NCBI RefSeq assembly: GCF_903970965.1
Contig: NZ_CAJCKW010000007.1
Location: 62,001 to 126,000, forward strand
Source of the DNA: Aureimonas sp. ME7
Lineage (GTDB): Bacteria; Pseudomonadota; Alphaproteobacteria; Rhizobiales; Rhizobiaceae
Length of the DNA stretch: 64,000 bases
Direction: 5' to 3'
The notes beneath the pieces are model-generated. The model searched no databases. It saw only the letters and a program-made list of their open reading frames with translations, and was not told where the DNA came from. How positions within the stretch are numbered: position 1 is the first letter of the stretch; each line of letters starts with the position of its first letter. Below are positions 1 through 64,000 of this stretch, piece by piece. Both the position numbers and the translations under genes were made by a program.

Positions 1-877
1 TTCCCGCCCCGTCCTCGAAGAGGAGGCGGTGGATGCGCGCGCCCGCCGCCTGGAACGCCGCGCCGCCGAGGCTGGCAAGGCTCCATTCGTGGGCGTTGAT
101 CTCGGCGCGCACCCGGCCCGGACGCGGCGACAGGAGGGCGATGCGGTTGCCCACGACCAGCGCCTCCTCGATCGAGTGGGTGACGAAGAGAAGCGTGAAG
201 CGCGCCTCCTCCCAGAGTTGGAGAAGCTCCTCCTGCATGCGGCGGCGCGTCAGGGCGTCGAGCGCGGCGAAGGGCTCGTCCATCAGGAGGACGCGCGGCT
301 GCATGGCGAGCGCGCGCGCGATCGCGACGCGCCCCTTCATGCCGCCCGACAGCTGATGGGGATAGCTTTGCGCGAAGGCCGACAGGCCGACCTTGCCCAG
401 AAAGTGGCGCGCCCGCTCGCGCGCCTCGCGCCGCGAGACTTTTCGCGAGGCGAGAAGCGGAAAGGCGACGTTGTCGAGAACGCTCTTCCAGGGCGGCAGC
501 TGGTCGAACTCCTGAAATACCACGATCCGGTCGGGCCCCGGCTCCACGACCCGCCGCCCTTCGAGGACGATCTCGCCTTCCACCGGGGGAATGAACCCGG
601 CGATCGATTTGAGAAGCGTGGACTTGCCGCAGCCCGACGGCCCGAGCAGAACGAAGCGATCGGCCTCGAAGATGTCGAGATCGACCTTGTGCGTGGCGCG
701 CACCACGTGGTCTCTCGTGCGATATTCGAGCGACAGCCCGCGCACCCGCAGAAGCGGCTCGGACAGGGCGGGAGACGCTTGGCCGGAAAACGGGGCACCG
801 TCCGCAAGGACCGAGGCGACGGGGGTGGGACCCGGAGCCTCGGCTTCGCGGACGGTGATGGGACGCGCGGTGCTCAC
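1..877 (-). CDS. ABC transporter ATP-binding protein, nitrate/sulfonate/taurine type (3' end cut by window)
   Basis: Cytoplasmic ATPase subunit of an SsuB/TauB-type importer. Visible motifs are Walker A GPSGCGKST (about residues 79-87), Q-loop Gln (about 122), signature LSGGM (about 176-180) and Walker B LLMDEP (about 197-202). The start is a GTG at 877 that overlaps the TGA of the upstream binding-protein gene as GTGA, so the two are probably translationally coupled. The first 40 or so residues are a Pro/Ala-rich extension before the usual ABC fold. The C-terminus and the expected permease gene lie beyond the left edge. Substrate cannot be read from the ATPase. Confidence 0.93.
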   Translation of the reverse strand, partial: MSTARPITVREAEAPGPTPVASVLADGAPFSGQASPALSEPLLRVRGLSLEYRTRDHVVRATHKVDLDIFEADRFVLLGPSGCGKSTLLKSIAGFIPPVEGEIVLEGRRVVEPGPDRIVVFQEFDQLPPWKSVLDNVAFPLLASRKVSRREARERARHFLGKVGLSAFAQSYPHQLSGGMKGRVAIARALAMQPRVLLMDEPFAALDALTRRRMQEELLQLWEEARFTLLFVTHSIEEALVVGNRIALLSPRPGRVRAEINAHEWSLASLGGAAFQAAGARIHRLLFEDGAG

Positions 878-1893
878 GAGCCGTTCGACACGCGCGGATC
901 GTCGAAGAAATAGTCGGCGAGCGCCTTCGGCTCGTTGCGGATGGCCTTCACGCGGTGGAGGAACTGGCCGAGCCCCAGCGTGTTCTCCGGCTCCACCTTG
1001 AAGGTGACCTCCGGGTTCTGGATGATGTCGAGGAGGAGCTTGCGATCGACGTTGCCGCCGGCGACCTTCAGGTAGATGTCGGCCGCCTTTTCCGGGTTCT
1101 CTCCGATGAACTGCGCCGCCTCGTCCAGCGCGGCGACGAAGGCCGCGTAGGTCTTCGGGCTTTCGTCGTGGAAGGCCTCGGTTGCGTAGAGCACCGTCGA
1201 GGACGCCGGGCCGCCCTGCACGTCGTAGGACTTCAGGACGATATGCGCCTTCGGATTGCCGGCGAGCTCCTGCTCCTGGAAGGGCGGGTTGCCGAAATGG
1301 GCGGTGATCTCGGTGCCGCCCGAGATGATCGCGGCCGCCGCCTCCGGATGGGGCACGGCGACGGAATAGGCGTCGAGCTTGTCGAAGTTCTCCTCGCCCC
1401 AGACCTTGGCGGACGCCCATTGCAGGATGCGCGACTGAACGGACACGCCGACCGCGGGCACCGCGATCCGGTCCTTCTCGGTGAAGTCGGCGATCGTCTT
1501 CACCGCCGGATTGTTGGACACGAGATAGTAGGGAAAGTTGCCGAGCGAGGCGACGCCCTTGACGTTCTGCGAGCCGTGCGTGCGATCCCACAGGGTGAAG
1601 AGCGGGCCGACGCCCGCGCCGCCGATGTCGACATTGCCCGACAGAAGCGCATCGTTGACTGCCGAGCCGCCCGACAGGCGGATGAATTCCGGCGTGATGT
1701 CGATGCCCTGTTCCTTCCCGTGCTTCTGGATCAGACCCTGATCCTCCACGACGTTCAGAAGGAGGTAGACGATGCCGAACTGCTGGGCGATGCGGATCCG
1801 CCCTTCCTCGGCCGAGGCCGATGCCGTCATCGCCAGGGACGCCACGGCGCCGACGGCAGCCAGAAGGAGGGACCGGGACAGGAATGTCTTCAT
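874..1893 (-). CDS. ABC transporter periplasmic substrate-binding protein (SsuA/NMT1-like)
   Basis: Periplasmic solute-binding protein of the same importer, about 339 residues, the normal length for the nitrate/sulfonate/taurine family. The first 28 or so residues form a Sec signal peptide: MKTFLSR, a hydrophobic core, then ASASA before EEG. The ATG at 1893 is preferred over an in-frame TTG at 1914, because it places the charged n-region directly before the core. The GGSAVNDALLSGNVDIGG segment is typical of the family. The substrate (alkanesulfonate, nitrate, a thiamin precursor or other) is not resolved. It is first in the operon, and about 220 bases upstream contain no gene. Confidence 0.9.
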   Translation of the reverse strand: MKTFLSRSLLLAAVGAVASLAMTASASAEEGRIRIAQQFGIVYLLLNVVEDQGLIQKHGKEQGIDITPEFIRLSGGSAVNDALLSGNVDIGGAGVGPLFTLWDRTHGSQNVKGVASLGNFPYYLVSNNPAVKTIADFTEKDRIAVPAVGVSVQSRILQWASAKVWGEENFDKLDAYSVAVPHPEAAAAIISGGTEITAHFGNPPFQEQELAGNPKAHIVLKSYDVQGGPASSTVLYATEAFHDESPKTYAAFVAALDEAAQFIGENPEKAADIYLKVAGGNVDRKLLLDIIQNPEVTFKVEPENTLGLGQFLHRVKAIRNEPKALADYFFDDPRVSNGS

Positions 1894-2111
1894 CGAAGCG
1901 GGCTTTCGAAGCAAAGCAGCGGGAGGCGAGCGGAGGAGACCGAACGCGAACGGGCCCCGAAGTCTCGTTTAGAACACTAAGCCGCTCGACATATCGCGCC
2001 AACGCACCTGCATCGCCTACCGGACCCCGAGGGGGGATTATTCCTCCCGCCTTCGGGCCTCTTCGAGCAAAATCCCTCCCGGCGACCCGCACCTGGGCAA
2101 AAGATCGGCGC

Positions 2112-3227
2112 TCATCGCCCCGGCGCGGTCCCACCCCAGGGCGCGACGGGATGGCCGCCGAAGATGCGCTCGCGTGGCAGGTCGAAGATGAAGTAGGGGT
2201 TGAGCATCGGCGGGGCACCCATCGCATCGAGACGTGCCCGATGCTCGGCCGAGAAGTCGATGTCGAGCGCCGCCGCGTTCTCACGAAGTTGCTCCGGGCG
2301 GCTCGCCCCGATCAGCACCGACGAGACGCCCGGCCGCCCCGCCACCCAGGCGAGCGCGACCTCCGCCATGGATCGCCCGATCTCGCCTGCGACGCTTCGC
2401 AGCGCGTCGACGATGTCGAAGTTCCGGTCCGTGAACAGCATGCCGCCATAGGGATTGTCGCCGTTCAAGCGCCCGTCGCTGCCCCCGCTCGGGCTTTCGC
2501 CCGTGCGATTGGGCAGGCTTCCGGCAGGCCCCGCCTCAGCGATCTTTTCGCGCCCGTACTTGCCCGTGAGAAGCCCCGCCGCCAGCGGACTCCACGCCAC
2601 CAGTCCCAGCCCCATGGCCGCGCCCGCCGGCAGGATGTCGAGTTCGACGCCCCGGTCGACCAGCGAATAGGAATATTGCAGCCCGACCGGCTCGGGCAGC
2701 CCATGGGCGCGCGCCAAGGTGGCGATCTCGGCCGCATACCAGGCGGGGGCGTTGGAGAAGCCGTAATACAGGATGTCGCCGCGCCGCACGGCGTCGGTCA
2801 GCGCGCGCAGAACCTCTTCGGCGGGGGTCGTGCGGTCCCAGACATGGGTCCAGAAGAGATCGATCCGGTCGGTGCCGAGCCGCCTGAGCGAGCCCTCGAT
2901 CCCGTCCCGGATGTTGCGCGCCGAGTTGCCGCCGGCGAGCGGCGTGTCGTCGCGGCGCGGAAAACCGGCCTTGGTGGCGATCACCAGCCGGTCGCGAAGC
3001 CCACGCTCGGCCACGAAGCGCCCGAGCATCGCCTCGCTTTCTCCGCCGGAATAAACATCCGCCGTATCGACGAAGTTGCCACCGGTCTCGACATAGGCGT
3101 CGAAGATGGCGCGCGATCCCGCTTCGTCGGCGCCCCAGCGCCCCGCGCCGAAGGTCATGGTGCCGAGCGCGAGCGGGCTGACGAGAAGGCCGGATCGGCC
3201 GAGCGTGCGATAGGTCATCGATGCCAT
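2112..3227 (-). CDS. Aldo/keto reductase
   Basis: NAD(P)H-dependent oxidoreductase of the AKR superfamily, about 371 residues. The catalytic tetrad can be located from MTYRTLG: Asp51 and Tyr56 in the FVDTADVYSGG segment, Lys83 in ATKAGF and His125 in FWTHVW. The C-terminal VLIGASRPEQLREN segment is the usual cofactor-phosphate loop. Two in-frame ATGs compete, at 3227 (MASMTYRTLG) and 3218 (MTYRTLG). The gene is divergent from a LysR regulator, and an inverted repeat between them suggests control by it. The carbonyl substrate is unknown. Confidence 0.9.
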   Translation of the reverse strand: MASMTYRTLGRSGLLVSPLALGTMTFGAGRWGADEAGSRAIFDAYVETGGNFVDTADVYSGGESEAMLGRFVAERGLRDRLVIATKAGFPRRDDTPLAGGNSARNIRDGIEGSLRRLGTDRIDLFWTHVWDRTTPAEEVLRALTDAVRRGDILYYGFSNAPAWYAAEIATLARAHGLPEPVGLQYSYSLVDRGVELDILPAGAAMGLGLVAWSPLAAGLLTGKYGREKIAEAGPAGSLPNRTGESPSGGSDGRLNGDNPYGGMLFTDRNFDIVDALRSVAGEIGRSMAEVALAWVAGRPGVSSVLIGASRPEQLRENAAALDIDFSAEHRARLDAMGAPPMLNPYFIFDLPRERIFGGHPVAPWGGTAPGR

Positions 3228-3258
3228 TCCTGTTGTCGGTACAAGACCGATCACGACA

Positions 3259-3283
3259 TAATCCCGATCGGCCCTCCGGATTA
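3259..3283. promoter_or_regulatory. Inverted repeat in the aldo/keto reductase-LysR intergenic region
   Basis: TAATCC (3259-3264) and GGATTA (3278-3283) are exact inverted arms separated by 13 bases. The centre is about 44 bases from the reductase start and 53 bases from the LysR start. This position and symmetry fit a LysR-type regulator box controlling both genes. The assignment is inferred from position only. Confidence 0.4.
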
Positions 3284-3323
3284 GCGGCAGGATCGCGCAA
3301 GGGCTTGTGAAGGATCTGCAGGA

Positions 3324-4214
3324 ATGAAGCGCGGCGACCTCGACGATCTCGCAGCCTTCGCGGCCATCGCGAAGGCGAGAAGCTTCACGCGCGCGGGCGC
3401 TGCGATCGGCGTGTCGCCCTCGGCCCTCAGCCACACGATGCGCGCGCTGGAAGCCCGACTCGGCGTCCGTCTCCTGGCGCGAACCACGCGCAGCGTCGCG
3501 CCGACGGCGGCCGGCGAGCGGCTTCTGGCTTCCCTCGGGCCCGCGCTCGACGAGGTGGGGCGAGGGCTGGCCGCCTTGGCCGACTGGCGCGACGCGCCGT
3601 CGGGAACGCTGCGCCTCACCACCTTCGGCTATGCGGCGCGCGAGATCCTCCAGCCCCGCCTGCCCCGCTTCCTTCTCGACCATCCCGACATCCATGTGGA
3701 AGTCATCGTGGACGACCGGCTGGTGGATCTCGTGGCCGCCGGGTTCGATGCCGGCATCCGCTTCGGCGAAACGGTGGAGCGCGACATGGTGGCCGTTCGC
3801 GTCGGCCCGGACCTTCGCACCGTGGTGGTGGGAACGCCGGACTATTTCACCCGCCATCCCCCGCCCCGGACGCCCGCCGACCTCAAGAACCACCTGTGCG
3901 TGAACTACCGGCTGGTCGGCGGCGGCGGTCTCCTGCCGTGGGAATTCGAGCGAAACGGTCAGGAGATCCGGATGCAGGTCGTGGGGCAACTGATCGTCAC
4001 CGACGAAGGGCTGGCATCGGCCGCCGTGCGGGGCGGCGCGGGCCTCGGCTACATGCTGGAGCACGACGTGGCCGCCGAGATCGCGGACGGGCGCCTCGTC
4101 CAGGTGCTGGACGAATGGTGCGTGCCCTTTCCCGGCTGCCACCTGTATTATCCCAGTCGGCAGGTGCCGCCGGCCCTCAGGGCCCTGGTCGACGCGCTGC
4201 GCCGAAGCGCCTAG
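3324..4214 (+). CDS. LysR-family transcriptional regulator
   Basis: DNA-binding regulator of 296 residues, the standard LTTR length. The N-terminal winged helix-turn-helix (about residues 6-63) contains SFTRAGAAIGVSPSALSHTM and the APTAAGERL end of the wing. The rest is a two-lobed periplasmic-binding-protein-like effector domain, including a PDYFTRHPPPRTPADLKNH stretch typical of the AaeR/DmlR-like subgroup. It is divergent from the aldo/keto reductase and probably regulates it. Its 3' end overlaps the convergent MFS gene by 4 bases. The effector is unknown. Confidence 0.93.
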   Translation: MKRGDLDDLAAFAAIAKARSFTRAGAAIGVSPSALSHTMRALEARLGVRLLARTTRSVAPTAAGERLLASLGPALDEVGRGLAALADWRDAPSGTLRLTTFGYAAREILQPRLPRFLLDHPDIHVEVIVDDRLVDLVAAGFDAGIRFGETVERDMVAVRVGPDLRTVVVGTPDYFTRHPPPRTPADLKNHLCVNYRLVGGGGLLPWEFERNGQEIRMQVVGQLIVTDEGLASAAVRGGAGLGYMLEHDVAAEIADGRLVQVLDEWCVPFPGCHLYYPSRQVPPALRALVDALRRSA

Positions 4215-5455
4215 CCGAGGGCGTCCTGGGTTGCCCTGCGACGCTCCACCGCGCGCCCGAGCACCAGCATAGCGGATGCGCCGGCGAGGACCGCCAGCGT
4301 CGCATAGACCATGACGCCGCGCGGCCCCGTTCCGTCGATCAGGAGACCGCCGAGAACCGCGCCGGATGCGATCGCCACCTGGAAGCTCGCCGACAGGAGC
4401 GCCCCGGCGCTTTCGGCGAGATCGGGCGCCGCGCGCGCGTTCCAGATCGACACGGAAACCGGGAACGCGCCGAAGGCGAAGCCCCAGAGCACCGTCGCGG
4501 CGAAGGCGACGGGCCCAAGCGCGCCGAAAAGGATCAGCGCGAGCGTCGCCAAGGCCACGAGAAACGAGCAGCCCGCCACCGCGAGGGCGGGGCTGCGGGC
4601 GGCCACCGCGCCGCCCGCGACGTTGCCCGCGAAGCCGCCGATCCCGAAGGCGAGAAGCGCCAGCGAGATGGTCGCGATCTCGAGCCGGGGGATCTCCTCC
4701 AGGAACGGGCGCACGAAGGTGAAGCCGGCGAAATGGCCGGAGATCACGAGGATCACCGTGCCGAGCCCGATCAGGACCGAGCGGCGCGACAGGGCGGCCC
4801 GGAACGAGGCGAGGCCGGGCGAGGCGGCCGAGGGAAGACGGGGCAGCGCCACGAGTTGGATGGCGAGCGCCAGCGCGCCGAGGGCGGAGGCGGCGAGGAA
4901 GGTCGCCCGCCAGCCCCAGAGTTCGCCGAGGAATGCGCCGAGCGGAGCGGCGAAGACGGTCGCCAGCGACACGCCCATGATGATGATCGAAATGGCTCGC
5001 GGCACCAGGGCGCTCGGCACCAGCCGGAGCGCGAGAGCCGCCATCATCGCCCAGAAGCCGCCGAGCGCGAAGCCGAGAAGGGCGCGGGCGGCGAGAAGGG
5101 TCGTGATATCGGTGGCATAGGCCGCCACCACGCTGGAGGCGACGAGCAGCGCCATCAGCGTCCAGACGATGTCGCGCCGGTCGAGCCGCCCGGAAAACAG
5201 GACGAGAAGCGGCCCGGCGATCGCCGCGACGGCGGCGGTCGCCGTGATCGCCTGCCCCACCGCGCCGTTGGACACGCCGAGTTCGGCCGCCATCGGCGTC
5301 AGGAGGCTGACGGGCAGGAACTCGGCGGTGACGAGCCCGAAGACGCCGAACGACAGGGAAAACACGGCGGTCCATTGCGGCGGCGCGTCGGCGGCGGGCG
5401 TGAGCGAGGAAGGCTCGCCGGATGCGGCGGCCTCCGGAAGCGTGATGTCGGACAT
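4211..5455 (-). CDS. MFS transporter (AraJ/Bcr-like efflux family)
   Basis: Twelve-helix major facilitator exporter of about 414 residues. The N-terminal 25-30 residues are soluble and Ala/Pro-rich. Helices begin with VFSLSFGVFGLVTAEFLPVS, and the RLDRRDIVW loop between helices 2 and 3 is the MFS motif-A region. The ATG at 5455 was chosen because the open frame upstream of it runs into the divergent AraC gene. A cupin-type AraC regulator faces it, a common arrangement for drug or metabolite efflux genes. Substrate unknown. Confidence 0.9.
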   Translation of the reverse strand: MSDITLPEAAASGEPSSLTPAADAPPQWTAVFSLSFGVFGLVTAEFLPVSLLTPMAAELGVSNGAVGQAITATAAVAAIAGPLLVLFSGRLDRRDIVWTLMALLVASSVVAAYATDITTLLAARALLGFALGGFWAMMAALALRLVPSALVPRAISIIIMGVSLATVFAAPLGAFLGELWGWRATFLAASALGALALAIQLVALPRLPSAASPGLASFRAALSRRSVLIGLGTVILVISGHFAGFTFVRPFLEEIPRLEIATISLALLAFGIGGFAGNVAGGAVAARSPALAVAGCSFLVALATLALILFGALGPVAFAATVLWGFAFGAFPVSVSIWNARAAPDLAESAGALLSASFQVAIASGAVLGGLLIDGTGPRGVMVYATLAVLAGASAMLVLGRAVERRRATQDALG

Positions 5456-5462
5456 GGATCCT

Positions 5463-5475
5463 GACCTTCGAGGTC
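5463..5475. promoter_or_regulatory. Short palindrome between MFS exporter and AraC regulator
   Basis: GACCTTCGAGGTC has perfect five-base arms around TCG and lies directly upstream of the MFS start, within the 82-base divergent intergenic region. It could be an operator for the AraC protein, or chance, since the arms are short. Confidence 0.22.
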
Positions 5476-5537
5476 GTTGGTGGTTGGCGTCCGTCTTAGA
5501 CTCGCCGGGCAAGCGTTTCCATGCTAGAAAATCCCTC

Positions 5538-6521
5538 ATGCTTGACCGATCGTCCAAATTCGAACCATCCGCCGATCCCTTGACCGACATGCTGCGCGGG
5601 CTGCGGCTCGACGGCGTCGAATATGCCAGATGCCGCATGGCGGGGGACTGGAGCTTCCACTACCCGGCGCAGGCGCATGCCCATTTCCACTTCGTTTCGG
5701 GCAAGGGCTGCTGGCTTCAGGGACCGGACGGCGAATGGAGCCGGCTGACGGCCGGCGACGCGGTGCTGGTGCCGCACGGCGCGGCGCATGGGCTGGCCAG
5801 CGCGCCGGGCATCGAGCCGCGCCCCTTCCCGCGCCGCGACTGCCGGGCGATCTGCGACAACGTCCTCGACTACGAGGAGCCGGGCGCCGACCCCGGCCAT
5901 GCCACGGTTCTGTTCTGCGGGTCGATGCGCTTCAACCTCGACGCGCTCCACCCCCTGATGCGGATGATGCCCGACCTGATGCGGGCGCAGGAGCTGATGG
6001 TGAGCGAGCCCGCGATCCCCCACCTCCTCGACGCGATGATCGCCGAATGCGGGCTGAACCGGGTCGGGGCGAGCGGCATCCTGGCGCGGCTCGCCGACGT
6101 GATGGCGGCGCAGATCATTCGCTCCTGGGTGGAGCACGGCTGCGGCGATGCCGCCGGATGGATCGCGGCGGTGCGCGATCCGGAAGTCGGCCGGGTGCTG
6201 GCGGCCGTCCATGCCGAGCCGGAGCGGGACTGGACGGTGCAGGAGCTGGCCGGTGTCATGGGCGTCTCGCGCTCGGGCTTTGCCGCCAAGTTCGCCGCGA
6301 TCGTCGGCGAAACGCCCTCGCGCTACGTGACGCAGGTGCGCATGCACCAAGCGCGCCAGTGGATCACGCGCGACCGCATGCGCATCGCGGAAGCGGCGCA
6401 CCGGCTGGGCTACGATTCGGAAGCCTCGTTCAGCCGCGCCTTCAAGCGCGTGGTCGGCACCGCGCCGGGGCGCATCCGCGCGCCGGCCGGCGGCCAAGGC
6501 CTGCCGGGCGCACCCGCTTGA
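5538..6521 (+). CDS. AraC-family transcriptional regulator with N-terminal cupin domain
   Basis: About 327 residues. The N-terminal half is a cupin-like sensor domain (AQAHAHFHFVSGKGCWLQG, then a GDAVLVPHGAAHGL stretch), as in the cupin_6 AraC group. The C-terminal 100 or so residues carry two helix-turn-helix motifs (VQELAGVMGVSRSGFAAKF and IAEAAHRLGYDSEASFSRAF). The ATG at 5538 begins the protein with MLDRSSKFEPS and leaves room for a divergent promoter; longer in-frame starts would run into the MFS gene. It likely regulates that exporter. Its TGA overlaps a possible TTG start of the next gene. Confidence 0.92.
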   Translation: MLDRSSKFEPSADPLTDMLRGLRLDGVEYARCRMAGDWSFHYPAQAHAHFHFVSGKGCWLQGPDGEWSRLTAGDAVLVPHGAAHGLASAPGIEPRPFPRRDCRAICDNVLDYEEPGADPGHATVLFCGSMRFNLDALHPLMRMMPDLMRAQELMVSEPAIPHLLDAMIAECGLNRVGASGILARLADVMAAQIIRSWVEHGCGDAAGWIAAVRDPEVGRVLAAVHAEPERDWTVQELAGVMGVSRSGFAAKFAAIVGETPSRYVTQVRMHQARQWITRDRMRIAEAAHRLGYDSEASFSRAFKRVVGTAPGRIRAPAGGQGLPGAPA

Positions 6522-7216
6522 ACGGCGGCGCATCTTGCAAGCTGGGAAGACCGGCGTGGAAGAATCTTACGCTTCGCATCGCGCTCGCCGTGTCGACGCT
6601 TTACGCAGGTATGGGCTGGGCCATGGCCGAGACGGCAAGCGACGTCGCCGGAATCGTCCAACGCATCGAGGCCTCGCCCCTGCGCGCCGAAATCGGTGCG
6701 ATCCTTGAGATCGACTCGTCATCGCCGCCCGAGAGCGCCGATCTCGGCTACACGATCCAGCCGCCCGGCACCTCGTACCTCGCCGGTGACGGAGCGGGCG
6801 GCGAATTTCGCGTTCTGTCCGACGGGCGCATTCTCCTGATCGATTCGGAAGGATCCTACGGGATCCTCGCTCCGAACTTCCAAGCGTTCGTCGGGATGGC
6901 GACGGGCCTTCCCGGCTGGCGGGACGCCCTGCGCTTCGTCGGCGAGCCGGATCTCGGCCAAGCCCGCCGAAACTGGGCTGACTTCGCCCGCCAATGGCGC
7001 CTCGAACAGGCGCTGGACGAACCCTGGCCCTACGAAGGGCAGCGCTTCGCCACCGCAACGCCCGGAAAGGGACGCGTGGCGATCCGCGAAGCCTTCGGCG
7101 CGCCGGCCATCGCCGATCCGTTCGCCGCCCTCCACCGCGCGGTCAACGAAACGAGCGGCGACATATCGGTCTCCTGGAACGGCGAGCCCTTGCTGCTTTT
7201 CGGTCGAGCCCCCTAG
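6518..7216 (+). CDS. Hypothetical exported protein
   Basis: I do not recognise the family. If translation starts at the TTG at 6518, which overlaps the AraC stop as TTGA, the protein has a convincing signal peptide: KNLTLR, then a hydrophobic run ending in WAMA before ETASD. No Shine-Dalgarno sequence supports that start. ATG codons at 6611 and 6622 would give a product of about 200 residues without a complete signal. The mature part has a FRVLSDGRILLIDSEGSYGI stretch and a GLPGWRDALRF motif that loosely recall SMI1/KNR4 (SUKH)-like proteins; this is too weak for a name. It is followed by two more unknown genes on the same strand. Confidence 0.6.
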   Translation: MNGGASCKLGRPAWKNLTLRIALAVSTLYAGMGWAMAETASDVAGIVQRIEASPLRAEIGAILEIDSSSPPESADLGYTIQPPGTSYLAGDGAGGEFRVLSDGRILLIDSEGSYGILAPNFQAFVGMATGLPGWRDALRFVGEPDLGQARRNWADFARQWRLEQALDEPWPYEGQRFATATPGKGRVAIREAFGAPAIADPFAALHRAVNETSGDISVSWNGEPLLLFGRAP

Positions 7217-7230
7217 CGAAACGAGGCACC

Positions 7231-7728
7231 ATGGTTCGGCACCAGATGAAGGGAAGCCGCCTCATCGATACCGATCCGCCCCTGCCGAGGAGAGGCGAAA
7301 CCCTGCGATCCGACGATCGCCTGAAGACTTGGTTGCGCGTACTCGGCATCCTCCTCGTCATTCCCTTCGGGCTCGTCGCGATCGCCTTCCTGGTCGGCGC
7401 GATCGCCGATCGCCTGCCGGACTGCCATCCGACCGAGGCCGGCTCCATCGGCTCGTGCACGATTGCCGGAATCGACTGGGGTGTCGCGCTCGTCGTCCTG
7501 GCCATGCCCTGGATGCTGTTCGCCTTCATGGTTCCGCTCTGGCTCGCGCTTCTCGGCGCGTGGTTCGCGCTCGGCGCGGTGGCGGTCGGCACCTCGCTTC
7601 TCGCCGGCCACGGCTTTCGCCTTCACCGCCGCTGGCTTCTCCAGGGCGAGGACATGGCGATCCCCCGAACGATCCTCGGTTGCGCATCGGGGGCGGTCTA
7701 CGCTCTCTGGTGGCTGGGAATCATCTGA
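7231..7728 (+). CDS. Hypothetical four-helix membrane protein
   Basis: 165 residues with an ACGAGG Shine-Dalgarno just upstream of the ATG. The first 38 or so residues are polar. They are followed by a strong transmembrane helix (WLRVLGILLVIPFGLVAIAF), a short loop with two cysteines (LPDCHPTE and IGSCTIAG), two closely spaced helices and a last helix near the C-terminus. I do not recognise the family. It lies 14 bases after the preceding unknown gene and about 25 bases before the next, so the three may be co-transcribed. Confidence 0.72.
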   Translation: MVRHQMKGSRLIDTDPPLPRRGETLRSDDRLKTWLRVLGILLVIPFGLVAIAFLVGAIADRLPDCHPTEAGSIGSCTIAGIDWGVALVVLAMPWMLFAFMVPLWLALLGAWFALGAVAVGTSLLAGHGFRLHRRWLLQGEDMAIPRTILGCASGAVYALWWLGII

Positions 7729-7753
7729 AAGATCCCTCGAAAGGAGGACGCCC

Positions 7754-9106
7754 GTGTCGGAACACACGATCGAGGACCTCGTCGAGGACGGCATCCGCCT
7801 CGCGCTCGCCTCACCTCTTTCTCCCAGTGCGAAGCGCGACCTCGCCCGCGAACTCTACGCCTTCCAGGCGCTCTACGACACGTCCGACACGCGCGGGCGG
7901 CTGGCGGCCGAGCTCGAATCCATCGGCTACGACGAGGCGAGGCCCGCGCGCCCGCGCCCCTGGCTCGATCTCGTCGCCGACATCGCGCGCCTTGCGGACG
8001 GTGCGGGCGACCGGCAACTCGTGCGGGGATGGCTCGGCGCGCTGGCGGCGGGCATCGACGAATGGACCCTGATCGACGCGGACTGGCCGCCGGACTTCCC
8101 GGCCTTTGCCGAGAGCCCTTCCGCGCTCGCCATCCGCGAGACGGCGACCCGATGCGATGTCTTCGCCCGGCAGGAGCGAAGCCGATACGGGAAGCTGCCG
8201 ACCTATCGCGCGCTCGCGCAAGGCTACGAGGCGCTCGACCCTCGGACCATCGACCGGCGCACGATGCTGCGCTTCCTTCTCGATCACAAGGCCGAGCCCG
8301 CCCGCATCCGCGCCGACTACGACAAGGAGCGCGCGCGCATCGCCGCGATGGCGTCGAGCGCGCTCTTCGACCTACCCGCCTTGGTGGAGGCGCGCGGGGC
8401 TTTCCGGCTGGTCGGGCGGGAGAAACTCGACGACCGCCATGTCTTCGCCTTCGAGACGGGACCGGTATCAGCCGATCCCGACGCCTTTCGCATGCTTCTC
8501 GTTCTGGAGCATCTCCAGCCGTTCAACACGCTCCACATGTTCAAGGCGGTCCGCTCGCCGCTTCTGGCGCGGTGGCAGGGGAAGCACTTCACGCAGGGCG
8601 ACGCCGACGTCCACTTCCGGCGCGGCATGCTGCATTTCATCCCGCGCGAACGACTGGACGCGCAAAAGCACCTCGACGCCATGGGCTGGCGCTATCGCAT
8701 GGACCAGTCGGCACGCGTGCTGGGGCAGCGCATCGACTCCATGCTGGCGCTGTCCGGCTTCGGTCGCCGGATGGACGAGTTCTACGCGGTGCCCCTCGGC
8801 CGGCGGATCGACGAGGAAGGGTTCGATGCGATGGCGGGCGAGCGGCTCCAGCGGCTCGAACGGTTCGGCTTCTTCGCCGACGAGGTCGACATCCTGTTCG
8901 CCTGCGCCTGCCGGTCGTGGGACCGGGGCACCGAGCCGAAGGCCGAGATCGCCGGGATCGAGGAGCATCTCGCCCATATCCGCCCGGACGCGCCGGGGCG
9001 GGGGGACCGTGTCGCGGCGCTTCGGGCCCTTCGATCGGGCCCCGCCTTCGCGCCGGCGCTCGCGCGCTTTCCCTATCGCCGCCACGAGGAGGCGTTCGCG
9101 CTCTAG
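7754..9106 (+). CDS. Hypothetical protein, 450 residues, soluble
   Basis: Starts at a GTG (MSEHTIEDLVEDG) with a strong AAGGAGG Shine-Dalgarno nine bases upstream. No signal peptide or membrane segment is visible. The sequence is rich in Arg, Asp and Glu with helical segments. It includes a CACRSWDRG motif near the C-terminus and a central VFAFETGPVSADPDAF region. I do not recognise the family and assign no function. It is the last gene of the block beginning at 6518, and its end abuts a short palindromic repeat. Confidence 0.75.
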   Translation: MSEHTIEDLVEDGIRLALASPLSPSAKRDLARELYAFQALYDTSDTRGRLAAELESIGYDEARPARPRPWLDLVADIARLADGAGDRQLVRGWLGALAAGIDEWTLIDADWPPDFPAFAESPSALAIRETATRCDVFARQERSRYGKLPTYRALAQGYEALDPRTIDRRTMLRFLLDHKAEPARIRADYDKERARIAAMASSALFDLPALVEARGAFRLVGREKLDDRHVFAFETGPVSADPDAFRMLLVLEHLQPFNTLHMFKAVRSPLLARWQGKHFTQGDADVHFRRGMLHFIPRERLDAQKHLDAMGWRYRMDQSARVLGQRIDSMLALSGFGRRMDEFYAVPLGRRIDEEGFDAMAGERLQRLERFGFFADEVDILFACACRSWDRGTEPKAEIAGIEEHLAHIRPDAPGRGDRVAALRALRSGPAFAPALARFPYRRHEEAFAL

Positions 9107-9112
9107 CCTCCT

Positions 9113-9170
9113 GTTTCGACGCGTTGTCCGGGCGCCGAAGCCGACATGGCTTCGATCGGAAACGCTCTAA
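9113..9170. repeat. Short palindromic repeat of the AGAGCGTTTCC type
   Basis: Between two convergent genes. On the minus strand it begins AGAGCGTTTCCGATCGAAGC. Inside lies a perfect hairpin, CGAAGCC (9136-9142), loop GACAT, GGCTTCG (9148-9154), enclosed by a GTTTCG and CGGAAAC pair. I recall similar AGAGCGTTTTC-type dispersed palindromes from Hyphomicrobiales genomes; that link is from memory. It may also act as a transcription terminator for both flanking genes. Confidence 0.5.
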
Positions 9171-10414
9171 CCCCGCTCGAGAAACTCCAGGCTGGCTCCC
9201 AGAAGCGCCGCCGCGCCCGCCTCGACGAAGCGCGGCTCGACGTCCTCCGCCTCGTTGTGACTGATCCCCTCGCGGCAGGGGCAGAAGATCATCGCGGTCG
9301 GCGCGAGAGGGGCAAGGTGCAGCGCGTCGTGGAAGGCGCCCGAAACGATCGGGCGGGCAGGCAAACCCGCCCGGCGGGCGCCCGCCTCCACCACGGCGAC
9401 CATGGCGGGCGAGAAGGCGGTGGGGGCCATGCGCACCAGGGTGCGGACCGCGACCGAGCAACCCGCCCGTTCGGCCTCGCGCGCGCAGACCACGCGAAGC
9501 TCGGCTTCCAGGCGCTCCAGCACGGCGGCATCCGGATGGCGCAGGTCCACCGTGAACGCCACGCGTTCGGCCACCGCGTTGACCGAGCCGGGCCACGCCT
9601 CGATCCGCCCGGCGGTGAAGCGCGCGTGCGCGTCGCCCGGCATCACGCCGGCATAGAGCGACGCGAGGATGGCGGCCGCCGCCGCCATCGGATCGCGGCG
9701 ATACATGAGCGGCGTGGTTCCGGCGTGCGCCGCCCGCCCTCCCAGCGCGATCTCCAGCCACAACGTCCCTTGGATGCCTGTGACGATGCCGATCGGCGTG
9801 TTCTCGCGCTCCAGAACCGGGCCCTGCTCGATATGGAGTTCGAGATAGCCGGCGACCGGGTCGCCGAGGGCGACGGGCGCGAGATCGGGCAGCGAAGCGA
9901 GCGTCGCGGCGAGTTCGTCGCGCAACACGGCCCCGTCCGGCGCGCGCGCTTCGAGCCATTCGGGATCGAGGGCGCGGGCCGCGAAGGCCTGCGAGCCCAT
10001 GGCGCCGGGCGCGAAGCGGCTGCCCTCCTCGTTGGTCCAGGCGACCGCCTCGACGGGGCAGGGCGTTCGCGCTCCGGCGTCCTCCAGGGCTTCCAGCACC
10101 TCGAAGGCGGAGAGAACCCCGAGCGCCCCGTCGAAGCGCCCGCCGGTCGGCTGGGTGTCGAGATGGCTGCCGAGAAGCAGCGGCGGGCGGTCGGGCCCCT
10201 GCCCCTCGCGCCGGACGAAGAGATTGGCCATCTCGTCCTGGCGCACCGAGAAGCCTCGCGCTTCGGCAAGGCTTTTCAGAAGCCGGCGGGCGTCCCGGTC
10301 GCCCGGCGTCAGCGCCTGCCGGTCGACGCCGCCGCGCCCCGTCGCGCCGATCGCGGCGAAGCGCCGGATGCGCTCGGCCAGACGCTCGGGGCGGATCGCC
10401 GGCCGGCTCGTCAC
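9167..10414 (-). CDS. M20-family amidohydrolase (N-carbamoyl-L-amino acid hydrolase / allantoate amidohydrolase type)
   Basis: Metal-dependent C-N hydrolase of 415 residues, the family length. Metal-ligand motifs visible in order are GSHLDTQPTGGRFDG (His and bridging Asp), WTNEEGSRFAPGAMGS (Glu pair), ELHIEQGPVLE (His) and ISHNEAEDVEP (His). The GTG start at 10414 overlaps the upstream BtpA gene as GTGA. It is the last gene of the leftward operon beginning at 16906, which suggests that the imported compound carries an N-carbamoyl, amide or ureido group. That substrate is inferred; the subfamily cannot be separated by eye. Confidence 0.88.
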   Translation of the reverse strand: MTSRPAIRPERLAERIRRFAAIGATGRGGVDRQALTPGDRDARRLLKSLAEARGFSVRQDEMANLFVRREGQGPDRPPLLLGSHLDTQPTGGRFDGALGVLSAFEVLEALEDAGARTPCPVEAVAWTNEEGSRFAPGAMGSQAFAARALDPEWLEARAPDGAVLRDELAATLASLPDLAPVALGDPVAGYLELHIEQGPVLERENTPIGIVTGIQGTLWLEIALGGRAAHAGTTPLMYRRDPMAAAAAILASLYAGVMPGDAHARFTAGRIEAWPGSVNAVAERVAFTVDLRHPDAAVLERLEAELRVVCAREAERAGCSVAVRTLVRMAPTAFSPAMVAVVEAGARRAGLPARPIVSGAFHDALHLAPLAPTAMIFCPCREGISHNEAEDVEPRFVEAGAAALLGASLEFLERG

Positions 10415-11253
10415 CGGGGAAGGCCCTTGGTGAAGGCCTTGACGCGATCGGGATCGACCGGGTTCCACCAGACGCCGTCGTACTTCAAGGAGCTCGCGAC
10501 GATGACGCCGTCCGCGACTTGGAGAATATCGCCGACGTTCTCGGGCGTCACGCCGCTGCCGACCAACGTCGGCAGGTTGGCGGCCTCTTTGATCATGCGG
10601 ATATAGGAAAGCTCGGCGACGTGCCCGGTGCGCTGGCCGGTGGCGATCACCACGTCGGCGTCGAAGAACACGAGGTCCTTGACCTGCTCCTCCACCGGCC
10701 GGTCGGCGACGATCGCATGGGCGCCGTGCTTCACGTGGGCATCGGCGAAGATGCGGATGCCCTTGGCGCGCAGAGCCGCGCGGTAGCGCATGGCGCGCGC
10801 CGCCTCGCCTTCCACGAAGCCCTCGTTGGCGACATAGGCGTTGGCCCACTGGTTGACGCGCACGAAGGCGGCGTTCGAGGCGCTGGCGACGGCGAGCGCA
10901 GGGATCGCGGCGTTGGCCAGCACATTGATGCCGATGGGCTTTCCGAGATCGCGCCGGATGCGGTCGGCGACGACCGACATGTGTGCCGCCGTCTCGGGGC
11001 CGATCGCGTCGGGCTTGGAGAAGGGCACGTCGCCGTGGTTCTCGACGATCACCCCGTCGCAGCCGCCCGCGAGATAGGCGCGCGCATCGGAAAGCCCGCG
11101 CTCGTAGATCGTCTCCACCGCCTCGCCGTCGTGGCGCGGGCTGCCGGGAAGCGGCGCCAGATGCACGACGCCGATGATCGCCTGGGAGCGCCCGAAGATC
11201 GCCCGAAGCGTGTCGCCGGCCGCCTGGCCGATGGGTTTGCGGGTGTCGGTCAT
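10411..11253 (-). CDS. BtpA/SgcQ-family TIM-barrel protein
   Basis: 280 residues matching the BtpA family (PF03437): IIGVVHLAPLPGSPRHDG near the N-terminus, GVIVENHGDVPF, GINVLANAAIPALA, then a C-terminal VGSGVTPENVGDIL phosphate-loop-like segment. The family was named for photosystem I biogenesis in cyanobacteria, but in bacterial sugar operons (SgcQ) it is a predicted aldolase-like or phosphosugar enzyme of unknown reaction. Its ATG overlaps the TGA of the PfkB kinase gene (ATGA). A role acting on the kinase product is inferred from gene order. Confidence 0.85.
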   Translation of the reverse strand: MTDTRKPIGQAAGDTLRAIFGRSQAIIGVVHLAPLPGSPRHDGEAVETIYERGLSDARAYLAGGCDGVIVENHGDVPFSKPDAIGPETAAHMSVVADRIRRDLGKPIGINVLANAAIPALAVASASNAAFVRVNQWANAYVANEGFVEGEAARAMRYRAALRAKGIRIFADAHVKHGAHAIVADRPVEEQVKDLVFFDADVVIATGQRTGHVAELSYIRMIKEAANLPTLVGSGVTPENVGDILQVADGVIVASSLKYDGVWWNPVDPDRVKAFTKGLPR

Positions 11254-12152
11254 GCGTCGTCCTTTTCAAGTTCCGTCTGGAATTCGTCTCGGGTCGGGCC
11301 GCACCCGAAGGTGCCAGGGCGCGTCACCGCCAGCGCGCCCGCCCAGATGGCGAGCCGGATCGCCGCCTCGAACCCGTCGCCGAGCGCGAGGCGCGCGGCA
11401 AGCGTCCCGCAGAACACGTCGCCCGCCCCGCTCGTGTCGAGCGCACGCGCGGGGTAGGCGGGAACGCGGCGCGGCGCGCCCTCCCTGGCCTCGGTGTAGA
11501 CCGCGCCCTCGCCCCCCAGCGTCACCACCGCCGCGCCGCCGCGCGCGGCAAGGTTCCGCGCGATCCGGCCGGGCTCGCTTTCCCCAGTCAGCGCCTCTCC
11601 CTCCCCGCGGTTGACGACGAGAACGGCGGCAGGGGCAAGCGGCATCGCGCGCCCCTCGTCCAAGGGGCTGGCGTTCAGGACCGTTCGCAACCCCAAGGCC
11701 CGCCCGGTTTCCAGCGCCGCGCGCGTCGCGTCCGGGGCGAGGTTGCCCTGAAGAACCAGAACGTCGCCGGTTCGTGCCTCCTCGGCCCACCCGCTTGCCG
11801 CCGGGTCGAAGGCGCGCGCGCAGGCGACGGCGCTGACGATCCGGTTCTCGCCCGAAGTCTCGACCAGGATCGTCGAGCGGTCGGTCGGCAAGTCCAGCGC
11901 CGTCAGGCCGCGATCAGACAGGCCTTCGGCAAGAAGAGCGCGGCGGACGAGGTCCGCCTCCGCATCCCCACCGACCGCCGCCCAGAGCGTCGCCTCGGCG
12001 CCGGCCCGCAGGGCCGCGAGCGCCTGGTTCGCCCCCTTGCCGCCGAGCGCCACCGATGCCCCGTCGGCGTTCAGCGTCTCGCCGGCCTGCGGAAAGCGCG
12101 ACAAGCGGAACGTCGTGTCGAGCGCCGCATTGCCGAGGACATGAACGACCAT
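11250..12152 (-). CDS. PfkB-family (ribokinase-like) carbohydrate kinase
   Basis: 300 residues. It has the N-terminal PfkB signature region (GGKGANQALAALRAGAEATL) and the C-terminal anion-hole motif LDTSGAGDVFCGTLAARLA with the catalytic Asp of GAGD. The first residues (MVVHVLGNAALDTTFRLSRF) resemble ribokinase. It probably phosphorylates a sugar or nucleoside-like compound delivered by the upstream ABC importer. It starts 9 bases after the GATase1-like gene and overlaps the BtpA gene by 4 bases. Confidence 0.9.
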   Translation of the reverse strand: MVVHVLGNAALDTTFRLSRFPQAGETLNADGASVALGGKGANQALAALRAGAEATLWAAVGGDAEADLVRRALLAEGLSDRGLTALDLPTDRSTILVETSGENRIVSAVACARAFDPAASGWAEEARTGDVLVLQGNLAPDATRAALETGRALGLRTVLNASPLDEGRAMPLAPAAVLVVNRGEGEALTGESEPGRIARNLAARGGAAVVTLGGEGAVYTEAREGAPRRVPAYPARALDTSGAGDVFCGTLAARLALGDGFEAAIRLAIWAGALAVTRPGTFGCGPTRDEFQTELEKDDA

Positions 12153-12161
12153 GCGGGCGAA

Positions 12162-12929
12162 CTACTTCGCGGTCGCCCAGCCGAGCATGGCGGAGAACAG
12201 CTTGGCATAGCCGTCCCAGCGGATGAAGTCGCCCGGCAGCCAGTGCGGCCCGACATCCGAGGTCCAGACCACCGAGCGGCCTTTCCCGTAGGTGCCGGTG
12301 ACGAGAAGCGGCTGCGAGCCGTATTCGCCCGACACCGTCGCCAGAACCTCGGCGCCGGGCTTCAGCTCGACCTCGTTGTAGCCGAGAAGGATCGGCCAGT
12401 CGGCGCCGAGCCCTTCGAGGATCGGATGGGCGGCATCGCCCGTGACCACGGGCGCGAAGCCTTCGGGCACCTCGACCCGGTCGTCGAAGCGCAGGCAGGT
12501 GACGGGGAGGACGTCCTCGACCGGCGTGCGGGCATAGCGCGCGCCGCCGTTGATGCCCTGGAACGAGTAGTAGCCGCCGAACATCAGGAGCGCGCCGCCC
12601 TCCTCGACATATTGGCGGAGGAGCTTCAGCCGGTTCGGCGTCGGCCGGGAGTGGATCCAGGTGTCGGGATGCAGAAGCAGCGTGTTGGCGCCGATGTCGG
12701 AGAGGATCACCGCGTCGTACTGCGCCAAGCCCTCCATCGTCAGCGGAAAGTCGCGCTGCGCCTGATGGGCCGGCATGAAGGTGATGTCGTAGGGGCTGTC
12801 TTTCAGGGCATCGAGAAGCTCGTCCGCGCCCTGGTGGTAGGTCACGGTCGGGAACTGGTCGAAGCCCTTGATGTGGGTCGCCGTGGACACCCAGCTTTCG
12901 CCGGCGAGGAGCACCTTCTTGCGGGACAT
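12162..12929 (-). CDS. GATase1-like domain protein (PF07090-type putative glutamine amidotransferase)
   Basis: 255 residues with MSRKKVLLAGESWVSTATHI at the start, LAQYDAVILSDIGANTLLL, EEGGALLMFGGYYSFQG and PLLVTGTYGKGRSVVWTSDV. This is the class I glutamine amidotransferase-like fold. The usual nucleophilic Cys at the elbow is not visible; GGYYSF occupies the expected site. It may therefore be a non-amidotransferase member of the fold, as in ThuA-like proteins. An AAGGAA Shine-Dalgarno precedes the ATG. Its place in the sugar operon suggests a catabolic or isomerase-like role, which is inference. Confidence 0.8.
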   Translation of the reverse strand: MSRKKVLLAGESWVSTATHIKGFDQFPTVTYHQGADELLDALKDSPYDITFMPAHQAQRDFPLTMEGLAQYDAVILSDIGANTLLLHPDTWIHSRPTPNRLKLLRQYVEEGGALLMFGGYYSFQGINGGARYARTPVEDVLPVTCLRFDDRVEVPEGFAPVVTGDAAHPILEGLGADWPILLGYNEVELKPGAEVLATVSGEYGSQPLLVTGTYGKGRSVVWTSDVGPHWLPGDFIRWDGYAKLFSAMLGWATAK

Positions 12930-12964
12930 CGTATTTCCTTGGAAGTGGATAGGGGGAAAGAGGT

Positions 12965-14059
12965 TCAGGCCGCCTGGAACACGGCGCGCGGATTATCCGT
13001 CATGATCGCGTCGATCACCGTCTCGTCGACGCCGTGGCGCCGGAGGCGCGGCACGAAATGGCGAAGCACGTGGGCATAGCCGAAGCCGCCGTAGCGCGTC
13101 AGCATCATCTTCAGGAAGACGTCCTGGCTGAGAAGGATGCGGTCGGCAAAGCCGGCGTCCACCAGCTTCCGGATGGCGCGCGCGTTCTCCTCGTCGGAAG
13201 GGGACTGCGCGTCCTGGTCGGCATAATAATAGTCCATGCCGATCATGTCGTATTCCAGGAACGCGCCGCGCTTCGCCAAGCTCGTCTGGTAGGCGAGGTC
13301 GTCGTGGCTCGGGTTCATATGACAGAGAACCGTGTGCCGGAGATCGGCGCCCTCCGCCTCCACGACGTCCAGCACCTCGTGGGCGAGGCGCTCCCAGCCC
13401 GGCAGGTGGATCGACAAGGGAACACCCGTGCGCGCCGAGGCGCGGGCGGAGGCGCGCAGCGATTTGCGCTCGGTGGGCGTGAAGTCCTTGGATACGCCGA
13501 CCTCGCCGATGATGCCGGCCATGATCTCGGGGCGCTCGGGTCCGCCGCCGACATCGGCGACGATGAGGTCCGCGACCTCCTCGACATCCATGGCGGCCAG
13601 CCATTCGGGATGGCTGAACTCGAGATAGAAGCCCGAGCCCATGACGATCCGGAGCCCGCTCATGCGCTGGATGCGCCGCAAGCCTTCCGGGTTGCGCCCG
13701 ATGCCCCAGTTGGTCGGGTCCACTACCGTGTGGCCGCCGAGCGCCTGGAACATCTTCAGCTCCGACAGGGCGAGATCCCCGTCGTCCAGCGAGACGTTGT
13801 CGCGGTTCATGTAGGGGTTCATGCGCAATTCGCCGATGATCTCGATGCGCACGGGGCCCTCGTTCAGCACCGGATCGGGCGGGTGGCACGGGCAGCGCCA
13901 GGACTTGGCGCCGTCCAGAAACACGTGCTCGTGCATGAGCGTCACGCCCATGTCCCCTGTCGGGATCGGCCCGTCCACGGTCATCACATGCCCTGAGCGC
14001 ACCCCGATCCCGGCGGTGCCGGCCCGCCGCGTTCCCGCATCCTGGAAATCGAGCGCCAT
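12965..14059 (-). CDS. Phosphotriesterase-family metal-dependent hydrolase
   Basis: 364 residues. Binuclear metal motifs of the amidohydrolase fold are present: LMHEHVF (HxH), IIGEVGVSKDF, where Glu takes the place of the carbamylated Lys bridge as in some family members, PLSIHLPGWER (His), VLCHMNPSHDD (His) and ILLSQDVFLKM (Asp). Known relatives are lactonases, sugar-lactone hydrolases and phosphoesterases. In this operon a lactonase or phosphodiesterase step is likelier than organophosphate cleavage. An extra 26 or so N-terminal residues before MTVDGPIPTGDMG could mean that the true start is the internal ATG. Confidence 0.88.
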   Translation of the reverse strand: MALDFQDAGTRRAGTAGIGVRSGHVMTVDGPIPTGDMGVTLMHEHVFLDGAKSWRCPCHPPDPVLNEGPVRIEIIGELRMNPYMNRDNVSLDDGDLALSELKMFQALGGHTVVDPTNWGIGRNPEGLRRIQRMSGLRIVMGSGFYLEFSHPEWLAAMDVEEVADLIVADVGGGPERPEIMAGIIGEVGVSKDFTPTERKSLRASARASARTGVPLSIHLPGWERLAHEVLDVVEAEGADLRHTVLCHMNPSHDDLAYQTSLAKRGAFLEYDMIGMDYYYADQDAQSPSDEENARAIRKLVDAGFADRILLSQDVFLKMMLTRYGGFGYAHVLRHFVPRLRRHGVDETVIDAIMTDNPRAVFQAA

Positions 14060-14064
14060 CGTCT

Positions 14065-15096
14065 TCAGCGCCCGCGCGAGGCGCCGCGGAACAGGCGGAA
14101 GTTCAGCCAGATCGCGACGAGGATGATCGTGCCGGTGATGATCGGCGTCAGAAAGGGCGACATGTGCGACAGGATCAGCCCGTTGGCGATGACGGCGACG
14201 GTTAGCGCGCCGAGGATCGTGCCGATCATCGTGCCGCGCCCGCCGAAGAGCGAGGTACCGCCGAGCACCACGGCGGCGATGACCTCGAGCTCGAAGCCTT
14301 GGCCGGAGTTCGACGAGCCCGAGCCGAGGCGCCCGGCGAGCACGATGCCGGCGAGCGCGGCGGCCGTCGACGACAGGATGTAGACGGCGATGAGCGTGCG
14401 CCGGACGTCGACGCCGGCGCGCCGCACCGCTTCCTTGTTGGCGCCGATGCCGGTGACGTATCGGCCGAAGCGCGTTGCGTTGAAGACGAGGTAGGCGACG
14501 AGAAGGGCGGCGAGCGCGATCCAGGCGGGAATGGGCACGCCGAGGAGCCAGCCGCGCCCCATGGTGATGAAGAAACTTCCGGGCTCGATCGGGATCGAGT
14601 AGCCCCCGGTGATCAGAAGCGCGACGCCGCGGATCACCGACAGGCCCGCCAGCGTCACGATAAAGGCGGGAATGCCCTCGTAGGCGATGAAGAAACCCTG
14701 CACCGCGCCGACGAGGGCGCCGAGAGCCAGCATCGCGACGATCACCAGCGGCCAGGGCAGGCCGCTTTGCAGGAGCGTCGCCGACAGAGCGCAGACCAGC
14801 GCCAGGACCGAGCCGACCGACAGGTCGATACCGCCCGTCGTGATGACGAAGGTCATCGAGGCCGCGACGATCAGGAGCGGGGCCGACTGGCGCACGATGT
14901 TGAGAAGGTTGGGCGTCGACAGGAAGGCGTCGGTCGTCAGCCCGAACAGGAGGCAGACGAGGGCGAAGAAGATCGCGATCGAGCCGACCGCGCCGTTGGC
15001 AACGAAGCGGTCGCGAAGCGTCGCCTCGCGCACGCGGGCAGAGCTTGCCGGCGCATGGAGATGGGGCTGGCCGTCGGCGATGCCGGTCGGGGTCAT
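14065..15096 (-). CDS. Sugar ABC transporter permease (RbsC/FrcC type)
   Basis: Inner-membrane permease of 343 residues with about ten hydrophobic segments. The family signature is visible: FVITTGGIDLSVGSVLALVC early, FIAYEGIPAFIVTLAGLSVI in the middle and GFELEVIAAVVLGGTSLFGG late. The N-terminal 35 residues are cytoplasmic. Its ATG overlaps the stop of the ATPase gene (ATGA). Together with the neighbouring ATPase and binding protein it forms a carbohydrate uptake transporter of the CUT2 class. Confidence 0.93.
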   Translation of the reverse strand: MTPTGIADGQPHLHAPASSARVREATLRDRFVANGAVGSIAIFFALVCLLFGLTTDAFLSTPNLLNIVRQSAPLLIVAASMTFVITTGGIDLSVGSVLALVCALSATLLQSGLPWPLVIVAMLALGALVGAVQGFFIAYEGIPAFIVTLAGLSVIRGVALLITGGYSIPIEPGSFFITMGRGWLLGVPIPAWIALAALLVAYLVFNATRFGRYVTGIGANKEAVRRAGVDVRRTLIAVYILSSTAAALAGIVLAGRLGSGSSNSGQGFELEVIAAVVLGGTSLFGGRGTMIGTILGALTVAVIANGLILSHMSPFLTPIITGTIILVAIWLNFRLFRGASRGR

Positions 15097-15899
15097 GCGT
15101 GCGCTCCTTGCGTGGGGGCCGGTCCTTCGCCCGCGCGCGCCGAGCGCGCCTGGAACTTGCGCCCGACGATGAGGTTGACGACCTCCTCGATATGGGTGTC
15201 GGCGACGCGTCGCTCGGCGACGTTGCGCCCCTCGTACATGACCTGGATCCGGTCGCAGACGAGGAAGAGGTCCTGGAGCCGGTGGGTGATCAGGATGACA
15301 CTGACGCCTCGGGCCGAGACGGTGCGGATCAATTCCAGCACGGCCTCGACCTCGGCGACGGCGAGCGCCGCCGTCGGCTCGTCCATGATGAGGACCTTGG
15401 GCTCGAACGAGGCCGCCCGGCCGATGGCGATCGACTGGCGCTGGCCGCCCGACAGGTTTTCCACCAACAGCTTCGTGTCGGCAATCACGATGCCGAGCCG
15501 CTCCAGCATCGCCTTGGCGTCCGCATGCATGCGGTGCTTGTCGAGAAGGTGGAGGCCGGCAATGCGCCGGCGCGGCTCGCGCCCGAGAAAGAGGTTTCCC
15601 GCCACGTCCACCGTGTCGCAGAGCGACAGGTCCTGGTAGACCATCTCGACCTTCGCGGCGCGCGCATCGGCCGGCGAGGAGAAGGATACCTTTTTCCCGT
15701 CGATCTCGATCGTGCCCGAATCGGGCACCACGGCGCCGGACAGGACCTTGGACAGGGTGGACTTGCCGGCCCCGTTGTCGCCGACGAGGCCGAGCACCTC
15801 GCCGGGCGCCAGACGCATCGACACGTCGTCCAGCGTCTGGATCGGCCCGTAGCGTTTCGAGATCCCGGTCATCGCGACCCGGTCGGGAATGGTCGTCAT
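15093..15899 (-). CDS. Sugar ABC transporter ATP-binding protein, half-size (FrcA-like)
   Basis: 268 residues with a single nucleotide-binding domain, unlike the double-domain RbsA. This is the FrcA arrangement of rhizobial CUT2 importers. Motifs are Walker A GDNGAGKST, signature LSGGQRQSIAIGRAA, Walker B VLIMDEPTAAL and switch His in ILITHRLQD. The ATG at 15899 has a GGAGG Shine-Dalgarno and was chosen over a longer frame running into the binding-protein gene. The C-terminal 20 residues are a disordered Gly/Ala/Pro tail. Confidence 0.92.
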   Translation of the reverse strand: MTTIPDRVAMTGISKRYGPIQTLDDVSMRLAPGEVLGLVGDNGAGKSTLSKVLSGAVVPDSGTIEIDGKKVSFSSPADARAAKVEMVYQDLSLCDTVDVAGNLFLGREPRRRIAGLHLLDKHRMHADAKAMLERLGIVIADTKLLVENLSGGQRQSIAIGRAASFEPKVLIMDEPTAALAVAEVEAVLELIRTVSARGVSVILITHRLQDLFLVCDRIQVMYEGRNVAERRVADTHIEEVVNLIVGRKFQARSARAGEGPAPTQGAHA

Positions 15900-15927
15900 G
15901 ACGCCTCCGGCTGCAGGAAGGGTATGC

Positions 15928-15950
15928 GGCGGGGCGCCAATGGCCCCGCC
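15928..15950. other. Stem-loop between binding-protein and ATPase genes
   Basis: Perfect eight-base arms GGCGGGGC (15928-15935) and GCCCCGCC (15943-15950) around a seven-base loop, just downstream of the binding-protein stop. There is no T-run. Such intergenic hairpins often protect the upstream message from 3' exonucleases and raise binding-protein dosage over the membrane components. The role is inferred. Confidence 0.6.
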
Positions 15951-15967
15951 CTGGGGTTTAAGCGGCG

Positions 15968-16906
15968 TTACTGGAACATGCCCCGGAACCGGTCGACGTT
16001 GTCCTTGGTGACGATCGTCACCGGGATGTTGATGATCGGCTCGACCGTCTCGCCCTTTTTGAGACGGCTTAGCGCTTCCACGGCCGCCTTGCCTTCGCCG
16101 GCGGGATCCTGCTGCACCACGGCGGCGACCCAGCCCTCGTCGATGCCCTTGACGGCCTGGGCCGTCAGGTCCCAGCCGAAGACCTTGACGTCGCCCTGGC
16201 GCCCCTGGCTTTCCACCGCCGAGACCGAGCCGATGAGAGCCGGCTCGCCGGTGGCGTAGAGCGTCGTCATCGCGGGGTTGGCGGTCATCAGGTTCTCGGC
16301 GGCGCCGAGCGCCACGTCCTGGACGTTCTGCCCGTCCACCGTGTCGAGGAAGGTGACCTTGGCGCCGCTCATCCCCACCGCCTTCTTGAAACCGTCGAGC
16401 CGCTGGTTCTGGATGAAGGAGTTGAGCGCACCGACGACGCCGACGCTCGCCTCGCCCCCCATCTCCTTCGTCACATAGTCGGCGTAGTGCTTCCCGATCT
16501 CCTCGCCGGCCATCATGTTGTCGACACCCACGAACGAGACGTTGTCCCCGTCCGGGATCTGCGCGTCGATCGCGATCACCGGGATGCCGGCGTTCTTGGC
16601 TTCGGTAATGGCCGGCTTCACGCCGTTGACGTCGATCGCGATCAGGATGATGCCGTCGACCTTCTGGGTGACGTAGTTCTCGATCGCCGTGTTCTGGGCG
16701 GCCGGCACGTTGTTGGCGTCGAAGATCACGAGCTCGGCGCCGGCGGCCTTGGCCGCCGCCTTCGCGCCGTCGTTGATCTGGTTGAAGAAGAGGGCTTGGC
16801 TGTTGATCGTCACCATCGCGAACGTATCGGCCATGGCGGCCGAGCCGAGGCCGGCGAACAGGGCGAGCGCGGCGGCAGAGCCGGCGAGAAGCTGGGGAAG
16901 GCGCAT
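15968..16906 (-). CDS. Sugar ABC transporter periplasmic binding protein (RbsB/FrcB-like)
   Basis: 312 residues, Peripla_BP_4 type. The signal peptide MRLPQLLAGSAAALALF ends at AAMA before DTFAMV. The mature part contains NYVTQKVDGIILIAIDVNGV, GIPVIAIDAQI, VGVDNMMAGEEIGKHYADYV and TTLYATGEPALIGSVSAV, all typical of the family. A Shine-Dalgarno AGGAG lies about ten bases upstream of the ATG. It is the first gene of the leftward operon. Two palindromes at 16970-17004 lie in its promoter region. The ligand is unknown; the catabolic genes downstream suggest a modified sugar or a nucleoside-like compound. Confidence 0.93.
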   Translation of the reverse strand: MRLPQLLAGSAAALALFAGLGSAAMADTFAMVTINSQALFFNQINDGAKAAAKAAGAELVIFDANNVPAAQNTAIENYVTQKVDGIILIAIDVNGVKPAITEAKNAGIPVIAIDAQIPDGDNVSFVGVDNMMAGEEIGKHYADYVTKEMGGEASVGVVGALNSFIQNQRLDGFKKAVGMSGAKVTFLDTVDGQNVQDVALGAAENLMTANPAMTTLYATGEPALIGSVSAVESQGRQGDVKVFGWDLTAQAVKGIDEGWVAAVVQQDPAGEGKAAVEALSRLKKGETVEPIINIPVTIVTKDNVDRFRGMFQ

Positions 16907-16968
16907 TTTCCGAGTCTCCTTGATCGAGCGGTTCCATCCGCGGGCCGAGCCGTCGGGCCAGCGATAGA

Positions 16969-17004
16969 ATTCAAGAGACTTGAATGCGTGTCAATGATAT
17001 TGAC
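16969..17004. promoter_or_regulatory. Tandem operator palindromes in front of the leftward sugar operon
   Basis: Two inverted repeats with centres 20 bases apart. The first is ATTCAAGAGACTTGAAT (16969-16985, seven-base arms). The second is GTCAATGATATTGAC (16990-17004, six-base arms). Both fit TCAA-N5-TTGA. The same spacing and arms occur at 17826-17840 in front of the XRE-cupin gene, so these are probably binding sites of that regulator. Spacing by two helical turns would allow two dimers to bind on one face. Confidence 0.62.
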
Positions 17005-17143
17005 GAAGAATTTCGCAGCGTTTGCAACTGCTGCATCCTTGTGCATCGCAGCATGAAAATTGGGCTGCTGGTTTTCGAACACGAAACGTTCGATAGCGCC
17101 TCGGTTTCGCTATTTCGAGCAGGGGCTCGACCCCGCCTCGTGC

Positions 17144-17764
17144 CTAGAATGTCGGCGGCGTGTTCACCCAGAAGATGCTGGCACGCTCCGTTCCGAGGTT
17201 GCGGTAGTGATGGGGGCGGTCGGAAGGAAACACGAAGGCGTCGCCCGGTTTCAAGTGGAACGCATGATCGCCGACATGAAGCTCGATCTCGCCGGCGATG
17301 ACGTAGCCGACCTCCTCGCCGACATGGCGGATCGGCCCCGCGCTGGCGCCGCCCCCGTCGATATGATGGATGTTGCATTGCAGGAGATGGCCGGTGGAAT
17401 AGGGGATCACCCGTTCCAACGAAATGCCTTCGCCCTGGCGCAGGGGATCCAGCGTGATCAGCGGGCGCTGCCCGGCACGGAACACCACGCCCTCCTCGCC
17501 GTCGGCTTCCTCGAACATGCGCCCGATATTGGTGTCCAGCACCTCGACGAGGCGGTGCAGCATGGGAAGCGAGGGGGACGCCTTGCCGTTCTCGACCTTG
17601 GACAGGAGGCTTTCGGAGCAGCCGGCGGCGGTCGCCAGCCCCTTCAGCGTCAACCCCCGCGTCTGCCGGGCGAGTTTGAGCCGCATGCCGAGCTTGGCAG
17701 GCGCCGAATCGAGGCTGCCCGAGAGGGCGTTCTTCAGCTTGGGAACGTTTGGGGCCGAACTCAT
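17144..17764 (-). CDS. XRE-family regulator with C-terminal cupin domain
   Basis: 206 residues. The N-terminal helix-turn-helix (about residues 26-80) includes TRGLTLKGLATAAGCSESLL followed by SKVENGKASPSLPML. The C-terminal cupin_2 domain has HVGEEVGYVIAGEIELHVGD and LKPGDAFVFPSDRPHHYRN, the usual small-molecule sensing barrel. The ATG at 17764 is preferred over an upstream TTG at 17830, because the TTG lies inside a palindrome that is better explained as an operator. It lies upstream of the sugar operon in the same orientation, and both promoters carry the same palindrome, so it probably regulates itself and that operon. Confidence 0.9.
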   Translation of the reverse strand: MSSAPNVPKLKNALSGSLDSAPAKLGMRLKLARQTRGLTLKGLATAAGCSESLLSKVENGKASPSLPMLHRLVEVLDTNIGRMFEEADGEEGVVFRAGQRPLITLDPLRQGEGISLERVIPYSTGHLLQCNIHHIDGGGASAGPIRHVGEEVGYVIAGEIELHVGDHAFHLKPGDAFVFPSDRPHHYRNLGTERASIFWVNTPPTF

Positions 17765-17825
17765 GGGACTCTCGGAATGCAAACAACCGGTGCGAGAGCC
17801 GATATGGCCCGCAAACCCGGCGATG

Positions 17826-17840
17826 TTCAACCCACTTGAA
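17826..17840. promoter_or_regulatory. Predicted autoregulatory operator of the XRE-cupin gene
   Basis: TTCAACCCACTTGAA, five-base arms with a five-base spacer, 62 bases upstream of the ATG. It matches TTCAAGAGACTTGAA at 16970-16984 in arms and spacing while the spacer sequence differs, which argues for a shared binding site and against chance duplication of one stretch. Confidence 0.6.
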
Positions 17841-17884
17841 CAGCATGAAAGCGTATGGGGAAGCGTCGCGACGGATCGGATCCG

Positions 17885-18370
17885 TCAGCGCGCACGGGCG
17901 AGCGCTTCGACGCGCGCCAGGATGCGATGAAGGAGGCCCTCCTCGAAGGCGGCGTTGAGAAACCCCTCGTTGAAGCGGTCGCCCCGCACGAGGAGGGTCA
18001 GGAGATGGGCGAGCTCGCTCGCCGAGGCGGATGCCAGTGCGGCCGGGTCGGAGCGCAGCCGCGCGCATTCGGGCCCGCGCCCCCATGTCGCCCAATCGAT
18101 CTCCGGCCGCACCCAATGGCCGCGATAGGCCGCCGCGATCAAGGCGTCGGCCTCCGGCGAGAAGGCGAACCAGGCCATCTCCACCACCCCGTCCCGCGCT
18201 TCGCCCCCCTGCCAGTGGCCGAAGCGGAAATCCGGATCGGCGAACACGGAGCAAAGCGGCAGGAGCGTGCCGAGATCGGGGGCCGTCTGCGGTGATGGTG
18301 GCGGCGGGGAGATCCTCTTGCGACGTTCGAAGGGCGCGCGCACGGCGCGAAGGATGCGAAGCCAAACCAT
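17885..18370 (-). CDS. DUF6508-like hypothetical protein
   Basis: 161 residues, with a basic Arg/Pro-rich first 28 residues. The rest has FRFGHWQGGEARDGVVEMAW, a PEADALIAAAYRGHW stretch, EIDWATWGRG and LAHLLTLLVRGDRFNEGFL, which I associate with the DUF6508 family; this is from memory and moderate. No signal or membrane segment. No function is known. It is divergent from the small gene at 18533, with about 160 bases between that hold no other gene. Confidence 0.7.
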   Translation of the reverse strand: MVWLRILRAVRAPFERRKRISPPPPSPQTAPDLGTLLPLCSVFADPDFRFGHWQGGEARDGVVEMAWFAFSPEADALIAAAYRGHWVRPEIDWATWGRGPECARLRSDPAALASASASELAHLLTLLVRGDRFNEGFLNAAFEEGLLHRILARVEALARAR

Positions 18371-18532
18371 GGCCGAGCTTTAGGGGAGGGACAAGGAAGC
18401 GCCAAGCCGCCGCCGCGCGGGTGTTGTGCTCCAGCCACGGATACAAATCGTAACGTTTCGTCACGTGGGTGACGCCCTTCCGCCGCAGCCCGCCGCTACC
18501 CCTCGCCTTGCCACGACACGAAGGGTCAGCGG

Positions 18533-18781
18533 ATGAAGACTGGGGACAAACGGGTGCCGCCTTCGGTCGGCGAGATCGCGTTTCGCATCGCGGCGTGCAC
18601 CGGGATCGCGCTGTTTCTCTATGCCATACCCGATCTGAGGGCGGATCGGGAACGGCAGATCGCCCCGTCCCAGATGGACGAGATCGCCGAAGGTCCCGTT
18701 TCCGCTTCGAGCGAGGCGACGACCTGCCTGCCGAGCGAACGGGGCGTACGCCTCGTGGACGTCGCCTTGGAGCGCCGCTAG
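18533..18781 (+). CDS. Small hypothetical membrane-anchored protein
   Basis: 82 residues with one hydrophobic segment near residues 14-30 (IAFRIAACTGIALFLYAIP) after a short charged N-terminus, then a polar tail. I do not recognise it. It ends 4 bases before the next gene, so the two are probably co-transcribed. Support is codon pattern, tight spacing and the absence of a better frame. Confidence 0.55.
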   Translation: MKTGDKRVPPSVGEIAFRIAACTGIALFLYAIPDLRADRERQIAPSQMDEIAEGPVSASSEATTCLPSERGVRLVDVALERR

Positions 18782-18785
18782 GCCG

Positions 18786-19376
18786 ATGTCGATCCTTCGC
18801 AGCTTTCTTCGCCGCGTAGCGCTTCAGGCCCTGGTGTCCAGCATCGCGATGGGGGGCATCCAGACGGTACTCCACCTCGGCCCCGGCTTCCTGACTCCCG
18901 GGACGACGGCCATCGAGCCCGAGCCAGCGCCCGAGGCGACCGCCCACGCCGCCCCAGGACCGGCCCCAGCCGCCACGACCTTCGCGCAGGACAGGAGCCC
19001 GGCCGACGCCCGAACCGGGCGGCTGCCGGTCTGGATCCGCCCGGTGCCGCCCGCGCCCGTCCGGCTCGCCGAGCGTCGTACGGTACCGGAGGTTTCGAAC
19101 GGCGTTCTCCTGTTCGACCGCTGTGTGCCGGGCTGCGAGTCGCGCGATCCGCTGCTGGCGGCGAACCACGTCCCGGCGCCGGTCGCCGATACCGCTCCAG
19201 GGCCCGGCCCCGAAGCGGCGGATATGACCGCTTCCATTCCCATGGCGGATCCCGAGCCGGCGGCGGTTCTGGAACCCGTGCGAGAGGGCGAGGGGCGGAT
19301 CGGCTCGCTGGCGCGCAGCGGGTGGTCCTGGGCGCGCGCGGTGGCGGGAGCCGTCGGCGAAACGCTCACTCCCTAG
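18786..19376 (+). CDS. Hypothetical Pro/Ala-rich protein
   Basis: 196 residues. The N-terminus (MSILRSFLRRVALQALVSSI) may be a signal-anchor. The remainder is low-complexity, rich in Pro, Ala and Glu, with a short RCVPGCESRD motif that could form a disulfide. It is coupled to the 82-residue gene upstream. Its 3' end overlaps the convergent histidine kinase gene by 11 bases. No family recognised. Confidence 0.55.
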   Translation: MSILRSFLRRVALQALVSSIAMGGIQTVLHLGPGFLTPGTTAIEPEPAPEATAHAAPGPAPAATTFAQDRSPADARTGRLPVWIRPVPPAPVRLAERRTVPEVSNGVLLFDRCVPGCESRDPLLAANHVPAPVADTAPGPGPEAADMTASIPMADPEPAAVLEPVREGEGRIGSLARSGWSWARAVAGAVGETLTP

Positions 19377-20628
19377 GCGCGCCCTCGTCGAGGCGCGGAA
19401 GGCGGACCTCCTGGCGCAACCCGCCGCCCGGGCGGTTGCGCAGCGTCAGCTGCCCGCCCTGGCGCTCGACGATATCCTTGGCGATCGCGAGGCCCAGCCC
19501 GGTGCCGCCGTCGCCCTTGCGACGGGCCGGATCGACCCGGAAGAACGGCTCGAAGACGCGGCCGAGAAGCGGCTCGGGAATGCCGGGCCCCCGGTCCTCG
19601 ATCGTGATCGCGACGGTGTTCCCGTCACCCTCCATTGCGATGCTTGCCCCGCCGCCATGGCGGACGGCGTTTTCCGCCAGATTGCGCAGGGCGCGCTTGA
19701 GCGCCAGCGGCTGGGCCTCTACCAGAGCGGCGGGAAACAGGGTGCCGAGTTCGGCGGTCATGCCGAGATCGTGGAGTTCGGAGGCGATCTCGGCGAGGAG
19801 GTCGGCCGGCGCGACCGGATCGAACGAGGCGAGATCGACGTCCTCGCGCACCAGCCGGATCGCGCTGTCGGCGATGGCGTCCATCTCAGCGAGATCGCGC
19901 AGCCACACCGCGCGCTCGCCCTCGGGCAGGAACTCGGCGCGCAGGCGAAGCCGCGTCATCGGCGTGCGCAGGTCGTGGCCGGCCGCCGCGACGAAGCGCA
20001 TCCGGCTTTCCACCCCGGCCGACAGGCGCGCCGACAGGGCGTTGAAGGCGCGCGCGATCGCCCGCTCCTCCGGCGGCCCGCGCTCGGCGACGGGCGACAG
20101 CGTTCCGTCGGTGCGAACGCTCGCGATGATCTCGTCCATCAGGCGCACGGGCCTGAGGACGCGCGCGGCGACGGCGAGCGAAACCACGCCCGCACCCAGG
20201 ATCACGAGCGACACGTAGGCCAGCATCGGGCGCACGGGCGGCGGCGGGGCGCTGGCCAAGCGCAGAAACACCCAAGGCCCGCCCCCAAGCGGCACGGCGA
20301 CCTCGCGCATCCGTCCGCCCGCGCTCGCGACCAGAACGGGAAGCGGGGTGCCCGCCGCCGCCAGCGCCTCCTGCATCTCCCGCGTCTCGTCCTCGTCCAC
20401 CGCCTCCCCCGCCGGCCGGGACCCGAGCTTCAGCCCGGCCGCCTCGGCGCGCTCGGGCGAGCCGCCCACGAGGCGCGCGGTGGCCGCCACCTGCTCGACC
20501 TGGGCACGCAGGAGCATCCCGTCGTCCGGCTTGTCCACCAGGAGAAACGTGCCTCCGGCGGCCAGAACCACCACGGTGACGATCGCCGCGACCTGGAACA
20601 GGATCAGCCGGGTGCGCAGCGAGTTCAC
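19366..20628 (-). CDS. Two-component sensor histidine kinase
   Basis: 420 residues. TM1 is about residues 8-31 and TM2 about 134-158, bracketing a periplasmic sensor of about 100 residues. A HAMP region follows (RVLRPVRLMDEIIAS). HisKA contains phospho-acceptor His218 in AAAGHDLRTPMTRLRLR, and the HATPase has NLAENAVRHGG (N box), DRGPGIPE (G1), FEPFFR and GGTGLGLAIAKDI (G2). The GTG start overlaps the response regulator stop as GTGA, so kinase and regulator are a coupled pair. The signal is unknown. Confidence 0.93.
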   Translation of the reverse strand: MNSLRTRLILFQVAAIVTVVVLAAGGTFLLVDKPDDGMLLRAQVEQVAATARLVGGSPERAEAAGLKLGSRPAGEAVDEDETREMQEALAAAGTPLPVLVASAGGRMREVAVPLGGGPWVFLRLASAPPPPVRPMLAYVSLVILGAGVVSLAVAARVLRPVRLMDEIIASVRTDGTLSPVAERGPPEERAIARAFNALSARLSAGVESRMRFVAAAGHDLRTPMTRLRLRAEFLPEGERAVWLRDLAEMDAIADSAIRLVREDVDLASFDPVAPADLLAEIASELHDLGMTAELGTLFPAALVEAQPLALKRALRNLAENAVRHGGGASIAMEGDGNTVAITIEDRGPGIPEPLLGRVFEPFFRVDPARRKGDGGTGLGLAIAKDIVERQGGQLTLRNRPGGGLRQEVRLPRLDEGAPRE

Positions 20629-21365
20629 CGGAGCCGGGCGTCCCGCTCGATCCGGGCGGCGAACTGGTAGCCGCCGTTGCGCACGGTCTTGAACATGCGA
20701 AACACGCCGTTGTCCCCGAACTTGCGGCGAAGCCGGCTCATGGCGACGTCCACCGTCCGGTCGAGCGGATCGGGCGAGGAACGGCCGTAGAGGCGCTCCG
20801 ACAGGGCGTCGCGCGACAGGAGGCGGCCGGGATGGTCGAGAAAGATGCGCAGGAGATCGAATTCGGTTCCCGTCAACGCGATCTCGCGCCCTTCCGGGTC
20901 GCGCACGGCGCGCGACACGGGGTCGGCGCTGTAGCCCTCGAAGCGATACAGCGCCTCGCCGGGCGCCGGCGCGGGCTCCGGCGTTGCCCCGGCCGGCACG
21001 GGCGAGGCTTGCCGGCGCAGCACCGCGCGGATGCGCGCCACCAGCTCGCGCGGGTTGAACGGCTTGCCGAGATAGTCGTCGGCGCCGATCTCCAGCCCGA
21101 CGATGCGGTCGATATCCTCCTTCAAGGCGGTCAGCAGGATCACGGGAAGCCCCGGCCGCTCGCCCCGAAGACGACGGCACAGGTCGAGGCCGGAGCCGTC
21201 CGGCAGCATGACGTCGAGAACCACGAGGTCGATGCCGCCCTCAATGAGCGCCTGCTCGCATTCGTGGAGGCTCGTCGCCAGACGGATGCGGAAGCCCTGC
21301 GCTTCCAGGTACCGGCCGAGAAGCGCGCGGATCTCGGCATCGTCGTCCACCAGGAGAAGCCGCAT
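20625..21365 (-). CDS. OmpR-family response regulator
   Basis: 246 residues. The receiver domain has Asp7-Asp9 acidic pocket residues, phospho-acceptor Asp51 in VVLDVMLPDGSGL and Lys in YLGKPFNPREL. A linker of about 25 Ala/Pro residues follows, then a winged-helix DNA-binding domain (EIALTGTEFDLLRIFLDHPG and RTVDVAMSRLRRKFGD). It is transcribed first, followed by its kinase with a four-base overlap. Targets are not evident. Confidence 0.94.
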   Translation of the reverse strand: MRLLLVDDDAEIRALLGRYLEAQGFRIRLATSLHECEQALIEGGIDLVVLDVMLPDGSGLDLCRRLRGERPGLPVILLTALKEDIDRIVGLEIGADDYLGKPFNPRELVARIRAVLRRQASPVPAGATPEPAPAPGEALYRFEGYSADPVSRAVRDPEGREIALTGTEFDLLRIFLDHPGRLLSRDALSERLYGRSSPDPLDRTVDVAMSRLRRKFGDNGVFRMFKTVRNGGYQFAARIERDARLR

Positions 21366-21465
21366 TCCGTTCGTCGCTCGTGTCCCTGCCCGCCTCGGAT
21401 GGGCTCAGTGTATCGCCGTTCGGGCGATCGCGTCCACCGGACCCTCAAGCCGGCGGAGCGCGCCC

Positions 21466-22056
21466 TCACACGGGCGGCCAGGTGCGCATCGTCATGGCGA
21501 CGACGCGGCGGAGATCCTCGGCGTTGGCGCCGCTGGCCGCCTGAACCGCGATCCCGTTGGCGACCGACATGACGTAGCGGGCGAGATCGGTGGGGTCGGC
21601 ATGGCCCGGCAGATCGCCGGCGTCCTTCCATTCCTGCAGCCGCCGGCAGAGCGCGGCCTCGTTCTGAGCGCGCCGCGAGCAGAGCTCCTGGCGGATCGCC
21701 TCGCTCGCCTCGCTGCAGACCAGCGCCCCCTGCACCATCAGGCAGCCCTTGGGCGTATCGCCCTCTGCGTCGACGCCGGCAAAGGCGAGCAGCATCCGCT
21801 CCACCGCCCGGCGCGAGGTCGGCTCCTTCAAAGCGTCGCAGGCGGCATCCGGGCGCTTGGCTGCGTAGCGGTCGAGCGCCTTGCGGAACAGCTCCTCCTT
21901 GTTGCCGAACACGGCATAAAGGCTCGGCTTGGCGATGCCCATCGCCTCCGTCAGGTCCGACAGGGACGTTCCCTCGTAGCCCTGTCGCCAGAACAGCTCC
22001 ATCGCGCTGTCGAGCGCCACATCGGCATCGAACTCGCGCGGACGACCGACACCCAT
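21466..22056 (-). CDS. TetR-family transcriptional repressor
   Basis: 196 residues from MGVGRPREFD. The N-terminal helix-turn-helix is GYEGTSLSDLTEAMGIAKPS followed by LYAVFGNKEELF. The C-terminal ligand domain includes GCLMVQGALVC. The ATG at 22056 is preferred over an in-frame start at 22101, which would add a basic stretch uncommon in the family. It is divergent from an RND efflux operon, and two TACC-N4-GGTA palindromes lie between them. It is therefore likely the local repressor of that pump and of itself, in the manner of AcrR or BepR. Confidence 0.92.
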   Translation of the reverse strand: MGVGRPREFDADVALDSAMELFWRQGYEGTSLSDLTEAMGIAKPSLYAVFGNKEELFRKALDRYAAKRPDAACDALKEPTSRRAVERMLLAFAGVDAEGDTPKGCLMVQGALVCSEASEAIRQELCSRRAQNEAALCRRLQEWKDAGDLPGHADPTDLARYVMSVANGIAVQAASGANAEDLRRVVAMTMRTWPPV

Positions 22057-22108
22057 CTCTCGTCTCCTTCTCGACCGGGCGGCTCGAACGGCCGCCTCCA
22101 AATTTTTA

Positions 22109-22120
22109 TACCTGTCGGTA
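22109..22120. promoter_or_regulatory. TetR operator, tetR-proximal
   Basis: TACCTGTCGGTA has four-base arms TACC and GGTA and matches the second site at 22166 in arms and spacing. It lies 52 bases upstream of the tetR ATG, where it would repress the repressor gene. Confidence 0.6.
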
Positions 22121-22130
22121 AAATACTCCG

Positions 22131-22159
22131 TTGACAGGTTGGTTCCAAGCCCTTAATTC
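22131..22159 (+). promoter_or_regulatory. Predicted promoter of the RND efflux operon
   Basis: TTGACA (22131-22136), a 17-base spacer, then TAATTC (22154-22159) as a -10 element. The downstream edge is followed within 7 bases by the palindrome at 22166, so a bound TetR dimer would cover the start site. The -35 is exact; the -10 is only fair. Confidence 0.5.
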
Positions 22160-22165
22160 GTTCCA

Positions 22166-22177
22166 TACCGATCGGTA
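22166..22177. promoter_or_regulatory. TetR operator, efflux-proximal
   Basis: TACCGATCGGTA is a perfect 12-base palindrome placed at the predicted transcription start of the efflux operon. Together with TACCTGTCGGTA at 22109 it defines TACC-N4-GGTA. The remaining 250 or so bases to the first gene at 22430 show no other clear feature and would form a long leader. Confidence 0.65.
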
Positions 22178-22429
22178 ATGAACCGGAAAGGTTCCCTGCC
22201 GATGGTTCCGACGGCCGCCCATGAAGGGCGCCGACGCGAGCCGGCCAGCGTTGTCGCCGGCCCCGCATGACCACCACCGACCGCCGGCATGGTGCCGGGC
22301 GGCGGGCCGACGAATTGCGTCCTCGCATTCCGCCTGCCCGGTTTCCAAACCATCACGGGTCGCACAGCGATCCGCGGCCCCCGGCCGCGGCCGGACGAAC
22401 GCGACCCGATTTTACCAAGGACATATCCC

Positions 22430-22732
22430 ATGACCCGCATTCTTGCAGCCGCCGCCGCCACGCTTCTCCTGTCCACGGGCCTCGGCCTTGCCAACGGCCT
22501 CGTCCCGGGCTCGGACACGAGCGTTCGCGGCCAGCAGTCGATCGGCGACACGGCGGTGGCCACCGGCCACTACGCCTCTCGCGAGCGTGCCGACACCCGC
22601 TTCGGCTACCCGACGACGCACGAAACGATCCGCGCCTCCGACCAAGCGGACGATCGCGCCGCCAACCGGACGGCCGGCGCTCCGGTCTCGGCTTCGAGCG
22701 GCATTCTGGTGCCGGGCTCCGACAGCTTCTGA
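22430..22732 (+). CDS. Small secreted protein with terminal LVPGSD repeats
   Basis: 100 residues. A Sec signal peptide (MTRILAAAAATLLLSTGLGL, then AN) precedes a polar, Asp/Arg/Thr-rich mature part. The hexapeptide LVPGSD occurs at the start of the mature protein (GLVPGSDTS) and again at its very end (ILVPGSDSF). A Shine-Dalgarno AAGGA lies 9 bases before the ATG. I do not recognise the family. It is the first gene of the TetR-controlled efflux transcript, so it may have an envelope role linked to the pump. Confidence 0.75.
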   Translation: MTRILAAAAATLLLSTGLGLANGLVPGSDTSVRGQQSIGDTAVATGHYASRERADTRFGYPTTHETIRASDQADDRAANRTAGAPVSASSGILVPGSDSF

Positions 22733-22742
22733 CCGCCCTCTT

Positions 22743-22768
22743 CGCCCGCGGCCGAAGGGCCGCGGGCG
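22743..22768. terminator. GC-rich hairpin after the LVPGSD protein gene
   Basis: Perfect 11-base arms CGCCCGCGGCC and GGCCGCGGGCG around GAAG, starting 10 bases after the stop codon. No T-run follows. It could be a partial terminator or an mRNA-stabilising hairpin that sets the level of the first gene against the pump genes. Confidence 0.55.
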
Positions 22769-22825
22769 AGCCTTGTCCTGATCGCGCCGATTTGTCGCCG
22801 ACGCTCGCCAACAAGGATGTTCCCC

Positions 22826-23014
22826 ATGTCGCTCTGCCTTCCCGTTTCACCCTCCGAAACCGTCCCGGATCGCCTCGCCACCCGCCTCCTGCGGTTTCTA
22901 ACCCCGCGCGCCGGCCTTCCGGACGATGGGGCGCCGGCCGCCCGCAAGAATGAATTTTCGGCCGCTCCCGAGCACCTCGACGCGCCTCCAGAGATCAACG
23001 CCCTTCTCCTTTGA
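22826..23014 (+). CDS. Possible short ORF in the efflux leader
   Basis: 62 codons starting MSLCLPVSPSETV. It is supported mainly by a Shine-Dalgarno AAGGA 8 bases before the ATG, in a context very similar to the translation starts at 22430 and 23061. The predicted peptide is Pro/Leu-rich with no clear signal. It could be a leader peptide, a small protein or a chance frame in GC-rich DNA. Confidence 0.35.
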   Translation: MSLCLPVSPSETVPDRLATRLLRFLTPRAGLPDDGAPAARKNEFSAAPEHLDAPPEINALLL

Positions 23015-23060
23015 CCACCTCCGCCCGCTTCTCGTGCCCGCTTCTCGTGAAGGAAATCCC

Positions 23061-24290
23061 ATGGCCCGCATCCGCTCCCTTCTGAACTGGGCCGCCGCCG
23101 TCTTCGCGGCCGCCGCGGCCGCCGCCTTCTTCGCCACATTCCTCGGCCTCGGCATCATGGCGCGCGAGGCGGGCGTCGCCCGAGGGGCGGAAGCCGCCGA
23201 GCCGGCAGCGCCGCCCGCCGTTCCCGCCTCCGTCGCGCGCGTCGAGCGCCGGCCCGTCGAGCTTTGGCAACGCTATTCCGGCCGTCTCGAAGCGGTGGAG
23301 CGCGTCGAGATCCGCTCGCGCGTACCCGGCGCGGTCGAGGCAGCGCATTTTCGCGAAGGCTCGCTCGTCGAGAAAGGCGCCCCGCTTCTGACCATCGACC
23401 CGGCGCCCTACGAGGCCGCCGTGTCGCGGGCCGAATCCGACCTCGAAGCCGCCAAGGCCCGCCTTCTCTTTGCCCGGGGCGAGCTCGAGCGCGGCGCCCA
23501 GCTCCAAGGCAACCGCACGATCGCGGCCTCCGAATACGACCGCCGTGTCCAGAGCGCGCGCGAAGCGGAAGCGGCGGTCGCCAGTGCCGACGCCAATCTG
23601 CGCACCGCCCGGCTCGACCTCGCCTACACCGACATCCGCGCGCCCGTTTCGGGTCGGATCGGCCGCCTCGAAGTGACCGCCGGAAACCTCGTCTCGGCCG
23701 GCGCCGCCTCGCCGGTTCTCGCCCGCATGGTCTCGGTGGACCCGATCTATGCCGCGTTCGACGCCGACGAAGAGGCCGTTGAGCGCCTCGTGTCGGGCGC
23801 CGGCGGGTGGCAGGGGGCCGAGGACGTGCCCGTGGAACTCGATCTGGCCGACGGCCGGGTGGCCAAGGGTCGGATCCAGCTGATCGACCCGAGCGTCGAC
23901 GCCGCCAACGGGACGGTCGGCATCCGCGTCGCCTTTGCCAACCCGAACGGCACGCTTCTTCCCGGCCAGTTCGCCCGGATCCGCCTCGGAGCCCCGCGCG
24001 CCGAGCCCGCGCTTCTCGTGTCCGAGCGCGCGGTCGGCACCGACCAAGCCAAGCGCTACGTCCTCGTCGTCGACGACACGGACACCGTCCAGTACCGCGA
24101 AGTCTCGCTCGGCCCCGCAGCGGGCGACATGCGCGTCGTGGAAAGCGGGCTCAAGGCCAACGAGCGCGTCGTCGTCAACGGCCTGCAGCGCCTTCGCCCC
24201 GGCGCCAAGGTCGCCCCCCAGATGGTGTCCATCGAAACCGGTCGCTCCCTCGACCGGCAGGCCAGCGCCGACCTGTCCCCCGCGCGCTGA
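23061..24290 (+). CDS. RND efflux periplasmic adaptor (membrane fusion protein)
   Basis: 409 residues, AcrA/MexA/BepD-like adaptor bridging the inner-membrane pump and an outer-membrane channel. The N-terminal hydrophobic anchor has no lipobox Cys. Next come the lipoyl half-motif RVPGAVEAAHFREGSLVEKG, an alpha-helical hairpin (AESDLEAAKARLLFARGELE and onward), the second lipoyl half LAYTDIRAPVSGRIG and a beta-barrel with GTLLPGQFARIRLG. The start is the ATG at 23061 with AAGGAAA upstream. The RND gene follows 84 bases later. No outer-membrane channel gene is in the window. Confidence 0.94.
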   Translation: MARIRSLLNWAAAVFAAAAAAAFFATFLGLGIMAREAGVARGAEAAEPAAPPAVPASVARVERRPVELWQRYSGRLEAVERVEIRSRVPGAVEAAHFREGSLVEKGAPLLTIDPAPYEAAVSRAESDLEAAKARLLFARGELERGAQLQGNRTIAASEYDRRVQSAREAEAAVASADANLRTARLDLAYTDIRAPVSGRIGRLEVTAGNLVSAGAASPVLARMVSVDPIYAAFDADEEAVERLVSGAGGWQGAEDVPVELDLADGRVAKGRIQLIDPSVDAANGTVGIRVAFANPNGTLLPGQFARIRLGAPRAEPALLVSERAVGTDQAKRYVLVVDDTDTVQYREVSLGPAAGDMRVVESGLKANERVVVNGLQRLRPGAKVAPQMVSIETGRSLDRQASADLSPAR

Positions 24291-24298
24291 CCGGCGTC

Positions 24299-24333
24299 CC
24301 CCGGCGGAGCTTTTCTCTCCGGCTCCGTCGGGG
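24299..24333. other. Stem-loop between adaptor and RND pump genes
   Basis: CCCCGGCGGAGC (24299-24310) pairs with GCTCCGTCGGGG (24322-24333), twelve pairs including one G-U, around an 11-base pyrimidine-rich loop. No T-run follows the stem. It may tune the adaptor-to-pump ratio by partial termination or mRNA protection. Confidence 0.5.
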
Positions 24334-24374
24334 TCGATGCCCCCTCCCATTTTTCGTCCGAAAGACCCCTCCCC

Positions 24375-27300
24375 GTGAACATCTCCCGGTTCTTCATCGA
24401 CCGCCCGGTCTTTGCGGGCGTCCTGTCCGTCATGATCTTTCTGGGCGGCCTTCTTTCGATCTTCGCCCTGCCGATCTCCGAATATCCCGAGGTCGTGCCC
24501 CCGTCCGTCGTGGTGCGCGCGACCTATCCCGGCGCCAACCCCGCGGTCATCGCCGAAACGGTGGCGACGCCGCTCGAAGAATCCGTCAACGGCGTCGAGG
24601 GCATGCTCTACATGAGCTCCCAGGCGACCACAGACGGCGTGATGCAACTCACCGTCACCTTTCGCATCGGCACCGACCCGGATCAGGCGCAGCAGCTCGT
24701 CCAGAACCGTGTGGCACAAGCCGAGCCGCGCCTACCCGAGGAAGTGCGCCGCCTCGGCGTGTCGGTGGTCAAATCCTCGCCCGACCTCATGCTGGTGGTC
24801 CACCTCACCTCGCCGAACGGGCGCTACGACCTCACCTATCTCAGAAACTACGCGCTTCTCAATGTGCGCGATCGCCTCGCGCGCATCGACGGCATGGGCC
24901 AGGTCCAGCTTTTCGGCTCGGGCGACTATTCCATGCGCATCTGGCTCGACCCCGAGAAGACCGCGGCCCGTGGCCTGTCGGCGAACGACGTCGTTTCCGC
25001 CGTCCGCGAGCAGAACGTCCAGGCCGCCGCCGGCGTCATCGGCGCCTCGCCGAGCGTGGCCGGCGTCGAATTCCAGCTGTCCGTCAACGCGCAAGGCCGC
25101 CTCAAGGACGCGGACGAGTTCGCCGACATTATCGTGCGCACCGACGCGCAAACCGGCGCCATCACGCGCATCCGCGACATCGGCCGCGTCGAACTCGGCG
25201 CGTCCGAATACGCCCTGCGCTCGCTCCTTTCCAACGAGCCCGCCGTCGCGATCCCCGTGTTCCAGGCGCCCGGCTCCAACGCCATCGCGATCGCCGACGA
25301 GGTGCGTAGCGTCATGGCCGAGATCAAGGAGACCATGCCCGAGGGCGTGGACTACGAGATCGTCTACGACACGACGCAGTTCGTGCGCGCCTCGATCGAG
25401 GCGGTGATCGACACGCTTCTCGAAGCCGTCGTCCTCGTCGTGCTGGTCGTGGTCGTCTTCCTTCAGACCTGGCGCGCCTCGATCATCCCGCTGCTGGCGG
25501 TGCCCGTGTCGATCGTCGGCACCTTCGCGGTGATGCATTTCCTCGGCTTCTCGATCAACGCCCTGTCCTTGTTCGGCCTGGTGCTGGCGATCGGCATCGT
25601 CGTGGACGACGCGATCGTCGTCGTCGAGAACGTCGAGCGCAACATCGAGAACGGCCTGAACCCCCGCGAGGCGACCTATCAGGCAATGCGCGAGGTGTCG
25701 GGTCCGATCGTCGCGATCGCGCTGGTGCTCGTCGCCGTGTTCGTGCCGCTCGCCTTCATCTCGGGGCTGACCGGCCAGTTCTACCGGCAGTTCGCGCTGA
25801 CGCTCGCGATCTCCACCGTGATCTCGGCCTTCAACTCGCTGACGCTTTCCCCCGCCTTGGCCGCCCTCCTCCTGCGCGGCCACGACGCGCCCAAGGACCG
25901 GCTGACGCGCATTCTCGACGGTTCGCTCGGCTGGTTCTTCCGAGGCTTCAACCGCTTCTTCGGCGCCTCGTCGCGCCGCTACGGCAACGGGCTCGGGCGT
26001 ATCGTCACCCGCAAGGGGATGATGCTGGGGCTTTACGTCGTCCTCGTCGCGCTCACCGCCGTTCTGTTTCAAAAGGTGCCCGGCGGCTTCGTGCCGGCGC
26101 AGGACAAGCAGTATCTCGTCGGCTTCGCGCAGTTGCCCGACGGCGCCTCGCTCGACCGGACGGACGCGGTGGCGCGCCGCATGGGCGAGATCGCGCTCAA
26201 AGTGCCGGGCGTCGAATCGACGATCGCCTTCCCGGGCCTATCGATCAACGGCTTCACCAATTCCTCCAACGCCGCCGTGGTGTTCCTGACGCTCGCACCC
26301 TTCGAGGAGCGGGAAACGCCGGAGCTGTCGGCCGGCGCCATCGCCCAGAAGCTGAACGGCGAGTTCGCCGGCATCCAGGAGGCCTTCACCGCGATCTTCC
26401 CGCCCCCGCCCGTGCAGGGCTTAGGCACGATCGGCGGCTTCAAGCTGCAGATCGAGGATCGCGCAGGGCAAGGCTACCAGGCGCTCGACGACGTGGTGCA
26501 GGGCTTCCTGGCGAAAGCCTATCAGGCGCCCGAGCTCACCGGCATGTTCACCGGCTACGGCATCGACGTGCCCCAGCTCTTTGCCGACGTCGACCGCGCC
26601 CGTGCCCGCCAGCTCGGCGTCTCCGTCACGGAGATCTTCAACACGCTGCAGATCTATCTCGGCTCGCTCTACGTCAACGACTTCAACCAGTTCGGCCGCA
26701 CCTATTCGGTGCGCGTCCAGGCCGACGCGCCCTACCGCGCTCGGGCCGAAGACATCGGCAACCTCAAGGTGCGCTCGAACTCGGGCGAGATGATCCCGCT
26801 ATCGGTTCTGATGAAGGTCGACACGGTCGCCGGCCCCGAGCGGGCGCTGCGCTACAACGGGTTCCTCGCCGCCGACGTCAACGGCAACGCGGCGCCGGGC
26901 TTCTCGTCCGGCCAGGCTCGGGCCGCGGTCGAGCGCATCGCGGCGGAAACCCTGCCGCCCGGCTTCAGCTTCGAATGGACCGAGCTCACCTATCAGGAGA
27001 TCATCGCCGGCAATTCGGGCGTCGTGATCTTCCCGCTCGCGATCCTTCTCGTGTTTCTGGTGCTGGCCGCCCAGTACGAGAGTCTCACCCTGCCGATCTC
27101 GATCCTCCTGATCGTGCCGGCCGGCCTGTTCTCGGCGCTGTTTGGGATTTGGGCAACGGGGGGAGACAACAACATCTTCACCCAGATCGGCCTGATCGTG
27201 CTCGTCGGCCTGTCGGCCAAGAACGCCATCCTCATCGTCGAGTTCGCGCGCGAACTGGAAGCGGAAGGGCGATCGGCGCGCGAAGCGGCGATCGAGGCGG

Positions 27301-27554
27301 CGCGCCTGCGCCTCCGGCCTATCCTGATGACCTCGCTCGCCTTCGTCATGGGCGTCCTGCCGCTCGTGCTCTCGACCGGGGCGGGTGCGGAGATGCGCTC
27401 GGCCATGGGCATTGCGGTGTTTTCCGGGATGATCGGCGTCACCCTCCTCGGCCTGTTCCTGACGCCGCTGTTCTACGTTCTCGTGCGGGCGCTCGCGCCC
27501 GCTCGGGCGCCGGTCCAGGCTTCGATGGAGGCGACGCCCGCGCACGGTGCCTGA
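24375..27554 (+). CDS. RND multidrug efflux transporter, inner-membrane pump (AcrB/MexF/BepE-like)
   Basis: 1059 residues, the normal HAE-1 length. It starts NISRFFIDRPVFAGVLSVMI from a GTG. The TM4 proton-relay pair is in LAIGIVVDDAIVVVENVERN (Asp-Asp, near residue 412), and the TM10 Lys is in GLSAKNAILIVEFA. Both large porter loops are full length, and TM9-12 follow the second loop (VIFPLAILLVFLVLAAQYES). It takes up drugs or toxic metabolites from the periplasm and outer leaflet. It should be derepressed when a ligand binds the upstream TetR. Confidence 0.95.
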   Translation: MNISRFFIDRPVFAGVLSVMIFLGGLLSIFALPISEYPEVVPPSVVVRATYPGANPAVIAETVATPLEESVNGVEGMLYMSSQATTDGVMQLTVTFRIGTDPDQAQQLVQNRVAQAEPRLPEEVRRLGVSVVKSSPDLMLVVHLTSPNGRYDLTYLRNYALLNVRDRLARIDGMGQVQLFGSGDYSMRIWLDPEKTAARGLSANDVVSAVREQNVQAAAGVIGASPSVAGVEFQLSVNAQGRLKDADEFADIIVRTDAQTGAITRIRDIGRVELGASEYALRSLLSNEPAVAIPVFQAPGSNAIAIADEVRSVMAEIKETMPEGVDYEIVYDTTQFVRASIEAVIDTLLEAVVLVVLVVVVFLQTWRASIIPLLAVPVSIVGTFAVMHFLGFSINALSLFGLVLAIGIVVDDAIVVVENVERNIENGLNPREATYQAMREVSGPIVAIALVLVAVFVPLAFISGLTGQFYRQFALTLAISTVISAFNSLTLSPALAALLLRGHDAPKDRLTRILDGSLGWFFRGFNRFFGASSRRYGNGLGRIVTRKGMMLGLYVVLVALTAVLFQKVPGGFVPAQDKQYLVGFAQLPDGASLDRTDAVARRMGEIALKVPGVESTIAFPGLSINGFTNSSNAAVVFLTLAPFEERETPELSAGAIAQKLNGEFAGIQEAFTAIFPPPPVQGLGTIGGFKLQIEDRAGQGYQALDDVVQGFLAKAYQAPELTGMFTGYGIDVPQLFADVDRARARQLGVSVTEIFNTLQIYLGSLYVNDFNQFGRTYSVRVQADAPYRARAEDIGNLKVRSNSGEMIPLSVLMKVDTVAGPERALRYNGFLAADVNGNAAPGFSSGQARAAVERIAAETLPPGFSFEWTELTYQEIIAGNSGVVIFPLAILLVFLVLAAQYESLTLPISILLIVPAGLFSALFGIWATGGDNNIFTQIGLIVLVGLSAKNAILIVEFARELEAEGRSAREAAIEAARLRLRPILMTSLAFVMGVLPLVLSTGAGAEMRSAMGIAVFSGMIGVTLLGLFLTPLFYVLVRALAPARAPVQASMEATPAHGA

Positions 27555-27602
27555 CCGGGCGCGGGCGTCTCACTGGGTCGCGTGCTGCCGATCGGCCGAG
27601 GC

Positions 27603-29303
27603 CTAAAGGTCGGAGCCCTCGTCCGCCGGCGCATCGCCGGGCGCTTCATCAAAGGGCGCTTCGTCGCCGGGGAATTCGTCGCCCGGCAGGAGATCCTGGC
27701 CGTCTCCGCCGTCCGGCTCGTCCAGCGTGTCGGGCCCCTTGAGCACCGTGCCGTTGACGCTGACCGACCCGTCGGCGGCGGCGGCCACCAGCCATTCCAG
27801 GCGCCCGTCGGCGCGCGGGCGCCCGATCCCCTTGACGAACTGCAGCGTGCCCACCGCCTGATACAGCTCCGGCTGCTCGGCGGCCGCCTTCTGGAGGGTG
27901 GCGATCGCGGTGTCGAGCCCGCCGACATCCACCGCGATCTCGGCCGAGGGCTGCTCGTCGGCAAACGCGAAATCACCGGAAAAGGCGATGTCGAAATCGT
28001 CCGCGCGGATGCGGCTGGGCTTCAGCTTCGTGCGGATCTTCGACGGATCGAAGGCGGCGGACACGCGGGCCTGCGTCTCCTCCGACAAGGGCGGGTCCTT
28101 GGCGAAGTCGACCTCGGCGAGCGCCAGGTCGGCCGGCGTCTTCAGATCGACGCCCGACACGGCAAGCCCGAGCGCCATCTCGCGCGGCAGGAGCGAGACG
28201 GCCCAGGACGGCACGAACGGGCTTTGGACCGCGATCGCGTTCAAACCGAAGTCGATGTCGAAGGACGCATCGTTCTGGACACCGGAAAAGCGCAGCGCCT
28301 GACGCGCCTCGCCGATCTCGAGTCCGCCGTAGAGCGAGGTGATCGCCATTTTCCGCGCCGACGCCGACCCGCCGAGCTCGCTCCACACGGGCAGGACGGC
28401 CTGGAGGGCGGTCTTGAGCTCCGTGCCGAACGGCCCCGCCAGCGTCGCCTTGGCATCCTTCTCCAGGTCGTCGGCGTGGCGCAGCACCAGCGCGTAGAGG
28501 TCGGCGACCGCGACCGTGCGCCCGTTCCGGATCGACCCTTCGGCCTCCACCGCGTCGGCGCTCGCCTCGAAGCCGAAGGAGAACGGCACCGCCGCCTCGC
28601 CGGGCGTCGTCTCGCCGTTCGGCGCGGCCTCTTCGCCCGGCGTCGCCTCGCCGTCCGGACCATGCCCCTCGTCGGTCGGTACGGTGATCGTGGTGGTCTG
28701 CTTGTAGCCCTCGTAGGTCTGGCGGAAGCCGAGATCGGCACCGCCTTCCGCGCTCGGGGCCCCCGTCAGCGTCATCTTGGTGGTGCGCACGTTGGTGACC
28801 GAGCGGCTGAACGGATCGCTCTGCTCGTTGACCATGCCTTCCGCACCCGCCTCCGCCGACAGGAAGGCGGCGATCTCGGGCGAGAAGACGCCTTTGAACA
28901 TCTGCCGGTCCAGCGTGTAGACGAAGCTCTGCCGGACCCCGTTCAGCTCCGGCGAGGCGGAAATGTCCAGCCTGTCGTCGCTGAAGACGTTCCAGGTTCC
29001 GTCCGCCCGCTCGCTGACCACATAGGAGAAGGGGGCGAAGCGCACCGGCGTGCCGACGAATTCTGTGAGGACGGCGGCCGGATCGATGGTGATGCGCTGC
29101 CCGGCCGGGTCGGGCTCGACGCGCAGGACGCCGCGATCGAAGGGGATCGCCGTGACATAGCCGATCAAGGCGTCGCGGACCTTGGCAACCGACTCGCTGG
29201 TGCCCGCCGCGGCCGGCTCGGGCTTCTGGTCGAAGGTCTGCGCCAAGGCCGGCAGGCTCGACACCGATGCGAAAAGGGCGGCTGCGAACACAGGCCGGAT
29301 CAT
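27603..29303 (-). CDS. Hypothetical periplasmic protein with acidic C-terminal tail
   Basis: 566 residues. A signal peptide (MIRPVFAAALFASVSSLPAL ending ALAQ) precedes a large beta-rich body. The last 40 residues are strongly acidic, with repeated PGDE and GDEAP motifs. A second low-complexity acidic stretch with TPGEEA and TPGEAA repeats lies near residues 215-240. GGGGGAG-like Shine-Dalgarno DNA precedes the ATG at 29303. I do not recognise the family with confidence. It is convergent with the RND gene and divergent from the DCC protein. The acidic tail could bind calcium, but that is speculation. Confidence 0.75.
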   Translation of the reverse strand: MIRPVFAAALFASVSSLPALAQTFDQKPEPAAAGTSESVAKVRDALIGYVTAIPFDRGVLRVEPDPAGQRITIDPAAVLTEFVGTPVRFAPFSYVVSERADGTWNVFSDDRLDISASPELNGVRQSFVYTLDRQMFKGVFSPEIAAFLSAEAGAEGMVNEQSDPFSRSVTNVRTTKMTLTGAPSAEGGADLGFRQTYEGYKQTTTITVPTDEGHGPDGEATPGEEAAPNGETTPGEAAVPFSFGFEASADAVEAEGSIRNGRTVAVADLYALVLRHADDLEKDAKATLAGPFGTELKTALQAVLPVWSELGGSASARKMAITSLYGGLEIGEARQALRFSGVQNDASFDIDFGLNAIAVQSPFVPSWAVSLLPREMALGLAVSGVDLKTPADLALAEVDFAKDPPLSEETQARVSAAFDPSKIRTKLKPSRIRADDFDIAFSGDFAFADEQPSAEIAVDVGGLDTAIATLQKAAAEQPELYQAVGTLQFVKGIGRPRADGRLEWLVAAAADGSVSVNGTVLKGPDTLDEPDGGDGQDLLPGDEFPGDEAPFDEAPGDAPADEGSDL

Positions 29304-29495
29304 GCGAAACTCCCCCGATGACTGCGCATGGGTTGTAGAGGACAACCAGCCGAAAGCGAGCGCGAAATGCGCTGCGCGAAGGGAGGGGCCGGTTTTCGTG
29401 GACGCTTTCTTGACGCGTCGCCTCGATTTCGAGCGATTGCGCCACATGCCGGTGGGCCCTTGAAACCGCCCTCCGCGTTGAACAGTTCATCCCCC

Positions 29496-29993
29496 ATGCA
29501 ACCCTCCCGATCTCTTCACGACCCCGACGCGCCCGATGGATTGATGGTGTTCGACGGCGTGTGCAACTTCTGCTCGGGGCAGGTGCAGCTTCTTCTGAAG
29601 ATCGACCGGGCGGGCGCGCTGCGCTTCACCGCGATCCAGTCGCCCTACGGGCGCCATCTGGCGGCGCGCCACGGGCTCGATCCGGACGACCCGACCACCT
29701 TCATGTTCTTCGATCGCGGACGGCCCTTGCAGGAAAGCGACGCGGTGCTGGCGCTGTACGATCGGCTGCCCGCCCCGTGGCGGTGGCTGCGGCTCGCGCG
29801 GATCGTGCCGCGCCCGCTTCGCGACGCGGCCTACCGGCTTCTGGCTCGCAACCGCTACCGCCTGCTCGGGCGCCGCGACACCTGCATGGTACCCTCGCTA
29901 GCCGAGCGCGCCCGGTTCGTCGATGCCGTGCCAGACAGCCTTCAGGGAACGCTCGCCGGCGCCTCGGCTCCGAGCTCGAACCGTCCGTCGTAG
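29496..29993 (+). CDS. DCC-family thiol-disulfide oxidoreductase-like protein (DUF393)
   Basis: 165 residues. The family hallmark VFDGVCNFCSGQVQLLLK gives the name (Asp, Cys, Cys) and has a thioredoxin-like CxxC. RRDTCMVPSLAERARF is the conserved C-terminal Cys region. The ATG at 29496 gives a short N-terminus before DGLMVFDG. Family members are predicted redox proteins of unknown substrate. It converges on the DUF4166 gene and overlaps it by 52 bases. Confidence 0.88.
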   Translation: MQPSRSLHDPDAPDGLMVFDGVCNFCSGQVQLLLKIDRAGALRFTAIQSPYGRHLAARHGLDPDDPTTFMFFDRGRPLQESDAVLALYDRLPAPWRWLRLARIVPRPLRDAAYRLLARNRYRLLGRRDTCMVPSLAERARFVDAVPDSLQGTLAGASAPSSNRPS

Positions 29994-30586
29994 CGGAACA
30001 GCTCGCCAAACAGCGGATGGCGGAGATGCATCGCCATCTCGAAGCGGTCAGGCCCCTCGCAGGGCCCTTCCACCACCTCGGCGCGGCCGAGGAGGAGGCC
30101 GGCGGGAATGGGCCAGTCGCGGCCGAACAGGCGCCAGACATAGCCCGCGCCGCGAAACACCAGCGCCCCGTTCTCGACGCTCACCCTCATGCGCATGCCG
30201 ATCCCCAAGCGCACGAACTCGATCACCTCGCCGGACCCTGAGCGCACCATGAACGAGCGGAAGTGGAAGGGCGCACGACCGGGAAAGTGGAACACCCGGT
30301 CCCAATGGATGCGCGGGCCACGCACGCGGTAGTGCACCTCGATCGGCACGTCCCTGCCCTGATAGGGCACCAGCGCGCCGGCGATGCGTGCGAAGGGCAG
30401 GATCAAGGTGGCAAGGGCGCTGTGCCGGACCTCGCCCATCCGGCCGCGAACGGTGATGGCGTCGTCCGTGTCCGGCCGCAGGAAGTAGTGCCGACGCACG
30501 GCGCTCCCCAGCCGCGCCCACGCCTCCTCGCCGACGACCTCGCGAAACACCGGCTTGGGGCTTGGGGACGGGGGAAGAGCGTTCAT
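29942..30586 (-). CDS. DUF4166 domain protein
   Basis: 214 residues. The DUF4166 pattern is visible: LGSAVRRHYFLRPDTDDAI, VRGRMGEVRHS, VHYRVRGPRIHWDRVFHFPG, FRGAGYVWRLFGRDWPIP and MHLRHPLFGELFRYDGRFEL. In other bacteria this domain occurs alone or after saccharopine-dehydrogenase-like domains, with no known biochemical role. An AGGAAAGG Shine-Dalgarno precedes the ATG. Its last 52 bases overlap the DCC gene on the other strand, which could cause antisense interference. Confidence 0.85.
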   Translation of the reverse strand: MNALPPSPSPKPVFREVVGEEAWARLGSAVRRHYFLRPDTDDAITVRGRMGEVRHSALATLILPFARIAGALVPYQGRDVPIEVHYRVRGPRIHWDRVFHFPGRAPFHFRSFMVRSGSGEVIEFVRLGIGMRMRVSVENGALVFRGAGYVWRLFGRDWPIPAGLLLGRAEVVEGPCEGPDRFEMAMHLRHPLFGELFRYDGRFELGAEAPASVP

Positions 30587-30785
30587 GACGGGCCTTTCCT
30601 AAGGGTCTGGCGAAACCGGGCCGAGGGAACGGGCAGCGGTTCGCGCGTTTCAAAAGCTCGTCTTTCCGGTGGGCTCGTCAACCGGCGGGCTGCGACATAC
30701 TGGATTCTCCGCCCCGCCGCCGTTGCCCCGGGTCCGGCCGCTCCGTTAAGGGAAACCGCCCGCATTCCGGCGCGAAGGACGAATC

Positions 30786-31952
30786 ATGGCACTCCCGACG
30801 ACGCCGGCGAGACCACCCGCGATCGTGGTGATCGGCGATCTCGTGGAAGGCTGGCCGCCGCACGACATGGAGCCGGAGGCGATCGAACGGCAGGCCGCCG
30901 GCTGGCCGGATCGCCTTGCCGCCGAGCCGTTCGGGCCGGGCGCCGGCGCCGGGAGCGCCCCGCCGGCCGTCCACGGCGGCTATCTCGAACGCCTGCCGCT
31001 CGCCTGCGTGCATGCCGGGCTCGCCGACCATGCCGAGATCTGGCACTTCGCCCGCTCGGCCGACGTTCCGCCCCTGCGGCGCGACAGCCCGCATCTCGCC
31101 CGCCGCGTGTTCCGGCTGGACGGGGAGGGCGCGCCCTTCCGCTCCACCGACATGCTGCGCTTCATCGAGACCGTCGGCGCACCGGAGATTCTCGTCGTCC
31201 TGGGGCTGGGCGTCGAGGAGCGCATCCTCGAGGCCTGCCGGGCGAGCCTCAAGGTCTACAACTCGATCGACGCGCCCGCGCTTCGCGTGCCCCCCGAGAT
31301 CGGCCGTCACTTCGACCTCGTCCTGACCGGCGCCGATTGGCAGTCGCGCGAGGTGGAAGCGCGCCACCCTGGCATGACGACTGCCGTGATGCCGATCGGG
31401 CCGGAATTCGCCGATCCCGAGACCTTCCGTCCGCTCGGTGAGCCCAAGCCCTACGACGTCGTCTATGTCGCCGCTGCCCAACCCTACAAGCGGCACGACA
31501 TCCTGTTCGACGCGTTGGCGAGCGCCCCGCGACCTTTGCGGGCGCTCTGCGTCTTCGGATATGGCGAGATGGGGGGCGAGCTTCGCGAACAGGCGATGGC
31601 CCGTGGCCTTCAGGTCGATTTCGTCGGCCCGCCCGGCGTTCCCTTTGCCGAGGTCAACCGGCTGATGAACGCGGCCAGGATCGGCGTGGTGTGCGGGGTC
31701 GACGACGGCGCCCCGGCCATTCTCACCGAATACATGCTGGCGGGCCTGCCGGTTCTCGCCAACGAGCGCCTCGCCTGCGGGCTCCAGTTCATCACGCCGG
31801 AAACGGGACGCACCGCGCCGGCCGAGCATTTCGGCGCGGCGATGGTGGGGATGCTCGATAGCCTGGAACGCTTTCGCCCCCGCGAAATCGCTTGCGAGCG
31901 GTGGATCTGGCCCCATACGATCGAGCGCTTCCGGTCGCAGCTCACGAAATAG
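30786..31952 (+). CDS. Family 4-like glycosyltransferase
   Basis: 388 residues, GT-B fold. The C-terminal half has the donor-binding signature region: YDVVYVAAAQPYKRHDILFD, FVGPPGVPFAEVNRLM and DDGAPAILTEYMLAGLPVLA, where the Glu of the E-x7-E-like motif contacts the nucleotide sugar. The N-terminal half is divergent. AAGGAC lies upstream of the ATG. It is the first gene of the glycoconjugate locus and the only one here with a free-standing glycosyltransferase domain. Donor and acceptor unknown. Confidence 0.85.
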   Translation: MALPTTPARPPAIVVIGDLVEGWPPHDMEPEAIERQAAGWPDRLAAEPFGPGAGAGSAPPAVHGGYLERLPLACVHAGLADHAEIWHFARSADVPPLRRDSPHLARRVFRLDGEGAPFRSTDMLRFIETVGAPEILVVLGLGVEERILEACRASLKVYNSIDAPALRVPPEIGRHFDLVLTGADWQSREVEARHPGMTTAVMPIGPEFADPETFRPLGEPKPYDVVYVAAAQPYKRHDILFDALASAPRPLRALCVFGYGEMGGELREQAMARGLQVDFVGPPGVPFAEVNRLMNAARIGVVCGVDDGAPAILTEYMLAGLPVLANERLACGLQFITPETGRTAPAEHFGAAMVGMLDSLERFRPREIACERWIWPHTIERFRSQLTK

Positions 31953-32027
31953 GCGTGCCGCGATTGGTCGCATGGCGGAATGCGTCCGGGATCGGCTAGG
32001 TCCGGGCCCACCATGTGAGGGGTTGTG

Positions 32028-34430
32028 ATGACGCCAGAGTTTGCGACCGCTTCCGGGCCATCGGGAGCCAGATTCGGCGACGGCGTCAAACCACAATCCG
32101 ACCACCCCCCGATCATCTGCTTCTCGCATCTGCGCTGGGACTTCGTCACCCAGCGCCCGCAACACCTGATGCGCCGCTTCGCCGGGGACCGAAAGGTCTT
32201 CTTCTTCGAGGAGCACATCCCCTGCGACCACCCGCTGCCCTATCTCGAATTCCACCCCTTCCCCGCTGACGGCGTCATCGCGCTCCGCCCGCGCCTGCCG
32301 CACTGGTGGAGCCTGGAGGAGCGCGAGGCGGGGCTGGCACAGCTTCTCGCCATGCTGGTCGACACGGCGATGGCGGCGCCGCCGGTTCTCTGGTTCTACA
32401 CGCCGATGATGTTCGCCTTCGCTGGAGGCGTGCCGGCGGCGGCCGTGGTCTACGACTGCATGGACGAGCTCAGCGCCTTCCGCTTCGCCGATCCGCGCCT
32501 CGTCGCGCTGGAAGGGGAACTCCTCGCGCGCGCCGACGCCGTGTTCACCGGCGGCTGGAGCCTTTTCGAGGCCAAGCGCCACCGGCACGCCAACATCCAC
32601 CCCTTCCCCTCCTCGGTGGACGTCGCCCATTTCGGCCGAGCGCGCGCCGGCACGTTGCCTCCGCCCACCGATCAGGCAGCCCTTCCCGGCCCCGTTCTCG
32701 GCTTCTACGGGGTGATCGACGAGCGGTTGGATCTCAAGCTGATCGCCGCTGTCGCGAGCGCCCGGCCCGACTGGACGCTTGCGATGCTCGGCCCCGTCGC
32801 CAAGATCGATCCGGCCGACCTGCCCCGCGCCGCGAACCTCCATTGGCTGGGCGGGAAAGGCTACGACGAGCTGCCGGCCTATCTCGCCCGCTGGGACGTG
32901 GCGCTGATGCCCTTCGCCATCAACGAGGCGACGCGCTTCATCAGCCCGACCAAGACGCCGGAATATCTCGCCGGCGGTTGCCCGGTGGTGTCGACGCCGG
33001 TCGCCGACGTCGTGCGCCACTACGGCGCGCTGGAAGGCGTCGGGATCGCGGGCGAGGCGCCCGCCTTCGTCGCGGCCTGCGAGCGCGCGCTCGCCCTCGG
33101 GGCCACGGGCCGCTGGCGCGACGAGGCCGACGCGCTCCTGGCCGACATGTCCTGGGACCGGACGCAAGGGGCGATGGCGGCCATTCTCGACGAGGCGATC
33201 CTCGCCGCCCGGCGCGCGGGCGCCCATCCCGCCAACGACGAGCCGTCCCTGCCCGCCATTCATGCCAAGCCGCGCCGCGAGCGCTTCGACGCGCTGGTGG
33301 TGGGAGCGGGCTTTGCCGGCGCGGTTCTGGCCGAGCGGCTGGCGGAAGGCTCCGGCCGACGCGTCCTCGTCGTGGACCGGCGCGACCATATCGCCGGCAA
33401 CGCCTACGACCACCTGGATGAGGCCGGCGTCCTCGTTCATCGCTACGGGCCGCACATCTTCCACACCAACAGCCCGAAGGTGGTGGACTATCTCTCGCGC
33501 TTCACGGGCTGGCGCCCCTACGAGCACCGCGTCCTGGCGCGGGTCGGCGACAAGCTCCTGCCGATCCCGATCAACCGCACCACCCTGAACGCGCTCTTCG
33601 GCTGCGACCTCCGATCGGACGCGGACGCCGCCGCCTTCCTGAAGGCGCGCGCCGAGCCGGTCGCCGTTCCGCTGACGGCGGAGGACGAGGTGGTCGGCGC
33701 CGTCGGGCGCGAACTCTACGAAACCTTCTTCCGGGGCTACACGCGCAAGCAATGGGGTCTCGACCCTTCGGCGCTCGACCGCTCCGTCACCGCCCGCGTG
33801 CCGGCGCGCACGGACACGGACGACCGTTACTTCACCGACCGCTTCCAGGCGATGCCGGAGGGTGGCTACACCGCGATGTTCGAGCGCATGCTCGATCACC
33901 CCAACATCACGGTGCGCCTTTCCACCGACCACCGCGACATCCGCGAAACGGTCGAGGTCGGCCATACCGTCTTCACCGGGCCGGTGGACGAGTTCTTCGA
34001 CCACCGCTTCGGGCGCCTGCCCTATCGCTGCCTCGCCTTCCGGCACGAAACGCACGATAGGCCCGAGTTCCAGCCGGTCGGCGTCGTGAACTATCCCGGC
34101 GAGGACGTCGCCTTCACGCGCATCACCGAATACAAGCACCTGACCGGCCAGCGCCACGACAAGACCAGCCTGTCCTACGAGTTCCCCTCCGACGAGGGCG
34201 ATCCGTACTACCCGGTGCCGCGCGAGGAGAACCAGGCGCTCTACCGGCGCTACGAGGCGCTGGCCAACGCCACGCCGGATGTCAGCTTCGTCGGGCGCCT
34301 CGCGACCTATCGCTACTACAACATGGATCAGGTCGTGGCGCAGGCGCTCGCCACCTATGCGCGGATGACGGGCAAGCCGGCGGGCGCCGGCGCGGCGGCG
34401 GCGAGCGTCACGGCGGGGCCCTCCGTTTGA
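32028..34430 (+). CDS. Glycosyltransferase (TuaH-like) fused to UDP-galactopyranose mutase
   Basis: 800 residues in one frame. Residues about 25-400 are a GT-B glycosyltransferase of the TuaH type (FSHLRWDFVTQRPQHLMRRF and LMPFAINEATRFISPTKTPE). Residues about 418-790 are a complete UDP-galactopyranose mutase: FAD-binding DALVVGAGFAGAVLAERLA, RYGPHIFHTNSPKVVDYLSR, YTRKQWGLDPSALDRSV and the C-terminal YRYYNMDQVVAQAL. The mutase makes UDP-galactofuranose, so the fused transferase may use that donor directly. Start is ATG 32028 with AGGGG upstream. Glf is normally a separate protein of about 370-390 residues. Confidence 0.9.
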   Translation: MTPEFATASGPSGARFGDGVKPQSDHPPIICFSHLRWDFVTQRPQHLMRRFAGDRKVFFFEEHIPCDHPLPYLEFHPFPADGVIALRPRLPHWWSLEEREAGLAQLLAMLVDTAMAAPPVLWFYTPMMFAFAGGVPAAAVVYDCMDELSAFRFADPRLVALEGELLARADAVFTGGWSLFEAKRHRHANIHPFPSSVDVAHFGRARAGTLPPPTDQAALPGPVLGFYGVIDERLDLKLIAAVASARPDWTLAMLGPVAKIDPADLPRAANLHWLGGKGYDELPAYLARWDVALMPFAINEATRFISPTKTPEYLAGGCPVVSTPVADVVRHYGALEGVGIAGEAPAFVAACERALALGATGRWRDEADALLADMSWDRTQGAMAAILDEAILAARRAGAHPANDEPSLPAIHAKPRRERFDALVVGAGFAGAVLAERLAEGSGRRVLVVDRRDHIAGNAYDHLDEAGVLVHRYGPHIFHTNSPKVVDYLSRFTGWRPYEHRVLARVGDKLLPIPINRTTLNALFGCDLRSDADAAAFLKARAEPVAVPLTAEDEVVGAVGRELYETFFRGYTRKQWGLDPSALDRSVTARVPARTDTDDRYFTDRFQAMPEGGYTAMFERMLDHPNITVRLSTDHRDIRETVEVGHTVFTGPVDEFFDHRFGRLPYRCLAFRHETHDRPEFQPVGVVNYPGEDVAFTRITEYKHLTGQRHDKTSLSYEFPSDEGDPYYPVPREENQALYRRYEALANATPDVSFVGRLATYRYYNMDQVVAQALATYARMTGKPAGAGAAAASVTAGPSV

Positions 34431-37400
34431 GCCGAGCCCCTTCGGCGGGCCGCCGCCTTCGCGTCCTTGTCGCCACCGACAGCCTCCTGCCGTCCGGCGT
34501 CGGCGAGCACATGCTGACGCTGGCCGGCGAACTCGGCGACTTCGACGTCGCGGTCGCCGCCGATCCGCGCTCCGGTCTCGGGCCCCGCGCAGTGGGGCTC
34601 GACATCGCCGGCCTTCCCTTCGACGCGGGCGATCCTGCCTCCTTCGCCGGGGCGCTCGCCCGCTTCCGCCCCGATATCCTCCACCTCCATGCCGGGATCG
34701 GCTGGGAGGGACATGCCCTGGCACGGACGGCGCGCGAGGCCGGCGTCGCCACGATCCTGCGCACCGAGCACCTGCCCTTCGTCCTCACCGACCCGGCGCA
34801 GCGGGCGGAATACCTGGAAGGCGTCGCGACGCTGGACGGGGTGATCTGCGTCTCGCAGAGCGCCGCCGACAGCTTCATGGCGGCCGGCATCGATCCCGCC
34901 CGCACCCACGTGATCCGCAACGGCATCCGCCCGCCCGTCGCCCGGCGCACCCGCGAGGTCATGCGCCGCGAGCTGGCGATCGCGCAAGACGCGCCCGTCC
35001 TCCTCGCGGTCGCCCGACTGACGGAACAGAAGGGCCATGCCACGCTTCTCGGCGCCCTCCCCGCCGTGATCCGTCGTCATCCCGGCCTCCGTTGCCTCGT
35101 AGCCGGCGACGGCCCGCTTCGAGCCGCGCTGGAGACGCAGGCGAGCGCCCTTGGGTTCGGAGACGCCGTCCGCTTCCTTGGGGAGCGGGGTGACGTTGCC
35201 GACCTTCTTCTCGCCGCCGATCTCCTTGTCCTCCCGTCGCTCTTCGAGGGCCTGCCGCTCGCCGTCCTGGAAGCCATGGCGGCCGGGCGGCCCGTGGTGG
35301 GAACGCGCATCGGGGGAACCGCGGAAGCGGTGGTGGATGGGATCACCGGCTGGCTCGCCGAGCCGGGCGACGCAGCCTCCCTCGGCGAGACCCTGTTGCA
35401 AGCGCTCGCCGACCCCACAGCTATGGCCCACGCGGGCCGCGCCGGGCACGAGCGCTTCACGGCCCGCTTTCGCGCCCAGACCATGGGCGCGGCGACCGCC
35501 GCGCTCTACCGTCGCCTTTCTCCCTCATCGTCGAACACAGCCAAGGATCGCCCCATGACGCCCACGCGCATCGGTTTCATCGGGGCCGGCGGCATCGCCC
35601 ACCGGCATCTCGGCATCCTGGAAGGATTCGAGGACGTCGTGATCGTCGGCTTCGCCGACACCGACCTGCCTCGCGCTAAAAGTGCCGCCGACCGCTTCGG
35701 CGCGCGCGCCTTCACCGACGCCGCCGCCATGATGGACGCGGTGGCACCCGACGCCGTCTACATCTGCATCCCGCCCTTCGCCCATGGGGGCCCCGAGCGC
35801 GCCGCGATCGAACGCGGCCTGCCCTTCTTCGTGGAAAAGCCGGTGGCGCTCGACATCGAGACCGCAGAGGCGATCGCGGCCGAGGTGGAAGCCAAGGGTC
35901 TCGTCACCGGCGTCGGCTACCATTGGCGCTATCTCGACACGGTGGACGAAGCGCGCCGGCTTCTGGCCGATAATCCCGCCCAGCTCCTGTCCGGCTACTG
36001 GCTGGATTCGACGCCGCCGCCGGAGTGGTGGTGGAAGCAGGCGGGCTCGGGCGGGCAGATGGTGGAGCAGGCGACGCACCTTCTCGACCTCGCGCGGTTC
36101 CTGGTCGGCGAGGTGACGGAAGTCTACGGGCGCGCCAGCCACAAGGAGCGCGGCGAGTTTCCCGGGCTCGACGTGCCGACCACCTCCACGGCGACGCTCA
36201 CCTTCGAGAACGGCACGGTCGCCAACGTCGCCTCCACCTGCCTTCTCGGCTGGAACCACCGCGTCGGCCTCCACATCTTCGCCGACAAGCTGGCGATCGA
36301 GCTGACCGACCACGACATCATGGTCGATGTCGGTCGCGGACGCCCGGTGCGCGGGGCGGACGGCGACCCCGTCTGGCGGGAGGACCGCGACTTCATCGAC
36401 GCCGTGGCGGGCCGCGAAAACCACATCCGCTGCACCTATGCCGACGCCCTGGCGACGCACCGTCTGGCGCTGGCGGTCTCGCAGTCCGCGCGCAGCGGTG
36501 ACGTGATTCCCGTGAAACATCCGGCCTTGAGCCGTGCGCCTCTTCAGCCCCTTCGCCCCCAGCCCCGGCACGAGCCCCCGGCGGGGCTGCCGCCCGGCCA
36601 CCGCCACATCCGATCGCTCGGCGTCGAGCGGCCGGGCGAGGCCTATTTCCTCCAATACGAGGAGGGACCGCCGGACGAGGGCCAGGTGCGGCTCGACACG
36701 CTCTACACCGGCTTTTCCGCCGGTACGGAGCTGACCTTCTACAAGAACACCAACCCCTATCTCCATTCGCGCTGGGACGGCGGGCGGGGCGTCTTCGTGC
36801 CCGGCGAGGCGGGGCAGCACTTCCCCGTGCCCTTCCTCGGCTACATGGAGGTGGGGCGCGTCTCCGAATCGCGCGCCGGCGGCTTCCGGCCCGGCGAGGT
36901 CGTCGCCTCGACCTATGCCCACAAGAGCGGCCACACGGCCGATCCGTTCCACGACCTCCTCGTCAAGCTGCCAACCGGGATCGACCCGATGCTCGGCATC
37001 TATGTCGCGCAGATGGGGCCGATCGCGGCCAACGGCATCCTCCATGCCGACGCCGAACTCGCCGGCGCCCATGTCGAGCGCCTGGGGCAGGGTGTTGCCG
37101 GCCGTCCGGTTCTCGTCATCGGCGGGGGCGTCGTCGGTCTCCTGACGGCGCTGTTCGCGGCGCGCGCCGGTGCGGCCGAGGTGGTCGTCGCCGACCCCTC
37201 GCCCTTCCGCCGCGCCCGGATCGAGGCGCTCGGCTTCACCGCCATGGAGGAGGAGGAAGCCTGGGCCTACGCCAAGGCAAACTGGCACCACGGCGGCGGA
37301 GACCGAGGCGCCGACTTCGTCTTCCAGACGCGCGCCGACGACCGGAGCCTCCACGCCGCGTTCCGTGCTCTCCGGCCTCAGGGCACGGTGATCGACCTCG

Positions 37401-37690
37401 CCTTCTACCAGGGCGGAGCGGGCGCGGTGCGGCTTGGCGAGGAGTTTCACCACAACGGGCTGAACCTTCGCTGCGCGCAGATCAACCGCGTGCCGCGCGG
37501 CCTCGGCTTCGAATGGAACCGGCGTCGTCTGGCGCAGGAAACGATCGGGCTCCTCGAGACACGCGGCGACGACATCCGCTCGCAGCTGATCACCCATGTC
37601 GTGCCCTTCGACGACGGGCCGGCCTTTCTCGCCCATCTCGTCACCGAGCGGCCGGACTTCCTCCAGGTCGTCTTCCAGGTCGCTGAATAA
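34427..37690 (+). CDS. Tri-domain protein: GT4 glycosyltransferase - Gfo/Idh/MocA oxidoreductase - MDR dehydrogenase
   Basis: One open frame of 1087 codons. Residues 1-370 are a GT4 glycosyltransferase (LLAVARLTEQKGHATLLGAL and PSLFEGLPLAVLEAMAAGRP). Residues 377-700 are a Gfo/Idh/MocA oxidoreductase (IGFIGAGGIAHRHLGILEGF and the FFVEKPVALD motif with its catalytic Lys). Residues about 701-1087 are a zinc-independent MDR dehydrogenase (YTGFSAGTEL where zinc enzymes have Cys, and VLVIGGGVVGLLTALFAARA). The TTG start overlaps the previous stop as TTGA. A Shine-Dalgarno AAGGA (35543-35547) and ATG (35555) sit exactly at the second domain, so separate translation or a recently lost stop codon is possible. 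Confidence 0.82.
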   Translation: MSRAPSAGRRLRVLVATDSLLPSGVGEHMLTLAGELGDFDVAVAADPRSGLGPRAVGLDIAGLPFDAGDPASFAGALARFRPDILHLHAGIGWEGHALARTAREAGVATILRTEHLPFVLTDPAQRAEYLEGVATLDGVICVSQSAADSFMAAGIDPARTHVIRNGIRPPVARRTREVMRRELAIAQDAPVLLAVARLTEQKGHATLLGALPAVIRRHPGLRCLVAGDGPLRAALETQASALGFGDAVRFLGERGDVADLLLAADLLVLPSLFEGLPLAVLEAMAAGRPVVGTRIGGTAEAVVDGITGWLAEPGDAASLGETLLQALADPTAMAHAGRAGHERFTARFRAQTMGAATAALYRRLSPSSSNTAKDRPMTPTRIGFIGAGGIAHRHLGILEGFEDVVIVGFADTDLPRAKSAADRFGARAFTDAAAMMDAVAPDAVYICIPPFAHGGPERAAIERGLPFFVEKPVALDIETAEAIAAEVEAKGLVTGVGYHWRYLDTVDEARRLLADNPAQLLSGYWLDSTPPPEWWWKQAGSGGQMVEQATHLLDLARFLVGEVTEVYGRASHKERGEFPGLDVPTTSTATLTFENGTVANVASTCLLGWNHRVGLHIFADKLAIELTDHDIMVDVGRGRPVRGADGDPVWREDRDFIDAVAGRENHIRCTYADALATHRLALAVSQSARSGDVIPVKHPALSRAPLQPLRPQPRHEPPAGLPPGHRHIRSLGVERPGEAYFLQYEEGPPDEGQVRLDTLYTGFSAGTELTFYKNTNPYLHSRWDGGRGVFVPGEAGQHFPVPFLGYMEVGRVSESRAGGFRPGEVVASTYAHKSGHTADPFHDLLVKLPTGIDPMLGIYVAQMGPIAANGILHADAELAGAHVERLGQGVAGRPVLVIGGGVVGLLTALFAARAGAAEVVVADPSPFRRARIEALGFTAMEEEEAWAYAKANWHHGGGDRGADFVFQTRADDRSLHAAFRALRPQGTVIDLAFYQGGAGAVRLGEEFHHNGLNLRCAQINRVPRGLGFEWNRRRLAQETIGLLETRGDDIRSQLITHVVPFDDGPAFLAHLVTERPDFLQVVFQVAE
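35543..35557 (+). promoter_or_regulatory. Internal ribosome binding site at the Gfo/Idh domain boundary
   Basis: AAGGATCGCCCCATG: a good Shine-Dalgarno with 7-base spacing to an in-frame ATG coding for residue 377 of the long frame, exactly where the Rossmann fold of the oxidoreductase begins (MTPTRIGFIGAGG). It would allow the oxidoreductase part to be made without the glycosyltransferase. Confidence 0.55.
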
Positions 37691-39960
37691 TGGAGGCAAG
37701 GGGCGAGCCGGTCCGCATCCTCTTCGTCTTCGCCTGGCTGGTGGTGGGCGGCGAGGAAACCGAGGTTCGGCTGTTGGCCGAGCATCTCGACCCCAGGCGC
37801 TACAAAATCGACGTCGTCGCCTGCTTTCGCAAGGACGGCATGCCGGAGCAGACGCACCGGCAGCTCGAAGCGCTGGGCGTCTCGGTCGACCGGACGCCCT
37901 ACACGCTCTCCTTCGAGGACACGGTCTCCTATCTCGCCGGCAAGGTGCCGGGATACGATCTCGTCGTGTCCTGCCAGAACGTCGCCGACATCTACCCGGC
38001 GCTGGAGCGGCTCCGTCTGCGCCCGCCCCTGATCGAGCACGGCGGCCTCGTCGCGGAGGCGCTCGGCGGGCCGAAGCATTTCACCCACCGCTATGTCGGC
38101 GTCTGCCGCACCATCCGCGATGCCGCCGCCTCGCGCATGGCCGGCCGCGAGCATCATGCGCTGGAAATCCCGTCCGCCGTCGATCTCGGCGTCTTCGACC
38201 TCGCTCACCGCGATCGCATGCGGCAGACTCTCGGTTTCGCGCCCGGAACCCCGGTGATCGGCTGGGTCGGGCGGCTCGATCCGAAGAAGCGGGTGGAGGA
38301 CTTTCTGGACGCCGCCGCGCTCGTCCTGAAGGCGCGCCCCGACGCGCGCTTTCTGGTGATCGGCGGGCCGGACGCGTTCCTACCCGAATACGCCGACGCC
38401 TTGAAACTCCAGGCCGCGCGGCTGGGTCTCGGCAGCGCCCTGCGCTTCCTCGGCGACCGGGCGGACGTACCCGAACTCCTGTCCGCGCTCGACGTCTTCG
38501 TCTGGCTGTCGCGCGGCGAGGGTATGCCGCATGTGGTGGCGGAAGCGGGCGCCGCCGCCCTGCCCGTGGTCGCCACCGCCGACAACGGGACGCTGGAGCA
38601 GATCGAGGAGGGGTTAAGCGGTCTCTTCGTGCCGCACGAAAGTCCGGAGGCCGTGGCGCAGGCCGTGCTCGGGCTTCTCGCCGACCCCGCGCGCGCCGGG
38701 CGACTCGGTGCCGCGCTGCGCGAGACGGTCGAGCGGACCTACGCCATCCCCGTCGTGATCCGCCAATGGGAAGCGCTGTTCGAGGAGGTGCTGGCGGAAG
38801 CCCGCTCGGCTCCCCCGGTGCCCACTCTCTTCCGCTCCTTCTTCCAGGGCGGGTTCGAATCCTCCACCCATCGCCGCGCCCACGACCGGCGTCGCATCGA
38901 CATGATCGCGGCGAGCTACCACGACCGCTTCGCCGGCGCCGACTACCGCGCGCTCCAGGGCCACGGCATCCGCACGGTGCGCGACGGGTTGCGCTGGCAC
39001 CTGATCGAGCCGGAACCCGGCCGTACCGACTGGACGAGCCTTGAGGCGCAGCTCGCGGCGGCCGAGACCACGGGAACGCAGGTCGTCTGGGACATCCTCC
39101 ACTACGGCTGGCCGGACGATCTCGACATCTGGCGGCCCGAATTCGTCACGCGCTTCACGCGCTTCGCCGCCGAGGCCGCGCGGCGGATCGGGGCGCGCAC
39201 GGATGGCGTTCCGTTCTACGCCCCGGTGAACGAGATTTCCTTCTTCGCCTGGGGTGGGGGCGACGCCGGCTATCTCAACCCGTTCTTCCACGGCCGGGCA
39301 CACGAATTGAAGGTGCAGCTGTCGCGCGCCGCGATCTCGGCCATGGAAGCGATCTTGGCGGTCGATCCCAGCGCCCGCTTCGTCCATGCCGACCCCGTCA
39401 TCAACGTCGCGACCGATCCCGGCCGCCCGCACGAGGCGGCGCATGCCGAAGGTCACCGGCAGGCCCAGTTCCAGGCCTGGGACATGATCGCCGGGCGCGC
39501 CTGGCCGCAGATCGGCGGGCGCGAGGCGCTGCTCGATATCGTGGGCGTCAACTACTACTACAACAACCAGTGGATCCACGGTGGCCCGCCGATCGACTGG
39601 GGCCATCCGCTCTACAAGCCGCTGCGCGCGATCCTCGCCGAAACCTATGCCCGCTACGGCCGCCCGATCTTCATCGCCGAAACGGGCACGGAGGGCGAGC
39701 GTCGCGCGGAATGGCTGCGTTATGTCGCGCAGGAGACGCGCGCCGCCATGCGCCTCGGCGTGCCGGTGGAGGGCATCTGCCTCTACCCCGTCCTCGACCA
39801 TCCCGGCTGGGACGACGAGCGCTACTGCCCGAACGGCCTCCTGCGCTTCTCGGCCGAGGAAGCGCGGCGCACGGCCGATCCGGCGCTCGCCGCCGAGTTG
39901 GCCCGCCAACGGACCTTGACAGCGCCCTATCTCGTCGCGGCTCGCCTCGGCGCGACGTGA
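37690..39960 (+). CDS. GT4 glycosyltransferase fused to a clan GH-A glycoside hydrolase (GH1-like)
   Basis: 756 residues. Residues 1-375 are a GT4 glycosyltransferase (VIGWVGRLDPKKRVEDFLDA and LSRGEGMPHVVAEAGAAALP). From about residue 380 a glycosidase-like TIM barrel begins with LFRSFFQGGFESSTHRRAHD. Its acid/base Glu is in PVNEISFFAWG and its nucleophile Glu in FIAETGTEGERR, the N-E and E pair of clan GH-A. The ATG overlaps the preceding stop by one base (TAATG). Close relatives of the barrel are, from memory, separate proteins starting MFRSFF; here a Leu codon replaces that Met, consistent with a stop-loss fusion. Hydrolase or transglycosylase activity is unproven. Confidence 0.85.
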   Translation: MEARGEPVRILFVFAWLVVGGEETEVRLLAEHLDPRRYKIDVVACFRKDGMPEQTHRQLEALGVSVDRTPYTLSFEDTVSYLAGKVPGYDLVVSCQNVADIYPALERLRLRPPLIEHGGLVAEALGGPKHFTHRYVGVCRTIRDAAASRMAGREHHALEIPSAVDLGVFDLAHRDRMRQTLGFAPGTPVIGWVGRLDPKKRVEDFLDAAALVLKARPDARFLVIGGPDAFLPEYADALKLQAARLGLGSALRFLGDRADVPELLSALDVFVWLSRGEGMPHVVAEAGAAALPVVATADNGTLEQIEEGLSGLFVPHESPEAVAQAVLGLLADPARAGRLGAALRETVERTYAIPVVIRQWEALFEEVLAEARSAPPVPTLFRSFFQGGFESSTHRRAHDRRRIDMIAASYHDRFAGADYRALQGHGIRTVRDGLRWHLIEPEPGRTDWTSLEAQLAAAETTGTQVVWDILHYGWPDDLDIWRPEFVTRFTRFAAEAARRIGARTDGVPFYAPVNEISFFAWGGGDAGYLNPFFHGRAHELKVQLSRAAISAMEAILAVDPSARFVHADPVINVATDPGRPHEAAHAEGHRQAQFQAWDMIAGRAWPQIGGREALLDIVGVNYYYNNQWIHGGPPIDWGHPLYKPLRAILAETYARYGRPIFIAETGTEGERRAEWLRYVAQETRAAMRLGVPVEGICLYPVLDHPGWDDERYCPNGLLRFSAEEARRTADPALAAELARQRTLTAPYLVAARLGAT

Positions 39961-40129
39961 ACCCCGTTATCGCCCGGCGGCTCCGTGAGCGGTCGGCCCG
40001 CGCTTTGCGCATCGAAGTCACCGCATTCGCGCCTATAACTGCGTTCAGGACGGTGGGAAGCCGAGCGGCGAAGCGCCAAAACCGCTCCCTTGCCGCCGTC
40101 CGCGTTCTCGCAGTCCAGGAAACCGCCGC

Positions 40130-41752
40130 TTGTCGTCTTCGCTGACCCAGCCCTTTCGCAGTCGGGATTTTCGCTTTCTCTGGTCGGCGGTTCTGGTGTC
40201 CAATCTCGGCGGCCTCGTGCAGGGGGTCGGCGCCGGCTGGATGATGGCGACGATCGGCGCCTCGGACGAGATGGTCGCGCTGGTGCAGGCCGCGACCACC
40301 TTGCCGATCATGATCTTCTCGCTGGCGGCCGGCGCGCTCGCCGACAGTTTCGATCGGCGCCGCATCCTCATCGCCGCGCAGGGGCTGATGATGGGAACCT
40401 CCATCGTTCTTGCCTGGCTGGCCTTCAGCGGGCAGCTCGGACCTTACACGCTTCTCGGCCTCACCTTCCTGATCGGCTGCGGCACGGCGCTCCACAATCC
40501 GTCCTGGCAGGCCTCGATCGGCGATCTCGTGCCGCGCGGCGACATTCCCTCCGCCGTCACGCTGAACTCGATGGCCTTCAACCTGATGCGCTCGGTGGGA
40601 CCCGCGATCGGCGGCTTCCTCGTCACCCTGACCGGGGCCGCAGGCGCCTTCGCCTTCAACGCCGTCAGCTACCTGCCCATCATCCTGACGCTTCTGGCCT
40701 GGAAGCGCCCGCGCGCGCCCATCGGCCTGCCGCGCGAAAGCTTCGGGCAGGCGATGGGGGCGGGCCTGTCCTTCGTCGCCATGTCGCCCAACCTCCTCAC
40801 GGCGATCGGGCGCGCCTTCCTGTTCGGCCTCGGCGCGGTGGCGATGCTGGCGCTCCTGCCGCTGGTGGCGCGCGACCTCGTGTCCGGCACGGCGACGACC
40901 TACGGCATCCTCCTCGGCTCCTTCGGCATCGGCGCGATCGGCGGCGCCTTCCTCAACACGCGCCTTCGCGAGGCCTTCGCCAGCGAGACGATCGTGCGCG
41001 GCGCGTTCCTCGGCTTCGGGGCGAGCGCGCTCATCGTCGCCAACAGTTCGAGCACATGGATCAGCTGTCTCGGACTGCTGCCGGCCGGCGCCTCGTGGGT
41101 GCTCGCCCTGTCGCTCTTCAACGTCACGGTGCAGCTGTCGGCCCCGCGCTGGGTGGTCGGCCGCGCCCTGTCGATCTACCAGACCGCGACCTTCGGCGGC
41201 ATGGCGCTCGGCAGCTGGCTCTGGGGCGTGGCGGCCCATGCCTACGGGCCGGCGATGGCGCTGAGCCTTGCCGCCGCAGCGCTCGCCTTCGGGGCGGTGG
41301 TGGGCCTGCGCTTTCCCGTGCCGGCCCTCGTGTCGCTCGACCTCGACCCGCTCGGCCAGTTCCAGGAACCCTCGGTCCGGCTCGACCTTCGCTCGCGCTC
41401 CGGTCCGATCATGGTGATGGTGGACTACGAGATCGCGCAAGGGGACGTGCAGCCCTTCCTGCGTGCCATGGCCGAGCGGCGGCGCATCCGCATCCGCGAC
41501 GGGGCACGACAATGGTCGCTCCTGCGCGACCTCGAGCATCCCGAGATCTGGACCGAAACCTATCATGTGCCGACCTGGGTCGAGTATGTCCGGCACAACA
41601 TGCGCCGCACCAAGGCCGATGCCGTGATCTACGAGCGGCTCCTGGCGCTGCACCGGGGCACCGAGCGCCCCCGCGTCCACCGGATGATCGAGCGCCAGAC
41701 CGTTCCGATCCTCGACGACATGCCGATCAAGGAAAATCCCGACGTGCCGTGA
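40130..41752 (+). CDS. MFS transporter of the EntS/MFS_3 type with C-terminal soluble domain
   Basis: 540 residues starting at TTG (MSSSLTQPFRSRDFRFLWSA). Twelve helices span about residues 15-400 with an SFDRRRIL loop between helices 2 and 3. Residues about 420-510 form an extra soluble domain (PIMVMVDYEIAQGDVQPFLR) that looks like an antibiotic-biosynthesis-monooxygenase-type ferredoxin-like fold, known in the MFS_3 family (PF05977). The position just after the glycoconjugate locus suggests a role in exporting its product, but the 170-base gap leaves this open. Confidence 0.88.
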   Translation: MSSSLTQPFRSRDFRFLWSAVLVSNLGGLVQGVGAGWMMATIGASDEMVALVQAATTLPIMIFSLAAGALADSFDRRRILIAAQGLMMGTSIVLAWLAFSGQLGPYTLLGLTFLIGCGTALHNPSWQASIGDLVPRGDIPSAVTLNSMAFNLMRSVGPAIGGFLVTLTGAAGAFAFNAVSYLPIILTLLAWKRPRAPIGLPRESFGQAMGAGLSFVAMSPNLLTAIGRAFLFGLGAVAMLALLPLVARDLVSGTATTYGILLGSFGIGAIGGAFLNTRLREAFASETIVRGAFLGFGASALIVANSSSTWISCLGLLPAGASWVLALSLFNVTVQLSAPRWVVGRALSIYQTATFGGMALGSWLWGVAAHAYGPAMALSLAAAALAFGAVVGLRFPVPALVSLDLDPLGQFQEPSVRLDLRSRSGPIMVMVDYEIAQGDVQPFLRAMAERRRIRIRDGARQWSLLRDLEHPEIWTETYHVPTWVEYVRHNMRRTKADAVIYERLLALHRGTERPRVHRMIERQTVPILDDMPIKENPDVP

Positions 41753-41828
41753 CGTCCGGCTGACCCGAAGCGGAGCCGGATCGCGCTTTCGCGCGTTGGA
41801 AGGACATCCGAGACACGGGAGACCCGAA

Positions 41829-42266
41829 ATGGGCGAGATGACGCTGAAAGACCTGTCGGACGCGATGGGCGACATCGACTTCTGCATGCTGTCCACGCGC
41901 ACGCAAGGCGGCGAGATCGCGGCCCGGCCGATGAGCAACAACGGCGACGTCGCCTACGAGGGCGATTCGTATTTCTTCACCTATGAAGCGGCGCGCACCG
42001 TGTCCGACATCGAGCGCGACCCCAAGGTCGGTCTCGGCTTCCAGGGCAAAAAGGGGCTTTTGGGCAAGCCGCCGCTCTTCATCTCCGTGGAGGGCCATGC
42101 CGAGCTGATCCGCGACAAGGGCGCTTTCGAAGCCCATTGGACGAAGGATCTCGACTACTGGTTCAAGGATGGGATCGACACGCCGGGCATCGTCCTCATC
42201 AAGGTCCATGCCACCCGCATCCATTTCTGGAACGGCGAGGACGAGGGCGAAGTCCCGCTGCGCTGA
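41829..42266 (+). CDS. Pyridoxamine 5'-phosphate oxidase-fold protein (general stress protein 26-like)
   Basis: 145 residues. The split-barrel flavin-binding fold is indicated by DIDFCMLSTRTQGGEIAARP and YFFTYEAARTVSDIERDPKV, then KPPLFISVEGHAELIRDKGA. Family members bind FMN or F420 and are often stress-induced; the substrate is unknown. The start ATG 41829 gives MGEMTLKDLSDAMG; an in-frame ATG at 41838 is possible. Confidence 0.88.
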   Translation: MGEMTLKDLSDAMGDIDFCMLSTRTQGGEIAARPMSNNGDVAYEGDSYFFTYEAARTVSDIERDPKVGLGFQGKKGLLGKPPLFISVEGHAELIRDKGAFEAHWTKDLDYWFKDGIDTPGIVLIKVHATRIHFWNGEDEGEVPLR

Positions 42267-42412
42267 CGCGCGAGGCATCGGGGCCAAGCCGCCGGATCGG
42301 TCCGATTCGGCGGTCGTTCCAGCTTTCGGGAGTGTCTCAATCCTTCCGAAACCGCTCGGGGTGCAGAACGGTAGCTGCGCAACGAACGGATCGGCAACGG
42401 AAGGCTTGAACC

Positions 42413-43543
42413 ATGGGCGAGGATTTCGCCTGGACGATCCCGCTGATCCATGGCGCGTTCGGCTTCCTGTTCCTTTGCGCGCGCCGGGCCGGCGCACCGG
42501 TGGAGGCAAGGTTCTGGGGCCTCGGCTTCATCCTGAGCGGGGCGGCCTTCGCGGTGCCCGCGCTTCTGCCCGTTCTGCCCGTTCCCCTTGTGGCGTTCGC
42601 CGCCGACACGCTGTTTGCCACCGCCTTCTTCTGCTTCGGCGAAGCGCTCGTCGCGCGCTACGGGGTCAGGCAATTTGCAAGGGCGCGGCTGGCCTTCCTT
42701 TTCGCGGTGATCGCCGCGTCCGCGATCGCCGTTCTCTGGTTGGACAGCCTTCCCCTCGAGCTTCTGTTTTCCGACATCGGATGCGCCGGGCAAGTCGCGT
42801 TCGCGCTTCTCCTGGTTCGCGTCTGGCCGCCCACCCCGGCCGACCGTGCGGTGATCGCGGTATCCTGGCTGGTGGTGGTCGACAATCTCGTTCGCACCGC
42901 CATTGCGCCGCTCACCGCGCCGGGCGGCACCCTCGCCTCGTTCGCGGATACGGACTACGCCTACCTGATGCAGGCGAGCGCCTTTCTGACAGGACTCGCC
43001 TTCGCCATCGCCGCGCTCCTGGCGATCGCAACCGACATGCTCGCCGGCTACCGCCGCGACGCGGACGCGGACCCGCTCACCGGCCTTCTCAACCGGCGGG
43101 GCCTTCAAAGCGCCGTCGCCCGGATCGGCGGCGAGCCGGGAGACGGTCTGGTGTCCTGCGATCTCGATCACTTCAAGGCCGTCAACGACACGTTCGGACA
43201 CGATGCGGGCGACCGGGTGCTGATCGCCTTCGCCGACCTGATCCGGCAGGTCCTGCCGCCGGGCGCGCTCGCGGGGCGCCCAGGCGGCGAGGAATTCGTC
43301 CTCTACGTTCCCGGACGCCTGGGGCTGGGTGCCGAGCGGGTCGCGATCGACCTGCGCAACGCCATGGCCGCGCACGATTGGAGCCGCGAGGGTCTTTCGG
43401 CCAGCCAGACGGCCTCGTTCGGCGTCGCCGTGCGCCAGCTGGAGGATGCCGGGATCGCCGACCTCGCCCGGCGCGCGGACGCCTGCCTCTACGAGGCCAA
43501 GCGCTGCGGGCGCGACCAGATCCGGAGCGCGCTCGCCGCCTAG
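42413..43543 (+). CDS. Membrane-bound diguanylate cyclase (GGDEF domain)
   Basis: 376 residues. Six to seven hydrophobic helices (about residues 5-215) form an N-terminal membrane sensor. The C-terminal GGDEF domain has DPLTGLLNRRGL, VSCDLDHFKAVNDTFGHDAG and the active-site loop RPGGEEFVLY, so it should make cyclic di-GMP from two GTP. The inhibitory I-site RxxD is absent at its usual position (PPGALAG before the loop), which predicts no product inhibition. The 3' end runs directly into a short repeat. Confidence 0.92.
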   Translation: MGEDFAWTIPLIHGAFGFLFLCARRAGAPVEARFWGLGFILSGAAFAVPALLPVLPVPLVAFAADTLFATAFFCFGEALVARYGVRQFARARLAFLFAVIAASAIAVLWLDSLPLELLFSDIGCAGQVAFALLLVRVWPPTPADRAVIAVSWLVVVDNLVRTAIAPLTAPGGTLASFADTDYAYLMQASAFLTGLAFAIAALLAIATDMLAGYRRDADADPLTGLLNRRGLQSAVARIGGEPGDGLVSCDLDHFKAVNDTFGHDAGDRVLIAFADLIRQVLPPGALAGRPGGEEFVLYVPGRLGLGAERVAIDLRNAMAAHDWSREGLSASQTASFGVAVRQLEDAGIADLARRADACLYEAKRCGRDQIRSALAA

Positions 43544-43689
43544 GGCGTTTTCCACCTGGGTTGGATGGTCGGCAGGCAAGCGATTTCGGCTCGCGACAAG
43601 CCATGCTGGCGCGGAGCGAAAGCGCTTCGCCGCGAGCCAAGCGTCCGCAGGACGATGACGACCGTTCAGGCCTGTCGGGAAAGCGCTCT
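43542..43689. repeat. Palindromic repeat element, AGGGCGTTTTCC type
   Basis: 148 bases between convergent genes. Terminal inverted repeats are AGGGCGTTTTCC (43542-43553) and GGAAAGCGCTCT (43678-43689), 10 of 12 matching. An internal perfect pair GGCTCGCG (43588-43595) and CGCGAGCC (43631-43638) forms a large hairpin. The ends resemble the repeat at 9113-9170. The stop codons of both flanking genes sit at its edges. Confidence 0.5.
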
Positions 43690-45872
43690 CAGAACCTGTA
43701 GATCGCGTTGAGCTTGAAGGCGCGGCCGGGCTCGGAATAGTAGAGATCGGGTTGCGATCGGCTGTCGGGCACGCTCACCGCGTCGTAGAAGGTCTTGTCG
43801 AAGAGGTTGAAGATTCCGCCGGTGATCTTGAGGCCCGGCAGGGCTTCCGGCTCGACCCAGGCGGTGAGGTCCACGACGCCGTATCCCGGCGCTTTGAACC
43901 CGTCGTCCACCTTGTCGCGGCGCGCGGCGAGCTTGGTCGACACCTCGCCGCCCCACCAGCGCTCCTCGTAGCCGAGACCCAAGATCGCGGTGAGCGGGGA
44001 CACCGAATCGAGATAGGTGTCGTCCGTCAGGTTGCGCCCTTCCGCATAGGCGAGCGAGGCACGGGCGCGCCAATGATCGAGGAAGCGGACGTGGCCGGCG
44101 AACTCGACGCCCGAAATGCGAGCGTCGGGGATGTTTTCGTAGGACGACACGCCCCCTTGCGGGTAGAGGCCGCCCGGAGGCGCCAGCGTCACCGTATCGA
44201 TGAAATTCCGGTAACGCGTGGTGAAAACGTTAAGCCGGCCGCCGAGGTCTTCGTCGCCAGCTCGGATGCCGGCGTCGAACCCGTTGCTCCTTTCCGCCTC
44301 CAGATCCTCGTTGCCGATCCGCAGATAGGTGCCGACCGCGCCGAAGCGCGAATAGAGTTCGCCGACCGTCGGCGCCCGGAAGCCGCGCGACCATTGCCCG
44401 TAGAGGGTGAGACCGGGGGCGACGTCGTATTCGGCCAGGAACTTCGGCGACACGGCCGTGTCGCTGGAGGCATCGGGCAGCGTGCCGTCGTAGGCGGCGC
44501 TCGATTCGAACTCCGGCGTCAGTTCCGGCGTGTTCTCGTACCAGTCGAAGCGGATGCCGGGCGTCAGGCGCAGGCGATCGCCGAAGAGGCGGGTCTCGTT
44601 CTCGGCGAACAGGCCGACGAGGTTGCTCTCCACCTCCGGCGTGTCGGCCTGGTTGGTGTGGAGATTGCCGCAGGAGCGGTTGCTCGGGGTGACGAGGCAG
44701 CCGTCGATGCCGGCGGAATACTGCGTGGTCTTGGCGGTTCGCAGCTCGGTGCCGAAGACGAGTCGCTGATCGAGGCTGCCGAGCTGCCAGTCCTTGGCGG
44801 CGTGTGCGTTGAAGCCGAAAGCCTCCTCCTCGTTGGAATTGTCGCGCGTGAAGATGCCGGGCAAGGTCCCGGTACGCCGTGCGTCCACCGTGGAATTGCG
44901 GTCGATGCCCTGGTAGTAGAGAACGGCACGCGCCTCGTCGAGGAAACCCTCGCCCCGTGCCGGCGCCTCGTAGTCGTAGCTCAGCGCCACCTTGCGGCGC
45001 TCCACCTCCTCGCCGGAGAAATGGTCGCCCCGGCGATAGGTGCCGGTTTCGCTCTGCGTCGTGCGCGTCTCGAAATCGTCCTGGCGGTGATAGATCTCGG
45101 CGGTGATCCCGAGGCGATGGCCGCCTTCGATGTCCTGATAGAGTTTGCCGAGAAGGCTGTAGGTGTCGTAATCGCGCGGGTTCGGCTCGGTGCGGGCCGG
45201 ACCGATCGCGTCGATCGTGCCTTGGCTGTCCGTCTCGTGGCCGCCGCGATAGCTGCCCTGGAGAAGCGCCGTGGTGTCGCCGGCGCGAAGCGCCACCGCG
45301 TTGCTGGTGAACCAGCTCCGATCGGTGGAATCGTAGCCGCTCTTCGACAGCGCGCCGATCCGCCGGCCGCCGAGCAGGAGATCGCCCGGCTCCAGCGTGC
45401 GCACCGCGAGGACCCCGCCGAGCGCGCCCGAGCCGAGCAGCGGATCGGCGCCGCGCGTGATGTCGAGCGAGGACAGGGCGTTGAAGTCGATCGTGTCGAT
45501 GCCCCCGCTGGCGCCGCGCGTGGCGTCCAGGAGATAGGGCACGCGCACCCCGTCCACGGTGGTCAGGACGCGCGATCCGTCGAGGCCGCGAATGTTGAGG
45601 CTGTTGTTCACCCGGTTGAAGGAAACGCCGGCTTCCTCCGTCCGGCCGATATCGCCGATGTCGTCGATCTGGCGATCGTCGAGCGTGGTGCGGCCCGTGG
45701 TCGTCGTGGTCACCGTTCCCGCCGGCTCGGAGGCCTGGGCGCCCCCCGTCACCACCACGGCTTCGAGGTTCATGGCGTCGTCGCTCGTTTGGGCATCCTG
45801 CGCCAGCGTGGCGGATGCCAGCATCGCCGATGCGGCGACACCCAGAGATAGAGAAACCTTCAAGCAACGCAT
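43689..45872 (-). CDS. TonB-dependent outer-membrane heme/hemoglobin receptor
   Basis: 727 residues. The signal peptide (MRCLKVSLSLGVAASAMLAS, then ATLAQ) is followed by a plug domain with LEAVVVTGG, IDDIGDIGRTEEAGVSFNRV, NIRGLDGSRVLTTVDGVRVP and TRGADPLLGSGALGGVLAVR. The barrel contains GYDSTDRSWFTSN and WSRGFRAPTVGELYSRFG and ends in the aromatic AIYRF. This plug is typical of the hemoglobin/transferrin/heme receptor subfamily. It is divergent from hmuTUV, across a region with iron-box-like palindromes. The ATG at 45872 was chosen because it starts the signal peptide. Confidence 0.9.
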   Translation of the reverse strand: MRCLKVSLSLGVAASAMLASATLAQDAQTSDDAMNLEAVVVTGGAQASEPAGTVTTTTTGRTTLDDRQIDDIGDIGRTEEAGVSFNRVNNSLNIRGLDGSRVLTTVDGVRVPYLLDATRGASGGIDTIDFNALSSLDITRGADPLLGSGALGGVLAVRTLEPGDLLLGGRRIGALSKSGYDSTDRSWFTSNAVALRAGDTTALLQGSYRGGHETDSQGTIDAIGPARTEPNPRDYDTYSLLGKLYQDIEGGHRLGITAEIYHRQDDFETRTTQSETGTYRRGDHFSGEEVERRKVALSYDYEAPARGEGFLDEARAVLYYQGIDRNSTVDARRTGTLPGIFTRDNSNEEEAFGFNAHAAKDWQLGSLDQRLVFGTELRTAKTTQYSAGIDGCLVTPSNRSCGNLHTNQADTPEVESNLVGLFAENETRLFGDRLRLTPGIRFDWYENTPELTPEFESSAAYDGTLPDASSDTAVSPKFLAEYDVAPGLTLYGQWSRGFRAPTVGELYSRFGAVGTYLRIGNEDLEAERSNGFDAGIRAGDEDLGGRLNVFTTRYRNFIDTVTLAPPGGLYPQGGVSSYENIPDARISGVEFAGHVRFLDHWRARASLAYAEGRNLTDDTYLDSVSPLTAILGLGYEERWWGGEVSTKLAARRDKVDDGFKAPGYGVVDLTAWVEPEALPGLKITGGIFNLFDKTFYDAVSVPDSRSQPDLYYSEPGRAFKLNAIYRF

Positions 45873-45998
45873 GGGACGGGATCCTTCGACATCAGCACCG
45901 CGCCGAAGTTCGATGGATCGGAGATCAGAACGTTTCCAATGTATTCGATCCGACACTTCAGGCCTTTGCCCTATAGCGCCGCGCAGGGACGAGGAGTC

Positions 45999-46096
45999 GA
46001 ATATTTGAATATTATTCCCTATATGGTTCGCTCATGTGCCCTGAAAGCAATGGAATGATAACAATTCCAAGACCGGCTTGAATATTCGAACAATTC
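45999..46096. promoter_or_regulatory. Cluster of GAAT/ATTC palindromes between the heme receptor and hmuT
   Basis: The 306-base divergent region 45873-46178 contains no gene. It is AT-rich at its centre and holds GAATATTTGAATATTATTC (45999-46017), the 19-base TGGAATGATAACAATTCCA (46051-46069, perfect six-base arms) and TTGAATATTCGAA (46078-46090, with GAATATTC a perfect palindrome). The 19-base size fits a Fur-family site and the AGAAT/ATTCT-like cores recall rhizobial Irr boxes. Control by iron status is inferred. Confidence 0.5.
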
Positions 46097-46178
46097 CAGA
46101 CTGTAACTATTGCCTTGACGCGGATCGCGACTGGCCGTTAGTCCCCGGAGAATCCGACACGCGGGGAAGAAACGCGTC

Positions 46179-47048
46179 ATGCGAACCACGATCGCCGCCT
46201 TGGTCATCACGGCCGCCATGGCCCTTGCCGCCCCGGCCCGCGCGGAGCCGCCCGAACGCGTGGTCTCGATCGGCGGGGCGGTGACCGAGATCCTCTACGC
46301 GGTGGGCGAGGCGGACCGGATCGCCGCCGTCGACACGACCAGCATCTTCCCACGCGAAGCCCTCGCGCAAAAACCCAATGTCGGCTACATGCGCGCGCTG
46401 TCGGCCGAGGGCGTCCTGTCGCTGGGTCCCGACCTCATCCTGATGGAGGACGGGGCGGGACCGCCCGAGGCCGTCGCCTTGATCGATGCCGCCGGCGTTC
46501 CCGTCACCCACGTGCCGAGCGGCCATACGATCACCGAGCTTCTCCAAAAGGTGCGCGTCGTCTCCCTCGCGGTCGGCCGCGGGGCGGAGGGCGAGGCGAT
46601 CGCCCGGCGCATGGAGGACGAGCTCGGTGGGCTCGAGCGCGATCTCGGTCGGGTGGGCGCGCGCAAGCGCGTCCTCTTCATCCTCTCGCTCGCCGACGGG
46701 CGGGCGCGTGCGGCCGGCCAGGAAACGGGCGCGGACGCCGTGATCCGACTTGCAGGGGCCGAGAACGTCTTTGCCGACGCCAAGGGCTACCAGACCCTGT
46801 CGCCGGAAGCGGCCGCGGCGCTCCAGCCCGACGTGATCCTGATGCTGGACCGGGCGGGGCCGGGGGGCGGCGACCCCTTGGCCATCCCCGCCCTGAAGGC
46901 GACCCCGGCAGGCCAGACCGGCGCGGTGATCCGCATGGACGCCGGCTATCTCCTGGGCTTCGGGCCGCGCCTTCCCGCCGCCCTGCGCGATCTCGCCAGC
47001 CGGCTCTACCCGGATGCCGGGCTGGAAGCGGCCGCCGTTGCGCGCTGA
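46179..47048 (+). CDS. hmuT: Hemin ABC transporter periplasmic binding protein
   Basis: 289 residues. The signal peptide MRTTIAALVITAAMALA ends APARA. The class III binding-protein fold begins ERVVSIGGAVTEILYAVGEA and has DTTSIFPREALAQKPNVGYM with the conserved Tyr used to bind heme iron in HmuT/ShuT, and SLGPDLILMEDGAGP. It is the first gene of hmuTUV. The ATG has a GGGGAAGAA Shine-Dalgarno region. Confidence 0.92.
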   Translation: MRTTIAALVITAAMALAAPARAEPPERVVSIGGAVTEILYAVGEADRIAAVDTTSIFPREALAQKPNVGYMRALSAEGVLSLGPDLILMEDGAGPPEAVALIDAAGVPVTHVPSGHTITELLQKVRVVSLAVGRGAEGEAIARRMEDELGGLERDLGRVGARKRVLFILSLADGRARAAGQETGADAVIRLAGAENVFADAKGYQTLSPEAAAALQPDVILMLDRAGPGGGDPLAIPALKATPAGQTGAVIRMDAGYLLGFGPRLPAALRDLASRLYPDAGLEAAAVAR

Positions 47049-48123
47049 CGCTCAAAGCCTGCCGGCGCCCGCCATTGCCGGGGATCGGCGATCGCGGGCG
47101 CGGGCGGCGACGCTTGTCCTGGCGCTCGCCCTTGTCGCCGTCTTCATCGTCTCGCTCGGCACCGGCCCCGCGATGCTGGCACCGGCCCGCGTCGCGGCGA
47201 TCCTCCTCGCCGGGCCGCATGCGCCGGGCGTGCCGGTGGCCGATGCCGTGATCGTCTGGCAGATCCGCCTGCCGCGCACTCTCGTCGGGGCCCTGGTCGG
47301 GGCCTCGCTGGCGCTCGTCGGCGCCGTGATGCAGGGGCTGTTCCGCAACCCGCTGGCCGACCCCGGCCTCATCGGCGTGTCGTCGGGGGCGGCGCTCGGC
47401 GCGGTCTCCACCATCGTCCTGTCGGGCGGCGTGCTGGCGCCCGCAGCGGCGCTCCTCGGCGCATATGCCCTGCCGCTCGCGGCCTTCGGCGGCGGGCTTC
47501 TCGCGACGCTCCTGATCTACCGGATCGGCACGCGGGGCGGCCGCTCTTCGGTCGCGCTCCTGCTTCTGGCCGGCATCGCGCTCGGCGCCTTTGCGGCCGC
47601 CGGCACCGGGCTCCTCGTCTTCATGAGCGACGACAATCAGCTGCGCGACATCACCTTCTGGAGCCTCGGGGGCCTCGCCGGCGCCAACTGGACCAAGCTC
47701 TGGGCGGCCGGGCCGATGATGGCGCTCGCGCTTCTCGCCGCGCCCTTTCTGGCGCGCGGTCTCAACGGCATCGTGCTCGGCGAGGCGGAGGCGTTCCATC
47801 TCGGCATCCGCGTCCAGGCCCTGAAGCGCGTTTCCATCCTCGTCGTGGCGCTGGCGACCGGCGCAGCCGTCGCGGTGTCGGGCACGATCGGGTTCGTGGG
47901 CATCGTCGTGCCCCATCTCCTGCGCCTCGGTTTCGGACCCGATCACCGCCATCTCCTGCCCAATGCCGCGCTCGGCGGCGCGATCCTCCTGCTTCTCGCC
48001 GACATGGCGGCGCGGCTCCTCGTCGCCCCGGCCGAACTGCCGATCGGCATCCTGACGGCGGCCATCGGCGCGCCGGTGTTCCTCTGGATCCTCCTGCGCC
48101 GCCGCGCGCTTTCCGATTTCTGA
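47014..48123 (+). CDS. hmuU: Hemin ABC transporter permease
   Basis: 369 residues, FecCD family, with about ten helices. LVGALVGASLALVGAVMQGL and FRNPLADPGLIGVSSGAALG are the family core, and VSGTIGFVGIVVPHLLRLGF is the region contacting the ATPase. Starting at ATG 47014 it overlaps hmuT by 35 bases; an in-frame TTG at 47038 with GGAAG upstream is a plausible alternative. It is followed 8 bases later by hmuV. Confidence 0.93.
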   Translation: MPGWKRPPLRADAQSLPAPAIAGDRRSRARAATLVLALALVAVFIVSLGTGPAMLAPARVAAILLAGPHAPGVPVADAVIVWQIRLPRTLVGALVGASLALVGAVMQGLFRNPLADPGLIGVSSGAALGAVSTIVLSGGVLAPAAALLGAYALPLAAFGGGLLATLLIYRIGTRGGRSSVALLLLAGIALGAFAAAGTGLLVFMSDDNQLRDITFWSLGGLAGANWTKLWAAGPMMALALLAAPFLARGLNGIVLGEAEAFHLGIRVQALKRVSILVVALATGAAVAVSGTIGFVGIVVPHLLRLGFGPDHRHLLPNAALGGAILLLLADMAARLLVAPAELPIGILTAAIGAPVFLWILLRRRALSDF

Positions 48124-48131
48124 AGACGGCC

Positions 48132-48920
48132 ATGATCGAACTCGTCGAGGCCGGCTTCGGCTACCCCCATCGTCCGGTGATCGAGGCGGTGTCGCTTGGC
48201 GTCGAGCCCGGCGCGCTCACCGTGATCGTCGGCCCCAACGGGGCGGGCAAGTCCACCCTCCTGAAGCTGATGACGGGCGAGATGCGGCCGGAACGTGGAA
48301 CGGTGCGCTGGGCGGGCGAAGATCTCCACACGCTCCACCCTGCCATCCTGGCGCGTCGGCGCGCGGTGCTGCCGCAGGGCTCGGGGCTCGCCTTTCCCTT
48401 CACCGTGGCCGAGGTCGTGCGGCTCGGGCTGGAAGCGGGCGGGCGGGCGCGGGAGGGAGGTGCGATCGGGGCAGCGCTCGCCGAGGTGGACCTTGCCGGC
48501 TTTTCCGCTAGGCTCTACGGCGAACTGTCGGGCGGCGAGCAGCAGCGCGTCCATCTGGCGCGCGTTCTCTGCCAGATCGGTGAGCCGGTCTCGCCGGACG
48601 GATCGGCGCGCTTCCTGTTTCTGGACGAGCCGGTGTCGAGCCTCGACATCCGCCACCAGCTCGGCGTCTTGCGGATCGCCCGCCGCTTCGCGGGAGGGGG
48701 CGGGGGCGTCGTCGCCGTCCTCCACGACCTCAACCTCGCCGCCGGCTTCGCCGACCGGATGATCGCGGTGGCGGGCGGGCGCATCGCGGCCGACGGGCCG
48801 CCGGGACGCGTGATGCGCGACGAAACGATTCGCCGCGTCTTCGGCGTGTCGCTGCGGGTCGGTGTCGTCCCGCCCCCGTCCGTTCCATTCGTGCTGCCCC
48901 AGACGGCGATCGAGCCGTGA
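48132..48920 (+). CDS. hmuV: Hemin ABC transporter ATP-binding protein
   Basis: 262 residues. Walker A is VGPNGAGKSTLLKLMTGE, signature LSGGEQQRVHLARVL, Walker B FLFLDEPVSSLDIRHQ and switch His AVLHDLNLAAGFADRM. The insertion between signature and Walker B (QIGEPVSPDGSARF) is typical of HmuV. With HmuT and HmuU it completes the inner-membrane heme importer. No heme oxygenase, hmuS or TonB-ExbBD genes are in the window. Confidence 0.94.
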   Translation: MIELVEAGFGYPHRPVIEAVSLGVEPGALTVIVGPNGAGKSTLLKLMTGEMRPERGTVRWAGEDLHTLHPAILARRRAVLPQGSGLAFPFTVAEVVRLGLEAGGRAREGGAIGAALAEVDLAGFSARLYGELSGGEQQRVHLARVLCQIGEPVSPDGSARFLFLDEPVSSLDIRHQLGVLRIARRFAGGGGGVVAVLHDLNLAAGFADRMIAVAGGRIAADGPPGRVMRDETIRRVFGVSLRVGVVPPPSVPFVLPQTAIEP

Positions 48921-48935
48921 TCGCCCTCAGGCGAT
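48920..48935. terminator. Small hairpin at the convergent hmuV-protease junction
   Basis: ATCGCC, CTCA, GGCGAT: a perfect six-base stem spanning the ends of both convergent genes, which are only 6 bases apart. No T-run is present. It may be a weak bidirectional terminator. Confidence 0.35.
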
Positions 48936-50054
48936 TGCCGCCTCGAAGCTCGCGCCCGTGACGCCCAGAAGCGTCACCACGCCGCCGCCCGACAGGGCGA
49001 GGATCGTGGAGCCGCCCGCTTCGCTCGCCGTGTAGGTCTGCCCGTCGAAATCCAGCCGGTCGCCCTCGGCCGCGCTGAAGTCGGTGACGACGTCGCGGCC
49101 ATGACCGGCGAGAAACACGAACCTGTCGCTTCCCGCCCCGCCCGTCAGCGTGTCGTCGCCGAGGCCCCCATAGAGCGTGTCGTTGCCCATATTGCCGAAC
49201 ACGGCGTCGTTGCCCTGGCCACCGTGGACGAGATCGTTGCCCTTGCCGCCATAGACCGTATCGTTGCCCATGTTGCCGTTGACGGTGTCGTCGCCCTGCT
49301 CGCCGAACACGACGTCGTCGTCCTTGCCGCCGTAGATCACGTCGTTGCCGAAGCCGCCGTTGATCGTATCGTTGCCCTGGTTGCCGAACAGCGTGTCCGC
49401 CCCGCCATATCCGAAGATCGCGTCGTTGCCTTCGAGCCCGTGGACGAAGTCCGCATTCGCCGTGCCTTCCAGCCTGTCGGCGCCCGCCGTCCCGATCCGC
49501 TCGTCGGAGCCGATCGGGGCATAGGTGCCCGAATGGGCCGCGCCGTAGAGCGTCTGGATCGCGGTGACGTCGCCGGGCGAAAGCTGCGCGTTCGACTGGA
49601 GATAGGGATACATGATCGAGGCCGGGTCGGCGGTATGCGCGAGCCCGATCGCGTGGCCGATCTCGTGGACGGCGACGAGAAAGAACGACGAGCCGCCCGC
49701 GTCGAACGGCGCCCAGCTTTCGGCCGTGTCGAAGGCGATCTCGGCCTGCACCGTCTGCCCGCCCTGGTAGGTCCAGGACGCCTGCGCCAGCGTTCCATAG
49801 GCGCCGTCGAAGCTGTCCCAGCCGAGCTGGATATCGGCGGCCGCGCTCGCGACCTCCTGGAAGTCGATGTTGGCGATGCGCTCCCAGACGTCGAACGCGG
49901 CGCGGATCAGCGCCTGTGCGCCGCCCGCGATCGCGGCGTCGAACGTGTAAAGGCTCGCACCGGACAGGTTGAAGCTCCAGCTGACGACGCCGCCGCCGGT
50001 GCCGGCTGCCGAGCTGACGCCCCACTTGGTTCCGGTGTAGAGGCTGGGATCCAT
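48927..50054 (-). CDS. Serralysin-like M10 metalloprotease with RTX repeats
   Basis: 375 residues, no signal peptide, as expected for type I secretion. The zinc motif [11 protein letters not shown] is at residues 130-140, with catalytic Glu131, and the Met-turn SIMYP at 146-150. Residues about 196-310 hold roughly a dozen calcium-binding nonapeptides of the GGxGNDxUx kind. The C-terminal region (about 311-375) ends with a hydrophobic secretion-signal-like stretch. It is smaller than classical serralysins (about 470-480 residues). No type I exporter genes lie nearby. The product is probably an extracellular protease. Confidence 0.9.
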
Positions 50055-50121
50055 GCATCGGTCTCCGGTTCGGGTGGCTTTTCGCGCAGCGCGCGTGGAC
50101 TACACGCAACGATCTAGCCCG

Positions 50122-50156
50122 TTTGGCGGGCACTGCTATAGCAGACCTCCGCCAAA
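50122..50156. promoter_or_regulatory. Nested 35-base palindrome upstream of the RTX protease
   Basis: TTTGGCGG (50122-50129) and CCGCCAAA (50149-50156) enclose CTGCTATAGCAG (50133-50144), a perfect 12-base palindrome. The centres of the outer and inner pairs differ by only half a base. It lies 68 bases upstream of the protease ATG and 192 bases before the response regulator. The rest of the 293-base interval shows nothing else clear. It could be an operator for a dimeric regulator or a cruciform/hairpin in the protease leader. Confidence 0.5.
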
Positions 50157-50347
50157 TTCTATCGTGCGAAGCTTGAAGAACCGTTGGCAGCCGCGAACCG
50201 GCCGACTTGGCGGCGAAGGATCGAGCGCAGGATCGACGCCCTTCTTCACGGGATGGGAACCTTCCTTGCCCTAGACGATACGACATGCCCGAAGGGCGCG
50301 GGGGAACACCCGTCGCGCCCCGAAACCGTTCTCGCGTCGTTGCCCGC

Positions 50348-50764
50348 ATGGCCCAATCCTTCCATCCCTCCCCGATCGCGGTGCTCGTCGTCGAGGACGA
50401 GCCGCTCCTGCTTCTCGACGCGCTCGATCTCGTCGAGGACGCCGGTTTCAAGGCCTATGGGGCGAGCCATGCCGACGAGGCGATCCGGCTTCTGGAGGGG
50501 AATTCCGACATCCGCGTCCTGTTCACCGATGTCGACATGCCCGGCGCCATGGACGGGCTGAGGCTCGCCCATGCCGTTCGCGACCGCTGGCCGCCGGTGT
50601 CCATCATCGTCACCTCCGGCCATATGCGGCCGCGCGAGGAGGACCTGCCGCAGGGCGGGCTCTTCCTGCCCAAGCCCTACCCGCCTTCCGGCGTCGTCGC
50701 GGCGCTCACCCGAATCGCCGGGTGCATCGTCCCGGGCGCCACACGGAACCCCTCCCCCGCCTGA
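50348..50764 (+). CDS. Single-domain response regulator (CheY-like receiver)
   Basis: 138 residues with only a receiver domain. The acidic pocket is VVEDEPLLL (Glu16, Asp17, Glu18), the phospho-acceptor Asp61 in LFTDVDMPGAMDG, the Thr/Ser switch in IIVTSGH and the Lys in FLPKPYPP. There is no output domain, so it acts by protein contact or in a phosphorelay, as is common for alphaproteobacterial proteins of this type. The ATG at 50348 was chosen because the upstream frame lacks domain sequence. No partner kinase is adjacent. Confidence 0.88.
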   Translation: MAQSFHPSPIAVLVVEDEPLLLLDALDLVEDAGFKAYGASHADEAIRLLEGNSDIRVLFTDVDMPGAMDGLRLAHAVRDRWPPVSIIVTSGHMRPREEDLPQGGLFLPKPYPPSGVVAALTRIAGCIVPGATRNPSPA

Positions 50765-50872
50765 AATCCACATCCTTGCGAAAGCGGTGGACAGAGCGCG
50801 GCGTGTAGGTCCTGCGCCCTCGCGCGACGTGCCATGGTCGCCCTCATCGAATCATGGACACGAGGGTTTCCC

Positions 50873-51055
50873 ATGCACGCTGCCGCCCGACATGACGAGC
50901 TCGATGCCGTGGTCGACGAGGTCGTGGCGCAGGCGGGGGGCGATCTCCTTCTGGCGATCCGCACCCTCGCCCGCCGCCAGCACGAGATCGAGACCGAGCT
51001 CACCCGCAGCGTTTCAGCCGGCTTCGTGCGCCGCGGCCTGCGCAAGTCGGACTAG
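50873..51055 (+). CDS. Small hypothetical protein, 60 residues
   Basis: MHAAARHDELDAVVDEVVAQ begins a short, mostly helical acidic-basic protein ending GFVRRGLRKSD. A GAGGG Shine-Dalgarno lies upstream of the ATG. No family recognised. Its TAG stop directly abuts the terminal inverted repeat of the element at 51056, so the element may have altered the C-terminus. Confidence 0.55.
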   Translation: MHAAARHDELDAVVDEVVAQAGGDLLLAIRTLARRQHEIETELTRSVSAGFVRRGLRKSD

Positions 51056-51250
51056 GAGACTGTTTCGGAAGTCCCCGGCGGAGGATCGACGAGGGATTTT
51101 CGTCGTCCGGCTCGGCGTCGAGCGCAGTCGATACCGGTGGCATCGGCGAGTGTCCGATGGACGGGCGAGACCAGTGGCTCGCCCCGAAGCAACGAAGCGA
51201 ACGGCGAAAAGAACCGGCGAGCCGACCCGGCGGAGTTTCGAAACAGTCTC
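51056..51250. mobile_element. MITE-like miniature element, 195 bp
   Basis: Non-coding DNA bounded by inverted repeats of 19 bases, GAGACTGTTTCGGAAGTCC on the left and the complement of GAGACTGTTTCGAAACTCC on the right (17 of 19 matching). An inner perfect pair GGCTCGCC (51176-51183) and GGCGAGCC (51216-51223) adds secondary structure. Flanking triplets are TAG and TAA, so no exact target duplication is seen. GAGACTGTTT-type ends recall IS5-family (IS427 group) elements; that comparison is from memory. No transposase is present. Confidence 0.55.
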
Positions 51251-51268
51251 TAAGACCTCGCCGGCGCT

Positions 51269-53953
51269 TCAGCTCTCGGGAGGCGTCAGCGCGATCTCGA
51301 CATGGCGCAGCGTCGGGTCCTCGGGATGGCGGCTCTGGGTGAAGCCGAGCGCGCGGGCCATGGCGAGCATGGCCGCGTTTTCCGCCAGCACCTCGCCGAA
51401 CACCGCCTTCACCCCGCGCCGGGCGGCATAGGCGAGAAGCGTGCGCATCAGGATGTGGCCGAGGCCGCGCCCCTTCTGGTCGGAGCGCACCATGATGCCG
51501 AACTCGGCGCGCTCGCCGTCCGGGTCGGCGATGAGGCGCGCGACGCCGAGGATCGCGCCCGCCTCGCCCCCCTCCTCCTCGCCCTTGGGCCGCTCGGCCA
51601 CGAAGGCCATCTCGCGGGCGTAGTCGATCTGCGTCAGGCGGGCGGCGAAGGCATGGCCGATGCGGCGCATCGGCGCGAAGAAGCGCAGCCGCACGTCCTC
51701 CGGGTCGCTGAGCTCCAGCATGCGCACCAGCGCCGGCTCGTCCTCCGGCCGGACCGGGCGCAGGTGAAACCGGGCGCGGCGCGAGGCGACCTCCTCTTCC
51801 AGCTCGGCGGGATAGGGCTGGATCGCAAAACGCGCCGTTCCGTCCTCGACCGTCTCGCGCAGGACCACCCGCGCATCCAGCGCCAGGACCCCGCCCGCAT
51901 CCACCAGGAGCGGGTTGATGTCGATCTCGGCCACCGCGCCGTGCCGGGCGGCGATCTCCGACAGGGTGACGAGCACCTCGCCGATCGCCTCCAGATCGGC
52001 CGGCGGTCGGTCGCGGTATCCATGAAGAAGGCGCGACACGGCGGTCCGCTCGATCATGTCGCGCGCCAGGACCCGGTTCAAGGGCGGCAGGCCGATCGCC
52101 CGGTCGGCCAGGAGCTCGGCCGCCGTGCCCCCTTGCCCGAAGTGAAGAACCGGGCCGAATACCGGATCGGCCCCGAGCCCCAGGCGCAGCTCGCTCGCAT
52201 GGGGGCGGCGGATCATCCGCTGCACGCTGAACCCTTCGATGCGCGCGCCGGGGCGAAACCGGGCGACCTCGAGGACCATGCGCTCGGCCGCCTCCAGGAC
52301 CGCGGCCCGGCTGCCCAGATCGAGCCGGACGCCTCCGACGTCGGACTTGTGCGCGACGTCCGGCGATAGAATCTTCAGCGCCACCGGAAAGCCGATCGCC
52401 TCGGCCAGCTCGGCCGCCTCCTCCCCGCCATGCGCCGTGCGCGTTTCCACGATCGGAATGCCCCAGGCCGACAGGAACGCCCGTGTCTCCGGCTCGCTCA
52501 AGACGGTACGGCCGACGCCAAGCGCGCCGTCGAGGATCGCATCGGCCTGCGCGCCGCGCCCCCGCAGGGCGGCGGGCGCAGCCGCCGGCGTTTCCATCAG
52601 AAGATCCTGGTTGCGGCGATAGGTGACGAGCTGCAGAAAAGCGCGAACGGATTCGTCCGGGGTCTGGTAGGTCGGAACGCTGCTGGCGGCGAAAAGGCGC
52701 CGCGCGCCGCGCGCGGCGCGCTCGCCGAGCCAACAGGTGAGGATCGGCGTACGGCGGAACTCGCGGCCCCGCTCCAAGGTGGCGCGCGCGGCCTGCGTCC
52801 CGTCGGCGATCGCCTGCGGGCAGTTCATCACCAGAACCGCGTCCTGTTCTCCGTCCCGGAGGATCGCCTCCAGCACGCCGGCATAGGCCTCGGCACCGGC
52901 GTCCGGCGGCAGGGCGACCGGGCCGGCGGAGGCGAAGGGGCGGACGAGCACGCCCGCGAGACGCTCAGCGAGCGCCGGCGTCGGCACCGCGAGGCGACCG
53001 CCGAGATCGGCCAGCGCGTCCATGGCGAGGATGCCGGCGGCCTCGCTGTTGGTGACGACACTCAGCCGGTCGCCCTTCAGGCGCAGGCCCGTGGCGAGCG
53101 TGGCCACCGCCTCGAAGAGTTCGCGAAGCGAGCCGACGCGCAGCATGCCGGCGCGCCGGAAGGCGGCGTCGTAGACGTCGTCCGCCCCTTGCGCGCCGGC
53201 ACGGCCGAACGGATCCTGACGCACGGCGCCCGCGCGCCGCCCCGCCTTAATCACCACCACCGGCTTGGTGCGCGCCGCGATGCGCGCGGCGGTCATGAAC
53301 TTGCGCGCGTCCGTGATCGTCTCGACGTAGAGGAGGATCGCGCGGGCCCGCGCGTCCAGCGCCAGGTAGTCGAGAAGATCGCCGATATCGACGTCGCTCA
53401 TGTCGCCGGTGGAGATCACGTGCGAAAAGCCGATCTCGCGTACGTCCGCCCAGTCGAGAACGGTGGTGGTGATCGCCGCCGACTGGCTGACGAAGGCGAG
53501 ATCGCCCGCGCGCGGCGTCAGATGGGCGAAGCTCGCGTTGAGGGAGGCGGGTGGCGACAGCACGCCGAGGCAATTGGGCCCGACGACGCGAAGAAGATGG
53601 GGCCGGGCCGCCGCCAGCAGCGCGGCGCGGCTGCCCTCGTCGAAGCCGGAGGAGATCACCACGGCCGCCCGCGCGCCGCGCGCGCCCAGTTCGTCCACGA
53701 CGGCGGGAACGCCGGCGGCGGGCGTTGCCACCAGCGCGAGGTCGGGCGCCACCGGCAGCTCGGCGATGGAAGGGTAGCACACCACCGAGCGGATCGAGCT
53801 TTCGCGCGGGTTGACTGGCATCACCGGCCCCTGGAACCCGGAGCCGAAGAGGTTGCGCGCCAGAACGGCGCCCACCGAGCCCGCCCGGTTGCTGGCGCCC
53901 ACGAGGGCGATGGAGCGGGGCTCGAACAGGGCGTCCAGGTTGCGGATCGACAT
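51269..53953 (-). CDS. Pat-like protein: NDP-forming acyl-CoA synthetase domains plus GNAT acetyltransferase
   Basis: 894 residues, close to PatZ/Pat. The CoA-binding Rossmann domain begins LFEPRSIALVGASNRAGSVG, then succinyl-CoA-synthetase-like domains, an ATP-grasp region (about 480-700, with GFPVALKILSPDVAHKSDVG) and a C-terminal GNAT domain (FGIMVRSDQKGRGLGHILMR). The catalytic His motif of active synthetases (SHTGA) is missing: VIKAGRRAGAVRQDP is followed by FGRAGAQGADD. As in Pat, the synthetase part is probably regulatory, and the enzyme is predicted to acetylate protein lysines such as that of acetyl-CoA synthetase. Start ATG 53953. Confidence 0.9.
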   Translation of the reverse strand: MSIRNLDALFEPRSIALVGASNRAGSVGAVLARNLFGSGFQGPVMPVNPRESSIRSVVCYPSIAELPVAPDLALVATPAAGVPAVVDELGARGARAAVVISSGFDEGSRAALLAAARPHLLRVVGPNCLGVLSPPASLNASFAHLTPRAGDLAFVSQSAAITTTVLDWADVREIGFSHVISTGDMSDVDIGDLLDYLALDARARAILLYVETITDARKFMTAARIAARTKPVVVIKAGRRAGAVRQDPFGRAGAQGADDVYDAAFRRAGMLRVGSLRELFEAVATLATGLRLKGDRLSVVTNSEAAGILAMDALADLGGRLAVPTPALAERLAGVLVRPFASAGPVALPPDAGAEAYAGVLEAILRDGEQDAVLVMNCPQAIADGTQAARATLERGREFRRTPILTCWLGERAARGARRLFAASSVPTYQTPDESVRAFLQLVTYRRNQDLLMETPAAAPAALRGRGAQADAILDGALGVGRTVLSEPETRAFLSAWGIPIVETRTAHGGEEAAELAEAIGFPVALKILSPDVAHKSDVGGVRLDLGSRAAVLEAAERMVLEVARFRPGARIEGFSVQRMIRRPHASELRLGLGADPVFGPVLHFGQGGTAAELLADRAIGLPPLNRVLARDMIERTAVSRLLHGYRDRPPADLEAIGEVLVTLSEIAARHGAVAEIDINPLLVDAGGVLALDARVVLRETVEDGTARFAIQPYPAELEEEVASRRARFHLRPVRPEDEPALVRMLELSDPEDVRLRFFAPMRRIGHAFAARLTQIDYAREMAFVAERPKGEEEGGEAGAILGVARLIADPDGERAEFGIMVRSDQKGRGLGHILMRTLLAYAARRGVKAVFGEVLAENAAMLAMARALGFTQSRHPEDPTLRHVEIALTPPES

Positions 53954-54153
53954 CGGCGCTGTCCTCGAATGCCATCGGCCGGGATGCATGGATCCGAACC
54001 GACGGCGGGGCAGGCGCCACGATAGGGCAGGCGGGCGAAATGCGCGAACGCTTCCCCGACATCGCACGTTCAGCCGCGGTGGAATACGCGCCCGGCTTCG
54101 AACATCCTTAAACCCTCGGGGCTATCGTTCCCATCCTTGGGTGGAGGAACGCT

Positions 54154-56202
54154 TTGCCGTTCAAGGGGAGCGCAAGGCATGGCAGCGGTTCGGCGATGAG
54201 ATTCCTACGCGATTTCGACGTGCGCGTTCGGCTGATGATCCTCATCGCGACCGCGATGCTTCCGCTGATCGGCCTGATCGCGGCCGGCCTCACCGTGTCC
54301 TATTCCGACGCCGACGTCGAAGCCAAGCGGGCCATGTCCAACCAGGCGCAGCTCGGTGCGGCGCGCTTGTCGGGCATCTTCGAGCAGGCCGAAGGCTTCC
54401 TGTCGGCGCTGCGCCACATGTCGCAGCTCAACGACATCCAACAGCCGGCCTGCGATTCGCTCCTGGCCGGGTTGAAGGCGTCGCGCCCGCAGTTCCACAC
54501 GATCGGCGTGATTTCGCCGGACGGCGTCATCCAGTGCCACAGCAAGGGGATCAAGGGGTCCGTCTTCGGCGACCGGCGCCTGACGCAGCGCGCCGTCGCC
54601 GCGCGCGGCCCCCAGTTCGTGGTCGGCGACTTCATGGTCGGCCCGATCAGCGGCAAGCCGACGGTCGCCGTCGCGATGCGCCTTCTGCCGCGCGCCGACG
54701 GCAAGCCGGCGGGCGCGGTCTTCGCCTCGCTCAACCTGTCCCTGATCGAGAAGGATATCGAGGACATCGCCGGCGCGAACGGGCGGTCGGCCATGATCAT
54801 CCAGCCGCGAACCTCGCGCATCCTCGTCAACTGGCCGCATGTGACGGATTTCGGCGCCACGGTCGGCAACTTTCCGCTTCTGGGCGAAACGCTGCGACAG
54901 TTCGAGGGCGGCACGTTCGAAACCCACGATCTCCTCGGCCATCCGCAGATCTACGGCTTCCAGCCCATCGACGGCGCCCGGACGGCGGGCCTGGTGCTCG
55001 CGGTCGGGGTCGCGCCCGAAAGCGTCTTCGCCACGGTGGAATGGCGCATGCGCTGGGCGCTGGCCATGGGAGCGGTGGTTCTGGTGGCGGCGCTGTGCGG
55101 AGCGGCCTTTCTGGCCTACTGGATGCAGCTGCGCCCGATCGCGCTCCTGTCGGAATCGGCCCGGCGCATCGGCGCCGGGGACTTCGGCACGCGCACCGGC
55201 ATGCACAGCTGGCAGGCGCCCGAGTTCCGCCGGCTGGGGTCGCTGCTGGACGCGGCGGCCGAGGCGCTCGGCAACGCCAAGGCGGCCGAGCTGGCGGTGG
55301 CGGCCAGCGAACGGCGCTTCCGTCTGGTGGCCGACAACACGGCGGACATGATTTCCTGCATCGATCCGGCGGGCCTTCGCACGCTCGTCACCGGGGCGAG
55401 CCGCAGCCTTCTCGGCTACGCGCCGGAAGAGTTGATCGGCCGCTCTCCCGTGGAGATCACCCTTCCCGAGGACCGGGAGGTTGTGGAGGGCGTCGTGCGC
55501 GACATCCAGGCGCGCCGGAACATCCGGGGCGTGCGCTACCGGGTGCGGCGCCGCGACGGCACCGCGATCTGGGTCGAAATCTCCGGCCAGCCGATGGCCG
55601 ACGACAACGGGTTCGTCCTGTCGATGCGCGACGTCGACGAGCGCCAGCGCATGGAGGAGGAGCTGGCGCAGACCAGCCGCCAGCTGGAGCGGCTTGCCGA
55701 CACGGACGAGCTGACGCATCTGGCCAACCGCCGCTCCTTCAACCGCCACCTGCGGCAGGCTTTCGAGCGGAGCGGCGAGAGCGAGGGGGATCTCAGCCTG
55801 CTTCTGATCGACGTCGATCGGTTCAAGGCCTTCAACGACCGCTACGGTCACCCGGCGGGCGACCGGTGCCTGGAAGCCATCGCGAAAGCCGTCGGCGGCT
55901 CGATCCGGCACGGCGACGAGATCGGCGCGCGCTACGGGGGCGAGGAGATGGCCGTGGTGCTGCCCGCCGTTCCCCTGGCGGAAGCGCTGGCGCGGGGCGA
56001 AGCGCTCCGGCGCGCGGTGCTCGCGCTCCGGATCCTGCACGAGGACAGCGAGGCGGGCGTCGTCTCGATCAGCATCGGCGTCGCCTCGCGGCGGGCCTTC
56101 GGCGGCATCGCGACCTCGGAGGACCTTCTCCAGCGCGCCGACCAGGCGCTCTACGAGGCGAAATCGGGGGGCCGCAACCAGGTCCGCACCCGCGCCGCCT
56201 GA
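54154..56202 (+). CDS. Diguanylate cyclase with periplasmic sensor, HAMP-like, PAS and GGDEF domains
   Basis: 682 residues from a TTG start preceded by GGAGG at 6-base spacing; the ATG at 54196 lacks such a site. TM1 is about residues 25-47, a periplasmic cache-like sensor spans about 50-300, and TM2 is about 305-325, followed by a linker. The PAS domain is about 385-500 (RFRLVADNTADMISCIDPAG and GYAPEELIGRSPVEI). The GGDEF domain has DTDELTHLANRRSF, LLIDVDRFKAFNDRYGHPAG and RYGGEEMAVVLP. The signature is GGEEM, with Met in place of the usual Phe. An RHGD motif lies one residue further from the loop than a canonical I-site. Confidence 0.9.
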   Translation: MPFKGSARHGSGSAMRFLRDFDVRVRLMILIATAMLPLIGLIAAGLTVSYSDADVEAKRAMSNQAQLGAARLSGIFEQAEGFLSALRHMSQLNDIQQPACDSLLAGLKASRPQFHTIGVISPDGVIQCHSKGIKGSVFGDRRLTQRAVAARGPQFVVGDFMVGPISGKPTVAVAMRLLPRADGKPAGAVFASLNLSLIEKDIEDIAGANGRSAMIIQPRTSRILVNWPHVTDFGATVGNFPLLGETLRQFEGGTFETHDLLGHPQIYGFQPIDGARTAGLVLAVGVAPESVFATVEWRMRWALAMGAVVLVAALCGAAFLAYWMQLRPIALLSESARRIGAGDFGTRTGMHSWQAPEFRRLGSLLDAAAEALGNAKAAELAVAASERRFRLVADNTADMISCIDPAGLRTLVTGASRSLLGYAPEELIGRSPVEITLPEDREVVEGVVRDIQARRNIRGVRYRVRRRDGTAIWVEISGQPMADDNGFVLSMRDVDERQRMEEELAQTSRQLERLADTDELTHLANRRSFNRHLRQAFERSGESEGDLSLLLIDVDRFKAFNDRYGHPAGDRCLEAIAKAVGGSIRHGDEIGARYGGEEMAVVLPAVPLAEALARGEALRRAVLALRILHEDSEAGVVSISIGVASRRAFGGIATSEDLLQRADQALYEAKSGGRNQVRTRAA

Positions 56203-56262
56203 GCGAAGCCGCACCAAGCGCCGAGGGGCGCCCCCTGCCGGGCCCGCCCCCCCGAGCCGCGA

Positions 56263-57846
56263 TCAGCCCTGCGGCGCGGTCATCCGGCCGTCGACCCGGC
56301 GCCACAGGCCGAGCGGGTTGGCGTCCTTCAAGGCGTCGGGCAGGAGCGCGTCCGGCAGGCTCTGGTAGGACACCGGGCGCAGGAAGCGCTCGATCGCCTT
56401 GGAGCCGACCGAGGTGGAGCGCCCGTCCGCCGTGGAGGGATAGGGGCCGCCATGCACCATGGCATGGGCCACCTCGACGCCGGTGCCGAAGCCGTTGACG
56501 AGGATGCGGCCCGCCTTGCGCTCCAGAAGCGGCAGGAGCGAGCGCGCGTCGCCATGGTCGGCCGCCACGATGTGAAGAGCGGCCGTCAGCTGGCCTTCCA
56601 AGGCCCTGACGACTTCGGCCATCTCCGCGGCGTCGCGGCAGGTGACGACGATGGAAGCAGCACCGAACATCTCCTCCTGCAGCTCGGGCGCCTTGGCGAA
56701 ATCGGCCGCCGACACCTGGAACAGGGCCGCCTGGCCGCGCAGCGTCTCGCCTGCCTGGCCCTTGGCCACGGTCGCGACGCTGCCGTGGGCTTCCACGGCC
56801 GCGACGCCCTTCGTGTAGGCCGAATGGATGCCCGGCGTCAGCATCACGGCGGCGGGCGAGGCCACCAGGGCTTCTTCCGCCGCGCTGAGGAACGCGTCGA
56901 GCCCTTCGCCCTCGATGGCCAGAACCAGGCCCGGATTGGTGCAGAACTGACCGGCACCGAGCGTCAGCGAAGCGACGAAGGCACGGCCGATCTCCGCGCC
57001 GCGCTCACGCAGCGCGCCGCCGAACAGGAGAACCGGGTTGATCGAGCTCATCTCGGCATAGACCGGAATCGGCTCGGGCCGCGCGGCCGCGATCTTCATG
57101 AGCGCCGTGCCGCCGCCGCGCGAGCCGGTGAAGCCCACGGCCTTGATGCGCGGATCGGCCACCAGCGCCTCGCCGATCGAGCGCTCGGCCGCGAACAGGA
57201 GCGAGAACGTGCCTTCCGGCATGCCGGACGACTGGACAGCCTTGGCGACGGCGCGCCCGACGAGCTCGGAGGTGCCGGGATGGGCCGAGTGCGCCTTGAC
57301 GACGACCGGGCAGCCGGCGGCGAGCGCCGATGCCGTATCGCCGCCGGCCACGGAAAAGGCGAGCGGGAAGTTGGAAGCGCCGAACACGGCGACGGGGCCG
57401 AGCGGCACGTTGCGCAGGCGCAGGTCCGGGCGCGGCAGGGGCTGGCGATCGGGCAGCGCCGGGTCGATACGCGCGTCGAGATAGCCGCCATCGCGCAGGA
57501 CCCCCGCGAACAGGCGCAGCTGGCCCATCGTGCGCCCGCGCTCGCCCTCGACCCGCCCGCGCGGCAGGCCGCTTTCCAGGCAGCAGCGCTCGATCAGCTC
57601 ATCGCCCAGGCCTGAGATCTCGTCGGCGATCGCCTCCAGGAAACGCGCGCGCTCTTCCAGCGAGGTTTCGCGATACGGATCGAAGGCGGCTTCCGCCAGG
57701 GCGCAGGCGCGCTCCAGGTCGGCCGGGCTCGCTCCGCCGAAGGCCGGCTGCAGCGCCTGGCCCGTCGCCGCGTCGACGCCGAAGACCTCGCCTTGGCTTC
57801 CCTTGGCGATGGCGTGTCCAATGATCTGTTCGCCTTGAATGGTCAT
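56263..57846 (-). CDS. Aldehyde dehydrogenase, alpha-ketoglutarate semialdehyde (2,5-dioxovalerate) type
   Basis: 527 residues, the length of the KGSADH subgroup. Catalytic Cys is in [15 protein letters not shown] and the general-base Glu in [14 protein letters not shown]; the cofactor region is [20 protein letters not shown]. The enzyme oxidises alpha-ketoglutarate semialdehyde to 2-oxoglutarate, the last step of oxidative pentose, uronate and hydroxyproline routes. Neighbouring sugar dehydrogenase and YtfQRT-type importer genes support a sugar or sugar-acid role. It is divergent from a MarR regulator across a 241-base region without another gene. Confidence 0.9.
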
Positions 57847-58087
57847 CCTGATTCTCCGTTCCGGCGGCCGCCGATCGCGTCCGGCGTCCCTCCTCGGTTC
57901 CAGGCCGACTTAAACCCTTGTGAGGCGGGATGGAACCGGAACCGGGCGTTCGGGGTTCGAATCCTCTGACAAAAGGAAACGCGTGAGCGGATGTCGGGCC
58001 GAACTGACTCGCCCCGATATCCGATCGGGCACGAAGCGTCTGGCGTGTTGCGCCCCCGCTTCGGTTGTTGCATGTGGTAAGGCTCCG

Positions 58088-58561
58088 ATGACACAGCCCG
58101 CAGGGGATGGCGCCCATTCAATGAGCAGGGACCTTCATCTCGACGAGCAGCTTTGCTTTGCCGTCTATTCGGCGACCCACGCCTTCAACCGCTACTACAA
58201 ACCACGACTGGACCGGATGGGCATCACCTATCCGCAGTATCTCGTCATGATGGTGCTGTGGGAGGAGGAGCCGCAGACGGTGGGCTCGATCGGCGATCGG
58301 CTTCTTCTCGATTCCTCGACCCTCACCCCGCTCCTGAAGCGGCTGGAAGCCGCCGGCCTCGTCAGCCGCAACCGCTCGGCGCGCGACGAGCGGGTGGTGG
58401 AGGTGACGCTGACCGAGGCGGGACGCGCCATGCGCGAGGTCGCCTGCCCGATTCCTTCCGAGGTTCGTGGCGCCGTTTCCATGACGGAAGCGGAGATCAC
58501 CCAGATGCGCACCACGCTTTTGACCATGCGCGACACGCTGGCCGAAGCGGTCGCCAAATAG
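58088..58561 (+). CDS. MarR-family regulator, OhrR-like
   Basis: 157 residues from ATG 58088, or 146 from ATG 58121. HLDEQLCFAVYSATHAFNRY is the OhrR N-terminus with the peroxide-sensing Cys (Cys23), and the winged helix has SIGDRLLLDSSTLTPLLKRL and RSARDERVVEVTLTEAG. A second Cys (Cys120) would fit a two-Cys OhrR. No ohr peroxidase gene is adjacent, so it may instead control the divergent aldehyde dehydrogenase or the dehydrogenase downstream, in response to a reactive aldehyde or hydroperoxide. That target is inferred. Confidence 0.9.
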   Translation: MTQPAGDGAHSMSRDLHLDEQLCFAVYSATHAFNRYYKPRLDRMGITYPQYLVMMVLWEEEPQTVGSIGDRLLLDSSTLTPLLKRLEAAGLVSRNRSARDERVVEVTLTEAGRAMREVACPIPSEVRGAVSMTEAEITQMRTTLLTMRDTLAEAVAK

Positions 58562-58667
58562 GCCCGGGCTTGCGGGATAGGGATGCGACCGGGTTTCGAA
58601 TCCGCTATGAGCGGGGCGATGGCGCGGCCGCGAACGGCCCGCCGGCTTGGGATTCGGAGGATGAAGC

Positions 58668-60137
58668 ATGGTGGCGCTCGGCAACGCGAACCTTTCGGAA
58701 CTGGAGGGGAAAGCCCGCACCCCGGCCTATGACCGCGCCGGCCTGACGCCCGGCATCGCGCATTTCGGCGTCGGCAACTTCCACCGCGCCCACCAGTGCG
58801 TTTATCTCGACGATCTGTTCGACACCGGTGCCGGGCACGACTGGGCCGTCGTGGGTCTCGGCGTGCGCCCGGAGGAAAAGCCGGTCTTTGCCGATCTCGC
58901 CGCGCAGGACGGGCTGTTCACCGTGACGGAGGTCGACGAGGGCGTGCGCGAAACGCGCGTCGTCGGCTCGGTGGCGCGCGTGGTGGAGCCGGGCGACCGG
59001 GCCGCGACGCTCCAAGTCCTCACCGACCCGGCGATCCGCATCGTGACGCTGACGATCACGGAGGGCGGCTACTACATGTCGGGCGACCGGCCGGATCTCG
59101 ATCACCCCGACCTCGTGGCCGACGCCGCCGACCTCGGCAACGCGCGGACCGTGTTCGGCCTGATCGTCGCGGCCGCCGCGGCGCGGCGCGATGCGGGCAC
59201 CCAGCCCTTCACCGTCCTGTGCTGCGACAACCTTCCCCACAACGGCGACCTGACGAAGACGGTCGTCACCGGACTGGCTGGGAAAGCCGACCCGGCGCTC
59301 GCCGCCCATATTGAGGCGTCGATCGCCTTCCCCAATTCGATGGTGGACCGGATCACGCCCGCCACCACCCCGGCCCAGATCGCCTCCCTTCGGGAGGAAA
59401 CGGGCATCGACGACAAGCGGCCGGTGTTCTGCGAGCCCTTCATCCAGTGGGTGGTGGAGGACAAGTTCTCCTCCGGCCGCCCGGCGCTGGAAGCGGTCGG
59501 CGTCACCTTCGTGGATGACGTCACGCCCTACGAGCTGATGAAGCTGCGCATCCTCAACGCCGGCCATGCGACGATCGCCTATCCAGCGGCTCTTGTCGGT
59601 CTCACCTATGCGCACGACGCGATGCGCGACGACCTCGTCCTGCGCTTCTTCCGGGACGTCGAGGAGAAGGAACTTCTGCCGACGGCTCCCAGCATCGAGG
59701 GCGTCAGCCGCGAGGATTATCTCGCCACCGTCACCTCGCGCTTCGCCAATCCGGCGATCGGCGACACGCTGCGCCGTCTGGCGCTCGACGGCTCGAACCG
59801 GCAGCCGAAGTTCATCCTTCCTTCCGTGCGCGAGCGGCTGGCGGCGGGCGAGGACATCACGGGTCTCGCCCTCGTCGGCGCGCTCTGGTGCCGCTACTGC
59901 TACGGCGAGCTCGAGGACGGCCAGACGATCGAGCCGAACGATCCGAACTGGGACACACTCCAGGCGGCAGCCCGCGCCGCCAAGGACGAACCGCGCCGCT
60001 TCCTGGAACTGCGCGACGTGTTCGGCGATCTCGGCTCGAACGAAACCTATGCGAGCGCCTTCTCCGGACACCTGAAGGCATTGTGGCAGGACGGAACGCG
60101 CGCCGTTCTGGAACGGCACCTCGGCCGCGCCGCCTGA
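58668..60137 (+). CDS. Mannitol dehydrogenase-family (polyol/fructuronate) NAD-dependent oxidoreductase
   Basis: 489 residues, long-chain polyol dehydrogenase family. The N-terminal Rossmann entry is GIAHFGVGNFHRAHQCVYLD. The catalytic K-x4-N-x2-H is visible in YELMKLRILNAGHATIAYPA. Length and motifs fit D-mannitol 2-dehydrogenase or fructuronate/tagaturonate reductase; the N-terminal sequence leans to mannitol 2-dehydrogenase (MtlK). A GGAGG Shine-Dalgarno precedes the ATG. It is followed by a strong terminator. Confidence 0.9.
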   Translation: MVALGNANLSELEGKARTPAYDRAGLTPGIAHFGVGNFHRAHQCVYLDDLFDTGAGHDWAVVGLGVRPEEKPVFADLAAQDGLFTVTEVDEGVRETRVVGSVARVVEPGDRAATLQVLTDPAIRIVTLTITEGGYYMSGDRPDLDHPDLVADAADLGNARTVFGLIVAAAAARRDAGTQPFTVLCCDNLPHNGDLTKTVVTGLAGKADPALAAHIEASIAFPNSMVDRITPATTPAQIASLREETGIDDKRPVFCEPFIQWVVEDKFSSGRPALEAVGVTFVDDVTPYELMKLRILNAGHATIAYPAALVGLTYAHDAMRDDLVLRFFRDVEEKELLPTAPSIEGVSREDYLATVTSRFANPAIGDTLRRLALDGSNRQPKFILPSVRERLAAGEDITGLALVGALWCRYCYGELEDGQTIEPNDPNWDTLQAAARAAKDEPRRFLELRDVFGDLGSNETYASAFSGHLKALWQDGTRAVLERHLGRAA

Positions 60138-60161
60138 TACGGCGCCCATTTGGGAATAAGG

Positions 60162-60202
60162 AAAACGGGCCGGCCTTCGATCGAGGGCCGACCCGTTTTT
60201 TT
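60162..60202. terminator. Rho-independent terminator, usable from both sides
   Basis: AACGGGCCGGCC and GGGCCGACCCGTT pair around a TTCGATCGA loop region. A seven-T run follows on the plus strand and an AAAA run precedes the stem, which gives a short T-run on the minus strand. It ends the dehydrogenase gene on the plus strand and the 32-residue peptide gene on the minus strand. Confidence 0.85.
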
Positions 60203-60241
60203 ATCCACCCCCATCCGGCCGGGTGGCCGGCTCGGCCTCGT

Positions 60242-60340
60242 TCAGGGAAACAGGAGGGCGACGGCGACTGTGGTTCCCGCCGCCAGCATGGCCAGCGCGG
60301 TGACGTTGACGAAAAGCGACACCATGGTCTCGATACGCAC
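60242..60340 (-). CDS. Small membrane peptide, 32 residues
   Basis: A GTG start with an AGGAG Shine-Dalgarno 8 bases upstream opens a 32-codon frame beginning MRIETMVSLF. Residues about 6-31 form one hydrophobic helix (VNVTALAMLAAGTTVAVALL) before a terminal FP and TGA. The bidirectional terminator lies 40 bases downstream. I do not recognise it. Small single-helix peptides of this size often regulate membrane proteins, but no partner is indicated. A longer frame on the same strand (60201-60470) lacks a Shine-Dalgarno and any protein-like pattern. Confidence 0.5.
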   Translation of the reverse strand: MRIETMVSLFVNVTALAMLAAGTTVAVALLFP

Positions 60341-60528
60341 CGAAATCACTCCTACCCGATTGGCCCTTCGCTTCTACAACGGCCTTGTTTCCGCCAAGTT
60401 TCATGACATCCACGTAATGATCGAAGAGGGACGCAATCCACAGGGATCTGGCGGTCTTTCCCCTCCCCACCGTCTTCGCTCTCGAGCCACCCGACGTTCA
60501 CCGCCTCCGACCGGCTGCATGAATCCGA

Positions 60529-60558
60529 TTGACACGGCACTGCGTTTGGCAATTGTAT
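60529..60558 (+). promoter_or_regulatory. Possible promoter of the galactofuranose-type ABC operon
   Basis: TTGACA (60529-60534), then TTGTAT (60553-60558) as a weak -10 with an 18-base spacer. The 337-base region 60341-60677 otherwise holds no gene; its rightmost 120 bases would be a leader before the binding-protein ATG. Confidence 0.4.
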
Positions 60559-60677
60559 GAGTTATTGCGGATCCGATGGACCGCAGGCAGCGTCGCGCGT
60601 CAAGGCTCGACGCGCCCCGGCCGCGGAGGGCCGGTTCTGGCACAGGCCGGCGGGAGTGCCGGCAGGGGAGGAAGAAC

Positions 60678-61646
60678 ATGACGAATCTGGGCAAGCTCGT
60701 AGCCGCCCTAGGCTTGGCGACCACGATGGGAAGCGCGGCGCTCGCGCAGGACGCCATGGTGGTCGGCTTCTCGCAGGTCGGCTCCGAATCGGGCTGGCGC
60801 GCGGCCGAAACCTCCGTGACGCGCCAGGAGGCGCAGAAGCGCGGCATCGACCTGAAATTCGCCGACGCGCAGCAGAAGCAGGAAAACCAGATCAAGGCGA
60901 TCCGCTCCTTCGTGGCGCAGGGTGTCGACGCGATCCTGCTCGCGCCTGTCGTCGCCACCGGCTGGGACGATGTCCTCGCCGAAGCCAAGGAAGCCGAGAT
61001 CCCGGTCGTTCTTCTCGACCGCAACATCGAAACATCGGACGATTCGCTCTACCTCACCGCCGTGACCTCCGATCAGGTCCACGAGGGCAAGGTGGCGGGC
61101 GACTATCTCGCCAGCCAAGTCGGCTCCAAGCCCTGCAACGTCGTGGAGCTTCAGGGCACCACCGGCTCCTCGCCCGCGATCGCCCGCAAGAAGGGCTTCG
61201 AGGAGGCGATCCAGGGCCACGACAACATCAAGCTCACCCGCTCGCAGACCGGCGACTTCACCCGCACCAAGGGCAAGGAAGTCATGGAAAGCTTCATCAA
61301 GGCGGAAGGCGGCGGCAAGAACATCTGCGCGGTCTACGCCCACAACGACGACATGGCCGTGGGCGCGATCCAGGCGATCAAGGAAGCCGGCCTGAAGCCG
61401 GGCTCCGACATCATGGTCGTCTCGATCGACGCCGTGCCCGACATCTTCGCCGCCATGGCGGCGGGCGAGGCGAACGCCACCGTCGAGCTGACGCCCAACA
61501 TGGCCGGCCCGGCCTTCGACGCCCTGGAAGCCTACAAGAAGGACGGAACGGAGCCCAAGAAGTGGATCCAGACCGAATCCAAGCTCTACACCCAGAAGGA
61601 CGACCCGAAGGCGGTGATGGAGTCCAAGAAGGGCCTCGGCTACTGA
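60678..61646 (+). CDS. ytfQ: Sugar ABC transporter binding protein, YtfQ-like (galactofuranose)
   Basis: 322 residues. The signal peptide MTNLGKLVAALGLATTMGSA ends ALAQ. The mature part begins DAMVVGFSQVGSESGWRAAE and has LKFADAQQKQENQIKAIRSF, LLDRNIETSDDSLYLTAVTS and VYAHNDDMAVGAIQAIKEAG. These match E. coli YtfQ, which binds galactofuranose. A GGGGAGGAAG Shine-Dalgarno precedes the ATG at 60678. It is the first gene of a ytfQRT operon; the ligand here is inferred from homology. Confidence 0.9.
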   Translation: MTNLGKLVAALGLATTMGSAALAQDAMVVGFSQVGSESGWRAAETSVTRQEAQKRGIDLKFADAQQKQENQIKAIRSFVAQGVDAILLAPVVATGWDDVLAEAKEAEIPVVLLDRNIETSDDSLYLTAVTSDQVHEGKVAGDYLASQVGSKPCNVVELQGTTGSSPAIARKKGFEEAIQGHDNIKLTRSQTGDFTRTKGKEVMESFIKAEGGGKNICAVYAHNDDMAVGAIQAIKEAGLKPGSDIMVVSIDAVPDIFAAMAAGEANATVELTPNMAGPAFDALEAYKKDGTEPKKWIQTESKLYTQKDDPKAVMESKKGLGY

Positions 61647-61702
61647 GCCGAGCACCCTGACACGATCGCCGGCGCGGACGAGCGTCGGCGATTCCGGCGC
61701 TT

Positions 61703-61726
61703 GGCGGGCCGCCAGGGCGGTCCGCC
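61703..61726. other. Stem-loop between ytfQ and ytfR
   Basis: GGCGGGCCGCC (61703-61713) and GGCGGTCCGCC (61716-61726) pair over eleven positions with one G-U and a very tight loop. There is no T-run. It is placed like the hairpin after the binding-protein gene at 15968-16906 and probably raises binding-protein dosage. Confidence 0.5.
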
Positions 61727-61790
61727 GGGTCGTTTCATGAAGCCGTCCGAGCGGCGGTCGTTTGCATTCCCCCGGGAGCCCGCGTCCTCC

Positions 61791-63305
61791 ATGTCCCAGC
61801 CCCTCCTGAGCCTCCAGGGGCTCACCAAGACCTTTGCCGGGATGACCGCGCTCGACGGGGTCGACCTGACCTTGAGAGCCGGCGAGATCCACGCGCTGCT
61901 CGGCGAGAACGGGGCCGGCAAGTCGACCCTGATCAAGACGCTGACCGGCGTCTACCGCCGCGACGGGGGGCGCATCGTCCTCGATGGCGCCGAGATCCAC
62001 CCGGCCGACAGCCGCGAGGCGCAAGGCTTGGGCATCGGCACCGTCTACCAGGAGGTCAACCTCCTGCCGAACCTTTCGGTCGCAGAGAACCTCTTCCTCG
62101 GCCGCCAGCCCACGCGCTTCGGCTTCACGGACGGGCGCGCCATGCGCCGGCGCACGGCCGCGCTTCTCCAAAGCTACGGGCTTCCCGTCGATCCCGCCAC
62201 GACGCTCGGGCAATTGTCCGTCGCCGTGCAGCAGCTCGTCGCCATCATTCGCGCGGTGGACGTGTCGGGCAAGGTGCTGATCCTCGACGAGCCGACGGCC
62301 AGCCTCGACGCGGCCGAGGTCGAGATGCTGTTCGGCACCATGCGGGCTTTGCGCGATCGCGGGCTCGCGATCGTCTTCGTGACCCATTTCCTGGATCAGG
62401 TCTTCGCCGTGTGCGACCGGGCCACCGTCCTGCGCAACGGCCGCCTCGTCGGCGAGCGCGAGATCGCGGCCACCTCGCGCATGGACATCGTCACCATGAT
62501 GCTCGGGCGCGAGCTCGGCGAGGCGGTTCACCAGACGAAGGCCCCCGCCCCGGCGGATACCGCGCCCCGCGTGTCCTTCCGGGGCTTCGGCGCCAAGCGC
62601 AGCATTGAGCCGTTCGATCTCGACATCCGTCCCGGCGAGGCCGTCGGCGTCGCCGGCCTCCTCGGCTCGGGCCGCACCGAGACCGCGCGCCTCGTCTTCG
62701 GCGCCGACCGGGCGGATGCGGGCACCGCCACCGTGGACGGCAAGCCGGTGCGCCTCGCCGGCCCGCGCGCCGCCATCCGCCTCGGCTTCGGCTATTGCCC
62801 GGAGGAGCGGAAAGTGGAGGGCATCGTCGGCGATTTGTCGGTACGCGAGAACATCGTCCTCGCCCTCCAGGCGCGGCGCGGCTGGGCCAGGCCCCTCCCC
62901 CTTCGCGAGCAGGTCCGCATCGCGGATCGCTTCGTCAAGGCGCTCGACATCCGCACCACCGACATCGAGAAGCCGATCAAGCTCCTGTCGGGCGGCAACC
63001 AGCAGAAGGCGATCCTCGCCCGCTGGCTCGCCACCGAGCCGAGCTTCCTGATCCTCGACGAGCCGACGCGCGGCATCGACGTCGGCGCTCATGCCGAGAT
63101 CGTGCGCCTCATCGAGAAGCTCTGCGAGGACGGAATGGCGATGCTCGTCATCTCCTCCGAGCTCGACGAGATCACCACCTATTCCTCCCGCGTGCGCGTC
63201 CTGCGCGATCGCCGCCATCTCGGCGACCTGACCGGCGAAGACGTTTCCCCCGCCGCCATCATGCGCACCATTGCCGGGACACCGGCCGAGAACGCACGTC
63301 CATGA
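61791..63305 (+). CDS. ytfR: Sugar ABC transporter ATP-binding protein, double domain (YtfR-like)
   Basis: 504 residues with two nucleotide-binding domains in tandem, the RbsA/YtfR layout. Domain 1 has LLGENGAGKSTLIKTLTGV, LSVAVQQLVAIIRAV (a degenerate signature) and VLILDEPTASL. Domain 2 has VAGLLGSGRTETARLVFGA (a degenerate Walker A, as usual), LSGGNQQKAILARWLA and FLILDEPTRGIDVGA. The ATG at 61791 is preferred; an in-frame ATG at 61737 would add 18 residues. The stop overlaps the permease start as ATGA. Confidence 0.93.
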   Translation: MSQPLLSLQGLTKTFAGMTALDGVDLTLRAGEIHALLGENGAGKSTLIKTLTGVYRRDGGRIVLDGAEIHPADSREAQGLGIGTVYQEVNLLPNLSVAENLFLGRQPTRFGFTDGRAMRRRTAALLQSYGLPVDPATTLGQLSVAVQQLVAIIRAVDVSGKVLILDEPTASLDAAEVEMLFGTMRALRDRGLAIVFVTHFLDQVFAVCDRATVLRNGRLVGEREIAATSRMDIVTMMLGRELGEAVHQTKAPAPADTAPRVSFRGFGAKRSIEPFDLDIRPGEAVGVAGLLGSGRTETARLVFGADRADAGTATVDGKPVRLAGPRAAIRLGFGYCPEERKVEGIVGDLSVRENIVLALQARRGWARPLPLREQVRIADRFVKALDIRTTDIEKPIKLLSGGNQQKAILARWLATEPSFLILDEPTRGIDVGAHAEIVRLIEKLCEDGMAMLVISSELDEITTYSSRVRVLRDRRHLGDLTGEDVSPAAIMRTIAGTPAENARP

Positions 63306-64000
63306 CACTGTCGCGCCTCCGTTCCGCCGCCCCCCAGATCCTGGCGCTCGCCCTGGTGCTCGGTGTCAACGCCCTCCTGTTTCCGTCCTTCTTCGACCTA
63401 GCGCTGCGAAACGACCGGCTCTACGGGCCCTTGATCGACGTCCTCAACCGCGGCGCGCCGGTAATGCTGCTCGCCATCGGCATGACGCTCGTGATCGCCA
63501 CCAAGGGCGTCGACCTGTCGGTCGGCGCCACCATGGCGATCGCCGGCGCGGTGGCGGCGCAGCTGACCGTCGCGGGCGTTCCCATCCCGATCGTGATCCT
63601 GGCGGCGCTTGGCGTCGGCCTCGTCTGCGGGTTGTGGAACGGCTTCCTCGTCGCCGTTCTCGACATCCAGCCGATCATCGCGACCCTGATCCTGATGGTG
63701 GCGGGGCGCGGCATCGCGCAGCTCGTCACCTCCGGCTTCATCGTCACCTTCAACGATCCGACCCTCCTGTTCATCGGCTCGGGCTCCTTCGCCTTCCTTC
63801 CGATGCCGGTGATCATCGCCCTCCTGATGGCGCTTCTGGCCGTTCTCCTCGTGCGCCGCACCGCGCTCGGCCTCCTGATCGAGGCGACCGGCATCAACCG
63901 GCGCGCCTCGGCGCTCGCCGGCGTCGACGCCAAGGCCGTGATCGTCGCCGCCTACATGACCTCGGGGCTCTGCGCCTCCGTCGCTGGCCTCATCGCCGCC
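63302..64000 (+). CDS. ytfT: Sugar ABC transporter permease, YtfT-like (3' end cut by window)
   Basis: 233 codons before the right edge. It begins MTLSRLRSAAPQILALALVL and shows the family core LLAIGMTLVIATKGVDLSVG, then AGRGIAQLVTSGFIVTF and GVDAKAVIVAAYMTSGL. In E. coli ytfT is followed by yjfF, a second permease; that gene would lie beyond this window. The start overlaps ytfR by 4 bases. Confidence 0.92.
   Translation, partial: MTLSRLRSAAPQILALALVLGVNALLFPSFFDLALRNDRLYGPLIDVLNRGAPVMLLAIGMTLVIATKGVDLSVGATMAIAGAVAAQLTVAGVPIPIVILAALGVGLVCGLWNGFLVAVLDIQPIIATLILMVAGRGIAQLVTSGFIVTFNDPTLLFIGSGSFAFLPMPVIIALLMALLAVLLVRRTALGLLIEATGINRRASALAGVDAKAVIVAAYMTSGLCASVAGLIAA

Follow-up and report, generated by a model that had tools for sequence, protein, structure and literature searches.

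Glycosyltransferase fusion proteins encoded by a cassette in Aureimonas and other bacteria, with galactofuranose as the likely sugar

The window analysed here, the whole stretch of 64,000 nucleotides from Aureimonas sp. ME7, contains four open reading frames at positions 30786-39960, which are co-directional and all lie on the + strand. A Pfam domain of the GT1/GT4 group was found above its curated cut-off in each of them, and the glycosyltransferase (GT) domains of ORF1 to ORF4 are referred to as GTa to GTd. The domains given to these frames in an initial annotation were recovered by profile matches and, for the barrel in ORF4, by predicted fold. ORF1 (30786..31952, + strand) encodes a GT4-like glycosyltransferase of 388 aa (PF00534, 40.7 bits against a cut-off of 26.4), and a homologue of it accompanies the other cassette genes in 62 of the 68 rows of a tree of related loci. 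The motif expected of GT4-type glycosyltransferases is EX7E, which is present in the translations of GTc and GTd; GTa has DX7E and GTb only the second Glu. ORF2 and ORF3 overlap by TTGA (34427-34430) and ORF3 and ORF4 by TAATG (37688-37692), as read in the sequence and as annotated earlier. ORF1 and ORF2, by contrast, do not overlap and are separated by a 72-base gap.

ORF2 (32025..34430, + strand; 801 aa) combines, as judged by profile and sequence matches, GTb, a TuaH-like GT at residues ~26-400, with a UDP-galactopyranose mutase (GLF) domain at residues 421-778. The GLF domain scored 372 bits with TIGR00031 (cut-off 303.75), and the closest solved sequence was 3hdq (532 bits, the next being 303), which we take to be the Deinococcus radiodurans UDP-galactopyranose mutase. 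Eight active-site positions of 3hdq, chosen as presumably the important ones, are identical in ORF2. Profile score and active-site residues together identify the C-terminal domain of ORF2 as a predicted UDP-galactopyranose mutase.

ORF3 (34427..37690, + strand; 1087 aa, TTG start) was divided by profile matches into GTc (~1-366), a Gfo/Idh/MocA domain (377-700; PF01408, 83.2 bits) and an MDR domain (716-1087; PF00107, 38 bits), the latter two both above cut-off. The lysine of EKP and a catalytic His are motifs of Gfo/Idh/MocA proteins, and EKP and His176 of the middle domain are invariant in 25 sequences, consistent with its predicted membership of this family. Zinc-dependent MDR dehydrogenases use Cys and His-Glu as zinc ligands; in 25 sequences of the ORF3 type, Ser replaces the Cys (SAGTE) and GYME replaces GHE. 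By PF00107 the last domain is an MDR, but it does not belong with the standard zinc-dependent enzymes. The predicted model of the Gfo-MDR part (mean pLDDT 74.8, pTM 0.58) was too weak for use. The state of the Gfo-MDR fusion changed at least three times on the tree, and either the fusion in the window arose separately from that of Rhizobium or a loss occurred in between.

At the GTc-Gfo junction of ORF3 (35543..35557, + strand), an SD-like AAGGA at 35543-35547 precedes an in-frame ATG at 35555-35557. The fused GTc-Gfo junctions of relatives have an in-frame start with an SD in 52 of 58 cases (ATG in 43), as against 3/39 for Gfo-MDR, 1/68 for GTd-barrel and 5/52 for GTb-GLF. Since such a start is mostly kept at GTc-Gfo, ORF3 likely gives two products, one of them from the internal start, although the same scan finds an ATG with an SD in only 2 of 9 loci that encode GTc and Gfo separately, which counts against two starts.

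ORF4 (37690..39960, + strand; 756 aa) consists of GTd (~1-370), assigned by Pfam, and a GH1-like domain (377-756) recognised from its predicted structure, a TIM barrel with a mean pLDDT of 91. Among the 50 structural matches listed, the nearest were GH1 beta-glucosidases, with TM 0.69-0.77 over the query and 14-19% identity. No GH family was found for the barrel among Pfam hits at E 0.001, the only GH in NCBIfam was GH35 at 20.9 bits against a cut-off of 500, and by family profile the barrel does not appear assignable to GH1. Clan GH-A enzymes are TIM barrels in which the acid/base Glu follows an Asn and the nucleophile Glu lies close to strand 7. Two Glu residues, 515 in an NE motif (39232..39234, + strand) and 664 in an ETG motif (39679..39681, + strand), are invariant in 14 and in 41 sequences, and on the pattern of clan GH-A we assume them to be the putative acid/base and nucleophile, respectively. 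Fold and invariant glutamates point to a putative enzyme of this clan. Of 22 standalone barrels, 17 have their closest in-frame start just 2-6 residues ahead of the match, too near for a signal peptide to fit if translation begins there. In D. radiodurans the barrel is fused to an acyl-CoA dehydrogenase. Pantoea has a triple fusion in which an amine-oxidase-like flavoenzyme takes the position expected for GLF; GLF as its third domain was considered and rejected, no GLF domain being found there. These partners indicate that the barrel is not bound exclusively to GLF.

Comparison of the domain architecture across genomes, which had been proposed with the initial annotation, drew for its named set on the best 80 matches listed for the ORF4 barrel, a choice that favours close relatives. 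The tree comprises 68 loci from Rhizobiaceae, Aureimonas, sphingomonads, Devosia and others, including the window, whose states were assigned by hand from its frames; the duplicate or short loci L037, L038, L039, L041, L043, L044 and L045 were left out of the neighbour, tree, junction and flank counts. Gene set and order are common to many genera and fusion state varies: GTd and the barrel form a single frame in 68/68 rows, GTb and GLF in 50/68, and GTc, Gfo and MDR a three-part frame in 39/68. Gfo and MDR are separate neighbours in some relatives, among them Devosia and Sphingomonas, and the source is a high-GC draft assembly of 60 contigs, either of which might suggest that a sequencing or frame error has fused separate genes. 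However, the open junctions repeat in independent assemblies, with the same fusions seen across sets of 101 loci and of the 68 tree rows, and the start with an SD found at Gfo-MDR in 22 of 28 separate pairs is largely lost on fusion. The fusions are therefore more than chance; an error has a vanishingly small probability and was rejected, the same fused frames recurring across the tree. Three of the four genes encode real multi-enzyme fusion proteins. Relatives with ordinary separate genes of a known polysaccharide pathway would have contradicted the initial annotation; this applies by half, as separate Gfo and MDR genes do occur, but in the same locus, for which no described pathway was found.

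Azospirillaceae and Stutzerimonas carry a minimal core in which an MsbA/ChvA-like exporter joins GT, GLF and barrel, and the latter three also occur together in Deinococcus and Mesorhizobium. GTb, GLF and the barrel thus stay associated in distant lineages. The exporter lies directly downstream in 15 loci (2 of the 15 were scanned). It has no close homologue in 9 full-cassette genomes, where the best match reached 45% identity (Lichenifustis) and those in the other eight 36-42%. Pfam found no priming transferase, flippase/exporter or polymerase among the four ORFs, and by hydropathy ORFs 1, 2 and 4 are free of membrane segments; the one stretch in ORF3, at 2.15, falls within the MDR Rossmann fold. 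The surroundings of the cassette are unrelated between hosts, and the MFS and DUF4166 neighbours in the window have no relative in 94 other loci at E 1e-10. Neighbour clustering, with a GC3 filter against antisense frames, placed sugar ABC importers near some loci and left some conserved clusters without a name.

GLF was present, in the locus or elsewhere, in 39 of 39 genomes searched via their loci. Full cassettes that lack GLF had a separate one elsewhere in the genome in 14/14 cases checked, as opposed to only 2 of 24 genomes with GLF-bearing cassettes, the window's included (Fisher 1.2e-8); the separate proteins in the 14 genomes are just 41-45% identical to the GLF of the window. The two genomes with GLF-less core loci also have a separate GLF, the match being partial in one. 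In a family sample, GLF was found in 8/8 cassette genomes and 20/113 others. With kinship adjusted for, about five supported pairs gave four against none for the swap and one with no difference (sign test p 0.125). Locus L088, cut by a contig end, was scored as GLF-less on the tree though GLF is partly present, and AU20 (L032) lay outside the search for separate GLFs. The separate GLFs that accompany GLF-less cassettes support UDP-galactofuranose as a substrate, and galactofuranose is the likely sugar of the cassette. The earlier proposal of galactofuranose is thus upheld by the conserved GLF residues and by GLF in every genome searched, and the swap hints at the donor sugar ahead of the identity of the product.

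Upstream of ORF1, an EcfG-like GGAAC-N16-GTT (30626..30649, + strand) has a spacer one base shorter than the N17 peak; an EcfG-like promoter is therefore not established for the window and was dropped. According to the available excerpts, the EcfG motif is GGAAC-N16-CGTT in R. etli (PMC3892343) and GGAAC-N17-20-GTT in S. melonis, whose stress regulon includes glycosyltransferase genes; the word mutase is absent from that excerpt (PMC6599016). GGAAC-N17-GTT was found upstream of 25/76 alphaproteobacterial loci (18/66 full cassettes and 7/10 others), against a mean of 1.4 and a maximum of 5 in 300 random placements within the same loci. The N17-20 form was found in 29/76 and the exact R. etli form in 4/76 (background 0.3). 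The N17 motif was absent from 14/14 sphingomonad loci and from all four other Aureimonas loci. These counts were made without the seven loci listed above, L040, L046, L047, L048, L051, L052 and L071, and without L060, which has too little upstream sequence; addition of L040 and L071, both without the N17 motif, gives 25/78. Stress-type genes (DUF892, KatE, WrbA-like, Mn-catalase, GSP26-like) occur in the flanks of 30/94 loci, and DUF892 alone flanks 21/94, where ~1% was expected from the 70 copies counted across 21 genomes. DUF892 is absent from the genome of the window. Many of the stress-flanked loci are close kin. A CsbD scan of the flanks missed even the source locus of its query.

The reading favoured here, with moderate confidence, sees the four genes as an accessory cassette, spread by horizontal transfer, whose enzymes make a small cytoplasmic glycoconjugate with galactofuranose in it, probably within a stress response. 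GLF would convert UDP-galactopyranose to UDP-galactofuranose, and the fused GTb, given its domains and the dependence on GLF seen across genomes, would take and presumably transfer this sugar. GTa, GTc and GTd would attach further sugars, Gfo-MDR may oxidise and reduce, perhaps epimerise, one sugar or cyclitol, and the product may be processed by the barrel fused to GTd, which would be either a hydrolase that trims it or a transglycosidase. Release or membrane flipping would depend on another transporter; for the minimal core, the neighbouring MsbA/ChvA-like ABC exporter is the probable one. The recurrent fusions between the same partners point to enzymes that act on one another's products; they only suggest channelling. 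Of the pathway drawn in the initial annotation, the genuine fusions, their coherence as a unit and galactofuranose as the likely sugar are supported. Export to the surface and trimming are at most candidate steps: the four ORFs include no exporter, polymerase or priming enzyme, and the barrel could equally transfer sugar. A rather doubtful elaboration is a stress-induced assembly line with glycosyltransferases fused to the enzyme that makes, redox-modifies or transfers their sugar: GTb would be supplied by GLF, the sugar of GTc would be edited by Gfo-MDR, and the barrel on GTd would be a cytoplasmic transglycosidase instead of a hydrolase, with a galactofuranose protectant (glycolipid or soluble oligosaccharide) as product and fused and free Gfo-MDR made from two starts. 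A mobile cassette linked to stress in bacteria of leaves and soil would give galactofuranose a new role, and the fusions, repeated and in part independent, single out enzyme partners open to direct testing.

The cassette could instead belong to an ordinary pathway for LPS or a surface polysaccharide, with the priming, flipping and polymerising genes of that pathway elsewhere in the genome. GLF together with several GTs is typical of such loci, and the Kingella galactofuranan locus pamABCDE decorates LPS, according to the accessible part of PMC12269835. With unrelated surroundings across hosts, four ORFs devoid of exporter, priming enzyme and polymerase, and an MsbA/ChvA-like exporter in the minimal core instead, we regard this as unlikely, though the strongest competitor. 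A catabolic or salvage locus, in which galactofuranosides are cleaved by the barrel, GLF works backwards and Gfo-MDR oxidises the sugar, would account for the GH1-like barrel, the sugar ABC importers near some loci and the solved Gfo/Idh relatives, which include inositol dehydrogenases and DgpA, presumably a glycoside oxidase. It is very improbable in view of the four glycosyltransferase domains, the lack of an importer among the four ORFs, the standalone barrels mostly without signal-peptide room if the nearest start is used, and a GLF that acts on nucleotide sugars.

Most of what is known of galactofuranose concerns cell walls and surface glycans. No paper in the open-licence literature, judged mostly from listings, was recognised as describing this locus; the available parts of the galactofuranose review PMC7278926 and of PMC3861447 contain nothing on it, and PMC8877191 gave no match. 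Among galactofuranosyltransferase systems, Kingella pamABCDE and mycobacterial GlfT2, as far as covered by the accessible part of PMC12269835, resemble the cassette in having GLF beside GTs, whereas in the cassette the GT joined to GLF is TuaH-like and not of the GT2 type, and Gfo-MDR and GH1-like domains come in addition, with no LPS or cell-wall context seen. The mutase 3hdq, closest to ORF2 among solved sequences and sharing the eight residues checked, is a chain of 397 residues with no GT fusion, unlike the GT-fused GLF of ORF2. The GH1 beta-glucosidases of clan GH-A share the fold and the NE and ETG glutamates of the barrel, which differs in its low identity to them, the lack of a Pfam GH1 match and its fusion to a GT. 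For the Gfo-MDR pair, we take the bi-domain MDR-Gfo/Idh family to be the known relative. Adjacent MDR and Gfo/Idh oxidoreductases have the same two domains, with relatives at 28-34% identity adjoining in genomes G047 and G043, but in the cassette the order is reversed, Gfo preceding MDR, and a GT stands in front.

Four co-directional ORFs are read as open frames at 30786-39960 of the window, and each includes a glycosyltransferase (GT) domain of the GT1/GT4 group in Pfam and NCBIfam searches (GTa to GTd in ORF1 to ORF4). ORF2 further includes a UDP-galactopyranose mutase (GLF) domain, and ORF3 includes Gfo/Idh/MocA (Gfo) and MDR domains, all over curated cut-offs. ORF1 and ORF2 are spaced by 72 bases, TTGA is common to the end of ORF2 and the start of ORF3, and TAATG to the end of ORF3 and the start of ORF4. 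In Gfo-MDR, a lysine and a histidine are conserved and the zinc ligands are missing. The C-terminal part of ORF4 had no match in Pfam; its predicted structure is a TIM barrel (mean pLDDT 91, 41 sequences), to which the nearest folds were GH1 beta-glucosidases (14-19% identity among the 50 matches listed). The two expected glutamates were invariant in 14 sequences and again in 41. This GH1-like barrel (GH) is rare and accessory, being found in 4 of 385 genomes of a class-wide sample, including that of the window (E 1e-20), and is frequently plasmid-borne.

The GT fusions reported in the initial annotation are genuine, as the same fusions recurred in relatives when 101 loci were searched domain by domain. 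In a tree of the 68 loci with GTc, Gfo, MDR, GTd and GH, the window among them, GTd-GH was fused in all 68. GTc-Gfo-MDR formed a single frame in 39, GTc-Gfo was fused with MDR separate in 20, all three were separate in 8, and Gfo-MDR was fused with GTc apart in one. GTb-GLF was in a single frame in 50 loci and GLF lay apart in 2, with no GLF seen in 16, including L088, which is truncated by a contig end. Another fusion is possible in Rhizobium sp. CFBP 8762 (L039 and L071), where GTa shares the reading frame of GTb-GLF. Parsimony required three changes for Gfo-MDR and three for GTc-Gfo, counts that do not separate gain from loss, and the placement of one long row (L127) is unsure. The Aureimonas clade with the window (support 100) is nested within a supported clade with sphingomonads, in which MDR is separate; hence the Gfo-MDR fusion of the Aureimonas clade arose independently of that in Rhizobium, unless the fusion was lost between.

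At the GTc-Gfo junction of the window, a Shine-Dalgarno (SD)-like AAGGA (35543-35547) precedes an ATG at 35555. An in-frame start with an SD-like motif was found at 52 of 58 fused GTc-Gfo junctions in relatives (ATG in 43), at 3/39 Gfo-MDR (ATG in none), 1/68 GTd-GH and 5/52 GTb-GLF junctions (ATG in 4); generally, an SD-like motif preceded 116 of 1583 internal ATGs. ORF3 therefore likely yields two proteins, GT-Gfo-MDR and Gfo-MDR. As a control, ATG with SD was present in 22 of 28 separate Gfo/MDR genes; for separate GTc/Gfo genes it was present in just 2 of 9, which counts against a simple two-start reading.

The closest match to the GLF of the window was 3hdq (532 bits vs 303 for the runner-up), and eight checked residues, which we take to be important, are kept. 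The galactofuranose proposed initially is probably right, given that full cassettes lacking GLF were accompanied by one separate GLF in 14 of 14 genomes searched. GLF-less core loci, which carry a smaller gene set, had a separate GLF in 2/2 genomes (one match partial). Genomes with GLF-bearing cassettes had GLF in 23/23 and a second copy in only 2; the genome of the window has one. This complementarity gave a Fisher value of 1.2e-8 with kinship ignored, and about 4 pairs vs 0, with one showing no difference, when kinship was allowed for (p 0.125). In a family sample, the cassette was present in 8 of 121 genomes, as judged by reading of search matches, with one GLF in each, and GLF in 20 of the remaining 113; the sole same-genus genome in this sample had neither the cassette nor GLF.

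Azospirillum, Skermanella, Stutzerimonas, Deinococcus sp. QL22, Mesorhizobium and an acidobacterial MAG carry the smaller set, in which a standalone barrel accompanies GTb and GLF. An ABC exporter lies directly downstream in 15 loci of the type seen in Azospirillaceae and Stutzerimonas; the two scanned were of MsbA/ChvA type, under equivalog cut-offs, and no close homologue was found in nine full-cassette genomes including that of the window (best 45%). The barrel is fused to GTb in Comamonas. In Pantoea eucrina (L048, 11992-15720, 1242 aa) it is joined to a TuaH-like GT (GTb) and an amine-oxidase-like flavoenzyme, which occupies the expected GLF position, and in D. radiodurans (L046, 11956-14295) to an acyl-CoA dehydrogenase, with a PIG-L deacetylase adjoining. 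On an Ewingella americana plasmid (L051, 11992-14330), the barrel gene is seemingly split between frames and adjoins Mn-catalase, DUF892 and ferritin-like genes.

GLF would feed GTb, and the remaining GTs would extend the product, with Gfo-MDR possibly editing a sugar or cyclitol via redox and the barrel trimming or transferring. As no export gene is present among the four ORFs, a small or lipid-linked product is more likely than a polymer built by this locus alone. No description of this locus was found in the open-licence papers searched.

The cassette is flanked by a DUF4166 gene (29942-30586) and an MFS transporter gene (40130-41752), neither with relatives in 94 other loci (E 1e-10). An RND efflux pair, a MexE-like adaptor and a permease over the NCBIfam cut-off, lies at 22926-27554, and a GGDEF diguanylate cyclase domain at 42413-43543. 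A pyridoxamine-oxidase-like protein (PF16242; 41796-42266), GSP26-like, has relatives near the cassette in loci L076 and L113. Of 94 loci, 30 were flanked by genes for DUF892, KatE-type catalase, WrbA-like, Mn-catalase or GSP26-like proteins, and 21 had DUF892 vs about 1% expected of 20-kb stretches (from 70 genes in 21 genomes), an excess overstated because many loci are close kin. The genome of the window has no DUF892.

The motif GGAAC-N17-GTT occurred within 300 bases upstream in 25 of 76 alphaproteobacterial loci (18/66 full cassettes, 7/10 others), a group-level excess over 300 draws of random places (mean 1.4, maximum 5); other spacings from 12 to 22 occurred in 0 to 4 loci each. It was missing in sphingomonads (0/14) and in the four other Aureimonas loci (0/4), and upstream in the window only the N16 spacing is present. 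The exact R. etli form, GGAAC-N16-CGTT, was found in 4/76. GGAAC-N17-GTT is consistent with the motifs of the EcfG general stress regulon reported from R. etli (GGAAC-N16-CGTT; PMC3892343) and S. melonis (GGAAC-N17-20-GTT; PMC6599016).
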